Positions 1 to 64,000 of a stretch of 64,000 nt of DNA are shown in pieces. The DNA lies in IMG/VR virus record IMGVR_UViG_3300006925_000007, positions 48,242 to 112,241 of that record; one strand, written 5' to 3'. The translations under genes and the position numbers were made by a program. Within the stretch, counting starts at the first letter, position 1, and the number at the start of each line of letters is the position of its first letter. The DNA is from a virus. The notes below the pieces were generated by a model. That model made no database searches. It worked only from the letters and a program-made list of their open reading frames with translations, and had not been told where the DNA came from.

Positions 1-1427
1 AACAATTGACTAGTTGTTGCATAACTACTATCGTTTGTAAATGAACTTACATTAGTTGGTATACGTGCATCAACTCTAGCATTAGTATAATATAAGTTTG
101 TTCCTTCTGTTAAATCAGAAGTAGTCTTAGCGTTAAATATTGTATTAACTCTAGCATCTGTATAATATAAATTTCCGGCTTCTGCAATGTCATCTGTATC
201 TAATGCACCTGTTCCACCTGATACTGATGAATCAACATATGCCTTGGTTGCGGCATGATTGGCACTACTTGGTGCGCCACTTAATGTAAGTGCGCCTGTC
301 ATAGTGTCGCCTGCTTTAGCAACCTTTGTTCCTATTGCTGTAGTTAATGTTGTGCTAAGATTTGGATCATCACCTAATGCTGCGGCTAGTTCGTTTAATG
401 TATCTAATGTTGCTGGTGCTGAATCTACAACACCTGCTACCGCTGTATCAGTGTATGCTTTTGCATCTACTTCGGCTTGGTCTGCATATGATTCATATGC
501 AGTTGTGATTGCTGTTTCTCTTGTATCAGTGTATGCTTTTGCATCTACTTCGGCTTGGTCTGCATATGATTCCATAGCAGTTTGTAGCGAAGTATTTGCA
601 CCTGCCGCCGTTGCTTCTGCCGCCGCCTGGGCTGCATCTGCTTTAGTAGTTGCATCTGCTGCCGCTGTGCTAATTGCATCTGCTTCGGCTTGATCTGCAT
701 ATGTCTGATATGCAGTTGTGATTGCAGTTGTTTGAGCTGTATCTAATGAGGCTGCTGTTGCTGCCGCTGTAGAAATTGCATCTGCTTCTGCCGTATCTGC
801 ATACGATTGAGCTGATGCCAATGCCGCATTTGCTTTAGTAGTTGCATCTGCTGCCGCTGTGCTAATTGCATCTGCTTCGGCTGTATCTGCATATGTTTCT
901 GTGGCATAATTTTTTGTGCCTAATAAAGTGTTTACTCTAGCATCAGTATAATAGAGATTGCCTGCTTCTGCTATGTCGTCTGTATCTAATGAACTTGTTC
1001 CGCTTGATATTGAACTATCTACATATGCTTTAGTAGAGGCATGATTTGCATTAGTAGGTGCACCACTTAATGTTAATGCTCCTGTTAATGTTCCACCTGC
1101 TAATGGTAGCTTAGTGTTAATGTTACCTGTGTTTGTACCAATGTCGGCAGCTAATGCAGATGTTGTTGATGTTAAGGCCGAGACAGCTCTTGCATCTGTA
1201 AAAAATAAATTAGTTGAGCCTTCAGTGACATTATCAGTATTAATTGATGCTTCCGTTAAATCAGCAATATCAACATTTTTTAATGTAATTTTTGGTGGCG
1301 AGGCTCCATCATGTGTAAATACATCTACGCCGCCAATTTGTAATTTATCTAGATTACTATTTGTTTCAATAACCGCTGAAGCGTCTATATCTTGTATTAC
1401 TGTTTGGTTACCAATTTTAAAAGCCAC
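1..1427 (-). CDS. Alanine-rich repeat tail fibre protein (3' end outside window)
   Basis: The reading frame is open from a GTG at 1427 down to base 1, so the C-terminus lies outside the window. I chose the GTG because GGAG sits 7 bases upstream and because the protein then starts MAFKIGNQ, matching the MAFR starts of the next two fibre genes. After about 110 residues it enters long alanine/threonine/aspartate repeats (units such as ADAISTAAADATTKADAA, YADTAEADAK and AKAYTDTREAAI). These are interrupted by modules ending DTDDIAEAGNLYYTDARV and by an LDTLNELAAALGDDPN module. Such repeats are typical of trimeric fibrous shaft proteins of marine T4-like phages. Its exact place in the virion (long fibre, short fibre or whisker) cannot be told. 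The gene shares an identical 115-bp segment with the S74 fibre gene. Confidence 0.8.
   Translation of the reverse strand, partial: MAFKIGNQTVIQDIDASAVIETNSNLDKLQIGGVDVFTHDGASPPKITLKNVDIADLTEASINTDNVTEGSTNLFFTDARAVSALTSTTSALAADIGTNTGNINTKLPLAGGTLTGALTLSGAPTNANHASTKAYVDSSISSGTSSLDTDDIAEAGNLYYTDARVNTLLGTKNYATETYADTAEADAISTAAADATTKANAALASAQSYADTAEADAISTAAATAASLDTAQTTAITTAYQTYADQAEADAISTAAADATTKADAAQAAAEATAAGANTSLQTAMESYADQAEVDAKAYTDTRETAITTAYESYADQAEVDAKAYTDTAVAGVVDSAPATLDTLNELAAALGDDPNLSTTLTTAIGTKVAKAGDTMTGALTLSGAPSSANHAATKAYVDSSVSGGTGALDTDDIAEAGNLYYTDARVNTIFNAKTTSDLTEGTNLYYTNARVDARIPTNVSSFTNDSSYATTSQL
630..744. repeat. 115-bp exact repeat, copy 1
   Basis: This stretch is identical base for base to 2900-3014, in the same orientation. 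It encodes the alanine-rich shaft repeat in both neighbouring fibre genes. The bases immediately outside differ (629 g against 2899 t; 745 a against 3015 t), which defines its limits. Identity over this length at the DNA level, not only the protein level, points to recent duplication or gene conversion between the two genes. Confidence 0.9.
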
Positions 1428-1463
1428 GTTTAATCTCCATCCTATATTATATATTTATGCTTG

Positions 1464-2216
1464 TTATGGAATAAGCTGATATGTAGAAGGAATAAGTTGA
1501 ACCCAATTTGTTCCATTATATCCTTCAAACATTTTTGTTGTTGTATTAAACCACATCATGCCTTCTACTGCTGGAGATGGTCGACCTACTGCCAGTCCTT
1601 TTGGCAATACAAATGTAGTTGTTACTTCAACATCACCAACTAATCCGCCAGTAAATGTAGTGCTTGTGCTTGACACATCTACAATAACTGTGCCAGTGTT
1701 GTTTATAACATCACCACGGAATGTTGCTGGTGTTGAAGCATCACCTGGATTCAATACAATCGATGTTGTGTCTGTTTCATCCGCTAAATTATAGCCAACT
1801 TTATTAGCATATGAAGAGTCTGTATCAGTAAAACTAATAACACCAGTGGAACTATCATAAGACAAACTACCAGTTGCCGAAATGGATGCTCTTGCATCTG
1901 CATCTGTATATTGTGTTGGTAAATTGCCTGCAACAAGTGTATCTGCAGTAAGTGTTCCTACTGTAATACTACCTTTTGTAATTGCACTTGCATTTATACT
2001 ATTAAGTGATTGTGGCGTTAATTCAACTGAATCAATTAGTAGAAATGTATTTGTTTCGTGATCTCTAACAAAGCCGGCATAAGTTATAGAGCCGATTTTG
2101 CCCAACCACCCTACGTCTGTTGGTAAGCTACTATCTTTATTCAGTATAAGTAATGGATCATTAAATCCAACGTCATTACTTATAAGATTAGTTGATTGTA
2201 TTCCTCTGAATGCCAT
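1464..2216 (-). CDS. Fibre-associated structural protein, 250 aa
   Basis: The protein starts MAFRGIQSTNLI, the same kind of opening as the larger fibre proteins on either side. The middle is rich in Ser/Thr/Gly beta-type sequence, with a module LSYDSSTGVISFTDTD that also occurs in the 1500-aa protein as YNNSTGVISVDTD. The C-terminus, with AVEGMMWFNTTTKMFEGYNG then TNWVQL, is the small tryptophan-rich motif commonly seen near the ends of phage fibre proteins. It lies between two fibre genes on the same strand, behind a late-type promoter motif. It is probably a virion fibre or fibre-adaptor component. The exact role is unknown. Confidence 0.65.
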   Translation of the reverse strand: MAFRGIQSTNLISNDVGFNDPLLILNKDSSLPTDVGWLGKIGSITYAGFVRDHETNTFLLIDSVELTPQSLNSINASAITKGSITVGTLTADTLVAGNLPTQYTDADARASISATGSLSYDSSTGVISFTDTDSSYANKVGYNLADETDTTSIVLNPGDASTPATFRGDVINNTGTVIVDVSSTSTTFTGGLVGDVEVTTTFVLPKGLAVGRPSPAVEGMMWFNTTTKMFEGYNGTNWVQLIPSTYQLIP

Positions 2217-2240
2217 TTAAATTCTCTCTATGTTATGTTA

Positions 2241-2249
2241 GTATTTATC
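2241..2249 (-). promoter_or_regulatory. Late-type promoter motif GATAAATAC
   Basis: GATAAATAC on the minus strand, 25 bases before the 250-aa fibre gene. It closely resembles the T4 late promoter core TATAAATA recognised by gp55, and near-identical motifs precede many other units in this window. Confidence 0.6.
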
Positions 2250-2270
2250 AATAAAAGAAATGTTAGTCAT

Positions 2271-2299
2271 AAAAAAAGCAGTGCCTAAGCACTGCTTTT
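2271..2299 (-). terminator. Rho-independent terminator after the S74 fibre gene
   Basis: On the minus strand the arms AAAGCAGTGC and GCACTGCTTT form a perfect stem with a TTAG loop, followed by a run of T. It lies just downstream of the stop of the S74 fibre gene and separates it from the next late promoter. Confidence 0.9.
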
Positions 2300-2317
2300 A
2301 ATGTTAGTAATTTAAAA

Positions 2318-4852
2318 TTACTTTTTAAGTTCTTTAACTTCTGCTGATAGTTCTTTAACCGCTTCAATTAATAGACCTGTAATGTTACCATAAGCAACAT
2401 GATGTAAACCGTTTGCATCTGTGTGAACTGCTTCAGGTAATACTGCGTTTAATTCCTGAGCAACAACACCTGTTGATACTGAACCGTCTTCTAGTCTTTC
2501 AAAAGTAACACCGCGAACTGCTTCAACTCTATTTAGAGCGTTGTCAATTGTTTGGATGTTAGTTTTCAAACTCTCATCTGAGTAAGCTGTAATATCACCT
2601 GTTGCTGTAAAGCCACCTGTGAATGAACCTGACATTGCAATATCGTTTGCATTAACAGTAATACCGTTACCTGCAATTGCATTTAATGTAACACTTGAGT
2701 TTCCAGTTTGGTTAGCAGTGAATGATCCACCACCTGTCATACCAGCACCTGCTGTTACTGTCATTGTTCCATCACCAATTGTCAATCCACTAATAGCTGC
2801 TGAAAGTTCAGCATCTGTTGCCATTGCGTCTTGGATTTCTTTTAGTGTATCAAAAGCCGCGCCTGCACCGTTAGTTACGTCTGAAACTGCTGCTGCTCTG
2901 GCTGCATCTGCTTTAGTAGTTGCATCTGCTGCCGCTGTGCTAATTGCATCTGCTTCGGCTTGATCTGCATATGTCTGATATGCAGTTGTGATTGCAGTTG
3001 TTTGAGCTGTATCTTTAGCTGTTGCATCTGCACTTGCTGTTGCTTCTGCTGCCGCCTGGGCTGCATCTGCTTTAGTAGTTGCATCTGCTGCCGCTGTGCT
3101 AATTGCATCTGCTTCTGCCGTATCTGCATAAGTTTCTAATGCAGTTGTTTGTGCCGCATCTGCTGCCGCCCAAGCTGTATTAATTGCAGCTTCTCTTGTA
3201 TCAGTATATGCTTTTGCATCTACTTCGGCTGCGTCTGCTTTAGATGTTGCATCTGCTGCCGCTGTGCTAATTGCATCTGCCTCAGCTGCGTCTGCCTTAG
3301 TAGTTGCGTCTGCTGCCGCTGTGCTAATTGCATCTGCTTCGGCATTATCTGCATATGTTCTGTATGCTGATGTAATTGCTACTTCACGTGCATCAATATA
3401 TGAATGTTCAGCATCTGCTTTAGTAGTTGCATCTGTTGCCGCTGCTGCCTGAGCCGCATTTGCTTTAGTAGTTGCATCTGCTGCCGCTGTGCTAATTGCA
3501 TCTGCTTCGGCTTGATCTGCTTTAGTAGTTGCATCACTTGCCGCTGTGCTAATTGCATCTGCTTCGGCTTGATCTGCATACGATTGAGCTGATGATAATG
3601 TTGCCGCATCCTGTGTGTCAACATATGTAGTTGCTGCTTTTAGACCCAATGCTGTAGTCATTGTTGCACTAAAGTTAGCATCATCACCTAACGCTGCCGC
3701 TAGTTCATTTAACGTATCAATTGCACCTGGTGCCGAGTCAACTAAGTTAGCAACTTCAGTATCAGTATATGAAGCAGCTGCTGTTTGTGCCGCATTTGCT
3801 TTAGCTGTTGCGTCTGCACTTGCTGTTGCTTCTGCTGCCGTTTGGGCTGCACTTGCTTTAGTAGATGCGTCTGCACTTGCAGTTGAAATTGCATCTGCTT
3901 CGGCTGTATCTGCGTAAGTTTGCATTGCAGTTGTTACTGCTGCGTCACCTGCCGCCCAAGCAGTATTAATGCTTGAAGTTTGTGCCGTATCTGCCGCTGC
4001 CCATGCCGTATTAATTGCTGTTTCACGTGTGTCAGTGTATGCTTTAGCGTCTGTTTCTGCCGTATCTGCATATGATTCATATGCAGTTGTGATTGCTGTT
4101 TCTCTTGTATCAGTATATGCTTTAGCGTCTGCTTCGGCTGTATCTGCATAAGTTTCTAATGCAGTTGTTTGAGCTGTATCTGCCGCTGCCCATGCCGTAT
4201 TAATAGCCGTATCAGCCGCTGCAAATTCAGTGCGGATAGCCGCTCTGTCTGTAGATGCTGATGCTAAAGCTGTAGTAATAGTTGCCGCATAGTTGGCGTC
4301 ATCGCCTAATGCATTTGCTATTTCATTCAAAGTATCTAAGGCGCCTGGCGCTCCATTTACTAAGTCTGAAATTGCATCATCAACATAAGATTTATTTGCA
4401 CCATCTGTTGCTGCTGTAGGAGTTCCTACATTAACAATTTTATTTGAATCTGCATCAATTTTATCACCAAATACAACCGCTGTTCCACCTGCGTCAGTAA
4501 TTTTCTTACCTGATCCCATTTGTAACGTTTGTTGGACTGAAATTGGTTGATCTGAAGCAAATGCAATTTGTCCAGATCCTGTAGTTCTTGTTAATAGACC
4601 TTGGTTGTTGTCCGCCGATACGACGATTGTTCCAGAGTCTGAGTGAAGGACTTTTTGTCCATCAACATATAATGAGCCTTGTGATAAAAACAAGTCTCGC
4701 CATTTCTTCGTTGTTGAGCCTAAATCGTAACCTGTGGTTCCATCAGAGTCAACAGTTGGAAGAATGTGGCCGGTCATTTCCAGATTAGCTGATATGCTTG
4801 AATCATCGCTAGTTTGGAAGCCGCCGTCGATTATAAATTTTTTCTGTGCCAT
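2318..4852 (-). CDS. Tail fibre with C-terminal peptidase S74 chaperone
   Basis: 844 aa, starting MAQKKFIID behind AAGGAAAA. Residues about 1-170 include a DLGSTTKKWRDLFLSQG type module seen in marine phage fibres. Residues about 170-660 are alanine-rich shaft repeats with two LDTLNE(I/L)A(N/A)ALGDDAN modules. Residues about 680-755 are glycine/threonine-rich. The last about 90 residues are an intramolecular chaperone of the peptidase S74 family: SDESLKTNI contains the Ser-Lys pair used for autocleavage in that family, followed by GVVAQELNAVLPEAV and LIEAVKELSAEVKELKK, the usual C-terminal coiled coil. In known S74 fibres this domain assembles the trimer and is then cleaved off. Role in receptor binding is inferred. 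Confidence 0.88.
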   Translation of the reverse strand: MAQKKFIIDGGFQTSDDSSISANLEMTGHILPTVDSDGTTGYDLGSTTKKWRDLFLSQGSLYVDGQKVLHSDSGTIVVSADNNQGLLTRTTGSGQIAFASDQPISVQQTLQMGSGKKITDAGGTAVVFGDKIDADSNKIVNVGTPTAATDGANKSYVDDAISDLVNGAPGALDTLNEIANALGDDANYAATITTALASASTDRAAIRTEFAAADTAINTAWAAADTAQTTALETYADTAEADAKAYTDTRETAITTAYESYADTAETDAKAYTDTRETAINTAWAAADTAQTSSINTAWAAGDAAVTTAMQTYADTAEADAISTASADASTKASAAQTAAEATASADATAKANAAQTAAASYTDTEVANLVDSAPGAIDTLNELAAALGDDANFSATMTTALGLKAATTYVDTQDAATLSSAQSYADQAEADAISTAASDATTKADQAEADAISTAAADATTKANAAQAAAATDATTKADAEHSYIDAREVAITSAYRTYADNAEADAISTAAADATTKADAAEADAISTAAADATSKADAAEVDAKAYTDTREAAINTAWAAADAAQTTALETYADTAEADAISTAAADATTKADAAQAAAEATASADATAKDTAQTTAITTAYQTYADQAEADAISTAAADATTKADAARAAAVSDVTNGAGAAFDTLKEIQDAMATDAELSAAISGLTIGDGTMTVTAGAGMTGGGSFTANQTGNSSVTLNAIAGNGITVNANDIAMSGSFTGGFTATGDITAYSDESLKTNIQTIDNALNRVEAVRGVTFERLEDGSVSTGVVAQELNAVLPEAVHTDANGLHHVAYGNITGLLIEAVKELSAEVKELKK
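2900..3014. repeat. 115-bp exact repeat, copy 2
   Basis: Identical to 630-744 in the neighbouring fibre gene and in the same orientation. Shorter near-identical units recur through 3040-3580 as part of the same alanine-rich coding repeat. Confidence 0.9.
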
Positions 4853-4901
4853 ATTTTAATTTTCCTTTTTCGCGAAAAACGGATCTACATTGAGTAGCAA
4901 T

Positions 4902-4910
4902 GTATTTACC
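4902..4910 (-). promoter_or_regulatory. Late-type promoter motif GGTAAATAC
   Basis: GGTAAATAC on the minus strand, about 50 bases before the S74 fibre start. It differs by one base from the GATAAATAC form found elsewhere in the window. Confidence 0.45.
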
Positions 4911-4967
4911 GTTATCTTTAACATATTAAATGCTTTTATATTCATAATATACTTAACCTCTAATATG

Positions 4968-4990
4968 GGGTGCAACCTCGGGCTGCACCC
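4968..4990 (-). other. Inverted repeat after the 1500-aa fibre gene
   Basis: GGGTGCA and TGCACCC form a 7-bp stem with a 9-base loop, about 20 bases past the stop of the gene ending at 5013. No T-run follows on the minus strand, so it may slow polymerase or stabilise the mRNA end rather than be a classical terminator. Confidence 0.5.
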
Positions 4991-5012
4991 TATTAATATT
5001 GGTTACCTCAAC

Positions 5013-8000
5013 TTACACATCAATGTATGTTGAAATAACTTTTACTGTTGCTGTTCCTGAGTTAGTTGTATAGGTTAACTCTACGTTAGCTCCGTTCATG
5101 TCAACACTTGCGTCACCCACTAAGCTAGAACCTGTATACACCATCGCATATTCTGTGATGTATGCTGTAGTTCCATCGTGTGTAACTAGTGCTTCACGTG
5201 TTTCGTAATTTCCATTACCATCGTCTGCTTGTATAATATACTTCGCTGAACGATATGTTGCTTTAGCAAAGGTATCGATTACATCTCCACCTGTTGTAGT
5301 TGAAACATTCGAACCTTGCACGTATGCTTTGATATCAGCTGATAATTTATCAGTTGTTACCTGTCCTGCTGTTAGCGTTGGTGATAGTCCTACTTGAGGA
5401 GCAATAACAACTGCTTGTGTGCCTACCGGCATTGCAGATGTTAATGTAATCACTTGGCTAGCAATTGTATAGTGTGTAACTGGATCCTGAATAACACCGC
5501 CAACAAATACAAATGCATCCGCTTGATTAATATCTTGCGTTAATGCAAATTGTGTTGCAACACCGTCACCTGCAATAGTTTGACGGAAGTTGTTAGTGAA
5601 TATCAATGAAGGATCTTTAAGTTCCATACCATCTTCGTTTGAATTAACAGTTAAAACATATCCATCTTTGTTAGTATATGCTGTGTCGCTTACATCTGTT
5701 AAATCTAGGACTGTTTTATCAGTATCAACGCTAATAACACCTGTGCTATTGTTATAACTTACTAAACCATCGCCTGCTGTATCTGTTACAGATATAGCTG
5801 CTCTTGATCTAGCATCAGTGTAATATAGGTTTGAACCTTCAGCTAAGTCGTCTGTGTCAAAGTTTGACAAGTCTAGTGCAGAAACTGCCGCATCTAGTTG
5901 ACTTTTGTTGATGGCATCGCCTGCCGCTGTTCCGTTTGCAAGTCCAGTTACTTTATTGCTACCCATTGCAATATCACCCGACATAGTTCCACCAGCAAGT
6001 GCTAGTTTAAGGTCGATGTTTGATTGTAATGTAGTATCTGCTGCCTTATAAGCTGTATCTAACGCCGTATCTGCCGCTGCACGATCAATTAGCTCTTGAG
6101 CTAAGCCTGCCGTGTTAGTTGCAATATCAGTTGCGTTAGCATTTACTAGTCCAGTCAATGTGCTATCAGCACCTTGGAATGCAGTTACAATTTCTGTAAG
6201 TGAATCTAGTGCTGCTGGATCAGTGTTGCTTAGAATACCTGCAATTGCTGTTGCGTTTACCGCCTCTGCCGCTTGTGCTCTTGTGGCTTCTGCTGCAATT
6301 GAGGCTGCGTTAGTTACAACGTCTGCTGCAATGGCGTTTTCTGCCGTTGTAGCTCTTGTTGTTTCTGCCGCAATTGCGTTAGCATTTGCAACTTCTGCCG
6401 CACGTGCTGTAGTTGCCTCTGCCGCTACCGCAGTAGTTCTGTCAGTAACTTCTTGTGCAATAGCATCTGCGTTTGCTTTAGCTTGTGCATCAAGTAATAA
6501 GTCAACTGCTTTTAAGTTAGAACCAGCATCAATGTAGTTTGAACCACTGTGTGCTGTATATGTTCCGTCTAAGTTCAGTCCACCACTTGCCTGTGTTGCT
6601 GTAATTTCTAACAAGTTAGCCGCTGCCGATGCCGCATTTGCCTGCTCAGCCGCTCTGGCTGTTGATGCCTCTGCTGCTAAACCGTTTGTAAGAACTAATT
6701 CTGCCGCTTCTGCTCTAGTCTTTTCAGTTAGAACTTCTGCATCAGTATAAGTTGCCGCTGCCGTAATAGCATCTGCTTCTGCCGTATCTGCATACGATTG
6801 TAAAGCTGTTGTTTGGGCTGCGTCTGCTGCCGTAAATGCACTTGTTACTACTACGTCTGCCGCAATATAAGCCGCTGTAACAACACCGTCAGCTGCTGCA
6901 AATTCTGTGCGAATTGCCGCTCTGTCTGTGTTTGCTGCCGCTAAGTTAGTATCAACTTCACCGTGAACTTCGTTTACTGCTGCAACTAAATCAGATGCTG
7001 TAGTATTTAAGTTACCAATTGTGCCTATATTAGTAGTATTAGTGTTTACTTCACCATGCACTTCGTTAATAGCACCAACAAGTGTTGTTGCTGTTGTGTC
7101 TAGTGATTGTCCACCTGTTGAAACTACTGCTTCTAAACTATCTAAACGACCTTCTGCTGCGTCCATTTCTGTTTCTAGTGTTACAATGTCAGCTTCGTTA
7201 GTTGTTAAACGTGTTCCGTTAGCTGTAATTAGACCTTGTAAAGTTGAATCAGCGGCTGCAAAAGCATCACCAATTTCTTTTAATGTGTCTAATGCACCAT
7301 CGGCATTTAACAAGATAGCGTCAACACGAGCTGATTCAGTATCAATGTTACTTTGTAACGTTGCGTCTGCTGCCGCTCTGGCTGTTGATTCAGTTGTAAT
7401 AGCTGCTGCGTTTGTAGAACCAGTTACTGTGTTAGCGTCTACGTCTGTGCGTAAACCTGCTTCAATACCAGTTGCACGTGTTACTTCATTTGTAATAGCA
7501 GTAGTGTTTGCACCTTCTGCCGCTCTAGCAGTTGTGGCTTCCGCCGCAATTGCGTTTGCGTTTACAAGTTCTGCTGCTCTGGCTGTTGTAGCTTCTGCTG
7601 TAATGTTAGCTTGTAACGTGTTATCTGCAGATGTTCTATCTGTAACTTCTTGTGCAATTGCTGCCGTGTTAGTTGCAATGTCACTTGTGTTAGTTGATAT
7701 GTCACCAGCGTTAGCTGTTACTTGAAGTTGAATAGCTGCGTCTGCCGCCTTATAAGCTGTATCTAGAGCCGTGTCAGCTGTTTGAAACGCTGTAGTTACT
7801 GCCGCGTCACCACTATCAATACGAGCTTTTACAGTGTTACCATTTGTTCCGTCTACAGTTGCATCACCAATTAGTGCTGCGTCTTCTGTATCTGCATGTG
7901 CAATCGCTGCCGCCTGTGCCGCGTTTGCTTTAGTAGTTGCGTCTGCTGCCGCTGTTGCCACAGATGCCGCATCACCACTAATTCTTGCAGTTTCTTCTGC

Positions 8001-9503
8001 AGTGATATTAGTTTGTAATGTAGTGTCTGCTGATGCACGTGAAGCCGCTTCAGTGTTGATATTACCTTGTAATGTAGTATCAGCACTTGCTCTTGCAGTT
8101 GCTTCAGTTGAGATAGCTGTAGTATTTGACGCAATTAAGGCACTAAAGTTACTGTCAGCTGCCTGGAACGCCGCTACAATTTCTGTTAACGAGTCTAATG
8201 CTGCTGGATCTGTATTGCTGATAATGTCATCAATACGTGCTGTTTCTGTGTCAATGTTTCCTTGTAGAACACCTTCGCGTGTGTCTGTGTATGCTTTTGC
8301 GTCTACTTCGGCTTGGTCAGCATATGCTTCCCAGGCTGTAGTATTTGCAGTTGTTTGAGCTGTGTCAGCCGCTGCCCACGCCGTATTAATACTTGTAGTT
8401 TGTGCCGCATCTGCTGCCGCCCAAGCTGTATTAATTGCTGTTTCACGTGTGTCAGTGTATGCTTTAGCATCTACTTCTGCTTGATCGGCATATGCCTCCC
8501 ACGCTGTAGTATTTGCTGTTGTCTGAGCCGTATCTGCTGCCGCAAAATCAGTTCTGATACTTGTATCAGCGTTCTGTCTTGCAGTTTCTTCAGAAGCGAT
8601 ATCAGCCGCGTTTGCCGCCTCAGCTCCTCTGGCAGTAGTTGCCTCTGCCGCTAAATTTGTTGTTAAGGTTGAGATATCTGCGTTAGTGGCTGAAATTTCA
8701 GCTGCTAATCCATTTGTTAATGTTGTGATATCACCTTCATTTGCAGTAACACGAACGTCTAAGGCATTATCTGCCGCTGTTCTTAATCCTGCTTCAGTAA
8801 CTACCGCTGCTGCGTTAGTTGCCTCAACTCCTTGTGCTCTAGTAATCTCAGCCGCAATATCACTTGCGTTTTGAGTTTCAGCTGCTGTTGCTCTAGTAAC
8901 CTCATTTGAGATTGCTGTGGCGTTTGCTGCAATACCTGCCGTAAATACTGAGTCTGCACTTTGGAATGCAGTTACAATTTCACTAAGCGAGTCTAGTGCT
9001 GCTGGATCTGTGTTACCTATAATATTTGTAATCTGTGTTTGTAATGCCGTATCTGCTGCCTTATAAGCTGTATCTAGGGCACTCTCAGCCGCTAATGCAC
9101 GTGTTTCCTCGTTTGAGATAGCAGTGGTGTTTGCACCTTCTGCCGCACGAGCCGTAGTAGCTTCGTTTGTAATTGCTGTTGTATTAGCCGATTCTGCTGC
9201 TGTGGCGCGATTCGTTTCTACTAAAACTGCTGCTGCGATATCTGAAGCAACTGCTGTCTTGGCTCTAGCATCAGTAAAGTATAAGTTTGAGCCTTCTGAT
9301 AAATCATCGGTATCATATGAACCAATAAGATCAGCTGCTGAAACTTTCTTCAAAGATGATGAAGCTGCGACGTGTAATAGAATTGTATCTAACGAATTAA
9401 CTGAACTTGCACCTGTTTGGCCAGAAACGGATGCTGCGTCTAGTTTGGATTCGGTTACTGATGCGTTAGCAAGAGCCGGCGTTTTTATTTGTCTAAAAGC
9501 CAT
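5013..9503 (-). CDS. Giant alanine-rich repeat tail fibre protein
   Basis: About 1496 aa. I place the start at the ATG at 9503 (MAFRQIKTPA), because GGAG lies 9 bases before it; an in-frame TTG 15 bases upstream is part of that ribosome site. The N-terminal about 90 residues contain DTDDLSEGSNLYFTDARAK. The bulk is heptad-like Ala/Thr/Glu/Asn repeats (EATTARAAEGANTTAI, DTAYKAADTALQ) with at least five copies of a DPAALDSL(S/T)EIV(T/A)AFQ module. This suggests a very long trimeric shaft. The last about 200 residues are beta-rich (FTNNFRQTIAGDGVATQFAL, FVFVGGVIQDPVTHYTI) and may form a tip domain. No S74 chaperone is present. Family-level homology to marine T4-like fibres is inferred from the repeat style. 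Confidence 0.8.
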   Translation of the reverse strand: MAFRQIKTPALANASVTESKLDAASVSGQTGASSVNSLDTILLHVAASSSLKKVSAADLIGSYDTDDLSEGSNLYFTDARAKTAVASDIAAAVLVETNRATAAESANTTAITNEATTARAAEGANTTAISNEETRALAAESALDTAYKAADTALQTQITNIIGNTDPAALDSLSEIVTAFQSADSVFTAGIAANATAISNEVTRATAAETQNASDIAAEITRAQGVEATNAAAVVTEAGLRTAADNALDVRVTANEGDITTLTNGLAAEISATNADISTLTTNLAAEATTARGAEAANAADIASEETARQNADTSIRTDFAAADTAQTTANTTAWEAYADQAEVDAKAYTDTRETAINTAWAAADAAQTTSINTAWAAADTAQTTANTTAWEAYADQAEVDAKAYTDTREGVLQGNIDTETARIDDIISNTDPAALDSLTEIVAAFQAADSNFSALIASNTTAISTEATARASADTTLQGNINTEAASRASADTTLQTNITAEETARISGDAASVATAAADATTKANAAQAAAIAHADTEDAALIGDATVDGTNGNTVKARIDSGDAAVTTAFQTADTALDTAYKAADAAIQLQVTANAGDISTNTSDIATNTAAIAQEVTDRTSADNTLQANITAEATTARAAELVNANAIAAEATTARAAEGANTTAITNEVTRATGIEAGLRTDVDANTVTGSTNAAAITTESTARAAADATLQSNIDTESARVDAILLNADGALDTLKEIGDAFAAADSTLQGLITANGTRLTTNEADIVTLETEMDAAEGRLDSLEAVVSTGGQSLDTTATTLVGAINEVHGEVNTNTTNIGTIGNLNTTASDLVAAVNEVHGEVDTNLAAANTDRAAIRTEFAAADGVVTAAYIAADVVVTSAFTAADAAQTTALQSYADTAEADAITAAATYTDAEVLTEKTRAEAAELVLTNGLAAEASTARAAEQANAASAAANLLEITATQASGGLNLDGTYTAHSGSNYIDAGSNLKAVDLLLDAQAKANADAIAQEVTDRTTAVAAEATTARAAEVANANAIAAETTRATTAENAIAADVVTNAASIAAEATRAQAAEAVNATAIAGILSNTDPAALDSLTEIVTAFQGADSTLTGLVNANATDIATNTAGLAQELIDRAAADTALDTAYKAADTTLQSNIDLKLALAGGTMSGDIAMGSNKVTGLANGTAAGDAINKSQLDAAVSALDLSNFDTDDLAEGSNLYYTDARSRAAISVTDTAGDGLVSYNNSTGVISVDTDKTVLDLTDVSDTAYTNKDGYVLTVNSNEDGMELKDPSLIFTNNFRQTIAGDGVATQFALTQDINQADAFVFVGGVIQDPVTHYTIASQVITLTSAMPVGTQAVVIAPQVGLSPTLTAGQVTTDKLSADIKAYVQGSNVSTTTGGDVIDTFAKATYRSAKYIIQADDGNGNYETREALVTHDGTTAYITEYAMVYTGSSLVGDASVDMNGANVELTYTTNSGTATVKVISTYIDV

Positions 9504-9590
9504 GTTAGATTTCTCCAATCAATATATTGATAAAAACATATAAATTCTTTTATATGCCCAAGACAATGAGCTCACACTCATTGCATAATG

Positions 9591-9599
9591 TTATTTATC
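9591..9599 (-). promoter_or_regulatory. Late-type promoter motif GATAAATAA
   Basis: GATAAATAA on the minus strand, about 90 bases before the 1500-aa fibre gene. A second related motif (CATAAATAT, 9633-9641) lies just upstream, so this 141-bp gap holds two candidate late promoters. Confidence 0.5.
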
Positions 9600-9632
9600 A
9601 ATATATTGTGAAGATTATAACGTATGAAAATG

Positions 9633-9641
9633 ATATTTATG
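9633..9641 (-). promoter_or_regulatory. Second late-type motif CATAAATAT
   Basis: CATAAATAT on the minus strand immediately after the stop of the 527-aa structural gene and upstream of the 1500-aa fibre gene. Confidence 0.35.
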
Positions 9642-9644
9642 ACT

Positions 9645-11228
9645 TTAATTTGGTAAGTATCTAAAGTCAACTACTGCGTTAGTGGATGGTGCAGTAGTAA
9701 TGGTTAGCGTTGATCCGCTAATGCTGTATTCAGTTGGTGGTAGAATTAATCCGTCTACAATAACCAATACACTGTGAACAGTATGTCCAGGTTGTATTAA
9801 GTAATCTGTAGTGGAGTTGTTTCCTGTATACTGACTACTAGTATATATCAAATTTAAGTGATGGTTTTCTATACTGTTATTGGCAGGTGATGACATTGTT
9901 GCATATGGATATCTATACTTGACATAAATGTTAAATCCAGAATCTGGTAACACATTAAATGTTAGCGTAGTTCCACTTACAGAGTAGATGCTAGGTCGTT
10001 GTAAGACATCGTTAACATACACATCAATTTCTTCTTCTCCTGCTGGAGCATCAGTAAGTGTAAATGAGTAACCTATACCGTCTGCTGTAAATTCTTGTGA
10101 TGCTGGAAGTGACGACTGTGTTAGTTGTCCGTCTACAAAACTAAATCCGCCATTACCATCTGTTTGTAGTATTTGGCCGTTTGTTCCGTCACTGATACCT
10201 AAGTCAAGTATTCCACTTACATCACTAGCAATTGTTATGCCTTTTGATCCAGGTGTTGTAACTGGTGTAATAGTAATATTATTACCAGCACGAATATCAA
10301 TTTCGTCAACAGCACTTGCAACAATATCAGTTGGTGTTAAATCACTTACCGTATCGTATATGTGCCACGTTTTAAACGTTGACTCAAGTGTAATTGTAAC
10401 TGTGCCATCGCTGTTGTCTGTTAGTGCAAAACCACCATCAACATCAAATTTCAATCCTGTTACATCTGCTACACTTACGTTTGATGACGGGTCGTTAATT
10501 TCTTCAACTGTAAGTGCCAAATCGCTTCGTATAGCGGTGTTTACGTTAGCAAGCTCTGTTGATGTTGCGAACGTTCCATCAGCTGTTTGAAACGCATTTA
10601 CGATCTCTGTAAGCGAGTCTAGTGCTGCAGGATCTGTGTTTGTAAGTATGCTTTGAACTTGAGATTGTAGTGTGCTAATATCAGCTGATATACTTGCTGA
10701 TGCTACGCCAAACTGTCCGCTGTATGTAGCACCTGTAATATAAACACTTTTACCTGTAAACGATTTACCATCTGGTAAGTTTTCACCAATAAAGTTTAAT
10801 ACACCTGATTGATAATCAAAGAACCATTCATCGTTATTACCACTACCAGTAGTAAAGACTTTGTTGGACATTGTTTCAGCACCAGCAGAATCTCCGCTAG
10901 TGTGAATATAAACGTTTACAAGATATGTTGATCCAAATTCTGTTGGAATCCAGTCTGTTATTCCTGTTTTCCATGTTCTGTTTGTTGACGCTGTAATATC
11001 AGCTGTAGTTTCAACTGCCGTTTGTAGCGTTACATAGCTATTAGAAGCAGAAGGTTTTACACTTGGTATTTGTGCCGACTCTGCCCAAATCGTATCACCA
11101 CGTATCAGTAGTGGACTTGGTAAACTTTCGTTGGCCGCTAATTTATTAAAGACTGTGTCAGTCTTAGTGGCACCGAATCCAACTTTCTTAAATAGATAGT
11201 CTAACTTTTGATTATCGGATATTGCCAT
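9645..11228 (-). CDS. Structural protein conserved in marine T4-like phages, 527 aa
   Basis: The N-terminus MAISDNQKLDYLFKKVGFGA is a signature I associate with virion structural proteins of T4-like cyanophages. The protein includes one DPAALDSLTEIVNAFQ module shared with the giant fibre. It ends with two similar beta-type repeats: EEIDVYVNDVLQRPSIYSVS, then SVLVIVDGLILPPTEYSI, each followed by a TLTF or TLTI strand. The repeated VDG/VND-x-x-x-P-x-x-Y pattern also occurs in the 1500-aa protein (VGGVIQDPVTHYTI) and the giant wedge protein. Its start overlaps the stop of the PKD protein by one base, so the two are translationally coupled. A fibre-proximal or neck-fibre role is possible. Confidence 0.65.
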   Translation of the reverse strand: MAISDNQKLDYLFKKVGFGATKTDTVFNKLAANESLPSPLLIRGDTIWAESAQIPSVKPSASNSYVTLQTAVETTADITASTNRTWKTGITDWIPTEFGSTYLVNVYIHTSGDSAGAETMSNKVFTTGSGNNDEWFFDYQSGVLNFIGENLPDGKSFTGKSVYITGATYSGQFGVASASISADISTLQSQVQSILTNTDPAALDSLTEIVNAFQTADGTFATSTELANVNTAIRSDLALTVEEINDPSSNVSVADVTGLKFDVDGGFALTDNSDGTVTITLESTFKTWHIYDTVSDLTPTDIVASAVDEIDIRAGNNITITPVTTPGSKGITIASDVSGILDLGISDGTNGQILQTDGNGGFSFVDGQLTQSSLPASQEFTADGIGYSFTLTDAPAGEEEIDVYVNDVLQRPSIYSVSGTTLTFNVLPDSGFNIYVKYRYPYATMSSPANNSIENHHLNLIYTSSQYTGNNSTTDYLIQPGHTVHSVLVIVDGLILPPTEYSISGSTLTITTAPSTNAVVDFRYLPN

Positions 11229-14200
11229 TAGTTAGCTTCTCCTATTGATAGACTGTTTATTTGTTTGCCACTAGCAATTGCTATTCTAACCAACACAACA
11301 TTGTTTGTTGCATTACTCATGTTTTCAGCACCTAGTGTCATTGTGTAGCTTGAGTTAATGCTTGTGTTTGTTGGAACAACATCTGCACCTGTTAATGCAC
11401 AGCCATCTGATCCGTTACCTCCGTTTCCAGTATCACTACCAGGAACACCTGCACCTGCATATTGACTTGTGCATTCGATCCAACCATTTAATCCACTTGC
11501 AGTATCTATGCCAGTTCCAGGAGCTGCAATCCACATACCTGCAATGCCCGTAGAGTTAATGCTAATGTCGAAGTTAGCAACAACTTGTCTACGGAATGCA
11601 AATGTAAAGTATTGTGTTCCTGTATCTGAACTTCTATCAGGACCAACTGGTAGGTAGCCTGTGCTATAATCTGCAGTGTCGTGTTTTAACACACCCCATC
11701 TTACAGTAGCTTCTTGACTTCCACTTACACTAATTGCACCAGTAAATGGTGTAGCAGTATAATCAGTTGATCCGACAATAGTAGGAGTGTCCGTAGAATC
11801 CGCCACAAAGTCTGCAATACGAATTGCATTGTCTGTGACTACCCCATTACCTAAACTGGATTCTACAGGTATGGACGACTCAATTATTCCAAATGGTGTC
11901 GCTGTATGCACTTGAACTTTCTCGGGAAGAGAAACAAAGTTTCCAGTGCCATTGACATTATATGCTCTAACTTTCAAAGTTTCCACAGCCGCTATACTTG
12001 AATTAGTAATATCGATTGTTTGATCAGCAAATTGATAAGTTAAAGTGTTCGCTGTTGGAATGCCAGCGTTTAGGTAAGGGGTATTCTCTAAATCTGAATA
12101 ACTCTTATATTGAGTGCTAATAGTTGCGCCACTTGTGCTTTCTAAATTAGCACCATTAGATATTTCAAACACATTATTTGTATCTCTATATGCCTGTCCA
12201 ATCCAATTGTTTACTGTAACACCAGCCATTGTTAATTTTGGACTTCCTGTGTTATAGTATGGTATGCCCGAAATATATCTATAGCTACCGGCAACATCTT
12301 CTGTAAGTGTTGCACTAGCTACATCAATAGTTGGGCTACTTGTTAGGTCGTCACAAACCACTGTAACATAGTTTGTGTTGCCTGTTTCACTGTGTTCTAT
12401 ACGTTGGTCGTTAACACCAATTGTATATTCAGAAAATGGTTTAGAAATTTTTGAATCAAATGTTTGATAAAAACCTGTAGGATAAGTTGAAGAACTTATA
12501 CTATCGTTTGCATCTCTTTGATCACTAACAACAAGACTTCCAAAAGTGCCGTTTTCGTTTAAGGAAGTTGTAAAGTTTTGAGAACCATCGTCGACGCCAT
12601 TGACAACTGATTTTACTGTTCCACTTAATCCATTATATGAATTTTGTGCAACACTAGTGTCAAGGTTTCCACTTGTGTATCGTCTTGCTGTAGTTGTTTC
12701 CAAACTTGCACCTGCTACTAATGGAGCTGATGCACTGTTTTCTGTGAACCCATGTGCCAGTTTAGGACTAAGTCCTTGTGCTGAGTCTGTTAGTGAAATT
12801 GTTTTGCTACTTAATCCGCTTGGTGCATTTGGAACTGCATTTACTTGAAAGGTTAAGTTAGCTGAATCTGTTTGTGCGGTTATATCCGGTGTTCCGCTTG
12901 CTGTAAAGTCTAATTGGTAGTTACCTGGTGTAACACCTGTAAAGTCATGTTGGACACTGTTTAGTCCTGCTTCATTATCATTAGCACTGCTATCGTTCCA
13001 ATCATATTCATGATTGTCACCATTTTCACTTGTGTTACTTACAGTAACTAATGCTCTGTTTACGCCGTCATAATCTACGCCGTCATATACGTCATATTGA
13101 TTATCGCCATTGCGATCTGAAACTGTATCTGCACTACCTGAGATGCTTGCTCTAACATCTGGCTCAACATGAATTGTAAAGTTTGAACTTGAGAAAGGAC
13201 TGTTACTATGATCGTTTATAACTTGTAAGTTACCTGTAAAGTCTTGAGGTGTATTATTGCTTGAAAGTGTATACTTATGTGATATTGTTTGTCCTGTATC
13301 ACCAGATTGATTACTTCCTGCGTTTACTGTTGTGATTGTTCCATCGCCAAACGCCCATCTATACGTTGTTCCAAACTGTGTGTGATTACCAATTGTATTT
13401 TCTGTATTGTTTGTAAATATTACAGTAAGACCGTTATTGGCTTCTTCGTTAATACCTGTAGTAAGATCAGAAGTTGTGTCGGGCGTGTGTTCATCATAAA
13501 TTTTATATGAAGCATCGTCGTCAATTGGGAGTAATGATGGCGTAGCTGTGCTATGACTGTCTAATGTTAGTGTAACGGTTCTTTGCACTTCTGCTTCTGT
13601 GCTAAGAGCAAACGTGTGGGCTAAACGTCCTCCACCAACACCGCCTGCTACACTATCGCTATTAATAACTTCATCTGATGAGCCATCACCCCAATTCCAT
13701 GTGTATTGAATTGTTGCTCCTGATGTGTTAGTTGTTGTATTTTCAAAATAGACAGTATCGCCATCATCCCAATATGTAATTGCGTTGCCACCTGTTGGTG
13801 CATCGTATACTACAAATGAAACTGCTGGGTCGCCTGTAAAAATGGCTATGTAGTCTTCTCTTATTTTTTGTGCTGAGCTACCTGCTCCTGTTCCTGTATT
13901 GTTAAACGCTGTTACGTCTACATCAAACGGAGATCCGCTATTAGAAGCATATGTATGTGTGGGAGTTGAATCTGTTGTGGCTGTGGTTGTATTTCCGTCA
14001 CCCCAATCAATTGTATATCTGTTTGGATTACCTACTGAGCTAATAGTTAGTGTTGCTGTTAATCCTGCACCACCTGATGTTAAGTCAGAAACAAAGTCTA
14101 CGGACTTAACATAAGAATCTGTTCTTATATTTTCAATGATTTCAAGTATGTCATCTGTGTCAGCGTCATTTCCGCTATCAACAGCCGTAAGTCTAGTTTC

Positions 14201-14362
14201 TAAAAATATTTTTGTGACAGCATCTTGATCATCAACAGGATCTACTACATCAACGATTCTGTTTGTTTGGGCACTAATATTGTTATTGCCCTCTGCATCA
14301 AGTTTTAAATCTTTATCACTTGTTGATATCTTTCCACTATTGTGGTTAATATTAATCGACAT
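11228..14362 (-). CDS. PKD-domain virion protein, 1044 aa
   Basis: The N-terminal about 80 residues (SGKISTSDKDLKLDAEG, then DDQDAVTKIFLETRL) look like a virion attachment module. Four PKD-type beta-sandwich repeats follow in the first half, each with the turn motif WGDG, FGDG or a relative: YTIDWGDGNTTT (about 113), YTWNWGDGSSDE (about 225), YRWAFGDGTITT (about 333) and HEYDWNDSS (about 445). The second half is Ser/Thr/Gly-rich without a recognised domain. PKD domains mediate protein-protein or carbohydrate contacts, and on phage particles they are usually decorations that aid surface adhesion. The start is preceded by GGGAAG. No catalytic motif is visible. Confidence 0.7.
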   Translation of the reverse strand: MSININHNSGKISTSDKDLKLDAEGNNNISAQTNRIVDVVDPVDDQDAVTKIFLETRLTAVDSGNDADTDDILEIIENIRTDSYVKSVDFVSDLTSGGAGLTATLTISSVGNPNRYTIDWGDGNTTTATTDSTPTHTYASNSGSPFDVDVTAFNNTGTGAGSSAQKIREDYIAIFTGDPAVSFVVYDAPTGGNAITYWDDGDTVYFENTTTNTSGATIQYTWNWGDGSSDEVINSDSVAGGVGGGRLAHTFALSTEAEVQRTVTLTLDSHSTATPSLLPIDDDASYKIYDEHTPDTTSDLTTGINEEANNGLTVIFTNNTENTIGNHTQFGTTYRWAFGDGTITTVNAGSNQSGDTGQTISHKYTLSSNNTPQDFTGNLQVINDHSNSPFSSSNFTIHVEPDVRASISGSADTVSDRNGDNQYDVYDGVDYDGVNRALVTVSNTSENGDNHEYDWNDSSANDNEAGLNSVQHDFTGVTPGNYQLDFTASGTPDITAQTDSANLTFQVNAVPNAPSGLSSKTISLTDSAQGLSPKLAHGFTENSASAPLVAGASLETTTARRYTSGNLDTSVAQNSYNGLSGTVKSVVNGVDDGSQNFTTSLNENGTFGSLVVSDQRDANDSISSSTYPTGFYQTFDSKISKPFSEYTIGVNDQRIEHSETGNTNYVTVVCDDLTSSPTIDVASATLTEDVAGSYRYISGIPYYNTGSPKLTMAGVTVNNWIGQAYRDTNNVFEISNGANLESTSGATISTQYKSYSDLENTPYLNAGIPTANTLTYQFADQTIDITNSSIAAVETLKVRAYNVNGTGNFVSLPEKVQVHTATPFGIIESSIPVESSLGNGVVTDNAIRIADFVADSTDTPTIVGSTDYTATPFTGAISVSGSQEATVRWGVLKHDTADYSTGYLPVGPDRSSDTGTQYFTFAFRRQVVANFDISINSTGIAGMWIAAPGTGIDTASGLNGWIECTSQYAGAGVPGSDTGNGGNGSDGCALTGADVVPTNTSINSSYTMTLGAENMSNATNNVVLVRIAIASGKQINSLSIGEAN

Positions 14363-14415
14363 ACTCTTCCCTTTTTCAACTTTACCATAATGGTTATGTT
14401 ACTTACGCAACGATA

Positions 14416-15003
14416 TTAAACGTTTACGCTAGAACGGAAGTGCGAAACAATGTTCCAACTGCCATTTACAAATACTAATGTTGCACTATCGCCTTTTGCT
14501 GTAAAAGTGATTGAAGTAAAACCTGCTCCATTTGTTGGAGTAACTGTAGCAGGACCTGATGGGGTATCTGATACAGTAATAATTTTTTGTTGGCCTTCTG
14601 TGCCATCTGCTAAAACAAGAGCAACCGCAGTAGAACCATCAATTGCTGATAATGATGTGCTTGCTGTAATTTCTGTTGTTTCAGTTGTTGTGCTTACAAT
14701 AACTGTTTGTATATTGAGTTGATCCCACATATTGGAACTACTACCAATATCGTGTGTTTTTGTAACGCTTGGCAGTAAGTCAGTTGATATGTTGCTGTTA
14801 AATGCTACAGATCCACTTGCGTTTCCTAGTGTTATAACATCACCAGATGAAACTATTGTGCCTCCAATATATAAACTTCCACCAACCCATGCGCCGCCTT
14901 CGACATGCAGAGCAGAGTCTGTGCTACTTAAAGCATTTAAATCAAGATCTTTAATACTTTTAATTACTAATTGATCGTTATCTGGTTTTATATATGATGC
15001 CAT
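14416..15003 (-). CDS. Small fibre-type structural protein, 195 aa
   Basis: The start MASYIKPDNDQLVI follows AAGGAAG. The centre has a VGGSLYIGGTIVSSGDVITL strand-turn repeat and the module TKTHDIGSSSNMWDQLNIQT. That module matches YDLGSTTKKWRDLFL in the S74 fibre, a motif typical of marine T4-like fibre proteins. The C-terminus is beta-rich with TVTPTNGAGFTSITF. It lies first in the fibre transcription unit behind a late-type promoter motif. It is probably a virion fibre or connector component; the exact role is unknown. Confidence 0.6.
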   Translation of the reverse strand: MASYIKPDNDQLVIKSIKDLDLNALSSTDSALHVEGGAWVGGSLYIGGTIVSSGDVITLGNASGSVAFNSNISTDLLPSVTKTHDIGSSSNMWDQLNIQTVIVSTTTETTEITASTSLSAIDGSTAVALVLADGTEGQQKIITVSDTPSGPATVTPTNGAGFTSITFTAKGDSATLVFVNGSWNIVSHFRSSVNV

Positions 15004-15037
15004 ACGTTATTCTTCCTTATGTTCTCTTTACAATATG

Positions 15038-15046
15038 TATTTATCC
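15038..15046 (-). promoter_or_regulatory. Late-type promoter motif GATAAATAC
   Basis: GATAAATAC on the minus strand, 35 bases before the 195-aa gene. It would drive the downstream fibre block, and lies between the outer-membrane protein's terminator and the fibre genes. Confidence 0.6.
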
Positions 15047-15073
15047 AAAAAAAGAATATATATATTTAGAATT

Positions 15074-15098
15074 AAAAAAGGGCCCGTTAAGGCCCTTA
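15074..15098 (-). terminator. Rho-independent terminator after the outer-membrane protein gene
   Basis: On the minus strand AAGGGCC and GGCCCTT form a 7-bp stem with a short loop, directly followed by T6. It is 27 bases past the stop of the outer-membrane protein gene, so that gene is a self-contained unit. Confidence 0.9.
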
Positions 15099-15124
15099 AT
15101 TATTGCAATAATTTTTAAATTAAT

Positions 15125-15934
15125 TTAAAATTTAAATGATGCACCGATTGCCGGTGTTAAACTTTCTGCATCTGTATCATACGATGCTTCTGCATAAAGA
15201 TCAATTCCCTTGAATGAACTTTTAACTCCTGCACCAACGTGTTGAAGTTTATTATCTTCGTCGCCGTTAACAAACACTGAAATTACTCCAGCATTTGCAT
15301 TTACTTCATATCCTAGCTTATCAGCAGAATATGTTGCTGTGCCACCCACTGACATGCTTGATGTAAGGTCAAGTGATGAACTTACGCCATAAGATTTTGC
15401 TTTAGTGTCAGTGTTATAATCAATTGCTGCACCCATTCCGATAACACCGACTTTAAAGTCGTATGCTGCCTGAACGTTATCAAGATCAGTTACGTCAGTT
15501 GATAAACTGTCAAAACCGGCCATTAATGAAAGACCACCTGCTTTAGCCATCACTGATTCGTTTACCGTAGGATTAGCAAGTGTAGTTGAACCTACTACTT
15601 CTAGTCCTGCTGATGGGAACAAGTCGCCTTGCTTACCTAGTGATACTGTTGCACCTGCAACTGCTGTTCCGATCTGCCAATCACCTAATGCAATTGTGCC
15701 ATCTGTAATTTTAAGATCAAACCCACCAAACGCTGGACCAGTTGAATCTAGGTCAAGGTTAAGTGTTGTGTTACTGACATACTTGCCAGTTGTTGAGTTT
15801 TTAGAAACATCAACATCAATAGTTGTAGTCAACGGAAGAACCGGTGATGCCGCTACTGTGGTTGTTGTTGTTTCGGCCTGTGCTGCAACTGATGTTGCAA
15901 ACAGAATAGCCAAAACGCTTACTGTTGTTTTCAT
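15125..15934 (-). CDS. Phage-borne outer-membrane beta-barrel (porin-like) protein
   Basis: 269 aa. Residues 1-20 form a signal peptide with Lys2, a hydrophobic core and the cleavage site AQA before Glu21. The mature protein consists of alternating-polarity strands such as FDLKITDGTIALGDWQIGTA, AAIDYNTDTKAKSYGVSSSL and IDLYAEASYD, and ends in GASFKF. A C-terminal aromatic residue on the last strand is the recognition signature of Gram-negative outer-membrane barrels assembled by the BAM complex. Length and pattern suit a small porin-like barrel. The gene has its own consensus sigma70 promoter and terminator, unlike the surrounding late genes. Possible roles are altering host uptake or blocking superinfecting phages, as lambdoid phages do with porins. 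It may derive from the host. The barrel assignment is strong; the function is inferred. Confidence 0.75.
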   Translation of the reverse strand: MKTTVSVLAILFATSVAAQAETTTTTVAASPVLPLTTTIDVDVSKNSTTGKYVSNTTLNLDLDSTGPAFGGFDLKITDGTIALGDWQIGTAVAGATVSLGKQGDLFPSAGLEVVGSTTLANPTVNESVMAKAGGLSLMAGFDSLSTDVTDLDNVQAAYDFKVGVIGMGAAIDYNTDTKAKSYGVSSSLDLTSSMSVGGTATYSADKLGYEVNANAGVISVFVNGDEDNKLQHVGAGVKSSFKGIDLYAEASYDTDAESLTPAIGASFKF

Positions 15935-16011
15935 ATTTTTTCCCTCTAAAATGCTAACTTCGTAGTCAGCTTCTATCCATTAGTTAACTCAATAACCAAA
16001 TGTAACTTTTA

Positions 16012-16040
16012 ATTATACGTGTATATGTGAATCTTGTCAA
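16012..16040 (-). promoter_or_regulatory. Consensus sigma70 promoter for the outer-membrane protein gene
   Basis: On the minus strand TTGACA (16035-16040) is followed by 17 bases and TATAAT (16012-16017), an exact match to the sigma70 consensus in both boxes and spacing. Transcription would start near 16005, giving a leader of about 70 bases with an AGAGGG ribosome site before the ATG at 15934. Confidence 0.88.
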
Positions 16041-16058
16041 CCGAAATGTTGACTTTTT

Positions 16059-16066
16059 TATTTATC
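16059..16066 (-). promoter_or_regulatory. Late-type motif GATAAATA upstream of the outer-membrane protein gene
   Basis: GATAAATA on the minus strand between the major capsid gene terminator and the sigma70 promoter. If functional, the outer-membrane protein would be expressed both early and late. Confidence 0.4.
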
Positions 16067-16095
16067 AAAAGAACAGGCCCCTTAAAAGGGACCTG
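16067..16095 (-). terminator. Rho-independent terminator after the major capsid gene
   Basis: On the minus strand CAGGTCCCTT pairs with AAGGGGCCTG (one G-U pair), followed by TTCTTTT. It lies about 27 bases past the gp23 stop and closes the head transcription unit. Confidence 0.88.
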
Positions 16096-16121
16096 CTCCG
16101 TCAATATATCTAATTTAAGTA

Positions 16122-17282
16122 TTACTTAAATGATAGGTTACCTGCATTAACGTCAATTTTCGCTAAGTAGTCAGCCGCGTTACCAAGAGATGAAGCTTGG
16201 TTGTTAAGCTCTACATAACCATAACGTGTCATGAATGACACTGTTGGCTCGAAAGTTGCCGGGTCTAATACTGTGCCTGAAGACATAAGTGGGATGTATG
16301 GGCAATAGAACGCTGCTGCGTCGATTTCGCCTTCACCTTTATATCCAACAAGAACTGGTGTAGAATCTGATGCATATTGATCAACAAATACACGAACAGT
16401 GTTATTCAAAGTTCCAACAAATTTAGTGTTAGTTGGTGCTTCAAATGGACCTTCAGTTGTTCTTGCGAACGCTGAAGTTGTCGCACTTTGTAGAACAGTT
16501 AACATAGTTGGTGAAACAACTACGTAGTTACCTGCGCCACGACGTGTTCTTGCTGCGATCAAGTTAGCTGCTCTGTTAATAAGAACTGCTAGTGCGGCAT
16601 GCTGGTCACCAACGAAAGTTGCTTGACCTGATACTGCTGCTTGATCATATGAGTCAGTAGCTGTGCCTGCCAGTGTGCGTAATGAAGTTAGAACTTCTTG
16701 GTCAATTTCAGCAGTAATTTCTTGTGCAAGTGCTTGCATAATTTCTGCTTCTACGTCTAGACCGTGCATTGAATTGGCATCTTGTGCCGCTTCAAAAGTC
16801 CAACGTGCTGACAATTTACGTGTTTTAGCTTCAACTGTTTGTTTCAACACTTGAATTGACATTTTACGTCCTGCTTCAGCTTCTAATGAGCTTGTTGAAG
16901 ATGGACCACCTGTAGCCGCATCACCTGAGTAACCTTTTGCAATTGCAAATGGGCTAAGTGCTTCATCACCAGCGGCAACACCTGCTGCTGCTTGTGAATA
17001 ACGGATACGTAAAGTGTGGATCTGGCCTACTGGACCAGTCATTGGTTGAACACCAACTAATTCGTTCGCAATAACCGTCGGCATTACACGTCTGATTACT
17101 GGTAGAATTACTTTGTTTAATGTTGCGATGTTGCCTGACATAGTTGATCCGGCAGCTGCTGATTCTGAAAGATAGCTCTTGGTATTCTCAAGAACTGACT
17201 CCATAACAACCTTTTTATTGCCGTCTAAACCGTCAGTTAGGGCGCCTTTAGTTACGTCCCAATTTTCAAATAAGTTTGACAT
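16122..17282 (-). CDS. gp23: Major capsid protein gp23
   Basis: 386 aa, HK97-fold major capsid protein of T4-like phages. After an N-terminal propeptide, the sequence PVIRRVMPTVIANELVGVQP, then MTGPVGQIHTLRIRY, matches the T4 gp23 core (MVRRAIPNLIAFDICGVQPM, then NSPTGQVFALRAVY). YLSE at residues 37-40 fits the hydrophobic-x-Glu cleavage rule of the gp21 protease and would leave a mature protein of about 346 residues. Further conserved stretches are LNNTVRVFVDQYA and FMTRYGYVELN near the C-terminus. It is shorter than T4 gp23 (521 aa), mainly through absence of the inserted domain. It follows gp22 by 10 bases, with AAGGAG before the ATG, and is last in the head operon before a strong terminator, as expected for the most abundant protein. 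Confidence 0.95.
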   Translation of the reverse strand: MSNLFENWDVTKGALTDGLDGNKKVVMESVLENTKSYLSESAAAGSTMSGNIATLNKVILPVIRRVMPTVIANELVGVQPMTGPVGQIHTLRIRYSQAAAGVAAGDEALSPFAIAKGYSGDAATGGPSSTSSLEAEAGRKMSIQVLKQTVEAKTRKLSARWTFEAAQDANSMHGLDVEAEIMQALAQEITAEIDQEVLTSLRTLAGTATDSYDQAAVSGQATFVGDQHAALAVLINRAANLIAARTRRGAGNYVVVSPTMLTVLQSATTSAFARTTEGPFEAPTNTKFVGTLNNTVRVFVDQYASDSTPVLVGYKGEGEIDAAAFYCPYIPLMSSGTVLDPATFEPTVSFMTRYGYVELNNQASSLGNAADYLAKIDVNAGNLSFK

Positions 17283-17292
17283 GGTATACTCC

Positions 17293-18402
17293 TTAATTTG
17301 TAATGATACCTGCTAATTTTTTGAGGTTAATAATTTCAGCTTCGCTGCTAGTTTCCTGCGTAGTTGCCTGCTTATCACCTGTGATCTCAGTCTTCTGAGT
17401 CTCATTTAGCTGTGTTTTGTTTGTTTCTGCTTTCTTTACTGTTTCATTTAACACTGTTGGCAGATATTTATTAAATGCTGCTTTCAGTTTTGGTGTATTA
17501 ACTGATTCAAGTAAGTTTGACATCAACTTACGTTTGTCTTTTGACAAAGGTGCTAATAATTCAGCCATTGCTGTTTCACGTGCTCGGCTTTCGTTGATTG
17601 CTGCAACTTCTTTAGTTGCTTCTTCAATTTTAGCCTCTCTGTCAGTGATCTCTTTTTGTGATTCCTCTAATTGAGTCTTCACGTCTAAAAGTTCTGTTGA
17701 AAGTTTAGAGATATGTGTGCCTTCTGCAAGGTGTGAACCCATGAATTCAGCTGCAAATGTTTCGAAAATTTTGCGACCGAACATGTTTTCTTTAGCGGAT
17801 TTTATATCCTCTTTAAGCATACCTAGTTCTGTTTTAATTGTAGATTCTACAATGTCAGCTAGTTTGCCTGAAGATTTATCAATAAAGTCTGCTTTTGCTT
17901 TAGCAATCATATCTTTACCTTCTGAGACAAGTTTAACCTTCTGTTCAATAAGGTCTTTCTTGTCCTGGTGGAATTCGTTAAGTTCTGAAGTAAGTTGTTC
18001 CATAACAAAGTCTTCCAACTTCTCAAAGTTTCCTTCTTGAAGTTTTCTGTCTTCGCGTAGTTCTGTAACCTCTTTTTTAAGAGTTTCCATTACAAAACCA
18101 TCAAGTAGTTCTGCATGTTCTGAAATCTTACGCTTATACTCTACCTGAGCCTCAACTGCTTTTTGTTTATCTGCTTGGAATTCTTCTAATTCGCCTTTTA
18201 TTGTTTCAGATAACATGCTATCAAGTGCGGACACCATCTGCTCTTTATCTGTTTCATAACGATTAGCGAATTCTTCGCGTAATTCAGTTGTGATCTCTTC
18301 ACGAGTTTCTGCTAGTTTCTCATTCCATGCTTCGGAAAGTGTTGAACGCACTTCTTCTGATAGGACTTCTGAACTTAGGAGTTGTTCTATTGCATGAGCC
18401 AT
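17293..18402 (-). CDS. gp22: Prohead core scaffold gp22
   Basis: 369 aa, almost entirely charged alpha-helical heptads (for example LSEAWNEKLAETREEITTEL and ELREDRKLQEGNFEKLEDFV), with no globular domain. Position between the gp21 protease and gp23 is the conserved T4 place of the main scaffold gp22. That protein forms the prohead core and is degraded by gp21 after assembly. It is longer than T4 gp22 (269 aa). The ATG overlaps the stop of gp21 by one base, indicating coupled translation. Assignment rests on coiled-coil character and synteny rather than a sequence motif. Confidence 0.85.
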   Translation of the reverse strand: MAHAIEQLLSSEVLSEEVRSTLSEAWNEKLAETREEITTELREEFANRYETDKEQMVSALDSMLSETIKGELEEFQADKQKAVEAQVEYKRKISEHAELLDGFVMETLKKEVTELREDRKLQEGNFEKLEDFVMEQLTSELNEFHQDKKDLIEQKVKLVSEGKDMIAKAKADFIDKSSGKLADIVESTIKTELGMLKEDIKSAKENMFGRKIFETFAAEFMGSHLAEGTHISKLSTELLDVKTQLEESQKEITDREAKIEEATKEVAAINESRARETAMAELLAPLSKDKRKLMSNLLESVNTPKLKAAFNKYLPTVLNETVKKAETNKTQLNETQKTEITGDKQATTQETSSEAEIINLKKLAGIITN

Positions 18403-19040
18403 TACTTTCTCCTAATATCTAGTGATTCAATGAACTTCAATACCTCTTCCTGGAGATATTTTTGTGCTGCATCATCTTTTGTTTTAGCTGCGGCAACGTC
18501 TAGTAAAATATTACCTCTTTTGCCATTCATAATTTGTTCATAAAGTGGATCTGGATACGCATCGGGAGCCGATGGGTTTGCAACTATGTCAACCGTTTGG
18601 ATTTCAAAGTCGCTTACATTTCCACTTTCTGTAACATTACCACTACCGCGTGATGATACACCAAGTTTAACGCCGTTCTCTAATAGGGTAATACAAATAT
18701 TTCCCATTGGAGTTGGCAACAATTTTAGTCTTCCATAACCATCGCTACCTTGCATCCACATACGTTCAATCATATGTGACACTCGGTCCAAATTAACTTG
18801 TAAGTCATCTGGGTGGTCAGCTTCGCCTAATACTGTAAAACCCTCGTCAATTTTACTCTGAACTGAATTAACAGCTTTGGTAATTTCATTAACGGGGTAA
18901 ATTCTTTGGTTCTGATTTTGTTTAGCACCTTGGACAAAGATACCTTCCATGAACAAGTTTTTACCGCCTTTGCCGTTATCCACGGCTTCGGTTACGATTT
19001 TAGCTTGGTCAAATGTAAGGTGTTCTTTAAGTGTAAACAT
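18402..19040 (-). CDS. gp21: Prohead maturation protease gp21
   Basis: 212 aa, the length of T4 gp21. GEADHPDDLQVNLDRVSHMI carries the histidine-containing motif, and GVKLGVSSRGSGNV carries the serine motif of the T4-type prohead serine protease. FEIQTVDIVANPSAPDAYPD is the conserved C-terminal part of the fold. It cleaves the scaffold and capsid propeptides during head maturation. The start overlaps the stop of the acidic core protein by one base. The order acidic core protein, gp21, gp22, gp23 matches T4-like phages. Confidence 0.93.
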   Translation of the reverse strand: MFTLKEHLTFDQAKIVTEAVDNGKGGKNLFMEGIFVQGAKQNQNQRIYPVNEITKAVNSVQSKIDEGFTVLGEADHPDDLQVNLDRVSHMIERMWMQGSDGYGRLKLLPTPMGNICITLLENGVKLGVSSRGSGNVTESGNVSDFEIQTVDIVANPSAPDAYPDPLYEQIMNGKRGNILLDVAAAKTKDDAAQKYLQEEVLKFIESLDIRRK

Positions 19041-19924
19041 TACGCAGATTTACCTTTTTTCTCAGCGCCATGGCCTTTAGTCTCCGGTGATAGTTTAGCA
19101 CCATCTCCTGGATGAGCTACGCCCATATCTTTTGCTGATTTGTCTGATAAACCTTTGTCAGATCCTTTGCTGTCTTTTGTCATGTCAACTGCTTTGCCGC
19201 CCATGTCATTTTTACCTGCAACTGGTGATGCTTTACCATCATCGCCTGCTGGCATGTCTACTGGGTGCATTGCGCCGTCTTTACCGACTTTCTTTAGATC
19301 AGCTGCTTCTTCAAGTTCTTCTGCATCATCGTCTGATTCTGCTTCTTCAGTAACTTCGTCCGCTTCTTCTTCTTTTGCCTCTACAAACGCTTCTTCCATT
19401 TCTGGTTCCATGTCCATTTCTGGTTCCATGTCCATTTCTGGTTCCATGTCGCCTTCAACTTCGTCGTCGCCCATAATTTTGGCAAATTCTGCTTTAAGAT
19501 CAGATAGTGCGTCTTCCACACTAACTAATTTGTCTTCGATGTCACCATGCTCTTCGTCATGTGCGTCTATATCGCCGTCCATGTCTATGTCTGCTGGTGT
19601 TTCTTCATCTCCGCCTAACTCTTCTGCTGCTTCCAAGTCGTCCATTTCTGGCTCCTCATCTTCACCAAAAGCCTCTTCGGCCTCAATTTCTGCTTCATCT
19701 GATTCGATGTCATCTAGGAAATCATCAGCTTCTTCATTGCCGATAGCTTCTTCAATTTCTTCTTCTGCTACGCCATCTTCAACGATTTCATCTGCTTCGA
19801 CGATATCATTCCAGATTTCACGTGCTTTTTCAACGAAAGCCTCATGTAATAGATCTGAAGCTGATGCTTCGTCTCCGTTCACTAAGCTCTCGATTATCTT
19901 TGTATAACGATCTCGAGTACTCAT
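19040..19924 (-). CDS. Highly acidic prohead core protein (gp67/gp68 position)
   Basis: 294 aa from the ATG at 19924 (MSTRDRYTKIIESL), preceded by AAAGGAG. An in-frame extension upstream lacks a ribosome site and runs through this one, so I reject it. The first about 55 residues are helical (NGDEASASDLLHEAFVEKAR). The rest is dominated by Glu/Asp, including three MEPEMD copies, and ends in a Lys/Gly/Asp-rich tail. Lying between the portal and the gp21 protease, it occupies the place of the T4 core proteins gp67/gp68, which join the prohead scaffold. Acidic low-complexity sequence fits a core protein destined for proteolysis. Homology to one specific T4 gene cannot be claimed by eye. Confidence 0.7.
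   Translation of the reverse strand: MSTRDRYTKIIESLVNGDEASASDLLHEAFVEKAREIWNDIVEADEIVEDGVAEEEIEEAIGNEEADDFLDDIESDEAEIEAEEAFGEDEEPEMDDLEAAEELGGDEETPADIDMDGDIDAHDEEHGDIEDKLVSVEDALSDLKAEFAKIMGDDEVEGDMEPEMDMEPEMDMEPEMEEAFVEAKEEEADEVTEEAESDDDAEELEEAADLKKVGKDGAMHPVDMPAGDDGKASPVAGKNDMGGKAVDMTKDSKGSDKGLSDKSAKDMGVAHPGDGAKLSPETKGHGAEKKGKSA
19395..19448. repeat. Three tandem 18-bp repeats in the acidic core gene
   Basis: The unit tccatttctggttccatg occurs three times head to tail and encodes repeated MEPEMD on the minus strand. Likely a slippage-expanded coding repeat whose copy number could vary between relatives. Confidence 0.9.
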
Positions 19925-20002
19925 TGTTTTGTTCTCCTTTAACAAGTCAGGTTGTAACATATATATTTAAGAAGTCTTGGTGTAGACCAACATATAATAC
20001 AT

Positions 20003-20025
20003 AAAAAACCGCACTTTTGATGCGG
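20003..20025 (-). terminator. Rho-independent terminator after the portal unit
   Basis: On the minus strand CCGCA and TGCGG flank a 7-base loop and are followed by T6. It lies about 30 bases past the stop of the 66-aa gene and separates the portal unit from the acidic core, gp21, gp22, gp23 unit. Confidence 0.85.
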
Positions 20026-20053
20026 CCCGTATTATATTTACCATTTTAGGCGA

Positions 20054-20254
20054 TTATTCGCCGTCGTTACCTGCAGATCCGTAGATATCTTTATAACTTT
20101 CTACACGTTCTGCATGTTCTGCCTTTGCAAGCTCTTTCATGTTACGTAGCTTATGCAAATGACGTAATGTTAACTTAGGACGTCTAGTATCATCTAGATC
20201 CCATTTGTTATAGTTATCATCTTCGGCGTTTTGCGCCATGTCACTAAATCTCAT
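20054..20254 (-). CDS. Small conserved head protein, 66 aa
   Basis: MRFSDMAQNAEDDNYNKWDL, then DDTRRPKLTLRHLHKLRNMKE: a short charged protein with a basic helical centre. The ATG lies inside the portal gene's last codons (11-base overlap), and AGGAGAT five bases before it decides this start over the internal Met6. Small proteins occupy the same place after the portal gene in other T4-like phages; T4 gp67 (PIP) is one. Its role in the head core is inferred only from position. Confidence 0.65.
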   Translation of the reverse strand: MRFSDMAQNAEDDNYNKWDLDDTRRPKLTLRHLHKLRNMKELAKAEHAERVESYKDIYGSAGNDGE

Positions 20255-21908
20255 CTGTATCTCCTTCTAATCCTGCATCATTTCCTAGTGGAGATGTGTC
20301 AGCACCGGCATCAAAGTCGCCTTCTCCTTCTTCGTTTTCGGCGTCTACATCTGTTGGTTCAAATGTGTCTAGGTCTGTGTTTCTAATACCCATACCACCT
20401 AAATCTGTCTGTGAATCATTAGTAAACGAGTTTTGAGAATTTTCTTCTTTCCACATACGCTCGTTATTAATAAGTTCATCTTCAGTTAATCCAAGATACT
20501 TACTTAATATAAATCTCTTAGACATGTATGGTGTTGCTTCAACTTGTGAGAATAGACTTGCACGTGCTGTGTCAAGTTCTAGCTCTCTGTATTGACTAAA
20601 GCTCTGTGGTTCAATAAAGTTTAATTCAAATAAACTACTCGAAACTTCAATACCTCTGTTCTTTAAGAACATTTTAAACTCTTTGTCCAATGGTGGAAGT
20701 ATTGTGTCTTGTAATCTTTCACAGTATTTGCTGAACCTAAATTCTTGTATCATTGCTGTGCCAACTCGTCCGTCAGTATATGATGCTGATCCGTCCTCAG
20801 CTCCTGTTGGTAAGTAACTACTTGGTATACGTAGTCCACGCATTAGTTTGTTATTGAAATATTTTAGGTCATCAATTTCGCCTAGGTTTTCACCACCTGG
20901 TAAAACTTCAACTTTAGATCCACGTCCTTCTGCCGTTTGGGCAAAAAAGTAATCTTCCATGATTGACAGCGGGTTATACGCTGCATCCATAACCTTTGTT
21001 CCACCACCACTCATATTTGGAATACGTGTTTGGTGAACTTCGTTCTTTGTTCGCTCAACAAAACTCATAGCTTTATGCGGTGGTAAGTTACCAACGTCTA
21101 CATAAAATACTCTACGTTCTGGAGCTCTTTGAACACGATAGATAATAATACTATCTTCTAATAATTCTTTTTGTTTGTATACTTTAAATACACTATCAAG
21201 GATACTGTTACCAAATGGCCATGCATTTGTTAATCCATCACTTAATGCGATATGTAATACGTTTGCTGAATCAACAGCATACTCGGTTGTTCCGCCACCC
21301 GGTGCACCTGTTTGTATAACGCCTGCGTTGGATTTGTTGCTTGTTAATACTGTAGAACTTTGTGATACATCAGATGTTTGTTTTGTATCTACTACAACCA
21401 TATCATGTAAGTTAAGACTGATATTTTTAATTAGATACTGCTCAATGTCTTTGCCTGTGCTTTCGTTAATAATAGCCTTGGAAACATCTTGCACATTAAC
21501 CCAAAATAATTTATAGTTTTCTGGATCTCTAATAAAAAACTGATCGCCATATTTAATAGTTGCTCTGAATAATCCATGTATTCTTCTATCAAAGTCATTT
21601 ATGTTGACCCATTGTCTAAGTGCTGTTTCTAATGCATTTACTTCAGATTCTGTTGCTTCTTCTTTATAATGAACTTTAAATGGTAACTTTGTATCTGGGT
21701 CTGATTGTGTGGCAAATTCAGCAATAGTATCTAGGGCTGAGTTAATTTCACTGTCTTGATCCATAATATCGTATTGAGTATAACGTTCAACACGATTTGG
21801 TTGTCCGCTATATACTTCAGGAAGCCAACTGGCCCATCTGTTTGTTTTTTGTCCAAATGATCCACTACCTGATGGATCGTATTTTGTAAAGTGTTTTTTC
21901 CAGCTCAT
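20244..21908 (-). CDS. gp20: Portal vertex protein gp20
   Basis: 554 aa, close to T4 gp20 (524 aa). Recognisable T4 portal stretches are TQYDIMDQDSEINSALDTIA, DQFFIRDPENYKLFWVNV, YRVQRAPERRVFYVDVGNLP, KAMSFVERTKNEVHQTRI and LRGLRIPSSYLP in slightly varied form. The protein forms the dodecameric ring through which DNA is packaged and to which the neck attaches. The last about 60 residues are acidic and likely flexible. A late-type promoter motif lies 25 bases upstream. The gene starts the head block on this strand. Confidence 0.95.
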   Translation of the reverse strand: MSWKKHFTKYDPSGSGSFGQKTNRWASWLPEVYSGQPNRVERYTQYDIMDQDSEINSALDTIAEFATQSDPDTKLPFKVHYKEEATESEVNALETALRQWVNINDFDRRIHGLFRATIKYGDQFFIRDPENYKLFWVNVQDVSKAIINESTGKDIEQYLIKNISLNLHDMVVVDTKQTSDVSQSSTVLTSNKSNAGVIQTGAPGGGTTEYAVDSANVLHIALSDGLTNAWPFGNSILDSVFKVYKQKELLEDSIIIYRVQRAPERRVFYVDVGNLPPHKAMSFVERTKNEVHQTRIPNMSGGGTKVMDAAYNPLSIMEDYFFAQTAEGRGSKVEVLPGGENLGEIDDLKYFNNKLMRGLRIPSSYLPTGAEDGSASYTDGRVGTAMIQEFRFSKYCERLQDTILPPLDKEFKMFLKNRGIEVSSSLFELNFIEPQSFSQYRELELDTARASLFSQVEATPYMSKRFILSKYLGLTEDELINNERMWKEENSQNSFTNDSQTDLGGMGIRNTDLDTFEPTDVDAENEEGEGDFDAGADTSPLGNDAGLEGDTDEI

Positions 21909-21933
21909 ATGTTAGGTTACCTTTATTATAAGT

Positions 21934-21942
21934 GTATTTATC
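21934..21942 (-). promoter_or_regulatory. Late-type promoter motif GATAAATAC before gp20
   Basis: GATAAATAC on the minus strand, overlapping the stop of the upstream tape-measure-like gene and 25 bases before the portal ATG. Confidence 0.6.
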
Positions 21943-24652
21943 TCGAGTTCATCATATCGATGTCAATATCTAAATTATATTTTTTATTGAGTCTCTTAAC
22001 TATTGTTCTAAGTTGAACTAATGCCTCAATGGTATGTCTTTTACTATTGATAATTTCTGTTAATTCTTGACTATTGTTTATTTTACGCGATATATTTGGA
22101 TTTGTCAAGTTATTTTGTATCATTTCTAATATCTTGCTTCGAACTGGTGAATTGCCAGGCATCATTTCCATTGATTTTGCTATTTCTGGCATTAGTGCTT
22201 GCATTATTTCTATATTACTAGAAATTGTTCTGTCTGGTGACTTGCCATGTATCGTTTCCTGATTCATGCTCTTTGTTTCTTTATTACTAAGAATTGTTCC
22301 GTCTGTGTTTGGAACAAATAGCTCTGCTGTGTTTAGTCCTAACTGATCTCCAACAATGTAAGGATTTCCTGCGTCAACTGGTCCACCATGTTTTCTTGTT
22401 TCTGCAGGTTGGATTGTTAAATGTCCACCAGTGTCACCTGATTTAAAATTATTAATAGTTTGACTTTTAGCTTCTTGTGGGACTATTTGTCCGGTTCCTG
22501 CGCCTGTGTCGTTTATTAAGTTATTATTATTAAGTATAGATGCTAATTCTTTAGAATACATTCCGGTATCATCATTAGTTACAATCTGATCACCCTGTAG
22601 TATAAGAATACTAGCACCCATTGAGTTATTAGCCCATGTATCTTTATCTCCTGTTTGCTTTAACGTGCTACCAGTTGTTACTGTCATCTTTGTGTCTGTG
22701 TCTTTATACTTTTCATCAAACTCCTTCATTGCATTTAACATACGTCTACGCATTTCTGGTGCAAGTGAATTTAACTGCATTAATGAATTTTCAACATTTT
22801 CAATTTGTGTTAGTCCTTCAATATCTTCTTCTGTAATGTATCCGACCGATCTATTGGCTTTTTTTGCTTCTTTAACTTTTGCAGTATCGCCTTCCTCATC
22901 TGCAGCTGATTCATATTGAGGACGATATGCTACGCCACCTGTTACTGCAATTGTGGCATCTTGCATGTCAACGCCAATTTTCCCACCAAAGTTGTTTGTC
23001 TCTTGTTCACTTTCAGATAGAGCCGCAAGTGATGTCATTTTATTACTTGTTTTACCAAACAAATCATATACACCATTAAATATAGTAGCCACTGTTTCCA
23101 TGTCCATAGTAAGTGTTTCTTGCACTTCCAAGAAACGCCTAGTCATGTTATTCATTTCCATTGTAACTTTACCTGCTTCCTTTAAATTTTTCTTCATATT
23201 TGCTTTTTCTTTTGCAAATTCTTCTGGGTTTCCTAAATTACCAAATTTACGTTTTAATACAATTGCATTTGCTGCCAATCGTTGTGTTTGTCCAGATATA
23301 GTATCTGCTGCCGCATTAAATGTTGAAAACCTTGTTGTATCTGCAGTGTTAAGAGCATTAAATATAAAGTCACGAACATCATCATTTGATGCTTCACCTG
23401 TTTGCATCATTGCTTCTATACCTTCAACGAAATTAGGATAAACATTTGCCAGTGCGGCCTCAGAACCTTTCATCATTTCCTGCATTCTGCCGCTTAGATC
23501 AAAACTAGTAAAATCACCAGTTTTTGATTTTTCAAATGCTTCTTGTTGGAATGCATCCAATAATACTTGCATATGCTCATCGTCTGGTGCTAATAATCCT
23601 ACATTCTTAGTTATAGCTTTAAGAGTATCTGCCTTATTTGATAAGCCTAGATCTTCCAATGACATTGCTGCCGCTTCGCCAAATTCATCAAAGGCGCCAA
23701 GTTGCCTACGCATTGCTTCGTTTCTAGTTAATGATGTTAAACTGGCAACTGTGCCTGCTTCTATTTGTAAGTCAATAAATGACCTATTAACATCTTCAGC
23801 ACTATTATTCAAATCTGAATTTATCATTCCTGTTCTACGTGCATAATGTATAAACTCACCGTATTGTGATTGCATGTCTTTACTAGACAATCCCAAGTCT
23901 CCAAAGTTTCCTGCTGTCTCATCTAACGCTTGATAGAATCTTGTAAATTGTAGAACACCTTCGCTCATTGTTCCGCCTAGTCCTAACATACCTTCGCCAA
24001 AGTTATGAACATTGTCAATTAATGATGTGTATGATACACCTGTTGATAATGTGTTTTTTCGTAATTCGTCAAATGCAGCTGCGCCGCCGTTATATACAAC
24101 ACCTGCATCAATTATTTTTGACTGAGCTCCTGCAAACTGTTCTATCTTAGCTGCATTCCAACCTGCATATGCTAACATGGCATCAACTGCTATATTACCT
24201 GCTGTTCCTAGTGCGTTTGACCATAAACTACCTGATTTCATAAGACCGTCAAACAGTTTTAATCCACCCGATGAATCTTTTGCTCCTTTGACTAGAGAGC
24301 CGCCTGCACTTACAATTGCACTAAGTGGTTTTTCTGTATTACCAAAGAAAGTAGCAGTTTTCATTAGACCTTCTGAATTTTTAACTAATAAGGTGGAGAA
24401 TCTTTCAGATTTCTTTTCTTGTTGTTGATCTTGCACATTATCTTTTTGTGTTGCTGTTAGCAATCCGGAAATTTCTTTTTGAAGATCATTTACATTACCG
24501 CCTACCTTAGACATCATCTTATTAAGATCTTTAGATGTTTTATTTTCTGCAGACATATACGAAACAACTCTATTCATTGTTTCTTCGCTTGCCCACTGTG
24601 GCACTTGAACTTCCATTCCACCCAAGTTTAATGTTACCATTCTGTCTGCCAT
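21938..24652 (-). CDS. Tape-measure-like tail protein 1, 904 aa
   Basis: The N-terminus MVTLNLGGMEVQVPQWAS, then EETMNRVVSYM parallels the start of the neighbouring 973-aa gene (YPWAGEETAEQLAGL). A long helical body follows, with a hydrophobic Gly/Ala region at about 110-180 that could insert into membrane. Near residue 755 it carries KHGGPVDAGNPYIVGDQLGL, then NTAELFVPN, closely resembling the GGPV..G.PYIVGE.GPELFVP motif near the C-terminus of many phage tape-measure proteins. Tape-measure proteins set tail length and exit with the DNA. Its location next to the portal rather than after a gp27/gp28 block differs from T4, where gp29 has this role. The start follows GGAGAA at a two-base gap from the upstream gene. 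Confidence 0.65.
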   Translation of the reverse strand: MADRMVTLNLGGMEVQVPQWASEETMNRVVSYMSAENKTSKDLNKMMSKVGGNVNDLQKEISGLLTATQKDNVQDQQQEKKSERFSTLLVKNSEGLMKTATFFGNTEKPLSAIVSAGGSLVKGAKDSSGGLKLFDGLMKSGSLWSNALGTAGNIAVDAMLAYAGWNAAKIEQFAGAQSKIIDAGVVYNGGAAAFDELRKNTLSTGVSYTSLIDNVHNFGEGMLGLGGTMSEGVLQFTRFYQALDETAGNFGDLGLSSKDMQSQYGEFIHYARRTGMINSDLNNSAEDVNRSFIDLQIEAGTVASLTSLTRNEAMRRQLGAFDEFGEAAAMSLEDLGLSNKADTLKAITKNVGLLAPDDEHMQVLLDAFQQEAFEKSKTGDFTSFDLSGRMQEMMKGSEAALANVYPNFVEGIEAMMQTGEASNDDVRDFIFNALNTADTTRFSTFNAAADTISGQTQRLAANAIVLKRKFGNLGNPEEFAKEKANMKKNLKEAGKVTMEMNNMTRRFLEVQETLTMDMETVATIFNGVYDLFGKTSNKMTSLAALSESEQETNNFGGKIGVDMQDATIAVTGGVAYRPQYESAADEEGDTAKVKEAKKANRSVGYITEEDIEGLTQIENVENSLMQLNSLAPEMRRRMLNAMKEFDEKYKDTDTKMTVTTGSTLKQTGDKDTWANNSMGASILILQGDQIVTNDDTGMYSKELASILNNNNLINDTGAGTGQIVPQEAKSQTINNFKSGDTGGHLTIQPAETRKHGGPVDAGNPYIVGDQLGLNTAELFVPNTDGTILSNKETKSMNQETIHGKSPDRTISSNIEIMQALMPEIAKSMEMMPGNSPVRSKILEMIQNNLTNPNISRKINNSQELTEIINSKRHTIEALVQLRTIVKRLNKKYNLDIDIDMMNSR

Positions 24653-24653
24653 T

Positions 24654-27575
24654 TTATTGTTCTCCGCTCATTTCTATTTTTAACTTTCGCATTTCATCTG
24701 CCAGTTGTGCTTCTAGTGTTGCCAATTCAGTTTCTTGGCCTTCTGTTAAAGGAATGTCGCCTTCTACTATTTTTAGTATATCTATAATTTGCGTTTGTAA
24801 TGCTTGTATTTCTGGTGTTACTTGTTTTGCTTCAGTTATCTGCCCTGTATTCATTGCATTTAAAAATTGATTTGCATAATCTGTTCTCTGGTTTAAATCA
24901 GCAGTGCGTCCAGAACTTGTTGCTGTTTTTCCATACACAACTCTATACACGGTATCCATATTTCCTAAATCTGACTTGTATTCTTGCCACCAAGGCAAAT
25001 TAAAATAGGCAGCACTTGCTGCCGCTGAAATATTTGGGTCTAACATCAAGTCTGGATTACCTACTAAATCTTGACCAATCATTTCTCCAACAAGTTTATA
25101 ATTTTCTTTACCTGTTAATTGTATAAAGCCTCGTCCTCTATACTTATAACCTTCACCTTCGTTGCCCATGTCACCACCATATACATAATCAAAAAATGCC
25201 TTAGGATCTTTTTTCAATTTGTCTAGTTGATCATCATTTAAACCTTTAACACGATTGCCCAGTGCTGCTCTAATTCTAATATTAGATGTTTTTGCATATG
25301 ATTGTTCTTCTATCACTCTAAATGCTGATTCGCCTTGTATCATTCCTAATATATTTGCTTGTGCGACAGGGTCAGTAATTCCTTGTTCTTTTAATTGTGC
25401 TATAACTATACCTTGTAAGGAAGACCCTTGCTCATACTCGGATAGTCTATTTCTTCTTATTTTTCCCTTGTCTCCAATATATGATCCCAATTGGTCTTGA
25501 TACGATGCTAAATGCCCAATTCTTTCTTTAAGCATATCTCGTTGATCTATTAATGGTTGTGCAATAGCTTCGGCCTCTGTAAGTTTTTTCTGTGCGTTAA
25601 CTAACTCTAACTGAAGCCCAGAAATATCTTCACCTTTAGTTGATGCTGTTTTAATCTTAGCTTCAATATTGGCTACTTCGTCAACAAGTGTTTTATATCC
25701 TGTTTTCTTTATATCGCTACTTACAATATACATTTCATCTTGTGTAGTTTTTATAAGTGTTCTAATACTGATCATTTCTTTATATGCAGCTTCTTTATTC
25801 GCTTTGTCTACAATGGCGTTACTTTCATCATCATACCCCGGAACTGTGTTTGTTTTAATCGGTGCTGATCCGCCAACAGAATAATTATGATCTATATAGA
25901 ACCGCTCGCCTGGACCAATATGTTTTTTGTCTTTTTCCAATGCTAGTTCCATACTAGTTTCTGCCGTGCGATCTAATCCAAATATATCTCTCCAGAAGTC
26001 AGCAAATGTTCCTACTGAACTTTCCAACACTCCCATCACTGTTCCCATTGTTTCAAATCCTGGAGTAAAGGTATGTTGAGCTTTTAAGAATGCTTTACTT
26101 AGTCCACCAAGAATTTCAATTGAATCGTCTGCTCCATCAATTGCCTCGCTTGCTGATTCCATCTTTGCTCTCATTTCTGCTTCGGTGCCTGAGAAATATT
26201 CTTCTGGCAATAGATTCATGCTTGCTATTAATCTATTGACTTCGATACTTGTGGGATCTATACCTGATAGAGTAGGAGAGTTTTTTATAAGTAATAGTAT
26301 TTCTCTAAATTTTGCAGCATTTTCTTCTGGTCCATTAATTTTTCCTTGTGCACCAGTAGATAAAAAGTCCATCATGCCTTCAAAGACTCCTGGATCAAGT
26401 CGTTGTAGCATTGCTGCAAGTTGTTCATTTTGTATATTATTAATCGCTGAAGTATCATACTGAATGTCTGAAACTGTGCCAGTGAATGTATCTGTTAACA
26501 TTTTTGTAATCGTTTCGCCTAGTGTTGCATTGCCTAGCATAGCAAGCCAGTCTGCTGATTCTTGAACCTTCTTTGCTGCTCCCTCACCATATGTTTTATT
26601 TAAATATGCAGAATTTTGATGCATCGCTAATTGAAAGTCTGCATCTTCTCTTAGCATTTTTCTTGATTCTAATAAAGCACTACGTTGCACACCCAATGTA
26701 TCAGCTAGATATATTCCCATAGAGTTTGCTGCTTCAAAACTGTCTATAACTCGTGTTTGATCAGCGTCATTAAGTTCATTAATTTGATTAAGTTTATACA
26801 ACTGTTCTGATTCTTCTGCTAGTAAGCCTGATAACACTTTTGGACTATATCCAAAATTTTTAACTCTTTTTATTTTCTTATCATCGGTTAAAAAATTACT
26901 CATCAATCCTTGTCCTGATACTAAATTGTTCTGTCCTATATTAACTAAAAATTCTGATGTATTCTGAACCATTGCTGCATAATCTGTTAATGACATACCG
27001 GCTGCAACAGCATTACCACGCATGTGTGTATAATCTGATGTATTACCTAATACCATTCCCATATCAATCATTGTTCGTAGATCTTTTTCTTGCGTTGTTA
27101 TTATTTTGGCAAAGGCTGCGCCGACACCTGTTAATGCAACTGCACCGCCTGTTGCCCAAGAAAATCCACTTGCTACTTTACCTATTTTACCACCTGCTGA
27201 TGCTAAAGAGCTTGCTGCATGATCCATTGCTTCAGCACCTGCACCAGCAAGTTCGATCATTGATTCGAGTCCAGATTGTGAACTGCCGGATAATGATGCT
27301 CTGCCCAGCCTTCGTATGTTTTTGTCTGCCTGTTGCAACTTCTCCCTGCCGTCTATTACCGACTGATCAAGCTGGTTTGCTGTTTCTTTAATATTATTAA
27401 GCAATGCTTTAGCATCAGAAGCCGAGTTCAATCTAACAATAGCAGTAGCCAAAGCCGTAGTTTTTATACTGTTTGACCTTGTTAAACCGGCTAACTGTTC
27501 TGCGGTTTCTTCACCTGCCCACGGATATTGTGAGTAGACTGCTTTCATTGTATATTGTAATTCGTTCTGATCCAT
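24654..27575 (-). CDS. Tape-measure-like tail protein 2 with GH19 muramidase domain
   Basis: 973 aa. Residues 1-100 contain YPWAGEETAEQLAGLTRSNS, similar to the N-terminus of the adjacent 904-aa protein. A Gly/Ala-rich hydrophobic stretch (about 130-165) and a long helical body follow. Residues about 715-900 are a glycoside hydrolase family 19 domain: NILGMIQGESAF carries the candidate catalytic glutamate, and YRGRGFIQLTGKENY is the family hallmark; NISAAASAAYFNLPWW follows. Phage GH19 enzymes cut peptidoglycan. A tail-borne copy would open the cell wall during DNA entry, which could make up for the lysozyme-less gp5 in this genome. It is the first gene of the minus unit behind a late-type motif shared with the divergent gp26-like gene. 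Confidence 0.75.
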   Translation of the reverse strand: MDQNELQYTMKAVYSQYPWAGEETAEQLAGLTRSNSIKTTALATAIVRLNSASDAKALLNNIKETANQLDQSVIDGREKLQQADKNIRRLGRASLSGSSQSGLESMIELAGAGAEAMDHAASSLASAGGKIGKVASGFSWATGGAVALTGVGAAFAKIITTQEKDLRTMIDMGMVLGNTSDYTHMRGNAVAAGMSLTDYAAMVQNTSEFLVNIGQNNLVSGQGLMSNFLTDDKKIKRVKNFGYSPKVLSGLLAEESEQLYKLNQINELNDADQTRVIDSFEAANSMGIYLADTLGVQRSALLESRKMLREDADFQLAMHQNSAYLNKTYGEGAAKKVQESADWLAMLGNATLGETITKMLTDTFTGTVSDIQYDTSAINNIQNEQLAAMLQRLDPGVFEGMMDFLSTGAQGKINGPEENAAKFREILLLIKNSPTLSGIDPTSIEVNRLIASMNLLPEEYFSGTEAEMRAKMESASEAIDGADDSIEILGGLSKAFLKAQHTFTPGFETMGTVMGVLESSVGTFADFWRDIFGLDRTAETSMELALEKDKKHIGPGERFYIDHNYSVGGSAPIKTNTVPGYDDESNAIVDKANKEAAYKEMISIRTLIKTTQDEMYIVSSDIKKTGYKTLVDEVANIEAKIKTASTKGEDISGLQLELVNAQKKLTEAEAIAQPLIDQRDMLKERIGHLASYQDQLGSYIGDKGKIRRNRLSEYEQGSSLQGIVIAQLKEQGITDPVAQANILGMIQGESAFRVIEEQSYAKTSNIRIRAALGNRVKGLNDDQLDKLKKDPKAFFDYVYGGDMGNEGEGYKYRGRGFIQLTGKENYKLVGEMIGQDLVGNPDLMLDPNISAAASAAYFNLPWWQEYKSDLGNMDTVYRVVYGKTATSSGRTADLNQRTDYANQFLNAMNTGQITEAKQVTPEIQALQTQIIDILKIVEGDIPLTEGQETELATLEAQLADEMRKLKIEMSGEQ

Positions 27576-27607
27576 TGGTTTCCTTTAATTAACTGGTATT
27601 TTAATTA

Positions 27608-27616
27608 GATAAATAC
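27608..27616 (+). promoter_or_regulatory. Late-type promoter motif GATAAATAC (plus, gp26-like gene)
   Basis: GATAAATAC on the plus strand, 35 bases before the gp26-like ATG, in the 75-bp gap between divergent genes. Confidence 0.6.
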
Positions 27617-27631
27617 ATTTATACTGTAACA

Positions 27632-27640
27632 GTATTTATG
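27632..27640 (-). promoter_or_regulatory. Late-type promoter motif CATAAATAC (minus, tape-measure unit)
   Basis: CATAAATAC on the minus strand, about 57 bases before the 973-aa gene. Together with 27608-27616 it forms a back-to-back late promoter pair, with the small palindrome ACTGTAACAGT between them. Confidence 0.55.
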
Positions 27641-27650
27641 GAGATTAAAT

Positions 27651-28481
27651 ATGACAAACCCATTAATACAGGCTTATAGAAAGCCTGTTTTGTATGTATC
27701 GCTCCCAAGTGGTGGGAAATTTTACGATACAAAGCCAAAACTTAGTGTAGACGGTGAATTAGCCATTTATAGCATGACTGCTAGAGATGAGTTAGTTTCA
27801 AAAACACCAGATGCATTATTTAATGGCGAAGCTACGTTCAGCTTAATTCAAAGCTGTGCGCCTGATATTGGCAATCCAACTGAAATGCCAGTGAACGACC
27901 TTGTTGTTATTTTAATTGCAATACGTATGGCAACTTACGGAGATGCAATTGATGTGGATGTAAAATGTCCAGAATGCGACAATATGAACCAATTGACTGT
28001 GAGCACAAATGCTCTATTAGGTTCAGTTAAAGAAAATGTTGCATTAGATAAGGTTACACTCGATAACAAGTTTGTAATTAAGGTCAAACCTTATAACTTG
28101 CACGATAGAACTAAGTTACAAATACAACGACTTAAACAACAGAAATTAATTCAAAACTTAGCCGATGCAGAACTAAGTGATGAACAACGTCAAAAACAAT
28201 TTGGCGAAACGTTTTTAGAAATTGCAGATTTAACTGTAACTCTTATTGCAAATGCAATTATACAGGTTAAGCCACCAGAAGGCGATACAGTCGAAGATGA
28301 ACATCTTATACTTGAATGGCTGAAAAGTATAACCAAAGAAGATTATGATAAGATCAGAGAAACAGTTGAAGAATTAAGTGAAAGTGGTGTTGATACTAAG
28401 TTTGATGCTGAGTGTATTGAATGTAAACATACATGGAACACTAACATAGATTTGGATATTGCAAATTTTTTCGCGGGTTGA
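27651..28481 (+). CDS. gp26: gp26-like baseplate/tail assembly protein with Cys4 zinc site
   Basis: 276 aa. The N-terminus YRKPVLYVSLPSGGKFYD and the region IYSMTARDELVSKTPDALFN, then GEATFSLIQSCAPDI, are characteristic of the T4 baseplate hub-assembly family (gp26 type) found across T4-like phages. Four cysteines, C106PEC109 and C255IEC258, form a probable zinc ribbon that brackets a helical insertion. The ATG follows GGAGATTAAAT. Before the stop, the mRNA has AAATTTT and TTTTTTC and a stem-loop, so some ribosomes may shift to -1 and make a 355-aa product. It lies immediately divergent to the tape-measure genes. That, with the frameshift, suggests a role like the lambda G/GT tail-assembly chaperones. 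Confidence 0.75.
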   Translation: MTNPLIQAYRKPVLYVSLPSGGKFYDTKPKLSVDGELAIYSMTARDELVSKTPDALFNGEATFSLIQSCAPDIGNPTEMPVNDLVVILIAIRMATYGDAIDVDVKCPECDNMNQLTVSTNALLGSVKENVALDKVTLDNKFVIKVKPYNLHDRTKLQIQRLKQQKLIQNLADAELSDEQRQKQFGETFLEIADLTVTLIANAIIQVKPPEGDTVEDEHLILEWLKSITKEDYDKIRETVEELSESGVDTKFDAECIECKHTWNTNIDLDIANFFAG

Positions 28482-28499
28482 TAGCATCCCGACAACCCG
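28463..28499 (+). promoter_or_regulatory. Programmed -1 ribosomal frameshift signal
   Basis: In the gp26-like frame, A AAT TTT (28463-28469) and T TTT TTC (28466-28472) both fit the X XXY YYZ slippery heptamer rule. A 7-bp perfect stem follows: CGGGTTG (28474-28480) with CAACCCG (28493-28499) around a 12-base loop. The zero-frame stop TGA (28479-28481) lies within the stem. The -1 frame is open from 28445 to 28717. This is the standard layout of a tail-gene frameshift. Confidence 0.75.
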
Positions 28500-28717
28500 A
28501 AGAAATAACTAAGTTAGTCGAAGACTACAATAAAGACTTAGAGAAAACAGAAGCCAGCTATTTAGATATAATTATCAAATCGGGAGGACTGTTATCATAT
28601 AAAGATGTTATGACGATGCCAGTTGGCTCGTTAACAAAATTTGTTGAAAGGTATAATGCTCACACCGAAGAGCAAAACCAACAAATGAAAGCTGCTCAAT
28701 CCAAGGGCAGAAGATAG
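28469..28717 (+). CDS. -1 frame extension of the gp26-like protein (frameshift product C-terminus)
   Basis: About 82 codons in the -1 frame: FRGLIASRQPEEITKLVEDY, then an acidic helix, and a globular end GGLLSYKDVMTMPVGSLTKF, then VERYNAHTEEQNQQMKAAQ. It has no ATG near its beginning. The only independent start would be TTG at 28478 without a ribosome site, overlapping the upstream stop. Translation through the frameshift site explains it better and yields a 355-aa fusion. In lambda-like phages the extended form (gpGT) binds both the tape measure and tube subunits; a similar role here is inference. The stop abuts the convergent gene's stop at 28718. Confidence 0.7.
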   Translation, partial: FRGLIASRQPEEITKLVEDYNKDLEKTEASYLDIIIKSGGLLSYKDVMTMPVGSLTKFVERYNAHTEEQNQQMKAAQSKGRR

Positions 28718-29161
28718 TTATTGATCAAGCATTATGCGTTTATAATACTCTGCAGGCCAACTATCGTAATAAGATGTTTTATGTAATGATGCTCTGCGTC
28801 TAAGTAACTCAGGTCTTATTTGAATTAAAATCAAATCATATATATTTTTAACAAAATGCCCAGAAGTTTTTGTGCTTTTAAAATACATCAAGTCTGGGTT
28901 AAGTTCTTTGATTGTAGTTAGATCAATAGTATCTAAATCTATTTCATCACCGAAGTAACATACACCTACCATTTTTATTCTAGGGTCAAACTCAAGCATA
29001 GCTTCAGGATTAGGACCACTGCAATCTATAAATTGTAGTTTATTTTGGACTCTGGCAGTCTTTGCATACGGACATACAGGATATCCATCATCTTTTAAGG
29101 GTTCAACTTTGGTTATCACCCATTCTAAGAAGTCTTTTTGGAATTGTTCAAATTTACTCAT
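28718..29161 (-). CDS. Unrecognised phage protein, 147 aa
   Basis: MSKFEQFQKDFLEWVITKVE, then PLKDDGYPVCPYAKTARVQ; a later region IDLTTIKELNPDLMYFKSTK and a basic C-terminus RPELLRRRASLHKTSYYDSW. Three cysteines are present (CPYA, DCSG, VCYF). I do not recognise the family. Overall it is alpha/beta with a helical N-terminus. Its stop is adjacent to the stop of the frameshift extension on the other strand, with no visible terminator between. Upstream lies the 600-base hairpin-rich non-coding region, with a CATAAATAA motif about 140 bases before the start. Confidence 0.55.
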   Translation of the reverse strand: MSKFEQFQKDFLEWVITKVEPLKDDGYPVCPYAKTARVQNKLQFIDCSGPNPEAMLEFDPRIKMVGVCYFGDEIDLDTIDLTTIKELNPDLMYFKSTKTSGHFVKNIYDLILIQIRPELLRRRASLHKTSYYDSWPAEYYKRIMLDQ

Positions 29162-29302
29162 AGCTATTCATTATCCATTATGTTGTTGTTTATATCGATG
29201 TCTTACGACATCATCATTATCGTATTGCTAACGCAATACTCAATGTATGTTTTTAACTCTATATTAATATCTATTAACAATAAGAACTAATTAACTACTA
29301 TG

Positions 29303-29311
29303 TTATTTATG
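29303..29311 (-). promoter_or_regulatory. Late-type motif CATAAATAA upstream of the 147-aa gene
   Basis: CATAAATAA on the minus strand, about 140 bases before the 147-aa start, inside the structured region. If active, the two perfect hairpins at 29197-29239 would lie in that gene's leader rather than in a separate RNA. Confidence 0.35.
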
Positions 29312-29647
29312 TTAGCTTATTTCCTAGATTTTTTATTCACACTTAGCTTGTTACAGCCAAGTGCAAAATATTCATTTCCCGTCAAGAATACCCACTCGTT
29401 ATAGTAAAACCTTATTAGCACAAGGTAGTGGCGGTTAAGCGATACCACTTTACATACTGCTTATTAACGCAGAAACACTCTAAGCCATAACGACGACTGT
29501 CGAGCTATCCGTAAGTTCCAATTGTCAGGAGAGCTTACTCATTTCGGTTTGTCAAACCAATGCATTGACAAGGCACACCAGTTCCAGACACTTATGTATC
29601 TTCAAGGTGAGTCGAGCTTATCCCGACCAATCGGAGCCATGTGAGCC

Positions 29648-29680
29648 TGTGTTAGTTTTGTGTTAGTTTTGTGTTGGTAG
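29648..29680. repeat. Three tandem 11-bp units in the non-coding region
   Basis: tgtgttagttt occurs twice in tandem, followed by a diverged copy tgtgttggtag. It sits near the 5' side of the structured region (minus orientation). Confidence 0.8.
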
Positions 29681-29774
29681 ATATTAGCGTTGTAATAGTA
29701 ATTATGTGATACTTTAATTATCTGCTGATAATAACGTTAAAACGTTATTTCTTGTTATTAGCATAACATATGTG

Positions 29775-30227
29775 TTATAGCTTGTCGACCTTTTTTAAAT
29801 GTTCTGTGAGAATCTTTGAACTGCCAACTCTCACATTAATGATACCATTGTAGTATTCATCTGATTCTAAAACTTTACGATCAAATTGTTCTTTTGCTTC
29901 CAAATAACTTAGAACTCCTCTACTAGGACAATAATACAAAATTTCTCTTGTAAACTTATCTTCTCCTAGTTCAAGGACATCTGCATTTAAGTGATCTGAA
30001 GAACCCCAATAAGTTTTCCAATCACTTTCTTTAGTGCCACGTCTTTTGTTTTTTTTGCCTTTAAGAGGCGGTTTGGTTGTTTTAAACTTTGCCAGCTTCT
30101 TACCTATATATTTCCGGCCGTTGGTAGTATTTGTGATTAAATACACAAATCCTTCTGCCTCTGGAGGTATTTCATCAACTATTATATTGTTATGAGTCCA
30201 ATCGCTAGTTTTTCTTTTGCTTGTCAA
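29775..30227 (-). CDS. GIY-YIG family nuclease
   Basis: 150 aa. GFVYLITNTTNGRKYIGKKL is the GIY-YIG core (FVYLI and KYIGK in the two motif positions). It is followed by a Lys/Arg-rich insertion and WKTYWGSSDHLNADVLELG. A glutamate in SYLEAKEQFD and an asparagine in IINVRVG fit the later catalytic motifs. T4-like phages carry similar stand-alone enzymes, some being homing (Seg-type) endonucleases. The start appears to be TTG at 30227 (TSKRKTSDW follows), lying inside the 47-aa ORF, with no good ribosome site. It is last in the gp55-gp47-gp46 unit, and its position next to a structured RNA recalls nuclease-RNA pairs, though no intron is visible. Confidence 0.7.
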   Translation of the reverse strand: MTSKRKTSDWTHNNIIVDEIPPEAEGFVYLITNTTNGRKYIGKKLAKFKTTKPPLKGKKNKRRGTKESDWKTYWGSSDHLNADVLELGEDKFTREILYYCPSRGVLSYLEAKEQFDRKVLESDEYYNGIINVRVGSSKILTEHLKKVDKL

Positions 30228-30348
30228 TGTTTGTTTCTTTTAATAGTTTTTGCAAAATGTCATGGCCAATTAAATTCTCATTAATTTTTATTGCAGGCCA
30301 AAATTCCCATTGCAACGGCAGTTTCTTTATTTCTGCGTGATCACGCAT
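30205..30348 (-). CDS. Small ORF overlapping gp46 end, 47 aa
   Basis: MRDHAEIKKLPLQWEFWPAI, then KINENLIGHDILQKLLKETN and a basic tail. The ATG lies within the last codons of gp46 (GATGCGTGA arrangement, 8-base overlap), a typical coupled start. The stop falls inside the GIY-YIG gene, bridging the two. The protein has a sensible composition and a Trp-rich middle. I do not recognise it. It is too short for confident assignment, but it fills an otherwise empty 110-base gap in a tightly packed operon. Confidence 0.5.
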   Translation of the reverse strand: MRDHAEIKKLPLQWEFWPAIKINENLIGHDILQKLLKETNIDKQKKN

Positions 30349-32116
30349 CAATAACTTCTAACTCTACGTTAAAAGTAGTGAAACCGTTTTCTTTAGTAAC
30401 TTGTAAAACATTATCAACTCTACCCACTAGTTCATCTCTATGACTAATAAGTAAAATGTTTTTATGTCTTTCTCGTTCCATCTTCTTTAATACACCTAAT
30501 GCACTTTCAACACCAATTGTATCCATTCCGCTGTCAACTAATTCGTCAATACAAATTAAGTTAATAGGATGATTCATACTTTCGAATACATCACGGAAGC
30601 TCCAACTGAGTCCAAGTATAAGTCGATTACGTTCACCACGTGATAAGTTATCAAAATCTAAGTCTTGTCCTAACTGTGTAATTGTTACAGTCAAGTCGCT
30701 TTGGAATTGCACTTCATGTGGTAAGCCTAAACGTGTAATATAATACTCTAATCGAGTATTTAAGAATTGTAAGTTTTGTTCAATAATTTTCTTACGAACA
30801 AAACTATCCTTGTTTGTAAGTAGCTTCAATAAAAAGTCTTGATGCTCCTTTAGTTCTGTAAGTCTATTTACCTCTGACCAGTCAACTTCCTGCAAACCAG
30901 TGTCTTTTAATGCGGTTATTTGTTCATCATATGGATTTTGCTCATCTTTAATGCGAACTAACTCTGTTTCAACTAATCCGAGTTTACCTTGATGTTCATA
31001 CGCTTCTTTAACACTATTGTAATGCATCGTGGGTGCTTTGTTAAGTGGTCCTATGTCATTTAATGCATTATTATACTCATTAATCTTAGTATTATAATCA
31101 TCTATATGCTCTTGGCTTTCTGTTACTGCCTCTGTTTTTTGCTTAACAAGTTCTTCATGTTTCTCATCATGTAGTTCTTGTCCACATGCATAACATTTAT
31201 GATCTAACGTATCATTAAGATCCTTTTGTGCTTTGTTTAAGCGTTTTTGTTCTCTATCGTTAGTGCTGGTTAGTCTTGCTATTTCGGCAGTTAACGTATC
31301 TATTTGTTGCTTCTGACTAGTAAATTCTTCATAGTCTGTGTGTGCTTTTAGTTCAACTTCAATATCAATATGTTGCAAGTTTAACAGCTCTGTTTCTAAG
31401 TCTTGCAAGTCTTTATCACGCTTTGATTCCCATACTGTTTGCCTGCGTTCTAAGTCTGATATACTTTTACCAATACGTTCGTTTGCTTCTTCTGTGCCAC
31501 GAATACGATATGTTTCTTCTGTTATTTTGTCTTTACTAATCTTTGTAAGTTCTTTTAGTATTTCTGCCTTTTCGCTAAGTTTAGTAATACCTAGTAACTG
31601 TTCAATCATATCACGTTGATCAGTTGCTCGCATACTAAGGAAAGGTTCTGTGTAAGTATTCAATGCAACAATGTGCTTAAACATTGTATGACCCATACCA
31701 ATTACACGTTCAATTACACGTTGACTTTCACGGCCTTCGCCTTGCATTTCATCAGTAATTTCTCCGTCACTGCCTGCGCCATTAACAAGGAATTTAAAAA
31801 TGTTTGGCTTACGCCCACGCTCTACACGATACTCAATTCCATTCATTTCAAAGTCAACAGTAACTAACATACCTTTGTTGTTTGTTTTATTAACTAAGTT
31901 ATCTTTCTTAATATTATATAATGCGTTGCCAAACAATGCATAACTTAATGCATTAATGATTGTTGTCTTACCTGTTCCGTTACGTGACCCATCGCCACCC
32001 AAGTCCATGTTGTTACCCAACACAAGTGTTAGTCCTGCATTATCAAAATGGACAGCCTGTGTGACATTGCCCACACTCATAAAATTTCTTACAGTGATAT
32101 TTTTAATTCTTAGCAT
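30341..32116 (-). CDS. gp46: Recombination exonuclease subunit gp46 (Rad50-like)
   Basis: 591 aa, close to T4 gp46 (560 aa). Walker A is in GDGSRNGTGKTTIINALSYA (residues about 41-60). A long coiled coil is interrupted near residue 300 by CYACGQEL, the zinc hook. The ABC signature LSRGERNRLILGLSW (about 495), Walker B in INLICIDELVDSGMD (about 525) and the switch histidine in LLISHRDEL (about 560) complete the SMC-type ATPase. With gp47 it forms the Mre11-Rad50-like complex that resects DNA ends and supports recombination-dependent replication in T4. It follows gp47 by six bases in the gp55 unit. All catalytic motifs are intact. Confidence 0.96.
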   Translation of the reverse strand: MLRIKNITVRNFMSVGNVTQAVHFDNAGLTLVLGNNMDLGGDGSRNGTGKTTIINALSYALFGNALYNIKKDNLVNKTNNKGMLVTVDFEMNGIEYRVERGRKPNIFKFLVNGAGSDGEITDEMQGEGRESQRVIERVIGMGHTMFKHIVALNTYTEPFLSMRATDQRDMIEQLLGITKLSEKAEILKELTKISKDKITEETYRIRGTEEANERIGKSISDLERRQTVWESKRDKDLQDLETELLNLQHIDIEVELKAHTDYEEFTSQKQQIDTLTAEIARLTSTNDREQKRLNKAQKDLNDTLDHKCYACGQELHDEKHEELVKQKTEAVTESQEHIDDYNTKINEYNNALNDIGPLNKAPTMHYNSVKEAYEHQGKLGLVETELVRIKDEQNPYDEQITALKDTGLQEVDWSEVNRLTELKEHQDFLLKLLTNKDSFVRKKIIEQNLQFLNTRLEYYITRLGLPHEVQFQSDLTVTITQLGQDLDFDNLSRGERNRLILGLSWSFRDVFESMNHPINLICIDELVDSGMDTIGVESALGVLKKMERERHKNILLISHRDELVGRVDNVLQVTKENGFTTFNVELEVIDA

Positions 32117-32122
32117 ATTATA

Positions 32123-33145
32123 TTAATTACTTAATCCTTGATAAATGTCAATCAACATTTGTTTCTTGATAGTTTCACTTTGCACAGATTCTAATTGCGA
32201 CAACACAATTGTATCTACATTTTCCACTTCGATATCAACACCTTGTTGCCAGTCGTTTGTGTGTTCTTCTTTTTTACTTGGTATCAAACTAATCTCACGT
32301 AAGTCATATTGTTTAGCAAATGTTTCTTTAATAAAGTTTGCTTCTTCATATGTAATACCTACATCAAGTGCCACACGAGCATATGTTTTGTCTGCTAGAT
32401 ATTTTTCTGGGCTATCAATAAGTTTGCTTAATGGCAGTGTGCGATACTTTGGTGCCTCTGGCCAAGGTAGATAATCTATCTTACCAGCCCAGTCTAAGAA
32501 CATACAACCTCTATCATCATCCCATGCATCACTAAAGTTATGTGGGAAGCAGTTGCCCGGATAAATTACATTACCACGTTCTTGTCGTTTGTGAAAGTGT
32601 CCACTAAAAACTTTTTCAGGGCCTCTTAGGTCTTCTGCTTTAAGTCCACCATGGTCTGGCATTTGAACTAATGCATTCATATAAAACTGTGGAAGTTCAA
32701 AATGTCCAAACATATATTTGCATTTTACTTCCTTTACTTTCTTCCATTCATCATCAACAAGCCAGGGGATAAAAGCAACATCATCTTCAATTAACATAGT
32801 ATCATTTACAATGCGTATGTTAGGATATTCCTTACCCATTGGGATACTATGTATCTCACGCTTTTCTCGATAATATAAATCGTGGTTGCCCATAATCATA
32901 ATAACCTCATCAAAGTTATCATTGAGTCTACGTAGATTACTTACTGTATAATTTAATGTGCTTACATTAATTGTTGCTCTGTGATGATGCCAATCTCCCA
33001 AAAAGAAACATTTTTTAATTCCTCTTTTGTGTGCTTCATCAATCATCCATATAATAAAATCTTCACAGTCTTGATTATGTAACCGTGAATTGTTTTTATT
33101 ACCTAAATGAATGTCAGTGAATATTACTGCTTTATCAAATAGCAT
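32123..33145 (-). CDS. gp47: Recombination nuclease subunit gp47 (Mre11-like)
   Basis: 340 aa, like T4 gp47 (339 aa). Metallophosphoesterase motifs occur in order: FTDIHLGNKN (motif I), CFFLGDWHHHRAT (II), IMGNHDLYYR (III), MFGHFELP (IV) and VFSGHFHKRQ (V), giving all expected metal and catalytic ligands. It is the nuclease partner of gp46. The gene lies between gp55 and gp46 in the same orientation. A C-terminal helical part after about residue 230 would bind gp46. Confidence 0.96.
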   Translation of the reverse strand: MLFDKAVIFTDIHLGNKNNSRLHNQDCEDFIIWMIDEAHKRGIKKCFFLGDWHHHRATINVSTLNYTVSNLRRLNDNFDEVIMIMGNHDLYYREKREIHSIPMGKEYPNIRIVNDTMLIEDDVAFIPWLVDDEWKKVKEVKCKYMFGHFELPQFYMNALVQMPDHGGLKAEDLRGPEKVFSGHFHKRQERGNVIYPGNCFPHNFSDAWDDDRGCMFLDWAGKIDYLPWPEAPKYRTLPLSKLIDSPEKYLADKTYARVALDVGITYEEANFIKETFAKQYDLREISLIPSKKEEHTNDWQQGVDIEVENVDTIVLSQLESVQSETIKKQMLIDIYQGLSN

Positions 33146-33163
33146 ACTTGGTGTTACCTCTTT

Positions 33164-34048
33164 TTATTTTTTAGCTGCGGCGTTTTCGGCGTTCATTTGC
33201 CTAATCTTCTCAATCTCTTTTTTCTCTTTGCCTTCCCATTCAGCATTAAATGTTCTAGTGTGACTTGGATTAAGACCTGCTTCTTCTAGTAAGTCGTCTC
33301 TAATATTTTGACTACGCTTTTCTAAATTCAATACTCTAGTAAAGCTATTGTTAATAGCCGCAGTGTAATACGCAAAAGGGTTTTGCGATTTAAACTCATT
33401 AAACTGTAATCCAATTTGACTAAGTTGAACTAATGCCTGCCCACGCATCTCATCTACATATGTGTAACCACGCCAGTTGCCTCGCATACTATAACGTTCA
33501 CATAGTTTAATATACATTCCGCCTAGTTGATTTGTTGTGCCACCGTGTGTAGTGTTAAAGTAACCATTATCTAATCCACCTTCCCAATGACTTCTAGCGA
33601 CTTCTTTGAGGTTTCCTTCTTGATAAGCATAATGCTTAAACGGAGGGAAGTTACATTTACTATGTAAGTCTGCCTCTGTTTTGGGTTTGTTTTTTCTATT
33701 CTCTAATGGAATGTGATCAAATGTCATTACACGAATAACAATATCTGTGTCTAGTATTGTGTCTACTTCAACTAAGAAATCTGCTACTCTTGGTTTAGTT
33801 TTCTTGCCTGTTAGTCCTTGCTCCCAACGTTTAACTTCGGCTTCATGTGCTTTCTTTTGTAAACGTGTTGCACGTGATTGTTTTGCTTCTGCTACAGCAT
33901 CCGGTGTAATATCTTCAAATGTTTCAACGATCAAATCATAATCTGCATACTGATCATCATTCACATAACAATAGGACATCTTAGATTTATGTATTTCTTT
34001 TAACAACTCTTTGTTTGTTAAGTAAAATTGTTTTGGTGCTCTTGCCAT
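33164..34048 (-). CDS. gp55: Late transcription sigma factor gp55
   Basis: 294 aa. The region DEMRGQALVQLSQIGLQFNE, then FKSQNPFAYYTAAINNSFTR and VLNLEKRSQNIRDDLL, matches the sigma region-2-like core of T4 gp55 (FDP...NPFAYFTQ). In T4 gp55 with host RNA polymerase reads late promoters with the core TATAAATA; the many RATAAATAC motifs upstream of structural genes here fit that. It is longer than T4 gp55 (185 aa). The extra about 130 N-terminal residues include a Lys-rich helix (AKQSRATRLQKKAHEAEVKR) and a VDTILDTDIVIRVMTFDHIP segment of unknown role. It leads its operon behind a sigma70-type promoter, consistent with early or middle expression. Confidence 0.85.
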   Translation of the reverse strand: MARAPKQFYLTNKELLKEIHKSKMSYCYVNDDQYADYDLIVETFEDITPDAVAEAKQSRATRLQKKAHEAEVKRWEQGLTGKKTKPRVADFLVEVDTILDTDIVIRVMTFDHIPLENRKNKPKTEADLHSKCNFPPFKHYAYQEGNLKEVARSHWEGGLDNGYFNTTHGGTTNQLGGMYIKLCERYSMRGNWRGYTYVDEMRGQALVQLSQIGLQFNEFKSQNPFAYYTAAINNSFTRVLNLEKRSQNIRDDLLEEAGLNPSHTRTFNAEWEGKEKKEIEKIRQMNAENAAAKK

Positions 34049-34072
34049 AATTTTATTCCTCTGTTCTTAACT

Positions 34073-34100
34073 ATTATAACTGAATGCGTGTAAAAGTCAA
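34073..34100 (-). promoter_or_regulatory. Sigma70-type promoter for the gp55-gp47-gp46 unit
   Basis: On the minus strand TTGACT (34095-34100), 16 bases, TATAAT (34073-34078). The predicted start is about 20 bases before the gp55 ATG at 34048, which follows GAGGAATAAAATT. No late-type motif is present for this unit. Confidence 0.75.
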
Positions 34101-34115
34101 CCGGTTTTTGCAAGT

Positions 34116-34124
34116 CATAAATAC
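34116..34124 (+). promoter_or_regulatory. Late-type promoter motif CATAAATAC for the baseplate operon
   Basis: CATAAATAC on the plus strand, 16 bases before the first gene of the baseplate operon and its GGAG site. The transcript leader would be very short, as is common for T4 late genes. Confidence 0.6.
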
Positions 34125-34139
34125 TAATGGAGAATAGAC

Positions 34140-34748
34140 ATGATTATAAATGAAATTATACAAATTAGAGAAGACGTAGGTAGCATTGCAGTATTTTATG
34201 GTGGTCGTTTTCAACCTATGCACCAAGGACACCGAGATGTATATCAACATCTTGTAGGTAAGTTTGGTGCAGACAATGTATTTATCGCCACAACTTTTAG
34301 TCAAAAAGCTACAAAGGCCCATGCTGCAGGCAACTACAGTGATGATCCATTTACGTTTGATGAAAAGAAAAGTATCATGTCTACAATGTTTGGCATACCA
34401 GCAGATAAAATTGTAAACAGCAATCCATACAGAAGCGAACCGTCTACAGTAGGCAGAGATAATAATACAACAGGTATTGTATTAGTGTTTGGTGCCAAAG
34501 ATGCAGGACGCTTAGGTGGATCAGCAAATGTTCAAAAGCTGCCAGACAACCTAAAAGACATAAAGCCTCAAAGCGAAATGATATATTATTATGAAGCACC
34601 ACTAATGCAAGGTGGAATGAGTGCAAGTGAATTCCGTGCAGCAATGGCAAGTAATGCCACACCGGAAGCAAAACAAAAAGAATTTACAAAGTTCTTTGGA
34701 AAGTTTGATGAGAAAATATTTAGATTCATCGAAGAGAGGTTGACATAA
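34140..34748 (+). CDS. HxGH nucleotidyltransferase (cytidylyl/NMN adenylyltransferase-like)
   Basis: 202 aa. IAVFYGGRFQPMHQGHRDVY contains the nucleotidyltransferase signature with HQGH (HxGH). GMSASEFRAAM near the C-terminus matches the second nucleotide-binding motif of this superfamily (ISxTxxR-like). Such genes occur in T4-like marine phages and are usually annotated as cytidylyltransferases. The actual substrate, an NMN-type or a CTP-activated group, cannot be read from the motifs. It is first in the baseplate operon and overlaps the next gene by one base, so it is made late with structural proteins. That is odd for a metabolic enzyme; it could act on NAD pools or on virion or sugar precursors. 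Confidence 0.75.
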   Translation: MIINEIIQIREDVGSIAVFYGGRFQPMHQGHRDVYQHLVGKFGADNVFIATTFSQKATKAHAAGNYSDDPFTFDEKKSIMSTMFGIPADKIVNSNPYRSEPSTVGRDNNTTGIVLVFGAKDAGRLGGSANVQKLPDNLKDIKPQSEMIYYYEAPLMQGGMSASEFRAAMASNATPEAKQKEFTKFFGKFDEKIFRFIEERLT

Positions 34749-35389
34749 TGAGTTTCAGATCAGGAATACAAAATAGTAGCAATGAAAATAAAAGCTCGGA
34801 TGTAACTGGTGTAGTTTCATTATTAGTAAGGCCCAATAATCCATTTACCTTAACAGAAACACTATCGCCTTTGGCTGCAGACCACGGATTGGTATTCCCT
34901 TACACACCAACTGTTATGGTAGGTCATAGTGCTACTTATGGAACATATGATATTACACATACAATATATCAGCCGCAGTATTATATTTCAACACCAAATC
35001 CTAGCATAAGTATTACAGCAAACTTTACAGCAAATAGTATTGCAGAAGCAAAACACACAGCGGCAGCAATACAATTTTTAAAAACATGCACTAAGTCAGA
35101 CTTTGGTGAAAGCAGACTTACAACAGCAGGCACACCACCTCCGATACTAAGCCTTAAAATCTATGGAGGATCAACGCTTAATGCTCAAAATACACCAGTA
35201 GTAGTCAGAAGTATGAACTATACAATGCCAGAAGATGTTAACTATGTTGAAACAGAATATGGGACAGTTCCTACAATGTTATTGATAGCATGTGAACTAT
35301 CAGTTCAACTTTCGCCGAAAACAGTTAGAAAAGGATTTGACATAGGTAAGTTTGCACAAGGTAATTCACTTGGCGGAGGATTTATCTAA
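34748..35389 (+). CDS. Baseplate/tail-tube-cap protein (gp48-like)
   Basis: 213 aa. The central segment LVFPYTPTVMVGHSATYGTY, then ITHTIYQPQYYISTPNPSIS and EAKHTAAAIQFLKTCTKSDF, is a beta-rich fold that I associate with the baseplate tube-cap protein of marine T4-like phages (gp48 group). That protein starts tail-tube polymerisation on the hub. The C-terminus VRKGFDIGKFAQGNSLGGGF is glycine-rich. It is translationally coupled to the preceding and following genes. T4 gp48 is longer (364 aa), so this may be only the core fold. Assignment is moderate and supported by neighbours gp53, gp5 and gp25. Confidence 0.5.
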   Translation: MSFRSGIQNSSNENKSSDVTGVVSLLVRPNNPFTLTETLSPLAADHGLVFPYTPTVMVGHSATYGTYDITHTIYQPQYYISTPNPSISITANFTANSIAEAKHTAAAIQFLKTCTKSDFGESRLTTAGTPPPILSLKIYGGSTLNAQNTPVVVRSMNYTMPEDVNYVETEYGTVPTMLLIACELSVQLSPKTVRKGFDIGKFAQGNSLGGGFI

Positions 35390-35673
35390 TGGTAGAATAT
35401 CGAAGAGATAGTTTATATAGACACACTGAGGTAGAGAATAAGCAGTATCTTAGCATATGGGAACCAACGGTTACTGAAATTTCATCACTTACTACTCAGC
35501 CATATACAATAGAAAACAAATATCATCAACGACCAGACACATTAGCAGACAAGCTATATGGTAACGCTAAACTTTGGTGGGTATTTGCAACAATAAATCA
35601 AGATATATTAAATGATCCTATTACTGATTTTGAAGCAGGATTAACTATTCAAGTTCCATTAAGGTTTACATAA
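35389..35673 (+). CDS. gp53: Baseplate wedge protein gp53
   Basis: 94 aa. The LysM-like part RPDTLADKLYGNAKLWWVFA, then TINQDILNDPITDFEAGLTIQ, is the core of T4 gp53, which joins wedge to hub. T4 gp53 is 196 aa, so this is a short version, similar in size to the P2-type tail protein X. The ATG overlaps the previous stop by one base and the stop overlaps the next ATG. Confidence 0.8.
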   Translation: MVEYRRDSLYRHTEVENKQYLSIWEPTVTEISSLTTQPYTIENKYHQRPDTLADKLYGNAKLWWVFATINQDILNDPITDFEAGLTIQVPLRFT

Positions 35674-37523
35674 TGTTAAGAGATAATTGGCTTAATACAG
35701 TCTCATCTGGGTCTTATAAGTTTACATTTATGATTGTAGACAAAGATACCTGGAATGACGCATCTAAAGGATCATTCAATAAAGAACAAACACTTGCACA
35801 AGGCAAAGGAATTATTGTTGCTGAAGATGGAGTTGAAAGTGCGTATGCTGTTCAAAATGTAAACATAATGACAAGCCAAGGCGCAGTATCCAATGGTTAT
35901 TCTAAATCTACATTAGTTCATTTTGATATAATGGAACCTCTTGGATTTGGACTTTTAGAAAGATCACTAACAGTATCAAGGATGCTCGGACAAGCTCAAA
36001 ATTTTAAATCAATTAACTGGGTATTATTATTAGATTTTATAGGAATAGATCCAGTTAACGGAGCAAGTAGAAAAAGAGAAGGCACATTTGTTTATGCATT
36101 AGTATTAAAAGATGTTAGTGCAACAATAGGCGAGGCCGGAGCAAAATACTTTTGTGAATTTAATAACATGGACACAGAGGCTAAACTTGATACAGTTACT
36201 AAAACTGACATGACAGTTAAAAATGTAACTACGGTAAAAACATTCTCTGAAAATTTAGAAACAGCATTAAATAAAAATGCACAGGCTATACGACCAGACT
36301 CGACAGTAGGCGGGCCTGCAGGACGAATGGTGCAAACTGAAGTTGAATATAAAGTTGTGCTCAGCTCATCAATGACTACACAAGCACAAGATTATTTTAG
36401 ATTACCAAGTTTTAATTTAAGTGAAGCACCTTGGGGCGGAACTGTTGATACTTCAACGTCTGGTGCTCAAAGTGAATCACTTGAAGCGTTAGGTATAAGA
36501 GATATAACAATCAATAACAATACACAATTATGTGCAAAAATACGTGAGCTTATTGCTGAAGTTCCAGCTTACGCTCAGCATAACGCACGAGCGTCAAAAA
36601 ACGGAATTACATATGAGGTCGTTGTTACGCCAAAAATGGAACTACTAGATGGAGTTGATACGACTGTTAATTTACAGCGTAAAAGAATTACATTGCATAT
36701 AGGTCTTGTAACACACGCTACACAAATTCCACAAGACAAAGTTAGTATTACACAGTTAAGAAACCAAAAAGCCGCACAGACAGAAAGATTCAATGACCTT
36801 ATTCGTCCCAATCTTGTTAAAAAATATACATATCAATATACAGGTGAAAACACAGAAGTAATGGATATTGATTTAAACCTTAATCAATATTTTTATAACG
36901 CATTGTCACCGCAGGCAGGAGTTTATTACGCAGATAATCATAGTATGTTTGAAGCAAACATAGTAAATGTAGATACTATAAATGATCCAGAATCGTTAGA
37001 CGCTAACCCGCACGATGGACAACGTGTTCCACTTCCTGCCAGATTTTTAAGCGACATGCCATTAGTAAAATACAACGTTGAACAAAGCCCAATATTCAGA
37101 GTGCAACCAGTTGGTCCACATGGACAACAAGTGAATGAATCAACAAGTGTAGATACGATTGCAAATTTATCATTACTTGACCACGCAGCAAGAACACGTG
37201 ATGCAGCAGAATTAACACTAGAAGTAAGAGGCGACCCTATATTCTTAGGCAAAAGTGGGAATGATCTTTTTTCCGAAGAAGAAGGAGATAGTCCAAAGTC
37301 AGCATATATGGCATTTTTAAACTTTACACCTAATCCAGAAGATTTATTAGGCAAGCAAAGAAAAGGCCCAGTTGACATGATAAGTACAGGTATATATAGA
37401 ATTAACGAAGTTAACAGTAAATTCCAACAAGGAAGTTTTACACAAACAATAAAAACATACAGAGATGGAAATAGTAATACGTATTTGTTACTTGATCAAA
37501 TAGTAGAATTAAAGGTAGATTAA
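35673..37523 (+). CDS. Baseplate hub protein (gp27-like position), 616 aa
   Basis: The N-terminus YKFTFMIVDKDTWNDASKGS and the LGFGLLERSLTVSRMLGQAQ region, then a beta-rich body (EGTFVYALVLKDVSATIG; EYKVVLSSSMTTQAQDYF), and a C-terminal YRINEVNSKFQQGSFTQTIK segment typical of hub proteins of contractile tails. It sits directly before the gp5 spike gene, where the T4 partner gp27 would be expected, and the C-terminal barrel-like segment supports a hub role. Sequence identity with T4 gp27 (391 aa) is not obvious by eye. The two-base gap to gp5 suggests balanced synthesis for a stoichiometric hub-spike complex. Confidence 0.55.
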   Translation: MLRDNWLNTVSSGSYKFTFMIVDKDTWNDASKGSFNKEQTLAQGKGIIVAEDGVESAYAVQNVNIMTSQGAVSNGYSKSTLVHFDIMEPLGFGLLERSLTVSRMLGQAQNFKSINWVLLLDFIGIDPVNGASRKREGTFVYALVLKDVSATIGEAGAKYFCEFNNMDTEAKLDTVTKTDMTVKNVTTVKTFSENLETALNKNAQAIRPDSTVGGPAGRMVQTEVEYKVVLSSSMTTQAQDYFRLPSFNLSEAPWGGTVDTSTSGAQSESLEALGIRDITINNNTQLCAKIRELIAEVPAYAQHNARASKNGITYEVVVTPKMELLDGVDTTVNLQRKRITLHIGLVTHATQIPQDKVSITQLRNQKAAQTERFNDLIRPNLVKKYTYQYTGENTEVMDIDLNLNQYFYNALSPQAGVYYADNHSMFEANIVNVDTINDPESLDANPHDGQRVPLPARFLSDMPLVKYNVEQSPIFRVQPVGPHGQQVNESTSVDTIANLSLLDHAARTRDAAELTLEVRGDPIFLGKSGNDLFSEEEGDSPKSAYMAFLNFTPNPEDLLGKQRKGPVDMISTGIYRINEVNSKFQQGSFTQTIKTYRDGNSNTYLLLDQIVELKVD

Positions 37524-37524
37524 A

Positions 37525-38730
37525 ATGGGTGTATCAGCAGGTTCAGGGTTTCAAACAGATGGCAATAAAGTAGCCAAACGTGCTCACGCATCAACTTCAT
37601 ACAACAGTAATATTCTTAACGGTTTATATGTTGGTGAAGTAATAAACAATAGTGATGCACAACACAATGGCAGAGTTACTGTTAAAATTCCAGAATTTGG
37701 AGCAGATTCAGAACGTATTGTGTTGCTGACTACTCCGTTCGGTGGCAACACAGAAATTAAAACTGAAATTAAAGAGCCGGATATAGAAGAAGGTTCAGCT
37801 ATTACATATGGCATGTGGCCACAACCACCTGAAATAGGATCAAATATTTTAGTGGGATACACAGGATCAATGGCACAAGGATTTTTCTTAGGTTATCTTC
37901 CACCCAAGGATAGAAATGCAACCATGGGCGGCAACGCAAGTAATGAAGCGTATGATGGTGACGGTAATATTATATTATCTCAAACTACAGAAAAAAATAG
38001 TCTAGATGAGTCTGATTCAGTAACAAAAGCAGCCAAACAAAAACAACTCGCTCAATTACTTGAGTCTGGTCTTATATTAGACTATGTTAGAGGACACAGT
38101 CAAAGTAGTGCAAGAAGAGAATCACCTAGTAAGGTATTTGGAATCACAACAAAAAGTGGACATACAATTAGTATGGACGACCACGAGGAAAATGATAATA
38201 TTAGAATTAGAACTAGTGGTGGTAATCAGATTTTGCTAGACGATACTAGTGGATTTATATTCATTAGTAATAACAAAGGTAATGCATGGATAGAAATGGA
38301 TGCAGATGGTCGTGTTGATGTTTATAGCCAAGGTGGTGTCAGCGTAGCAACAGACGGAGATTATAATGTTCATGCAAAAGGATCCATTAACATGCAAGCA
38401 GATCAAGGAGTTAATATTAAAAGCACAGGATCAGAAGGCCTTAAATTAGAAAGCAGTTCTGGATCAATTGATGTGCATAGTAATCTTGATATTAACAATA
38501 ACGCCGATGGAAATATTAATATAACTGCAGGCCCGAGTTATATTTTAAAAGCAGACCTTGTAGAGATTAACGGACCACAACCTGGTGAAACAAGTAAAGC
38601 AGCAGTTCAGGCACAGACAGTAAACACAAATGTAACGGAAAGTATTAGTAGCAGAGTTCCTGAGCATCACCCATGGAAAGGTGTATCTATACGAGAAAAA
38701 ATGGAAACGGGTAAAGGAAATTCAGGCTAA
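37525..38730 (+). CDS. gp5: Central spike protein gp5 without lysozyme domain
   Basis: 401 aa. Residues about 25-130 form the OB-fold of the gp5/VgrG family (LYVGEVINNSDAQHNGRVTV, then YGMWPQPPEIGSNILVGYT and GFFLGYLPP). A linker (about 150-200) follows. Residues about 205-345 are regular beta-helix needle repeats (GRVDVYSQGGVSVATDGDYN, VHAKGSINMQADQGVNIKST), then a short C-terminus. T4 gp5 carries a lysozyme between the OB-fold and the needle; it is absent here. A separate gene with a degenerate lysozyme fold starts at this gene's stop. The protein forms the trimeric membrane-piercing spike. Confidence 0.88.
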   Translation: MGVSAGSGFQTDGNKVAKRAHASTSYNSNILNGLYVGEVINNSDAQHNGRVTVKIPEFGADSERIVLLTTPFGGNTEIKTEIKEPDIEEGSAITYGMWPQPPEIGSNILVGYTGSMAQGFFLGYLPPKDRNATMGGNASNEAYDGDGNIILSQTTEKNSLDESDSVTKAAKQKQLAQLLESGLILDYVRGHSQSSARRESPSKVFGITTKSGHTISMDDHEENDNIRIRTSGGNQILLDDTSGFIFISNNKGNAWIEMDADGRVDVYSQGGVSVATDGDYNVHAKGSINMQADQGVNIKSTGSEGLKLESSSGSIDVHSNLDINNNADGNINITAGPSYILKADLVEINGPQPGETSKAAVQAQTVNTNVTESISSRVPEHHPWKGVSIREKMETGKGNSG

Positions 38731-39455
38731 TGGCAACATATACTTTACCTAATATAATAACAAAGGAAGATTTACTACCTTTTGATCTATTTCCAGTTGC
38801 TGATAATACATTAGCTAAAACAATAGTTCCTATTAGAAATCTAGAAACTAGTCCAGCAATGATTAACTTAATGTTAAGAAATATTGGCTGGAGTGGATTC
38901 GCATACAAAGATGTTGACAATATTGTAAAAATAGGATATAATCTAACAGATGGTGTCGGCAGTGTAGGATTAACTGAAGCAGATGCATTTGAAAAATGGA
39001 TTAAACATTTCAAAGACGCTGAGAGAAGATTCAAAGAAATATTTGTGTTAGATTCAATTAGTCAAAGTCAGTATGATGGTATGGTAAGCATGTATTACTT
39101 TACAGGTGACTGGACTAGAGTTGGATCAGAACAAAGAACATTTCAATTATACGATTACGTAAAAAATAGAGAATGGGAATATGTAGCAACTGCTATGACC
39201 AGCAGTGGAGTTAATAGAATTCAACGACAGTTGGAAGCAAAAGTTATTATGCTTGCAGACTATGGAATAGTCAAAGATAGATCATTAATTAAAAGACAAG
39301 GTATACAAGACATAGCAAATAAATATCCAGCAAGAATGCTAGATGATAAAAGCAGATCTCAAGCGGAATATGTATACTATGCTGAAACAAAAAGGTTTTT
39401 GCCAAATATAGCAGAATCTAGACAACGGATACTATCCTCTAAATTAAATAGGTAA
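38730..39455 (+). CDS. Degenerate lysozyme-fold (GH24-like) protein
   Basis: 241 aa. Residues about 45-175 follow T4 lysozyme/GH24 order: FAYKDVDNIVKIGYNLTDG (compare IYKDTEGYYTIGIGHLLT), SQSQYDGMVSMYYFTGDW (compare the DALVSFAFNxG-type helix), NREWEYVATAM and VNRIQRQLEAKVIMLADYG. At the position of the catalytic glutamate, nine residues before the Asp of YKD, stands isoleucine, so activity is doubtful. Its ATG overlaps the gp5 stop by one base. As T4 gp5 contains a lysozyme domain at the same place, this may be the domain living as a separate, structural subunit of the spike complex. Residues after 180 are helical and unrecognised. Confidence 0.65.
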   Translation: MATYTLPNIITKEDLLPFDLFPVADNTLAKTIVPIRNLETSPAMINLMLRNIGWSGFAYKDVDNIVKIGYNLTDGVGSVGLTEADAFEKWIKHFKDAERRFKEIFVLDSISQSQYDGMVSMYYFTGDWTRVGSEQRTFQLYDYVKNREWEYVATAMTSSGVNRIQRQLEAKVIMLADYGIVKDRSLIKRQGIQDIANKYPARMLDDKSRSQAEYVYYAETKRFLPNIAESRQRILSSKLNR

Positions 39456-39489
39456 TTATATAATCATTATATTAGCCGATAATGAATTA

Positions 39490-39498
39490 GATAAATAC
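39490..39498 (+). promoter_or_regulatory. Late-type promoter motif GATAAATAC before gp25
   Basis: GATAAATAC on the plus strand only four bases before the gp25 ATG at 39503. A transcript starting at the usual distance would begin at or within the first codons of gp25. It may therefore serve gp6 and the giant gene rather than gp25, or gp25 may use an internal start. Confidence 0.45.
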
Positions 39499-39502
39499 TA
39501 GT

Positions 39503-39886
39503 ATGAACAGTATAGTAGGCTACACAACAATAAATCAGCAAAATGGAAGTCTAAGACTAGATGGTCTTGAACTTGCTAAACGCGACTTAGTAAATCATTT
39601 CCATATTCGCAAAGGCGAGAAATGGACAGACCCAGATTTTGGTAGCAACCTACTTGAATATGTGTTCCAACCACTAGATGAGTTTACAACAGATGCAATA
39701 AACGAAGAAGTATATAATATTGTATCATATGATCCACGTTTTGAATTAGATAAGCAAAGTATTGTTATTGATCAAGACGCTCATTCAGTTACAGTAACAG
39801 TCAAATTATTATATCTACCCACAACAACTGCAACAGAATTGCAGATTCAATTTGACAGTGATTTCACAGAACAGGCAGAGTTTTAA
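39503..39886 (+). CDS. gp25: Baseplate wedge protein gp25
   Basis: 127 aa, like T4 gp25 (132 aa). DLVNHFHIRKGEKWTDPDFG, then SNLLEYVFQPLD and YNIVSYDPRFELDKQSIVID are the typical gp25/GpW family stretches, with the DPRFE motif at the usual sheath-contact loop. It is the wedge component on which the first sheath ring assembles. A two-base gap precedes gp6. Confidence 0.93.
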   Translation: MNSIVGYTTINQQNGSLRLDGLELAKRDLVNHFHIRKGEKWTDPDFGSNLLEYVFQPLDEFTTDAINEEVYNIVSYDPRFELDKQSIVIDQDAHSVTVTVKLLYLPTTTATELQIQFDSDFTEQAEF

Positions 39887-39888
39887 TT

Positions 39889-42800
39889 ATGGCACAAAAT
39901 ATTAGACAATCAAAACTTTTTGCAGCTGAAGACTATGTAGCAGTATACGAATCATATATCAATGCTAACTTACAAGCATATGATTATGATACTATTCGCA
40001 CAGCGATGGTCGAGTATGTAAGAAGCACATATCCAGAAAACTATAATGACTGGATTGAAAGTTCAGAGTTTGTTGCACTACTTGACGTAGTAGCACAAAT
40101 GGGACACAACTTAGCATTTAGAGTTGACCTAAACTCACGTAATAACTTTTTAAGCACAGCAGAAAGACAAGATAGTGTTTATAAACTAGCAGAATTTATT
40201 GGCTACACACCAAGACGTAATGTGCCAGCATTTGGTGAGATGAAAGTAATTAGTGTAAAAACAAACGAGTCTGTAATTGGCAGTGCAGGAACCAGTTTAG
40301 GCGGGCAAGATATTAAATTTGAATCAACAAGTAATGTAAACAACTTGGATGATTTCATTGCGGTAATGAATAGTGTATTACAATTTGGTAATCAATATGG
40401 TAGTCCTAAAAAACAAACATCAGTAAATAATATCGCACAACAGTTTTATGAATTAAACAACGACGCAAATCAAATCAAGTTTGACGTAACAGGTATTGCA
40501 AATGGTAAATCATCCACATTTAATATTGTGAGTGTAGATTATGCAGACGGCATTGTATACGAAAAATCTCCTAATCCTAGTAATGCATTTGGATTATATT
40601 ATAAAAATAGTGGGTTAGGTTTATCAAACAAAGATACAGGTTTCTTCTTTGGAGTAAAAGAAGGAACACTAGCATTCCAAGATATTCAAATTACAGAAGC
40701 AATTGATAATCAGACTATTGATATTAATGTAGATCACATTAATAATAGTGACGTATGGGTGCAAACAATTACATCAGCAGGTAATGTTGTTAAAGATTGG
40801 ACCAATGTAAAAAATGTGGATGCGTATGCAAATACATCATACAATGGAGTAGTGGCTACAACTAGAGATATATACTCAGTTAAGACACGCAAAGACAACC
40901 AAATATCAATTAACTTTGCAGACCAAACATTTGGTAATGCACCAAAGGGAATTATACGTGTTTGGTATCGTGTAAGTAAAAACGAGTCTTATGTAGTTAG
41001 ACCAGACGATTTATCAAACAAAAAAATTACAGTTCAATATAAAGGCATTGATGGTAATTCTTATACTGCAACATTTACGTTGCAATTAAAAACAAGCATT
41101 ACAAACGGAAGCAGTGCTGAGTCATTAGATAGTATTAAACAAAATGCTCCAATGGCATATGCAAGCCAGAACAGATTAGTCACAGCAGACGATTATAATA
41201 CAATAATTGGATATCAAACATCAAGTGTTGTAAAAGTTAAAAGCCTTAACAGAACATTTAGTGGACATAGTAGATATGTTGACTTTACAGATCCAACAGG
41301 AGAATACAGTAACTTATTGTTACACGGAACCGATGGTCGTTTGTATGAAACAGATACAGTTAAAAGTAAAACCACAAGTGTAGGACAAAATAAAGATTAC
41401 ATCTTTGAAAAATACGTAAAGCCACAACTATCAGACTTTGATTTAATTAACCTTTACTATACAAAATACACAACCGCATTTGATAATTTAAAAAATACAT
41501 TTAATGCAGAAACATTTTATTGGGATGCACCAGGAACTAATTTATATACAGCGAACACAGGCAAATTACAAAATGCAAATTCAGTAGTTCAACGAGTAGG
41601 CAAAACTGCAACAAGCACAAACTATTTGAATCAGTTCAGAGTAGGAGCAATGGTTAAGTTTACACACCCAAGTAATGGAAGTCATAAATGGGCAAAAGTA
41701 TTAAATGTATTTGCTTACGGACTTGGTATAGACAAGACTGGAGTTCAGCTTGGTGAAGCAAGTGGATTAAGATCAAACGGACTTGGTGCAATTACATTAG
41801 ATGCAAATATTCCAACTGGTTGGACTGTTGATACTATTATCCCATCGTTCCCACGTTTATTTAAAACAAAAGAATCAAATATTATTACAACATATTTAGA
41901 AGCAAAAAGAACATTTGCTCTTTCGTTTGATTATCAAAATCAAAGTTGGGAACTAGACAGCAACCCTGGATCTTATAATGTAACACCTGGTTCATATGAT
42001 AAAGATACATGGCTTATTTACTTTAACTTCACTGGAGGAAAGTATAACATATATACAAGAACAACACAATACGTTTTAGAAAGCAACGATGTTGCATTTA
42101 CAAATGTTAGCATGAACAGTGGATTAGATTCATTAACAAAGAAAAAAGCAAGAGATACAGTTGAATTTACTAGTGTAGTAGATGGAGTATTAACGACTAG
42201 CGGTAAGATGCATGTAAGTGGTATAGAACAAGACTCTAATGGAGTTATTGATGCTTCCCACATCTTCTTATCATTGGTTGATGATAATTTTGACAACAGA
42301 CCAGATAATCCATTAGTGTTTACTGACATTGTTGGAGATTCAACAGCTATCGTTGATGGCATAGAGCGAGCTGATAAAAGTAATTTAAGATTTGAATGGC
42401 GCCATGTTGCAGCAGATAGAGAAATTGTTGATCCAAGCTACACAAACATTATCGATGTATATGTGTTAGATAAAACATATGATACAGATTATAGAAATTG
42501 GTTAATGACAAATGTAGGCGAAGAACCAATTGCGCCATCCAGTGATTCGTTAGCCACTAACTTTACAGGCATAGAAAAACAAAAAATAATTAGTGATACT
42601 ATTTTATATAAGCCAGTAAAATATAAAACATTATTTGGACCAACTGCTCATTCATCTCTACGTGCAACATTTAACGTAGTTAAAGTAAAAGGCAGCAATA
42701 TAGTTGACAGTGAAATTAGAGCAAACGTAGTAAAAGCAATTAATGAATTCTTCGATGTAGGCAATTGGGAATTTGGTGAAACATTTTACTTTACAGAATT

Positions 42801-42984
42801 GGCAGCATATGTTCATAAAGAACTATCTATGTTAATTAGTAGTTTTACTATTATACCACATGGTGCATCAAGTGTGTTTGGAGAGTTATTTGAAATTACA
42901 CCAAACATAGATGAGATGTTTATACCAGATGTAAGTATAGACGATATTAATATCGTTAGTAACGTTAACGCTGTTGCAAAATGA
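39889..42984 (+). CDS. gp6: Baseplate wedge protein gp6
   Basis: 1031 aa. The N-terminus (YDTIRTAMVEYVRSTYPENY, then NDWIESSEFVALLDVVAQMG and LSTAERQDSVYKLAEFIGYT) is the conserved T4 gp6/gpJ-like start. Near residue 415 APMAYASQNRLVTADDYNTI is the conserved core of J-type wedge proteins. The C-terminal REIRANVVKAINEFFDVGNW-type segment (with variations) is also typical. It is much longer than T4 gp6 (660 aa), with extra beta-rich material at about 560-900. gp6 forms the continuous ring joining the six wedges. It lies between gp25 and the giant wedge protein. Confidence 0.93.
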   Translation: MAQNIRQSKLFAAEDYVAVYESYINANLQAYDYDTIRTAMVEYVRSTYPENYNDWIESSEFVALLDVVAQMGHNLAFRVDLNSRNNFLSTAERQDSVYKLAEFIGYTPRRNVPAFGEMKVISVKTNESVIGSAGTSLGGQDIKFESTSNVNNLDDFIAVMNSVLQFGNQYGSPKKQTSVNNIAQQFYELNNDANQIKFDVTGIANGKSSTFNIVSVDYADGIVYEKSPNPSNAFGLYYKNSGLGLSNKDTGFFFGVKEGTLAFQDIQITEAIDNQTIDINVDHINNSDVWVQTITSAGNVVKDWTNVKNVDAYANTSYNGVVATTRDIYSVKTRKDNQISINFADQTFGNAPKGIIRVWYRVSKNESYVVRPDDLSNKKITVQYKGIDGNSYTATFTLQLKTSITNGSSAESLDSIKQNAPMAYASQNRLVTADDYNTIIGYQTSSVVKVKSLNRTFSGHSRYVDFTDPTGEYSNLLLHGTDGRLYETDTVKSKTTSVGQNKDYIFEKYVKPQLSDFDLINLYYTKYTTAFDNLKNTFNAETFYWDAPGTNLYTANTGKLQNANSVVQRVGKTATSTNYLNQFRVGAMVKFTHPSNGSHKWAKVLNVFAYGLGIDKTGVQLGEASGLRSNGLGAITLDANIPTGWTVDTIIPSFPRLFKTKESNIITTYLEAKRTFALSFDYQNQSWELDSNPGSYNVTPGSYDKDTWLIYFNFTGGKYNIYTRTTQYVLESNDVAFTNVSMNSGLDSLTKKKARDTVEFTSVVDGVLTTSGKMHVSGIEQDSNGVIDASHIFLSLVDDNFDNRPDNPLVFTDIVGDSTAIVDGIERADKSNLRFEWRHVAADREIVDPSYTNIIDVYVLDKTYDTDYRNWLMTNVGEEPIAPSSDSLATNFTGIEKQKIISDTILYKPVKYKTLFGPTAHSSLRATFNVVKVKGSNIVDSEIRANVVKAINEFFDVGNWEFGETFYFTELAAYVHKELSMLISSFTIIPHGASSVFGELFEITPNIDEMFIPDVSIDDINIVSNVNAVAK

Positions 42985-43000
42985 AATAGGATAAGATTTA

Positions 43001-46000
43001 ATGTCTAAGAAAAAATCAGGAAGTTATAAAACTCCAAATATAAAATCGGCAAATTTATTACCTCAGGTCTTTAATACTGATGTAAATAAAAAATGGCTTG
43101 ACAGCACATTAGACCAAATGATTTCAAAGGGTCGCCTAAAGAATGTAGAAGGCTACATTGGTGATAAATCTGGAAACAATAGATCTCAAGGCGATGTTTA
43201 TTTAGAAAATGGAAAATTAGATCCTGCAATTGTAATTACAAATACTGATAACAAATTAGTAGACGCAATTACAATGGACGACATTGCAAATGCAATTAAC
43301 ATAAACTTTAGCGAATACAATTATAATACAGCATACGCAACAAAATCATATAGTTACAGACCTCCTATTAACATACACAAGTTTGTAGACTATCAAAATT
43401 ATGCGTGGGTTGATCAAATGCCTACATACGAAAGTATTAGAACACTTGATGCTGCAACTGTAGGGACAGTAACATCGGGCTCATCATATCCTGCAAACCC
43501 ATCACATGGTGATTACTTTGCACTTAATGATGGAGTAAGCACAAAAACTTATCAATGGGATGACAATGTTAAAGTTTGGCAACCAAGCGGAACAACAGAT
43601 GCAATTTATACTAGGAACAATAATAATGCAGGATTTACAAGTGTAGTTAATCCAGTAGAAATGTTAACTGATCAATTATCTTATACAATTATAGATAACA
43701 ACAATACATTTGATCTAGCAGACCAAATGCTTATTAAATTTGTTGGCGATGGATGGCATTCAGATTCACGCACAAAAACATATCTTGTTACAGGAACAGG
43801 CAAAGAGCTTAAACTGATCAACATATATAGCTGGCCAATGCGACAGACATTATATCCGGAGACAACAAAAACTACAGTAACAGTAGGTGGAATATGGGAT
43901 AAAAGTAAAATAACTGATGTTGATCCTAACAAATCAAGTTCATTATATAGTCCTGCCACAACACCTAGTGAGATGAAGGGAAGTTATAATGTAGACGCTA
44001 ATCGCTTACCAATATTTGATGGATTTGTATTTACAAACGAAGAGTCAAACAAAACACAATTTATAGAAGGAGAGCTAATATCATTCTCAGATAGCTGGAG
44101 CATTATCGATCCCAATGGGATAAGTCAGCCAATTCTACCCGATGCTGACTATCATAAGATATGGTATACAACAGTAGACAATGTAACAGGTGATATTGAT
44201 TTTATATTAATTGTTGATGCAAAGCAAATAGGAACAAATCCTGGCAAGTGGGAACAGTTTATTGTGCCGGGCACAGACGAAACAGTATGGGCAAAATATA
44301 AAGATAGACTAGAAGGATTTGATACACAAAATTACGACAAGTCTACAGTAATCTTTACTGAAAAAGATTATCAAGTAATAGAAACAGATAGCCCATTTAG
44401 AACCGCATGGAGCAGAAACAACAAATGGACAGATATTGATACTCTTAAAAAGGTCAACGAACTTATATACGGTGGTATTAATATTGAAGCATTAACTGAT
44501 ACAAAGTTTATTGCAAAGAGACCTATTATTGAGTTTGACGGCAAATTAAATATGTGGCAGTGGGCAAATTACTCACCAGACTTAGGCGATAGTCATTGGA
44601 CTGGTGTAATTGACTTTATGGTTAAACCTATTGGTGATTATGCACCAACAGAATCAGCTGGACCAGTCTACTCGTTAGATTTAAGTAAGGTTGAAATAAA
44701 AGGTAACCAGAGAATTGCATTCACAGAAGGTGACTTATCAAATAAAATTTGGGAAGTAGGTTCTAATGGAGTATTAACAGAAGGTATTTCTTTAACAGAA
44801 AATAATTGTGCATATGTAAGGGAAGCATTACCGGATACTGAAGATAAGATTTGGTCAAATAGTGATGTGTTCTTTGATGGAACAAAATGGAGCACTGGGC
44901 AACAACGCACAACTATTAACCAAATGCCACTGTTTAAACTTTATACAACTGGTGGATTAGCAGTAGAACAACTAGAAGGCGGCAAGTTTCAAGGTAGTAG
45001 ACTTTTTAACTACAAAATAGGAACAGGCACAACCGATCCTGAATTAAGCATACCATTATCATATAAAGACATTAATGGCATTGGTGAGTATCAGTTTGAA
45101 AATTATTTGTTTACTGAAACACAATTTCAAAGTATTACATCTCAATTTAATAAAGACACAAATTACCATAGACAGATAATAGGACAAAACTTATTTAAAG
45201 TTAATGATAAATTAACTAATCTATACAAGCAAAGTGAAGAAATTAGTGGAGCAGAAACATTAGAAACATATGATGTAGATAGTGTAAGTTCAGACTTTAC
45301 AATTAATACTGGACACAGTTCATGGAGAGCAGATAGACGTATTGCATTACATCAGCAAAATAAAGAATGTGTAGTAACAGAAATACAAAACGGTGTTTAC
45401 TTAGACAAAACAAATGTAGACCACACAAACATATATGTAGGTAAAAATATACCTGTTGTATTTAACAACTTATTGGAAACTGGTGATGTTAGATTTAAAA
45501 CTGTAGCTGGTGTTGACATTGAAACAACTCCACAAGCAGGTGTAACTGTAACAAGAAGTGGAAATGATATTACCTTATCACTTACTACATACAGTAGCAA
45601 AATTATTATTGACCCAGCAGATGCAACATTAACAAATGACTATACAATTATACCACTTGACAACTATGATAGTATTCAGCATACAGTAGAAGTTAATGGT
45701 AAGCAGTTAAGTCCTAATAATTATACAATCAATGCAGATACAATTGTTATACCAAAAGAAAAACTAAATGTAGATGATGTTGTTGATTTAAAATATGCAA
45801 GTAATAATAATAAAAACAGAACCACAAACCTGTCATTACCTAAAACTTTAAAACATAATCCAAATAACGAAATATTAAAAACTTTTACAATGGGTGAAAC
45901 ATTAACACATTGGCAAGACATAATAACTTCTACTCCAGGATTTGAAGGTGATGTATTTGGTGTCAACAATTATGATGCAATTAATAAGCAACATTACTTT

Positions 46001-49000
46001 GGTGGTCAAATTTTCATTCATACTGATTTAAGTATTGTGCATGATGCCTTGTATGCCAACGATTCAATTAACATTACAAACGCATTAGCAACTACCGGAG
46101 AAGATTGGGATAACTTTAAAAATAGATTTAGAAGTCAAGTAGTTAGGTTATACGAAGCTAACACTTATAAAAGTATTAACGACTTAGTTGATGATACAAT
46201 TAAAGCAATTACAGTTACTAGACAGGGCGGAGAATTATTTAAAACATCTAACATGGTTTATACAAATAGTTCTCGATTAGAAAAATTTGTTTGGACAGAT
46301 ATCAATAACAATCCTAGAATATTTTTAAAAGATAATATTCACAGCGATGACAACATACAAGATCATGTTTATGTTTACTTGACAGACTGGAATGGAATCA
46401 AACTAGAAACTCGATTATTAATTAAGGATGTTGACTATAGGCAAGCAGGAAATTTAATTGAATTTACATTTCAGCCAATTGCAACACCAACTGAAGTTAA
46501 ACCAACAATTATAGTGCATCATCACGCAATGGATAATGCCTCATATGTTCCACCAAGTTTAACAAAACTTAAACTTACCTCTGGTATGATTCCAACATGG
46601 GACACTTCAACGAATACATTAATCGGACACGATGGAACACAGTGGAACTTAAGATCCACTGCAAAGTTAATTGATATGAACTCTGAATCATTTGATGTTA
46701 TAAATGCATGTCAGTTTGAATTAGAAAAAAGAATTTATTCAGGATTAGTTATTAGTGATCGTATTAATACAGATGACGCATGTGTTGAAAGTTTACAGTA
46801 TGGATTTACTTCTAAGTTTATACCAAACGCAACAAGAGAAACATGGTATACATTAGAAACAATTAATGATGCAATGTATAAATCATTCACGCAGTGGAAA
46901 GAAAAAAATAAACGTAGCGATATAAAAATTAATTATGATTCACTTGATGTAGATACTTGGAACTTTAGTTCGGTTGCACCGGGTGGTCGATTTGGAACTA
47001 ATAAACTTCCTGGTCAGTGGAAAGGTGCATACGAAGTTTTATTTGGAACAAGCACCCCACACTCAACACCGTGGCAAATGTTAGGATATGCATTTAAACC
47101 ATCATGGTGGTTTGCAAAATATAGCTGGACTGATGTAACAAAACGTGCTGCACTTATAAGTGCATTAAAACGTGGACAAGTATCAACTGACAGACAAGAC
47201 ATAGAATGGGCAAACCATATGTGGGATTGGGATAATCATTGCCCAGTTAATACATATGGCGCATTAGTGTCAATCGAAACAGTATTAGATCCTAACAACA
47301 ATATTACAAATGAAGGAAAGCAAAAACGTTTTACGTTTGGAGATTATGCAGGATTAGAAGCTGAATGGAGAAATAGTGCAAGCGGTAAAGCTGCATTAAT
47401 TGATGCAATTGTAAAATTAAATCCAACAAAAGCATCCAGTATATTCTATTCGCCTAGTTTACGAGTTACTAAAAAGCAACTAGATTATTTAAACAAAGAC
47501 AATTTAAATACTTACACAACATCTTCTATTGCAACACCAGGTAAAGTATATGGCAGAGTAGTTTCTGATGTTGAAATTAAAACAATTGATAGATTTTATA
47601 CAAATACATTTGTAAGATTAGTTGGAGCTGATAGTGTTGATGCTGAAGTTACATTAGCATTTGACAACAGACAATCAAGTTACCCAGAAATATTTGGCAC
47701 CGCAGGAGATGACGGTAAGCGTTATGTAGTTGGAGCAAGTTTATCACAGCGTGGTAGAAATCTAACAACACTGCCAGCAGTATATACTAATTTTAATCCA
47801 GCACAGATAGGAACTTCTACATTTACATTTAAAACAAAAGAAGTAGAACACGTAGCAAGCGGCATAGTTCAAGCACTATACAATTATACATTACGCAATA
47901 ATATTGATTATAATCTAGATAACTTACATACTAGAATTGACACACATTTATCAACTCAGTTACGTGGATTTAGTAGCAAACACTTGCTAGATTTTAAAAC
48001 ACAAACATATAACGATGCAAATCATACATTGAGTGAAAATGACTTTGCACTAGAAATGTATAAAAGCACACCAATTAACATTGCAATTGCAAGTTCGATA
48101 ACTGTTGAATGGTTAGAACCAGGTTGGAAAATTAGTGGCAACGGATATGGTAAACAAGAATTTAATTTCTTTGCACCAGACAATACAAACTCATCTTCGT
48201 TTAAAAATGTAGATATAGTAGGCACACAAGTTAGAAAATATAAAAAGTTTGCACCAACACATAGTATATTAGAATACAATGCAACACTTGACAAAATACA
48301 AGATGTATATTCATTTATACGAGGATACTATGCTTATTTAGAATCAATTGGATTTGAATTCCCATACAGCGGAGATAGTATAGCGGCTAGTTTTGCCAAA
48401 TGGGCATTGACTAATCCTAAAGAAAGCAAAACATTTGATTTAGGAAATAATTTTAAGTTTGCACCAACACACGGTAACGTTATGGAATTAAACACAGGTG
48501 TGTTTAAAGAAAATACAATAACTGATGCAACAAGCAATACAATTAATTCAGATAACTTACTAGTAGCTAGAGTAGATAATACATTAACATTAGAAACAAA
48601 AGATAATACAATGATTGGTTCGGCTGGATTTGTTGTAGTTGAATACGAACATATTGCATTATTAAATAACAAAACAAACTTTGGTGTTGTTGTGTATGAT
48701 AACGTAAAGAACATTATACAAGAGAAAATAAGATTTAGAGGACTAATAACAGATAAGTGGGACGGTAATAAACGAGCTCCAGGCTACTTAGTATTTGATG
48801 ATAAGATTGTTGAAAACTTTGATAGTAGCGTTCAGGCTGTAGATGATTATTATAAAACAGATGGAATAGATTTCAATCCTTCAGTTAGAAAATTAGAAGA
48901 TATTACAATTGGTAATTCAAATAACGAGCTTACAATCAGTGGCAATGAATTTGATTCAATAACTAAACGTAATTATTACCAAGGGTTAATTAAGCAACGA

Positions 49001-52000
49001 GGAACTTCCACAGGACTAGATAAAATTGAACGCAAGTTTATTGATGATAAGCTGGACATTAAAGTTCACGAACAGTATATGTTGTCTAGAAGTTACTTTG
49101 GTAATACCGATAAATTAAAAGCAGTAGAATTTACATTAGAAAATAATAGTTTTGAAACATCTCCACAAGCTATTAAGTTCTCTTCAGGAACAGTATATGA
49201 TGATGTTTTAGTTTATGCACCAGGTGATAAAAGGTTTGTTAATCCATTTGAAGTTGCAGCTAACTTTACTACTCAGCCTATTAAAGAAGTTGACATAAGT
49301 AATTTAACTGCTGGTTCATTATTAGACGCAGAAGCAAAATATAAAATAAACCTACTAAATGAAATTACAAATGTTTATGAACCAACATCAGATTATGCAA
49401 TAATTGAAACTTGGGCAGATAACAAAAGCTATAAATTAAATAACTTAGTAAGATACAGAGGTGCATTATATCAGTGTAACGTTGATAGCACGACTGTAAC
49501 TACGTCAACAGATGTCATTGAGCTAGTTGGTAGTAAATCACTTGCTCAATTTGATTACGACACATCAGTTATTATTGACGGAAGTGAAACAATATTAAGA
49601 ACTACATCAACAACTACCGATACAATTTCTGTCCTTGGCACCGAAACTAGCCCAGTTGTATTAGCACCAACACCAAGCACAACATTGACAATAGACGGTG
49701 TTTCAGTATCGTTAACTAATGTGCAAGAAGTTGATGTTGTTACTGGACCAGCATTATTAACTGGCAATGCAATTAACCCAGCATTTGATAGTAGTAATGG
49801 ATATGTCACTGGTAAAACAATTACAATAAATGGTTACGTAGTTGACTTTGATACAACTCCAGCAGATGTAATAGAAAACTTCACAGGTGTAGCGGCACAG
49901 CAAACATACACAATTAGTCAAGCACTAACTAGTTCAACATACAGTGTTGGCAGTGTTACAGTTGATGGAACAGCAAACACAGACTTTACAGTAAGTGGAC
50001 AAGACATTACATTTAATACTCCAACATTTGCAGGTGGCGAAGCTATTGTAGTAACACTAACTCATGTTGTGCTTGGAATGACTACAGCAGAAATTGTAAC
50101 TAAGATAAACGATACATTGACAGCAAGTGGTGTTAGCACAACAGCAGGTGTGGATGAGGCAATACTAGCAGACCTTACCGGCGATAATAGATTACGTATC
50201 AGATATTGGGCAACGGTTCAAACAAGTTTCTTAACTCTTTCAGCATCAACAACAAACTCAGTTTTAGGATTTCAAGATACAGGCGAGCAAGACTTGCCTA
50301 CAGCAGAAAAACAACAAATAGAACAAGATATGGATTTAGATGCAGTTGTAATCGCAATTAACAATACACCTGGACTTACATATATTTCTGCATCAAATGA
50401 GTCTAACCAGTTGAGATTAGTAAGTGCCGGCAGCAGAACAGAATTAACAATTGGTGGAAGTCAACGAACAGTATTAGGATTTAGTATTGACCCATATCAA
50501 GCTGGAACTAGCACAGTTCAAGCAAAAACCCCATTAAATCAAGCTGTAAACGATATACAGGCCAAATTGATTGCTGATGGTATTACAGGAGTCACAGTAT
50601 CAGATACAGGTAATTTTTTAAATATTACATCAACTAATTCAACACTTACATTACCAGCAAGTTCTACAGATCCTTTCTTAGTCCAAGCAGGCTTAACAAC
50701 ATCAACTGGAGTAATAAATCAACTATCAGATGATACACTAGAAAATACATTTGTATCAAATGAATGGACAAACATAAGCCACACAGATCCAGCATTGTTT
50801 AATATTTGGGTTGCTAACGATTCAGATTACGAAGTTAAAGGAATAAACGGTATTACAACAAAGCATTTTGGTTGGAATGTGTTACAAGTTCAAAACAAAG
50901 GATTATATACAGCAGATTTACAAAACAACGCAGAGGATGAATTTACAAAAAATGAGCCGTGTGGAATATGTGCAGGCGCAATGACTGCCGATGGAAACGA
51001 TGCACAAATAACAGTTCACATTAATCACGGATTAAAACTAGGCGATTATGTAATGGTGTTAAACACAACAACTATTCCTAATATTGATGGTATACACAAA
51101 GTTACAAAAATTAAAGACTCCACAACATTTTATATTGATGAATACATTGATAAGTGTGGATCATCTAGCTCTATAATGACATTGCGTCCAACAAGATTTG
51201 CATCAATAGAAGATAGAAATGCTGCATTACAAAGTGATAGTTGGAATGTTCCTCCTACAACTAATATATTTTCAGACTATGACAAAAAAGATAATGAAGG
51301 AAGAACAAGATCAATAAATGTATTTGAAACCACTTACTCAACAGATGGTGCAGGTTATATTGCAGGCACGTTATCACAGTCAACAGCATCTGAAGTAGAA
51401 GCTTCTCAAATACCGGCTAGAAGTCAATCAACTAGAATTACAAATACAGACCTAGACAATATTACAGTCTATGATTACGAAACTAATACACCTATGCTTG
51501 ATCTAGAATTATTTGATCCAATGCGTGGAATTATTCCAGGTGTTGCTGATGCAGAAATTGATATTAAGAGTGTGCATGATGTTGCAATATATAATACATC
51601 AACTGAAGAAGAATATGAAGCCGACGATGATAGTGCATGGGCAGATGCCGAAGTAGGTAAACGTTGGTGGGATACTAGTAAAGTAAGATACTACGATTAT
51701 GATCAGGGAGATATAAAAGATAAAACATCTAATTGGGCTAAACAATTTGTAGGTAGCGAAATTGCAATCTGGGAATGGACCAAGAGTTCAGTTGCACCAG
51801 ACGATTATACAAAGGCGGTTGCAAGTAATAAAGTGATGTTTGGTGTGCCAGCAAGTGGCACAGCTTATGCTGAATTTGACGTAGTAAAGAATCAAAATGA
51901 ATATTACTATACATTACGTAGTGAATGGAATGCAACCAATAGCAAATACGAAAGTGTTTATTATTTCTGGGTGCGTAACAAAGAAACAATTGGCTCTGCA

Positions 52001-54013
52001 GATAAAAACATTGTTATAAGCGAAGTAGAAAATATTATTACTGATCCAAGTGCAAACGGAATATATTGGTTCTCTGTAGTAGACAGCGATGCTATTATTA
52101 TATCAGACATTTGGGATTTTGTAAATAAAAAAGTTGTGCTACAATTAAATAAGAAAGTTGATAACAGTCATGCTCAATGGATACTTGTGGGCAGAGACAC
52201 AGATATTATACCCACGCATTGGTATACAGGATTAAAGAGTAACCTAGCATCTATAGACGAAGATGACTTACGTATTCCAGATTTCAACAAGCATGAGTAT
52301 GCAAGATACGGCGATGACAGAGCTAACAGACAAGCATGGTTTGATGATATTGCATCAGCTAGAAAAAATGCACTTGATATTATTAATAGATTACTTGTAT
52401 CAGTAAACGTATACAATGACTTTAAAACTAAATTCTTTCAATCAATTATCGACAATGGTATTCCTAATGATACATGGGAATGGACAGATTATATAGAACC
52501 AGAACATAATTTTTCTAACACATATACAAAAAATGTTACGAATATAGAAGAATTAGAATCACTTAATACAGACGAATACCAAACAGCTAGAATTGAAATA
52601 TTTAATGATGACAATGTTGATAGAACTGAATTCTATAGATACACAACAACTGGTTGGGTTTTAAGTAAAAAACGCAACGCAACTATTAACTGGATTGAAG
52701 AACGTCTTGCTAAATCTTATACCTGGGATATGGAACCATGGGATAGTGTAAACTGGAGCAGTGAAGCTATTGCTGATTGGTGGAAGGGTATTGTTCAAAT
52801 ACTAAGAGATGTATTATTTGTAAACGAACATACACATAAATTTAATAAGTTCTTCTTTGGAATGATTGACTATGCAATGTCAAGAACTAAACAAGTTGAA
52901 TGGGCAATGAAAACATCTTATATCAGACTAGAAGTCAAAAGTGATTTCAAAGAAGTCAAAAAATATAAGAAGGATATGCTGTCAACTATTGAAGGATATG
53001 TAAATGATGCTAAACCTTTCCATGTTAAAATAAGCGAGACAAGTAGAACATTCAATAAACAAGAAGAGGTTCCGCTTGCAATTACAGAAGAACACAACTC
53101 AGCAATTACAATTAAAGCAGATACAAGAGGCACTAACTTTAATGGACTTGTGCTTGATGCAAACAATGAATTAGAAAAAACTGTTACATTAGTTAACAAT
53201 GGAACAAACACTTATGTAATATCTAAAACTGATGCAGATATGACAGAATGGAACGCAACGTTAGTTAAGGACGGAGTAAGTGAATTAGTATTAGACACTG
53301 ATTATTTCTTAGTAGATCAAACGATAAGTTTTGCTTCAACACCATTGGGAACTGTTACAGTTACACTTGAATTTACTAATCCAATACAGTTAATAGGTGG
53401 CGATAGTCAAACAAACTTTATAGATATAAGTGGGGTAGGCGGATTTGCAATAGTAGATGGCGGAGACAGTTTACAGCCAGAGTATTATACATTAGCAAAT
53501 AATGGCAACAAAAATATATCAACTGACGCAGATATTAGACCACAAGAAACAGCAATAATTAAAGTGCAAACAAACAGATCAGGGTCAACTGATACAACTG
53601 AAACAAGAACATTTGCATATATGCTTGATATAAACAAGTATCAGCATGTATATGGAATGGAAGATGCAAAAACATCTACACTGTCAGCAGATCTTAATAT
53701 GAGTGACACAGTGTTAGCAGTTGCTGACCCAAGTAAATTTGCAACAGCAGAATTAGTATTAGTTAACAATGAAATAATACAAGTTCAAAACGTTGGCGGT
53801 GTAATTTATATTAAAAAACGTGGATTAAATCTAACATTTGCAAACAAACATACAACTGGCACAACCATTACTGATGTTACTGATAATGCATTACATTATG
53901 TAACTTCTTCAGCAGATAAAAGGTTTAATGACGATAACACAACAATTTTAGATAGTTCAACCTCAGCAGAAGCTATTATGTTGAACGGAATAGGAAAAGG
54001 AACTATACTATAA
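43001..54013 (+). CDS. Giant baseplate wedge protein in the gp7 position, 3670 aa
   Basis: One uninterrupted 11-kb frame. The start ANLLPQVFNTDVNKKWLDST, then LDQMISKGRLKNVEGYIGDK, is a hallmark N-terminus of giant wedge-like proteins in marine T4-like phages. The body is a chain of beta-rich modules with many Trp-rich loops (WVDQMPTYESI, WQWANYSPDLGDSHW, WEWTDYIEPEHNF). Around residues 2170-2560 lies a Thr/Val-rich stretch of Ig-like or beta-sandwich repeats. The section near 3320-3380 is helical (VEWAMKTSYIRLEVKSDFKE), and the C-terminus is again beta-rich. It follows gp6, the place of T4 gp7 (1032 aa), which nucleates the wedge. Whether it also replaces gp8-gp10 is unknown. No catalytic motif was noticed. 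Confidence 0.7.
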   Translation: MSKKKSGSYKTPNIKSANLLPQVFNTDVNKKWLDSTLDQMISKGRLKNVEGYIGDKSGNNRSQGDVYLENGKLDPAIVITNTDNKLVDAITMDDIANAININFSEYNYNTAYATKSYSYRPPINIHKFVDYQNYAWVDQMPTYESIRTLDAATVGTVTSGSSYPANPSHGDYFALNDGVSTKTYQWDDNVKVWQPSGTTDAIYTRNNNNAGFTSVVNPVEMLTDQLSYTIIDNNNTFDLADQMLIKFVGDGWHSDSRTKTYLVTGTGKELKLINIYSWPMRQTLYPETTKTTVTVGGIWDKSKITDVDPNKSSSLYSPATTPSEMKGSYNVDANRLPIFDGFVFTNEESNKTQFIEGELISFSDSWSIIDPNGISQPILPDADYHKIWYTTVDNVTGDIDFILIVDAKQIGTNPGKWEQFIVPGTDETVWAKYKDRLEGFDTQNYDKSTVIFTEKDYQVIETDSPFRTAWSRNNKWTDIDTLKKVNELIYGGINIEALTDTKFIAKRPIIEFDGKLNMWQWANYSPDLGDSHWTGVIDFMVKPIGDYAPTESAGPVYSLDLSKVEIKGNQRIAFTEGDLSNKIWEVGSNGVLTEGISLTENNCAYVREALPDTEDKIWSNSDVFFDGTKWSTGQQRTTINQMPLFKLYTTGGLAVEQLEGGKFQGSRLFNYKIGTGTTDPELSIPLSYKDINGIGEYQFENYLFTETQFQSITSQFNKDTNYHRQIIGQNLFKVNDKLTNLYKQSEEISGAETLETYDVDSVSSDFTINTGHSSWRADRRIALHQQNKECVVTEIQNGVYLDKTNVDHTNIYVGKNIPVVFNNLLETGDVRFKTVAGVDIETTPQAGVTVTRSGNDITLSLTTYSSKIIIDPADATLTNDYTIIPLDNYDSIQHTVEVNGKQLSPNNYTINADTIVIPKEKLNVDDVVDLKYASNNNKNRTTNLSLPKTLKHNPNNEILKTFTMGETLTHWQDIITSTPGFEGDVFGVNNYDAINKQHYFGGQIFIHTDLSIVHDALYANDSINITNALATTGEDWDNFKNRFRSQVVRLYEANTYKSINDLVDDTIKAITVTRQGGELFKTSNMVYTNSSRLEKFVWTDINNNPRIFLKDNIHSDDNIQDHVYVYLTDWNGIKLETRLLIKDVDYRQAGNLIEFTFQPIATPTEVKPTIIVHHHAMDNASYVPPSLTKLKLTSGMIPTWDTSTNTLIGHDGTQWNLRSTAKLIDMNSESFDVINACQFELEKRIYSGLVISDRINTDDACVESLQYGFTSKFIPNATRETWYTLETINDAMYKSFTQWKEKNKRSDIKINYDSLDVDTWNFSSVAPGGRFGTNKLPGQWKGAYEVLFGTSTPHSTPWQMLGYAFKPSWWFAKYSWTDVTKRAALISALKRGQVSTDRQDIEWANHMWDWDNHCPVNTYGALVSIETVLDPNNNITNEGKQKRFTFGDYAGLEAEWRNSASGKAALIDAIVKLNPTKASSIFYSPSLRVTKKQLDYLNKDNLNTYTTSSIATPGKVYGRVVSDVEIKTIDRFYTNTFVRLVGADSVDAEVTLAFDNRQSSYPEIFGTAGDDGKRYVVGASLSQRGRNLTTLPAVYTNFNPAQIGTSTFTFKTKEVEHVASGIVQALYNYTLRNNIDYNLDNLHTRIDTHLSTQLRGFSSKHLLDFKTQTYNDANHTLSENDFALEMYKSTPINIAIASSITVEWLEPGWKISGNGYGKQEFNFFAPDNTNSSSFKNVDIVGTQVRKYKKFAPTHSILEYNATLDKIQDVYSFIRGYYAYLESIGFEFPYSGDSIAASFAKWALTNPKESKTFDLGNNFKFAPTHGNVMELNTGVFKENTITDATSNTINSDNLLVARVDNTLTLETKDNTMIGSAGFVVVEYEHIALLNNKTNFGVVVYDNVKNIIQEKIRFRGLITDKWDGNKRAPGYLVFDDKIVENFDSSVQAVDDYYKTDGIDFNPSVRKLEDITIGNSNNELTISGNEFDSITKRNYYQGLIKQRGTSTGLDKIERKFIDDKLDIKVHEQYMLSRSYFGNTDKLKAVEFTLENNSFETSPQAIKFSSGTVYDDVLVYAPGDKRFVNPFEVAANFTTQPIKEVDISNLTAGSLLDAEAKYKINLLNEITNVYEPTSDYAIIETWADNKSYKLNNLVRYRGALYQCNVDSTTVTTSTDVIELVGSKSLAQFDYDTSVIIDGSETILRTTSTTTDTISVLGTETSPVVLAPTPSTTLTIDGVSVSLTNVQEVDVVTGPALLTGNAINPAFDSSNGYVTGKTITINGYVVDFDTTPADVIENFTGVAAQQTYTISQALTSSTYSVGSVTVDGTANTDFTVSGQDITFNTPTFAGGEAIVVTLTHVVLGMTTAEIVTKINDTLTASGVSTTAGVDEAILADLTGDNRLRIRYWATVQTSFLTLSASTTNSVLGFQDTGEQDLPTAEKQQIEQDMDLDAVVIAINNTPGLTYISASNESNQLRLVSAGSRTELTIGGSQRTVLGFSIDPYQAGTSTVQAKTPLNQAVNDIQAKLIADGITGVTVSDTGNFLNITSTNSTLTLPASSTDPFLVQAGLTTSTGVINQLSDDTLENTFVSNEWTNISHTDPALFNIWVANDSDYEVKGINGITTKHFGWNVLQVQNKGLYTADLQNNAEDEFTKNEPCGICAGAMTADGNDAQITVHINHGLKLGDYVMVLNTTTIPNIDGIHKVTKIKDSTTFYIDEYIDKCGSSSSIMTLRPTRFASIEDRNAALQSDSWNVPPTTNIFSDYDKKDNEGRTRSINVFETTYSTDGAGYIAGTLSQSTASEVEASQIPARSQSTRITNTDLDNITVYDYETNTPMLDLELFDPMRGIIPGVADAEIDIKSVHDVAIYNTSTEEEYEADDDSAWADAEVGKRWWDTSKVRYYDYDQGDIKDKTSNWAKQFVGSEIAIWEWTKSSVAPDDYTKAVASNKVMFGVPASGTAYAEFDVVKNQNEYYYTLRSEWNATNSKYESVYYFWVRNKETIGSADKNIVISEVENIITDPSANGIYWFSVVDSDAIIISDIWDFVNKKVVLQLNKKVDNSHAQWILVGRDTDIIPTHWYTGLKSNLASIDEDDLRIPDFNKHEYARYGDDRANRQAWFDDIASARKNALDIINRLLVSVNVYNDFKTKFFQSIIDNGIPNDTWEWTDYIEPEHNFSNTYTKNVTNIEELESLNTDEYQTARIEIFNDDNVDRTEFYRYTTTGWVLSKKRNATINWIEERLAKSYTWDMEPWDSVNWSSEAIADWWKGIVQILRDVLFVNEHTHKFNKFFFGMIDYAMSRTKQVEWAMKTSYIRLEVKSDFKEVKKYKKDMLSTIEGYVNDAKPFHVKISETSRTFNKQEEVPLAITEEHNSAITIKADTRGTNFNGLVLDANNELEKTVTLVNNGTNTYVISKTDADMTEWNATLVKDGVSELVLDTDYFLVDQTISFASTPLGTVTVTLEFTNPIQLIGGDSQTNFIDISGVGGFAIVDGGDSLQPEYYTLANNGNKNISTDADIRPQETAIIKVQTNRSGSTDTTETRTFAYMLDINKYQHVYGMEDAKTSTLSADLNMSDTVLAVADPSKFATAELVLVNNEIIQVQNVGGVIYIKKRGLNLTFANKHTTGTTITDVTDNALHYVTSSADKRFNDDNTTILDSSTSAEAIMLNGIGKGTIL

Positions 54014-54031
54014 ATGCAAAAATACAATTGG

Positions 54032-54040
54032 CATAAATAG
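54032..54040 (+). promoter_or_regulatory. Late-type promoter motif CATAAATAG
   Basis: CATAAATAG on the plus strand, 25 bases before the 196-aa gene and followed by an AAGGAG ribosome site. The AAGGAG lies 13 bases before the ATG, farther than usual. Confidence 0.5.
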
Positions 54041-54064
54041 TATATAAGGAGTAGGCGGACAGCA

Positions 54065-54655
54065 ATGAAAAACAATTATAACGAACAATCAAATATTTCA
54101 GTAGATGGTCACTGTGTAATTAAAGACATGGACACCGGTGAAGTATTATTAGACAAACATAATGCTATTAACTTTCAAAACTTTGCTTTTGCAGTTTCAA
54201 ACCTGCTTGCAAACAAATCAGTGAATGGTGAGCAGTTCTTCATTGAAGAGATGGCGTTTGGAAAAGGCGGCACTCTTATTGATGCTAATGGTAATATCAC
54301 TTATAGAAATCCACAAGTAGATGGTGTGCATGGCGCATTATACGAACCATTAGAACAACCAGCAGGAACTAATTTTTCGCTGGCAGTTGACAGTATTGAT
54401 GTAGTTGATGCAGAAAGTAATCCATATTCAGACATAACAGTAAAAGTTATACTCGATTATAACGAACCTGCATTACAACAAGCATCAGATAATGCAACAG
54501 ACTTTACAACTAACGATAATTTTGTTATTGATGAGATTGCACTTGTAACAGAAAGCGGATCATTCCTTACACATTTAATTTTTCATCCTATTCAAAAATC
54601 TAGCAATAGGAAAATAGAAATTCTGTATTCGCTTAGAATCAGAGCAGGAGTATAA
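54065..54655 (+). CDS. Structural protein after the giant wedge gene, 196 aa
   Basis: GHCVIKDMDTGEVLLDKHNA, then INFQNFAFAVSNLLANK and FVIDEIALVTESGSFLTHLI. The VIDEIAL type stretch is common in phage baseplate and collar-fibre proteins. The protein is beta-rich without signal peptide. In T4-like genomes this area holds gp8-gp12, but I cannot assign one. Its place between the giant wedge protein and fibre-like genes suggests a peripheral baseplate component. Confidence 0.6.
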   Translation: MKNNYNEQSNISVDGHCVIKDMDTGEVLLDKHNAINFQNFAFAVSNLLANKSVNGEQFFIEEMAFGKGGTLIDANGNITYRNPQVDGVHGALYEPLEQPAGTNFSLAVDSIDVVDAESNPYSDITVKVILDYNEPALQQASDNATDFTTNDNFVIDEIALVTESGSFLTHLIFHPIQKSSNRKIEILYSLRIRAGV

Positions 54656-54658
54656 AAA

Positions 54659-55543
54659 ATGGCATACACAATTAACAGACTTAATAAGCTAACAGCTACA
54701 GACATAACAGTAGAATACGGCACCCTTAATACAGAAACCGACTTACAACTTGTTGGTAAAGATTATTTTGGATATGGTCAAGCAGTAGCTCAAAACTTTG
54801 TAGACCTATTAGAAAATTTTGCAAAAGAAACAACAGAACCAGCTAACGCAACAGCAGGTCAATTATGGTATCATGATGCAGCATCTACACTTAAAGTATA
54901 TGATGGAGCCAACTGGAATGGAACAACATTCAATCAGAAATCAATTAAAGATACATCAAATAATCCACATGATGTATTTGTAGTTGAATCCGAAGGGACA
55001 CCAATTGCAGCATTTAGCAATGCTAAATTTACAATTCATGCAAGTGAGTCAGATTACCACAATGCTTTATTTCCAGGTAACGAAATAGAAGTAGGAATAA
55101 CACTAGGCACAGGCATGAAAATGCACGGAACGGCAACTACAGCAGAATACGCCGACCTTGCAGAACTTTACACAAGTGATGCAGAGTATGAAGCAGGCAC
55201 AGTTGTTAAAATTGGCGGCGAAGCTGAAGTAACACAAACAACAATTGAATACTGTCCAGAAGTATTTGGTATTATATCAAGTAACCCAGCATACTTAATG
55301 AACAGTGGCGCAGAAGGCACCACAGTTCCAGTAGCACTAGAAGGTAGAGTTCCTTGCAAAGTTATTGGCGAAGTTCATAAGGGACAACGTTTAATTGCAA
55401 GTGATACACCAGGTGTAGCTAGAGCAGTAACAGATTACGAAAAAGAAGTAGGCATGGATTGGTTCCGTGTAGTGGGCAGAGCATTAGAGAATAAAGACAC
55501 ATTAGGCGTTGGATTAGTTGAAGTAGTAGTTGGGGTAAAGTAA
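54659..55543 (+). CDS. Short tail fibre-like protein, 294 aa
   Basis: The N-terminal about 60 residues contain YGQAVAQNFVDLLENFAKET, and ATAGQLWYHDAASTLKVYDG is a typical fibre Trp motif. The C-terminal half is a compact conserved domain: YADLAELYTSDAEYEAGTVV, then KIGGEAEVTQ, VALEGRVPCKVIGEVHKGQR and LIASDTPGVARA. This resembles C-terminal assembly or autoproteolytic domains of phage fibres (peptidase G2-type intramolecular chaperones). It starts three bases after the previous stop. It probably forms a trimeric fibre attached to the baseplate. Cleavage activity cannot be established from sequence alone. Confidence 0.65.
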   Translation: MAYTINRLNKLTATDITVEYGTLNTETDLQLVGKDYFGYGQAVAQNFVDLLENFAKETTEPANATAGQLWYHDAASTLKVYDGANWNGTTFNQKSIKDTSNNPHDVFVVESEGTPIAAFSNAKFTIHASESDYHNALFPGNEIEVGITLGTGMKMHGTATTAEYADLAELYTSDAEYEAGTVVKIGGEAEVTQTTIEYCPEVFGIISSNPAYLMNSGAEGTTVPVALEGRVPCKVIGEVHKGQRLIASDTPGVARAVTDYEKEVGMDWFRVVGRALENKDTLGVGLVEVVVGVK

Positions 55544-55544
55544 T

Positions 55545-56648
55545 ATGCCTGTTAGTGGATTACAAGCTGGTGAGAATATTACTGCCACACAGTTTAACGA
55601 GTTAGTTAGCTTATACAATGCTTTCTGGCAAGGCGGCTCATATTCATACGACACAAATCATTCTAGTGAATTTCCTAGAAGAAAAGGCTGGGGACAACCA
55701 GCGGTTATACCAACTGTAGCACAATCTACAACAATTACAGCAGAACATACAAATTATTTACTTGCACAGATTAACGCAGGACTATGGCACATTGAAGAAG
55801 ATGTTGCTTCTCTACAAGTTAAACGTTCATCTTCAACTTCAATATCAGCAACTTTATATACTCAATTAGAGAATGTATACGACAACGTTATAGAACCAAA
55901 GAAGTTTAATATAGACCCTTCTTCAAAAAATGTTAATACTGCTATTGTTACTACATCAAACAGTAGCACACCTTGGCCAGACGATTTGTATAGTGAACAT
56001 AAATTTGTATTCACAGATTACAACAAAGCTAGACACTTTTTTAATAGTGGCGGAGAATTAATTATTGATATGTCTTCTACTGTTGGTGGCACAAACCCAC
56101 CATCATTGGCATGGAATTCATTCTTTGAAAACTTAGGTATTGTCCGAGTAGGTGCAGAAACTACAACCAATGACGGTGACGGCGAAGGCGATGGACCTTA
56201 TAGTAGTCTTGGTGGTGCAAAAGGCTTTTATAGTTTAACTGGCGTTGATAATGGAACAACTCCTACAACTAATGATTGGGTAATAGTATACAATGTTGCT
56301 GCAGATGATTATGTTGAAAGTGCATATTCTAATGGTGGTTATAATTCACCAGGTGGTATATATTCACAACGAAGATTTCAAATTGAGCTAAGAGGAACTC
56401 TTAACACTAATCCAAATCAATTTGAAATACATGTAAAAATAAAACTTACCGAAGACGATGAAGATGGATCATCTATCAATACAAATATTGTAGGTGAGTT
56501 TGGATTCTCACAACCATTAAACACACCAGAGCCAAGTGAATCATCAGCACACGATTATTTCTCACCAGCAACTGGTGTAGACTATATATTTACAGAGCGT
56601 ACCGCTCCACTCATATCTCAAGTAACTCCATGGACGGCTGTTAGCTAA
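55545..56648 (+). CDS. Virion structural protein, 367 aa
   Basis: GLQAGENITATQFNELVSLY at the N-terminus resembles the helical start of phage baseplate or fibre adaptors. The body is beta-rich (HKFVFTDYNKARHFFNSGGE, then LIIDMSSTVGGTNPPSLAWN; SQRRFQIELRGTLNTNPNQF), with an acidic Gly loop DGDGEGDGPYSS that could bind calcium. It is the last gene of the baseplate/fibre operon. A small hairpin (CGACG/CGTCG, 56662-56675) follows its stop. Specific role unknown. Confidence 0.6.
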   Translation: MPVSGLQAGENITATQFNELVSLYNAFWQGGSYSYDTNHSSEFPRRKGWGQPAVIPTVAQSTTITAEHTNYLLAQINAGLWHIEEDVASLQVKRSSSTSISATLYTQLENVYDNVIEPKKFNIDPSSKNVNTAIVTTSNSSTPWPDDLYSEHKFVFTDYNKARHFFNSGGELIIDMSSTVGGTNPPSLAWNSFFENLGIVRVGAETTTNDGDGEGDGPYSSLGGAKGFYSLTGVDNGTTPTTNDWVIVYNVAADDYVESAYSNGGYNSPGGIYSQRRFQIELRGTLNTNPNQFEIHVKIKLTEDDEDGSSINTNIVGEFGFSQPLNTPEPSESSAHDYFSPATGVDYIFTERTAPLISQVTPWTAVS

Positions 56649-56686
56649 CCGTTACAATTACCGACGTCTACGTCGATAATAAATAC

Positions 56687-56715
56687 TTGACAAAACCCCA
56701 CAATTAGCGTATTAT
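56687..56715 (+). promoter_or_regulatory. Sigma70-type promoter of the glycosyltransferase/radical-SAM cassette
   Basis: TTGACA (56687-56692), 17 bases, TATTAT (56710-56715), then ACTAGGAG before the ATG at 56741. A related AATAAATAC motif (56678-56686) overlaps just upstream, and a hairpin (56662-56675) separates it from the baseplate operon. The cassette can thus be read by host polymerase, perhaps in addition to late transcription. Confidence 0.78.
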
Positions 56716-56740
56716 AGTATATAAACTAGGAGAATTTTCT

Positions 56741-57091
56741 ATGGACGAACGTCTTGAGAAAGCGTTAGAGTTTAGTAATTACACTCTAACACTTAATAAT
56801 CAAAAACGAAATATTAAAAATAGAGTAGCACAATTACAATTAGTGCATCACCAAGCAGGTGTGTTTGTTGCAAATCAAGAAACAATTGCATTTGTAAAGA
56901 CATTAATTGATCTTGACAAAAGTAAAAATACAGTCTTAATTGATTCAAAAGATAATCCAGTTCAAGTTGCTGACCTAACTGAACTGCTTGATAAATTAGT
57001 AGATCAATATATTAGTGCTACACAAGAGTATGATGTTGAATACCAAAAACTACGAAAGTCTAGAAGTATCAAAACAATAATGGATTGGTAA
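56741..57091 (+). CDS. Small helical protein heading the cassette, 116 aa
   Basis: MDERLEKALEFSNYTLTLNN, then QKRNIKNRVAQLQLVHHQAG, a middle FVANQETIAFVKTLIDLDKS and a helical C-terminus VDQYISATQEYDVEYQKLRK. Mostly coiled-coil or helical bundle, without Cys or membrane segments. Proteins like this occur in T4-like marine phages, but I do not know a function. The ribosome site AGGAG is good, and the stop overlaps the next ATG by one base, so it is coupled to the glycosyltransferase. Confidence 0.6.
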   Translation: MDERLEKALEFSNYTLTLNNQKRNIKNRVAQLQLVHHQAGVFVANQETIAFVKTLIDLDKSKNTVLIDSKDNPVQVADLTELLDKLVDQYISATQEYDVEYQKLRKSRSIKTIMDW

Positions 57092-57999
57092 TGAGCGAAT
57101 ACAAAGTGCAACCATACAAAGAAGACGAAGGTGTGTGCTTCTTTGTTTATAATAATGAGCATTTAGATTATGTTGATCTGGCAATACTAGCTTCTCGATA
57201 TGTTAAAGAATATCTTAACTTACCAGTTTGTATAATTACTGATGCTGGAACATATGCATGGATGAAACAGTCACAAGAAGATGAAGTTATCAATGAGTCT
57301 TTTGATTATATAAAAATAACAGAAGATGAGTTCAGACCTAATGAGCGTAGACACTATGATAGTCCATGGACAGAATTTAAAGCACAGTTCAGCAATAGCA
57401 ACAAGCACAAGGTATGGGAATACAGTCCATTTTCAAAAACATTATTACTTGACACTGACTACATTGTAAAAAATAAATTCTTACTACGCAGTATGGCATA
57501 TGAAGGTGTTGCAATGTTTAACAATGCCATAAGTGCTAGAAATGAGAAACCACACATAAACGAAGTGTTACTATACCCAGGCGGTATTAAGATGTGGTGG
57601 AGCACAGTTGTATATTTTGATCGTAGCGACTTTAGTAAAATGTTTTTTGAGCTATGGGCTCATATTGCAGAGAACTATGAGTTCTATCAATTCTTATATA
57701 ATTTCCCACATAAACTATTTAGAACAGATTATTGTGTAAGTATTGCGGTTCATATACTAAATGGAATGGAAGATGGTGATGCTGTTCATAACTTTGATGA
57801 CCATCCAATGTATTTTCTATCTCAAAAAGATGATATAGTCGATGTTAATAATCTACAAGATTGGATCTGTCTTGGTAACGACACAAAAGAAGAATGGAAG
57901 AACATATTAATTAATCATAAAAATTTAGACTTGCATGTTATGAACAAACGTGCATTATCAAGAATAAAGCCAAAACTTATGGAGTTCTTTAATGAATAG
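57091..57999 (+). CDS. GT-A fold glycosyltransferase-like protein 1
   Basis: 302 aa from the ATG at 57091; an in-frame TTG two codons upstream is less likely. FFVYNNEHLDYVDLAILASR and YVKEYLNLPVCIITDA form the nucleotide-binding start. YSPFSKTLLLDTDYIVKNKF holds the DTD (DxD) metal/sugar-nucleotide motif expected of GT-A enzymes such as GT8. EVLLYPGGIKMWWSTVVYFD lies in the acceptor side, and HNFDDHPMYFLS contains a late histidine-aspartate that could bind metal. It likely transfers a sugar from a nucleotide donor; the acceptor is unknown (virion protein, host surface or modified base). It overlaps the next gene by eight bases. Confidence 0.7.
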   Translation: MSEYKVQPYKEDEGVCFFVYNNEHLDYVDLAILASRYVKEYLNLPVCIITDAGTYAWMKQSQEDEVINESFDYIKITEDEFRPNERRHYDSPWTEFKAQFSNSNKHKVWEYSPFSKTLLLDTDYIVKNKFLLRSMAYEGVAMFNNAISARNEKPHINEVLLYPGGIKMWWSTVVYFDRSDFSKMFFELWAHIAENYEFYQFLYNFPHKLFRTDYCVSIAVHILNGMEDGDAVHNFDDHPMYFLSQKDDIVDVNNLQDWICLGNDTKEEWKNILINHKNLDLHVMNKRALSRIKPKLMEFFNE

Positions 58000-58843
58000 T
58001 GAAATTATATCAGAGAACGGTTATGTAATTATAGCAGTTAATCCAATTGAGTTTAGACAAGCACAATGTTGTGCATTTTCAATTAAAAGTAAGATGCCAG
58101 ATGCTAGTGTAACACTAGTAGTTCCAGACAGCAATAAAGTAGAAAGTTCTTTTCTAACAGGATTTGATGCAGTTGCAGAATTACCATTTAAAAAACATAC
58201 AACATGTAGACAGAATGATTGGCAGCTATATTGGAGTAGTCCATATGAAAATACAATAGCGATAGATTGCAAGTCATTGGTCAAAGATGATCAAACTAGC
58301 ATGTGGGATTATTTAATAGATCATTATGATATTGTATTTCCAAACCAAGTCAATGATATTAGAAAAAATAAAATTAATCTAAAATATCAAGACGATTTAG
58401 AAAGTGAATACAATTTAAACATAGTTTACGCTAACATGTTCTTCTTTAAAAAGAATAACGTATCACTACGTCATTTTAAATTAGCAGATGTTTATTTTCA
58501 ATATTGGAAAGACACTTGTGTTAAATTTTTACAGCCTCAACACATACCAGACTTCTTTGATGTTGATGTTATGCACACGCTTGTTGCTACACACACAGGT
58601 GACAATGTAGTTGCACATCATAATGTATTACAATACATTGATATGAAAAATAGTGTAGAGTCGGGTGCATTAGGTAAAATAACCAAGTGGACTGATAAGT
58701 TAAACATTTGGTCAAGTGCTAATGGAAAAATTAAAATTCAAAACTATGCAATCAATGGAACACTAAGTTACCATGAGAATGAATTCCTAACAGACGAAAT
58801 ATTTAATGAGCAAAGAGACTACTACAGCAACATCACAAAGTAA
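57992..58843 (+). CDS. Glycosyltransferase-like protein 2 with degenerate DxD
   Basis: 283 aa. GYVIIAVNPIEFRQAQCCAF, then SIKSKMPDASVTLVVPDS has the Rossmann-like order of GT-A proteins. At the metal-motif position there is ENTIAIDCKSLVKDD, so the second acidic residue is replaced (DCK). DVDVMHTLVATHTGDNVVAH, then HNVLQYIDMK parallels the C-terminal part of the preceding gene. The two may be diverged paralogues, this one possibly inactive and serving as a partner, or using a different metal site. The 38-base overlap with the next gene is unusually long. Confidence 0.55.
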   Translation: MNSEIISENGYVIIAVNPIEFRQAQCCAFSIKSKMPDASVTLVVPDSNKVESSFLTGFDAVAELPFKKHTTCRQNDWQLYWSSPYENTIAIDCKSLVKDDQTSMWDYLIDHYDIVFPNQVNDIRKNKINLKYQDDLESEYNLNIVYANMFFFKKNNVSLRHFKLADVYFQYWKDTCVKFLQPQHIPDFFDVDVMHTLVATHTGDNVVAHHNVLQYIDMKNSVESGALGKITKWTDKLNIWSSANGKIKIQNYAINGTLSYHENEFLTDEIFNEQRDYYSNITK

Positions 58844-59780
58844 AACGTGGTATATTCGATTTAATAAAAACTCAGGCAGAATACTGAGTATTGGTCCACG
58901 ACCATTTGTTACTACAACCGAAGACGAAGAAGTAACAGCATCCACAAATAATGTATGCAAGCATTTAATATCAGGCAAGAAAAAGATTAATAAGTATGCA
59001 GTTCATTGGGATCTATTTAATGAGGTTTGGGACATTGATGTAAAAAGTTCAGTGCTAGAATTAAAGACCAAGGGCGAGAAACTAAATCAAGCACTAGAAA
59101 GAGATCCAAGTATATGTGATGTATATATTAAAGTTATACGTGCAACTAATACTATCAAGATGGAAATTAATCTAACTACAATTAAACAGTCGTTAAACCT
59201 AGGACAAATCAATAGTATCAAACAAGATAACACAAGCATACTAGATCTTTATCTTTGTAGGAAGAATGATCCGGATTATATGATTGGTGTTATTCCAGTT
59301 GATGCAATTAAATTAATTAATGAAAGACATCTTTATATACAAGTTCCACCTAATATAACACGTCATATTAATAGTTGGGATGAAATAAGTTTTTTCACTA
59401 AGCCTGTGTTTGAATGCTATGGTATTGAATTTAGCGATGTTACAATATCAGCTGCTGATGATAACAACCAGCGGCCGCATCAATATGCAAACATAGGTGA
59501 AAACGCACACATAAATATGTATACATTAAATGATAAGTTAATTATTAAGAGCGAAGTCAATCCAGATACAATGTATTACTTTGATAACAAACCTAAGTTA
59601 GCATTACATGTATCAGATAAAGAAATTGACAACTATGTCAACACTTTAACATTTAACACTGACAAGTTGCTTAATAATAAGATAGAAATAGATTTGCCAG
59701 ATAATTGGCCAGCTAATCCTATAATTACATTTAAGAATAAAAAGTTAACAGTAAATTACTATGGAGAAAAGAATGAGTAA
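58806..59780 (+). CDS. Unrecognised 324-aa protein of the cassette
   Basis: SKTWYIRFNKNSGRILSIGP at the start, then a middle of alternating strands (ICDVYIKVIRATNTIKMEIN; LYLCRKNDPDYMIGVIPVDA, then IKLINERHLYIQVPPNITRH), and a C-terminal beta domain (MYYFDNKPKLALHVSDKEID; ITFKNKKLTVNYYGEK). No enzyme motif, signal peptide or cysteine cluster. It looks like a multi-domain beta-sandwich protein, possibly virion-associated and a candidate acceptor of the neighbouring glycosyltransferases, which is speculation. It overlaps the preceding gene by 38 bases and the next by eight. Confidence 0.55.
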   Translation: MSKETTTATSQSKTWYIRFNKNSGRILSIGPRPFVTTTEDEEVTASTNNVCKHLISGKKKINKYAVHWDLFNEVWDIDVKSSVLELKTKGEKLNQALERDPSICDVYIKVIRATNTIKMEINLTTIKQSLNLGQINSIKQDNTSILDLYLCRKNDPDYMIGVIPVDAIKLINERHLYIQVPPNITRHINSWDEISFFTKPVFECYGIEFSDVTISAADDNNQRPHQYANIGENAHINMYTLNDKLIIKSEVNPDTMYYFDNKPKLALHVSDKEIDNYVNTLTFNTDKLLNNKIEIDLPDNWPANPIITFKNKKLTVNYYGEKNE

Positions 59781-60759
59781 CATGCAAAGCATTAATGAAT
59801 TTGATATTGTATATATCAGTTATGACGAACCTAATGCAGACGAGAACTACGCAGACTTGCTGGACAAATGTCCGTGGGCTAAACGCAGTCATGGTGTCGA
59901 GGGAAGTGATGCCGCACACAAGGCCGCTGCTAACATGGCAGATACAGATAGGTTTATTACAATTGATGCTGACAACATTGTGCATGATGCTTTCTTTAGT
60001 GTTGAAATAAACATGGATAAAATTAATGACACTGACGTTATTAGTTGGGCAGGCAAGAACATTACCAACGGACTTGTATACGGCAACGGTGGTATCAAGT
60101 GTTGGCCTAAAGAAGTTGTTATGAATATGAAAACACATGAGAATGCACCCAAAGGTGACAAGAGAGCACAAGTAGATTTTTGTTGGAACATTAACTATGT
60201 GCAGATGAATAATATCTATTGCACAGTAATGAACAATGGTAGTCCACTACAAGCCTGGCGTGCAGGTTTCCGTGAAGGTGTTAAGATGGGATTAGTAGAT
60301 GGAGATGTTATTGACCCAAGCGACTTAAAACAACGTGTGCATAGCAAAAACTACAAACGTTTGTTAACATGGATGAGCGTAGGTGACGATAGTGAAAATG
60401 GTATATGGGCAGTGTATGGCGCACGTCTAGGATGTCACATGACAAACATTACCAGAACTGAATGGGATTGGAAAAACGTTAGAGATTTTAAATGGCTTAC
60501 TAATTATTTTAATCAGGAAGTATTGCCACAGTTTCAAGATAATCCAGATCAATTATGTAAACGCACAGGCACACCATGGAATTACAAAGCAGTGGAAGAC
60601 AAGGCAATTGAACTTGGTATTGACCTACGCAAACGATTACATTTAGAAATTGCAGACTTAGGTAAAGAGGGCAGTGCTTTCTTTAAAGAAGTTTACATTA
60701 ATCCAAGTCGTATGGGAGCACAAATCAGAGAAGACCAAGTCGAAGATACATTAGAATAA
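59773..60759 (+). CDS. GT-A fold glycosyltransferase-like protein 3
   Basis: 328 aa from the ATG at 59773, with GGAGAAAAGA just before it; an ATG at 59761 would include that ribosome site, so I reject it. FDIVYISYDEPNADENYADL begins the nucleotide-binding fold, as in family-2-like enzymes. DTDRFITIDADNIVHDAFFS carries DAD (DxD). WAGKNITNGLVYGNGGIKCW, then PKEVV is the likely acceptor/base region, and VDFCWNINYVQMNNIYCTVM follows. The C-terminal third (DWKNVRDFKWLTNYFNQEVL) is helical. Similar genes occur in marine T4-like phages. Donor and acceptor are unknown. Confidence 0.7.
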   Translation: MSNMQSINEFDIVYISYDEPNADENYADLLDKCPWAKRSHGVEGSDAAHKAAANMADTDRFITIDADNIVHDAFFSVEINMDKINDTDVISWAGKNITNGLVYGNGGIKCWPKEVVMNMKTHENAPKGDKRAQVDFCWNINYVQMNNIYCTVMNNGSPLQAWRAGFREGVKMGLVDGDVIDPSDLKQRVHSKNYKRLLTWMSVGDDSENGIWAVYGARLGCHMTNITRTEWDWKNVRDFKWLTNYFNQEVLPQFQDNPDQLCKRTGTPWNYKAVEDKAIELGIDLRKRLHLEIADLGKEGSAFFKEVYINPSRMGAQIREDQVEDTLE

Positions 60760-60762
60760 GAT

Positions 60763-62115
60763 ATGGCAGATACCAAAACTAATTGGGAAGAACATTACGG
60801 AGATACATTCTGTGTTTACCCATGGCTTAGCTTAATGGTAAACACAAGTGGAAGCATTGACTTTTGTTGTATTGCAAAGCCAAGTGTTCTACGAGACCAG
60901 GATGGAAAGATATTAGACATAAGCACCACTACTCTCAAAGAAGCGTGGAACAGTGATGATATGAAAGACCTTCGACTTGGTATGATACAAGGTGAACAGA
61001 TTAGTAGTTGTAAGCATTGTTACTTACAAGAAGAAGTAGGTAAAAAAAGTTTTAGACAAATGCACAACGAAGAATGGGAAAGTAGAATTGGTGCAGATGC
61101 AATACACGAAAGGGTTAAGGCAAGCTATGACAACGACATGGCACTACCTGATCACGATCCTGTATACTTAGATTTAAGACTAGGTAACCTATGTAACCTT
61201 AGTTGTAGAATGTGTAACAGTTATAACAGTAGCACAATTGCAAAAGAAAATAAGCAACTAGAAGAAATAGAACCTGAGTATAAAAAGATACAAGAAAAAA
61301 CATATGGCAAAACTCCAGACTGGGTATACAGCAAAGAGTATAGAGATAAATTTGATGCAGATGTTTTTTGGAAAGATATCTACGCATGGCTTCCAGACTT
61401 GAGAAAAGTTTACATGACAGGTGGTGAGCCCACTATGATCAAAAACAACATGGACTTCTTAGACTTTGCTGCAGACAATGGACATGCAGAACATATAACT
61501 GTATTCATGAATACAAATTGCACAAATGCTAATTCAAAATTCCTAAACAGCATAAGCAAATATGAAAGTGTAGATATTAATGCCAGCCTTGATGGTGTAG
61601 GCAATGTAAACGAATTCATACGTGGAACTAAGAGTTGGGATATCATTCTTAGAAACTATCGTGCTATGTTAGACAAGCCAAATGTTAACAGTAACATTAC
61701 TCCAGTGCTACAAATATATAATCTAAATCGTATACACGAAGTATTATACTTGGCAGCAGAACTAACAGATGAATATTATCCAAACCATGATTGGAAAACA
61801 ATTGGTGTAGATATATTAATAAACACACATCCAAATTATTTAGACATACGTAATCTTACAGTTGAACAACGAGCACCTGCATTAAAAAGATTACAAGAGT
61901 TTTCAGTTACATGCAAATATCTATACGAGAAGAATTGGTTAGTTAAGAATAGTGTAGACGGTATCATTAGTTACTTACAGCAACCTCAATTAGAAAACTG
62001 GCACAAAAACTTAACAGAGTTTGTTACATTAACTCAAGTATGGGATCGTAAACGTAATACAAACTTTAGTATTATAGACGACGAACTATATCAATCTATA
62101 AAAGAGATGTTATAA
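60763..62115 (+). CDS. Radical SAM protein 1 with extra cysteine domain
   Basis: 450 aa. An N-terminal region has FCVYPWLSLMVNTSGSIDFC, then CIAKPS and SCKHCYLQEE, an additional cysteine cluster of the SPASM/twitch kind placed before the core. The core LDLRLGNLCNLSCRMCNSYN contains CNLSCRMC (CxxxCxxC), the ligand set of the SAM-binding 4Fe-4S cluster. VYMTGGEPTMIKNNMDFLDF holds the GGEP motif that binds SAM, and VDINASLDGVGNVNEFIRGT the later barrel strand. The protein makes a 5'-deoxyadenosyl radical in related enzymes. Substrate unknown; peptide or sugar modification fits the domain type and the neighbours. It is coupled to the next, similar gene. Confidence 0.85.
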   Translation: MADTKTNWEEHYGDTFCVYPWLSLMVNTSGSIDFCCIAKPSVLRDQDGKILDISTTTLKEAWNSDDMKDLRLGMIQGEQISSCKHCYLQEEVGKKSFRQMHNEEWESRIGADAIHERVKASYDNDMALPDHDPVYLDLRLGNLCNLSCRMCNSYNSSTIAKENKQLEEIEPEYKKIQEKTYGKTPDWVYSKEYRDKFDADVFWKDIYAWLPDLRKVYMTGGEPTMIKNNMDFLDFAADNGHAEHITVFMNTNCTNANSKFLNSISKYESVDINASLDGVGNVNEFIRGTKSWDIILRNYRAMLDKPNVNSNITPVLQIYNLNRIHEVLYLAAELTDEYYPNHDWKTIGVDILINTHPNYLDIRNLTVEQRAPALKRLQEFSVTCKYLYEKNWLVKNSVDGIISYLQQPQLENWHKNLTEFVTLTQVWDRKRNTNFSIIDDELYQSIKEML

Positions 62116-63410
62116 TGGCGCAAGACTTTTTAGAAGATTACGGAAAGGATTTCTGTATACTGCCATGGATACATATGGCAACACACACTGACGGCACTGC
62201 ATTACTATGTTGTGTTGCACAGAAGCCGCCAGACGAAAGAGTAAACTTAAATCACACAACAGTAGATGGCATATGGAATAGTTACTATTGGAAGAAAGCC
62301 AGACTGGCTATGCTCGCCGAGCAAAAACTAAAAGCATGTTCTCATTGTTACAAAGAAGAAGTAGCTGGTATTAGAAGTCATAGAATGAATGAAAACAATC
62401 TGTGGACAAAGAAGCTAGGCAGAGAATACATCGATGAATTAATTGCAAGCACAAACACAGACGGTAGTTTAGATCAAGATGTTGTCACATTAGACTTGCG
62501 TTTGGGAAACACATGTAATGTGCAATGCGTTATGTGTAGGCCTACTGATTCAAGTAAGTGGGTTAAGGCTGCTGAAATAATAGCCGCAGACAGTGAAGGT
62601 GAAGTCAAAAATGATTGGGATTGGAAGATACAAGATTTCAAACGTAATAAATTTAAGTGGGCAGAAGATGATGAGTTTTGGATTGAAGAAATTGAACCAC
62701 TGTTACCTACTATGCGTCATTTTATTTTTGCAGGCGGAGAACCACTATACCTAAAGAACCACAAACGTTTTTTAAAGATGTGTGTTGAGAGTGGGCATGC
62801 AGAACACATAGAGCTGCGTTATCATACCAATGGCACTATAATGCCAGACGATATAATTGAACTATGGAGTAAGTTTAAGTTTGTAGAACTAATGATTAGT
62901 ATTGATGGCATAGGCGAAATGAATAAATGGTTACGCTATCCAACTGAATGGAAAACAGTAGAACAAACGTTAGACAAGGTAGAGAACTCGCCACACGATA
63001 ATATTGTAGGCAAAGTATTATGCACCGTTAGTGCATTAAACATTTGGTATCTCCCAGACTTTGCTGAGTTCTTAATATCAAAACAATACAAAAAGATTGG
63101 AGCACAAGACCATTATGGTGTGTTCCATCCTGGTATACTACATTGGCCAACTTACTTATGCACAAAAGTTTTACCAGCTGGTCTTAAACAAGAGATAACA
63201 GACAAGATGCAAAAGTTGTTAGACGCACATCCTGACAATCCAAAAATACAAGAACTAAAAAACATTGTAACTTTTATGAACGAAGAAGACCACAGTCATA
63301 GTTGGAACGCACTAAACAAATACATACATTCGTTAGATAAGATGCGTGGCACAGACTTTAAAGAAGACTTTGCTTCTTTGTATGAGATATGGGAAAAGTA
63401 TGAAGTTTGA
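62115..63410 (+). CDS. Radical SAM protein 2 with extra cysteine domain
   Basis: 431 aa, a paralogue of the preceding gene with the same order. FCILPWIHMATHTDGTALLC, then CVAQKP and CSHCYKEEV come first, then LDLRLGNTCNVQCVMCRPTD (CNVQCVMC cluster), FIFAGGEPLYLKNHKRFLKM (GGEP) and VELMISIDGIGEMNKWLRYP. The ATG overlaps the previous stop by one base, so both are made together and may act in sequence or as a pair. All cluster cysteines seen in copy 1 are present here. The C-terminal 80 residues are helical. Substrate unknown. Confidence 0.85.
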   Translation: MAQDFLEDYGKDFCILPWIHMATHTDGTALLCCVAQKPPDERVNLNHTTVDGIWNSYYWKKARLAMLAEQKLKACSHCYKEEVAGIRSHRMNENNLWTKKLGREYIDELIASTNTDGSLDQDVVTLDLRLGNTCNVQCVMCRPTDSSKWVKAAEIIAADSEGEVKNDWDWKIQDFKRNKFKWAEDDEFWIEEIEPLLPTMRHFIFAGGEPLYLKNHKRFLKMCVESGHAEHIELRYHTNGTIMPDDIIELWSKFKFVELMISIDGIGEMNKWLRYPTEWKTVEQTLDKVENSPHDNIVGKVLCTVSALNIWYLPDFAEFLISKQYKKIGAQDHYGVFHPGILHWPTYLCTKVLPAGLKQEITDKMQKLLDAHPDNPKIQELKNIVTFMNEEDHSHSWNALNKYIHSLDKMRGTDFKEDFASLYEIWEKYEV

Positions 63411-64000
63411 TTTAATACTTGGTGATAACAACAGTAAGCATACAGTGTTAAAGTGTGATATATTTCAGCACGAGTATCTAGATATTTTTCAAAATGATCC
63501 TACCATGTGCGAATGGAATTTATACAATGATAAATCAGCACAGCTACAAAAGTTGTCCGATGCGTTAAAAAAATTAATAGATATATGGAACACACATGGT
63601 ATACATCAACTCGATACAAGTGAGTTCCATTTGTTTAGCGATGACTCGGCAGTAGCTGCAATGAAACTGCATCAAGATATTCTTAATCCATTACAGTCAA
63701 GTATTATAACTGCATACAGAGATCTAAACGATAACAGTCAAGTAGAACACACTGAAGAACTAGTAGTTATGTTTAGAAAACTAAATCTAATAAGAGATAT
63801 AGTTTCACACTTGTCTGTAGATTTAGATTCGCAACAGTTTCAACTTGCGTTTGAAAGTGATTATAAGTTATTTGAAGATGACGACTTTGCAAGATTTAGT
63901 TTTGCTCGCAACCCAGGTGAAATATTTTTAGCACCAACTGACATTTCATATAACTATGATAATTTAATTATTGAAGAAAAGTCAGCATACGAAATAGATA
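63400..64000 (+). CDS. Unrecognised cassette protein (3' end outside window)
   Basis: The frame opens at the ATG at 63400, inside the last codons of radical SAM protein 2 (11-base overlap), and is still open at base 64000. It begins MKFDLILGDNNSKHTVLKCD, then IFQHEYLDIFQND, with later FHLFSDDSAVAAMKLHQDIL and YDNLIIEEKSAYEI. At least 200 residues, acidic and mostly helical. I do not recognise it. Tight overlap with the radical SAM pair makes it a candidate partner or substrate of these enzymes. Confidence 0.6.
   Translation, partial: MKFDLILGDNNSKHTVLKCDIFQHEYLDIFQNDPTMCEWNLYNDKSAQLQKLSDALKKLIDIWNTHGIHQLDTSEFHLFSDDSAVAAMKLHQDILNPLQSSIITAYRDLNDNSQVEHTEELVVMFRKLNLIRDIVSHLSVDLDSQQFQLAFESDYKLFEDDDFARFSFARNPGEIFLAPTDISYNYDNLIIEEKSAYEID

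Follow-up and report, generated by a model that had tools for sequence, protein, structure and literature searches.

The locus examined here raises the question why a phage genome should contain two adjacent radical SAM paralogues that both carry additional cysteines ahead of the catalytic core, and what the encoded enzymes may do together. The window that was analyzed (64,000 nucleotides, positions 48,242 to 112,241 of IMG/VR record IMGVR_UViG_3300006925_000007) makes up the 3' end of a virus record that is 112,241 bases long. The pair and those of its neighbours from 57085 onwards that are given below lie on the plus strand: gene A (60763-62115) encodes 450 amino acids and gene B (62115-63410) 431, with AlphaFold models of high pLDDT (93.9 and 95.0, respectively). 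As stated in the preliminary description, the two genes overlap by one base (TAATG at 62113-62117). Both proteins contain the invariant radical SAM motif CxxxCxxC (A: CNLSCRMC, residues 144-151, 61192-61215; B: CNVQCVMC, residues 134-141, 62514-62537), followed by GGEP (A: residues 220-223, 61420-61431; B: residues 207-210, 62733-62744), and PF04055 is matched with 43.8 (A) and 43.9 (B) bits at a cut-off of 29.5. Judged by these motifs and scores, A and B are members of the radical SAM superfamily; they are 34% identical to each other over 305 residues. Ahead of the core, A has the cysteines C17, C35, C36, C83 and C86, and B has C14, C32, C33, C75 and C78. The core motifs and the extra cysteines had thus been read correctly in both ORFs, and the reported cysteine set, a CC plus a CxxC, is indeed present, but the first cysteine (A C17, B C14), which sits in a CxxPW motif and is as invariant as the others, had been missed.

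The comparison of the N-terminal region with SPASM/twitch models that had been proposed was carried out and yielded a match to PF13186 (SPASM) in both proteins (34.6 bits in A, 26.4 bits in B; cut-off 21.5), with the Pfam radical SAM match lying behind it. The domain extends over residues 17-87 of A (60811-61023), with C17, C35 (or C36), C83 and C86 as likely ligands, and over residues 14-79 of B (62154-62351), with C14, C32 (or C33), C75 and C78 as likely ligands. A twitch domain is defined by the motif CX9-15GX4C and then CX2C, and by the order cysteine, hairpin, cysteine, helix and two cysteines (PMC6231123). Both the motif and the canonical order of elements were found in A and B: the sequences read CX12GX4C and then CX2C, and the secondary structure predicted in the AlphaFold models runs from a cysteine via a beta-hairpin (in B, E20-23/E28-30 between C14 and C32), a second cysteine and helices to the CxxC. 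A full SPASM domain, which has a seven-cysteine motif and two clusters, was not found in either protein; there are five N-terminal cysteines, and CX2CX5CX3C is absent.

One counterpart in these comparisons is the butirosin dehydrogenase BtrN, a twitch radical SAM enzyme. Positions 7-76 of a profile built from 13 phage relatives align to the C-terminal twitch domain of BtrN (residues 166-237 of 4m7s, E 7e-4), with all four BtrN twitch cysteines in register with the N-terminus of the profile. When the N-terminal domain was searched alone the BtrN match was weak (E 0.49), with the four cysteines still in register, and BtrN was not listed when the profile was built from the wider alignment A2. The twitch assignment draws its support from the 13-member profile, the Pfam SPASM match and the cysteine register. 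Together these identify the N-terminal domain of A and B, at the level of sequence, as a twitch (half-SPASM) domain ahead of the core, in line with the auxiliary-cluster-type domain that had been suspected. The twitch domains of BtrN and of A and B are homologous; in BtrN, however, the domain is C-terminal, and the overall fold similarity to B is low (TMq 0.24).

The preliminary description had made its reading depend on the conservation of the N-terminal cysteines in homologues, and they are conserved. Every one of them is kept in 31/31 paralogues from the gene arrays, save C36 (30/31), in a set that was picked by the radical SAM motif and its position and not by the N-terminal cysteines. The whole pattern is kept in 387 of the 402 full-length relatives that were picked by profile score alone (at least 200 bits). 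A further set of 356 rows was not used, as its rows had been picked by cysteine pattern and its conservation is partly by construction. Among the 15 relatives without the whole pattern, several have lost the second cysteine position. This second twitch cysteine is missing from N_Twi paralogues at L199:4716-5999, L173:4707-6005, L178:4722-6005 and L065:4261-5508, and likewise at L191:1604-2824, L167:8102-9241 and L170:9794-10933; such paralogues may be natural open-site or cluster-less variants. A and B themselves are under purifying selection, with dN/dS values against the closest relative of about 0.04 for A (0.006/0.156) and 0.05 for B (0.014/0.275).

The order of the domains had been taken as a possible rearrangement or permutation. 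The order is real, with the twitch domain before the core, but it is not a novelty: NF033640 (N_Twi_rSAM; model length 398) describes precisely this architecture and is matched over its full length by A (350.7 bits, residues 14-443, model positions 2-395) and by B (378.1 bits, model positions 2-397), at about twice the curated cut-off of 170 bits, and many predicted phage structures in BFVD have the same fold (TM-score up to 0.80). A novel domain order was rejected on the basis of this named family and these phage structures. A and B do not differ from the family in architecture; what is particular to them is the close A-B partnership, which is confined to two sublineages. The family scores, the N-terminal SPASM match and the cysteine conservation together imply that the feature is not due to chance. 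A whole-chain fold search of the PDB returned low TM-scores with large rmsd (best query TM-score about 0.37) and no solved structure that covers the whole N-twitch radical SAM fold; for the predicted models, this low similarity is consistent with rearranged domains, not proof of them. In PHROGs, A and B match radical SAM families of a generic kind and nothing more specific, and among 50,697 records of isolated phages there were only three weak matches (22-26% identity). We found no reported function in the literature for any N-terminal-twitch radical SAM protein. The island to which the pair belongs also encodes a radical SAM protein with the twitch domain at its C-terminus (L041:13342-14130), where Pfam SPASM matches at residues 191-258 and positions 12-70 of NF033640, the N-terminal twitch, align at residues 198-259. 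The presence of a C-terminal twitch in the same island implies that the twitch module has moved, by permutation or by shuffling.

We then asked how far A and B belong together, using trees of relatives from viral contigs and bacterial genomes, with a second, smaller tree as a check. In the smaller tree the A sequences group together (SH-aLRT 87), as do those of B (SH-aLRT 96; the extra row in the B lineage is the B gene of L189, a pair that had been left out earlier as redundant), and both lineages hold phage as well as Bdellovibrionota members. Of 40 loci that have an A-lineage gene, 36 have B as well; because these loci were reached mainly via A, it is the finding of B that counts as independent. 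Two of the four A loci without B are cut by contig ends (L063, L143). No gene lies between A and B in 33 of the 36 loci, where the two usually overlap (with starts set to the longest ORF), and the order is reversed to B-A in three (L056, L059, L061). In a mirror-tree comparison of 34 loci, A and B correlate with r = 0.90. When both comparisons were confined to one set of 16 loci, the correlation was 0.93 for A with B and 0.84 for A with the upstream neighbour, so part of the A-B signal is to be attributed to shared phage descent. Each lineage has invariant residues of its own, for example H20, W149 and H237 in B and E162, N250 and Q317 in A, on account of which A and B are unlikely to be interchangeable. 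The trees and the adjacency describe A and B as two old, diverged lineages that stay together, and in the literature, as far as openly accessible papers go, we found no specific description of the A-B pair or of phage proteins with an N-terminal SPASM/twitch domain; the conserved pairing thus appears to be undescribed. Where the pair occurs on Bdellovibrionota contigs, nuo, lon-like or atp genes are found on them too, which indicates that these pairs are chromosomal; the neighbours there are often housekeeping genes, glycan genes being few or missing. Such genomes have many N_Twi genes, with well over ten above the cut-off in G009 and G010.

In the window, the pair is preceded by two GT8-like glycosyltransferase genes of one family (57085-57999 and 57992-58843; the family profile matches glycogenin, E 1.8e-9), by an uncharacterized gene (58806-59780), and by a gene (family 2, 59761-60759) that is a conserved upstream neighbour of A in many phage loci. 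The latter looks glycosyltransferase-like by eye (an ITIDADN stretch) and has no convincing Pfam or PDB match; the identification of families 2 and 7 as glycosyltransferases through PDB profile searches was rejected for lack of a convincing match, and for both the label is by eye only. The next gene downstream (63400-64000, family 10) is cut by the contig end, and in relatives another radical SAM gene comes after it. Within 6 kb of the pair, 27/27 phage loci have a glycosyltransferase or glycosyltransferase-like family, in several different local contexts; GT8, GT7 and GT4 types were confirmed by profile, and families 2 and 7 were counted by eye. The pair stands at the head of a sugar/glycan island in close relatives, where GT8-like glycosyltransferases, KDO genes and a carbamoyltransferase are present. 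In one of them (G001) the genes after the pair encode a radical SAM protein, a sulfotransferase and an aminotransferase, a fusion of Gfo/Idh with radical SAM, an NDP-sugar SDR and a cupin, as well as KdsA and a KdsB-like protein. The radical SAM part of this type of fusion (L041:14130-16469, L036:7084-9420) resembles DesII, the dTDP-4-amino-4,6-dideoxy-D-glucose ammonia-lyase (TIGR04426), with 372.7 bits, which is strong but below the curated 450; this DesII-like protein shares the island of the relatives and is neither A nor B. The window ends inside an island that is larger in relatives, and the reading as two paralogues needs to be corrected accordingly: the contig end accounts in part for the "pair", whereas the functional coupling that had been suggested from the paired copies is supported by the separate lineages, the adjacency and the lineage-specific residues.

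Some relatives carry much longer arrays. In G003, 87 kb contain 18 radical SAM genes (nine N_Twi genes over the cut-off and ten checked by Pfam, with one in common), and the array includes an MTA/SAH-type nucleosidase gene (L035:11605-12150; best match PRK05634, below its cut-off). Since 5'-deoxyadenosine inhibits radical SAM enzymes (PMC8102628), this nucleosidase could serve to clear it. A phage-like module also occurs beside pheS/pheT-like genes in a Bdellovibrionota MAG (L212:11389-19145, G012:C21), with family 5 (including the phage motif RHFFNSGG), family 4, two GT8-like genes, family 2 and three radical SAM genes, and may be a phage-derived or shared cassette. The same kind of module was seen in six phage-looking contigs (L052, L066, L119, L122, L123, L127) that are filed under MAGs of Gammaproteobacteria, Verrucomicrobia, Rickettsiales, Pelagibacter and other bacteria and are probably misbinned.

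As to the phage itself, which is marine, the major capsid protein (16122-17282) is 67-70% identical to those of the jumbo myoviruses Phosso, PA5oct and MIJ3, so that the record probably represents one piece of the genome of a jumbo phage which, by its capsid, is not a typical pelagimyophage. Beside the capsid genes, a minus-strand ORF (15125-15934) starts with a signal-peptide-like sequence (MKTTVSVLAILFATSVAAQAE) and possibly encodes an exported phage protein, and a 3,670-aa ORF (43001-54013) lies in the virion region and directly follows the baseplate wedge gene. Radical SAM genes are numerous in some marine T4-like phages: in passages from the respective papers, TARA_ERS488813_N000010 is described with 12 of them in one genome (PMC5332604), and the host-recognition clusters of pelagimyophages with radical SAM cassettes in a hypervariable island that includes tail and glycosyltransferase genes (PMC7029224). 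These passages do not treat the A-B pair. The likeness lies in the many radical SAM genes, or in their occurrence as cassettes in a hypervariable island, and the difference in the present capsid, which is nearest to jumbo myoviruses, and in the still larger number of such genes in the relative G003.

What the enzymes act upon has to be weighed from this context. That A and B would be mere tandem duplicates in a gene array, functionally uncoupled, is very improbable: long arrays of N_Twi genes are frequent, but the two lineages are separate, each with phage and Bdellovibrionota members, and their adjacency is kept in both orders despite changes in the other neighbours. The main rival is that they modify a peptide or protein, whether the precursor of a RiPP or a protein of the virion, for instance family 5 (55545-56648), in the manner of the SPASM/twitch peptide maturases CteB, SkfB and SuiB. 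We consider this unlikely as a whole; it keeps its rank among the rivals because these maturases, which share the combination of radical SAM core and auxiliary-cluster domain, are among the closest solved folds. SkfB tops the profile search, in phages the pair is preceded by virion genes, and family 5 is found again in a Bdellovibrionota contig whose module is similar. The maturases, however, have a C-terminal SPASM/twitch domain and a precursor peptide, whereas none of the 157 small ORFs at the 36 pair loci is common to more than three loci, gene packing is too tight to leave more than a little space for a precursor, family 5 is missing near several A-B pairs, and function cannot be predicted from likeness among such enzymes (PMC6231123). 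A RiPP cluster was rejected, as no conserved small ORF, and hence no conserved precursor, was found near the 36 pairs. No Pfam match to an RRE domain was found in A or B, the N-terminus of which is the twitch domain; not every maturase has a fused RRE.

Somewhat less probable again is a small molecule or cofactor unrelated to glycans, with the sugar genes as accidental neighbours in a hypervariable island. The Bdellovibrionota pairs, which can adjoin nuo and other housekeeping genes, speak for such a product; against it stand the glycosyltransferase or glycosyltransferase-like genes near every phage pair in varied contexts, and the DesII-like radical SAM protein in the same island. Domain identity, conserved cysteines, purifying selection, conserved pairing and the glycan context in phages are what was observed; to the reading that A and B work as a coupled pair of N-twitch radical SAM enzymes, by which a sugar or glycan specified by the phage is oxidized or rearranged, we give an even chance. 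Since glycan genes are often scarce or lacking near the Bdellovibrionota pairs, the glycan link comes mainly from the phages.

For this coupled action on a sugar or glycan, the core of each enzyme would hold a [4Fe-4S] cluster on CxxxCxxC and cleave SAM, while the twitch cysteines (A C17/C35/C83/C86, B C14/C32/C75/C78) would bind one auxiliary Fe-S cluster, the N-terminal domain taking the place that the C-terminal twitch has in enzymes such as BtrN. The 5'-deoxyadenosyl radical would abstract a hydrogen from a sugar or glycan that genes of the surrounding island make or attach, and the auxiliary cluster may take up an electron, as has been proposed for the twitch cluster of BtrN (PMC6231123). 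The outcome, by comparison with that proposal, might be a dehydrogenation, an epimerization or a rearrangement; A and B may act one after the other or as a complex, and the product may decorate the virion or the host surface. A more far-reaching version, which we regard as doubtful, is that A and B form an obligate two-enzyme unit, heteromeric or strictly sequential, common to jumbo phages and predatory Bdellovibrionota, that performs a two-step radical glycan modification for virion or cell-surface identity.

The feature is real and had been correctly read: A and B belong to a known family, and their conserved pairing is of interest. As such the A-B pair provides a defined, conserved two-gene unit for testing, the context of which points to virus-encoded radical sugar chemistry.
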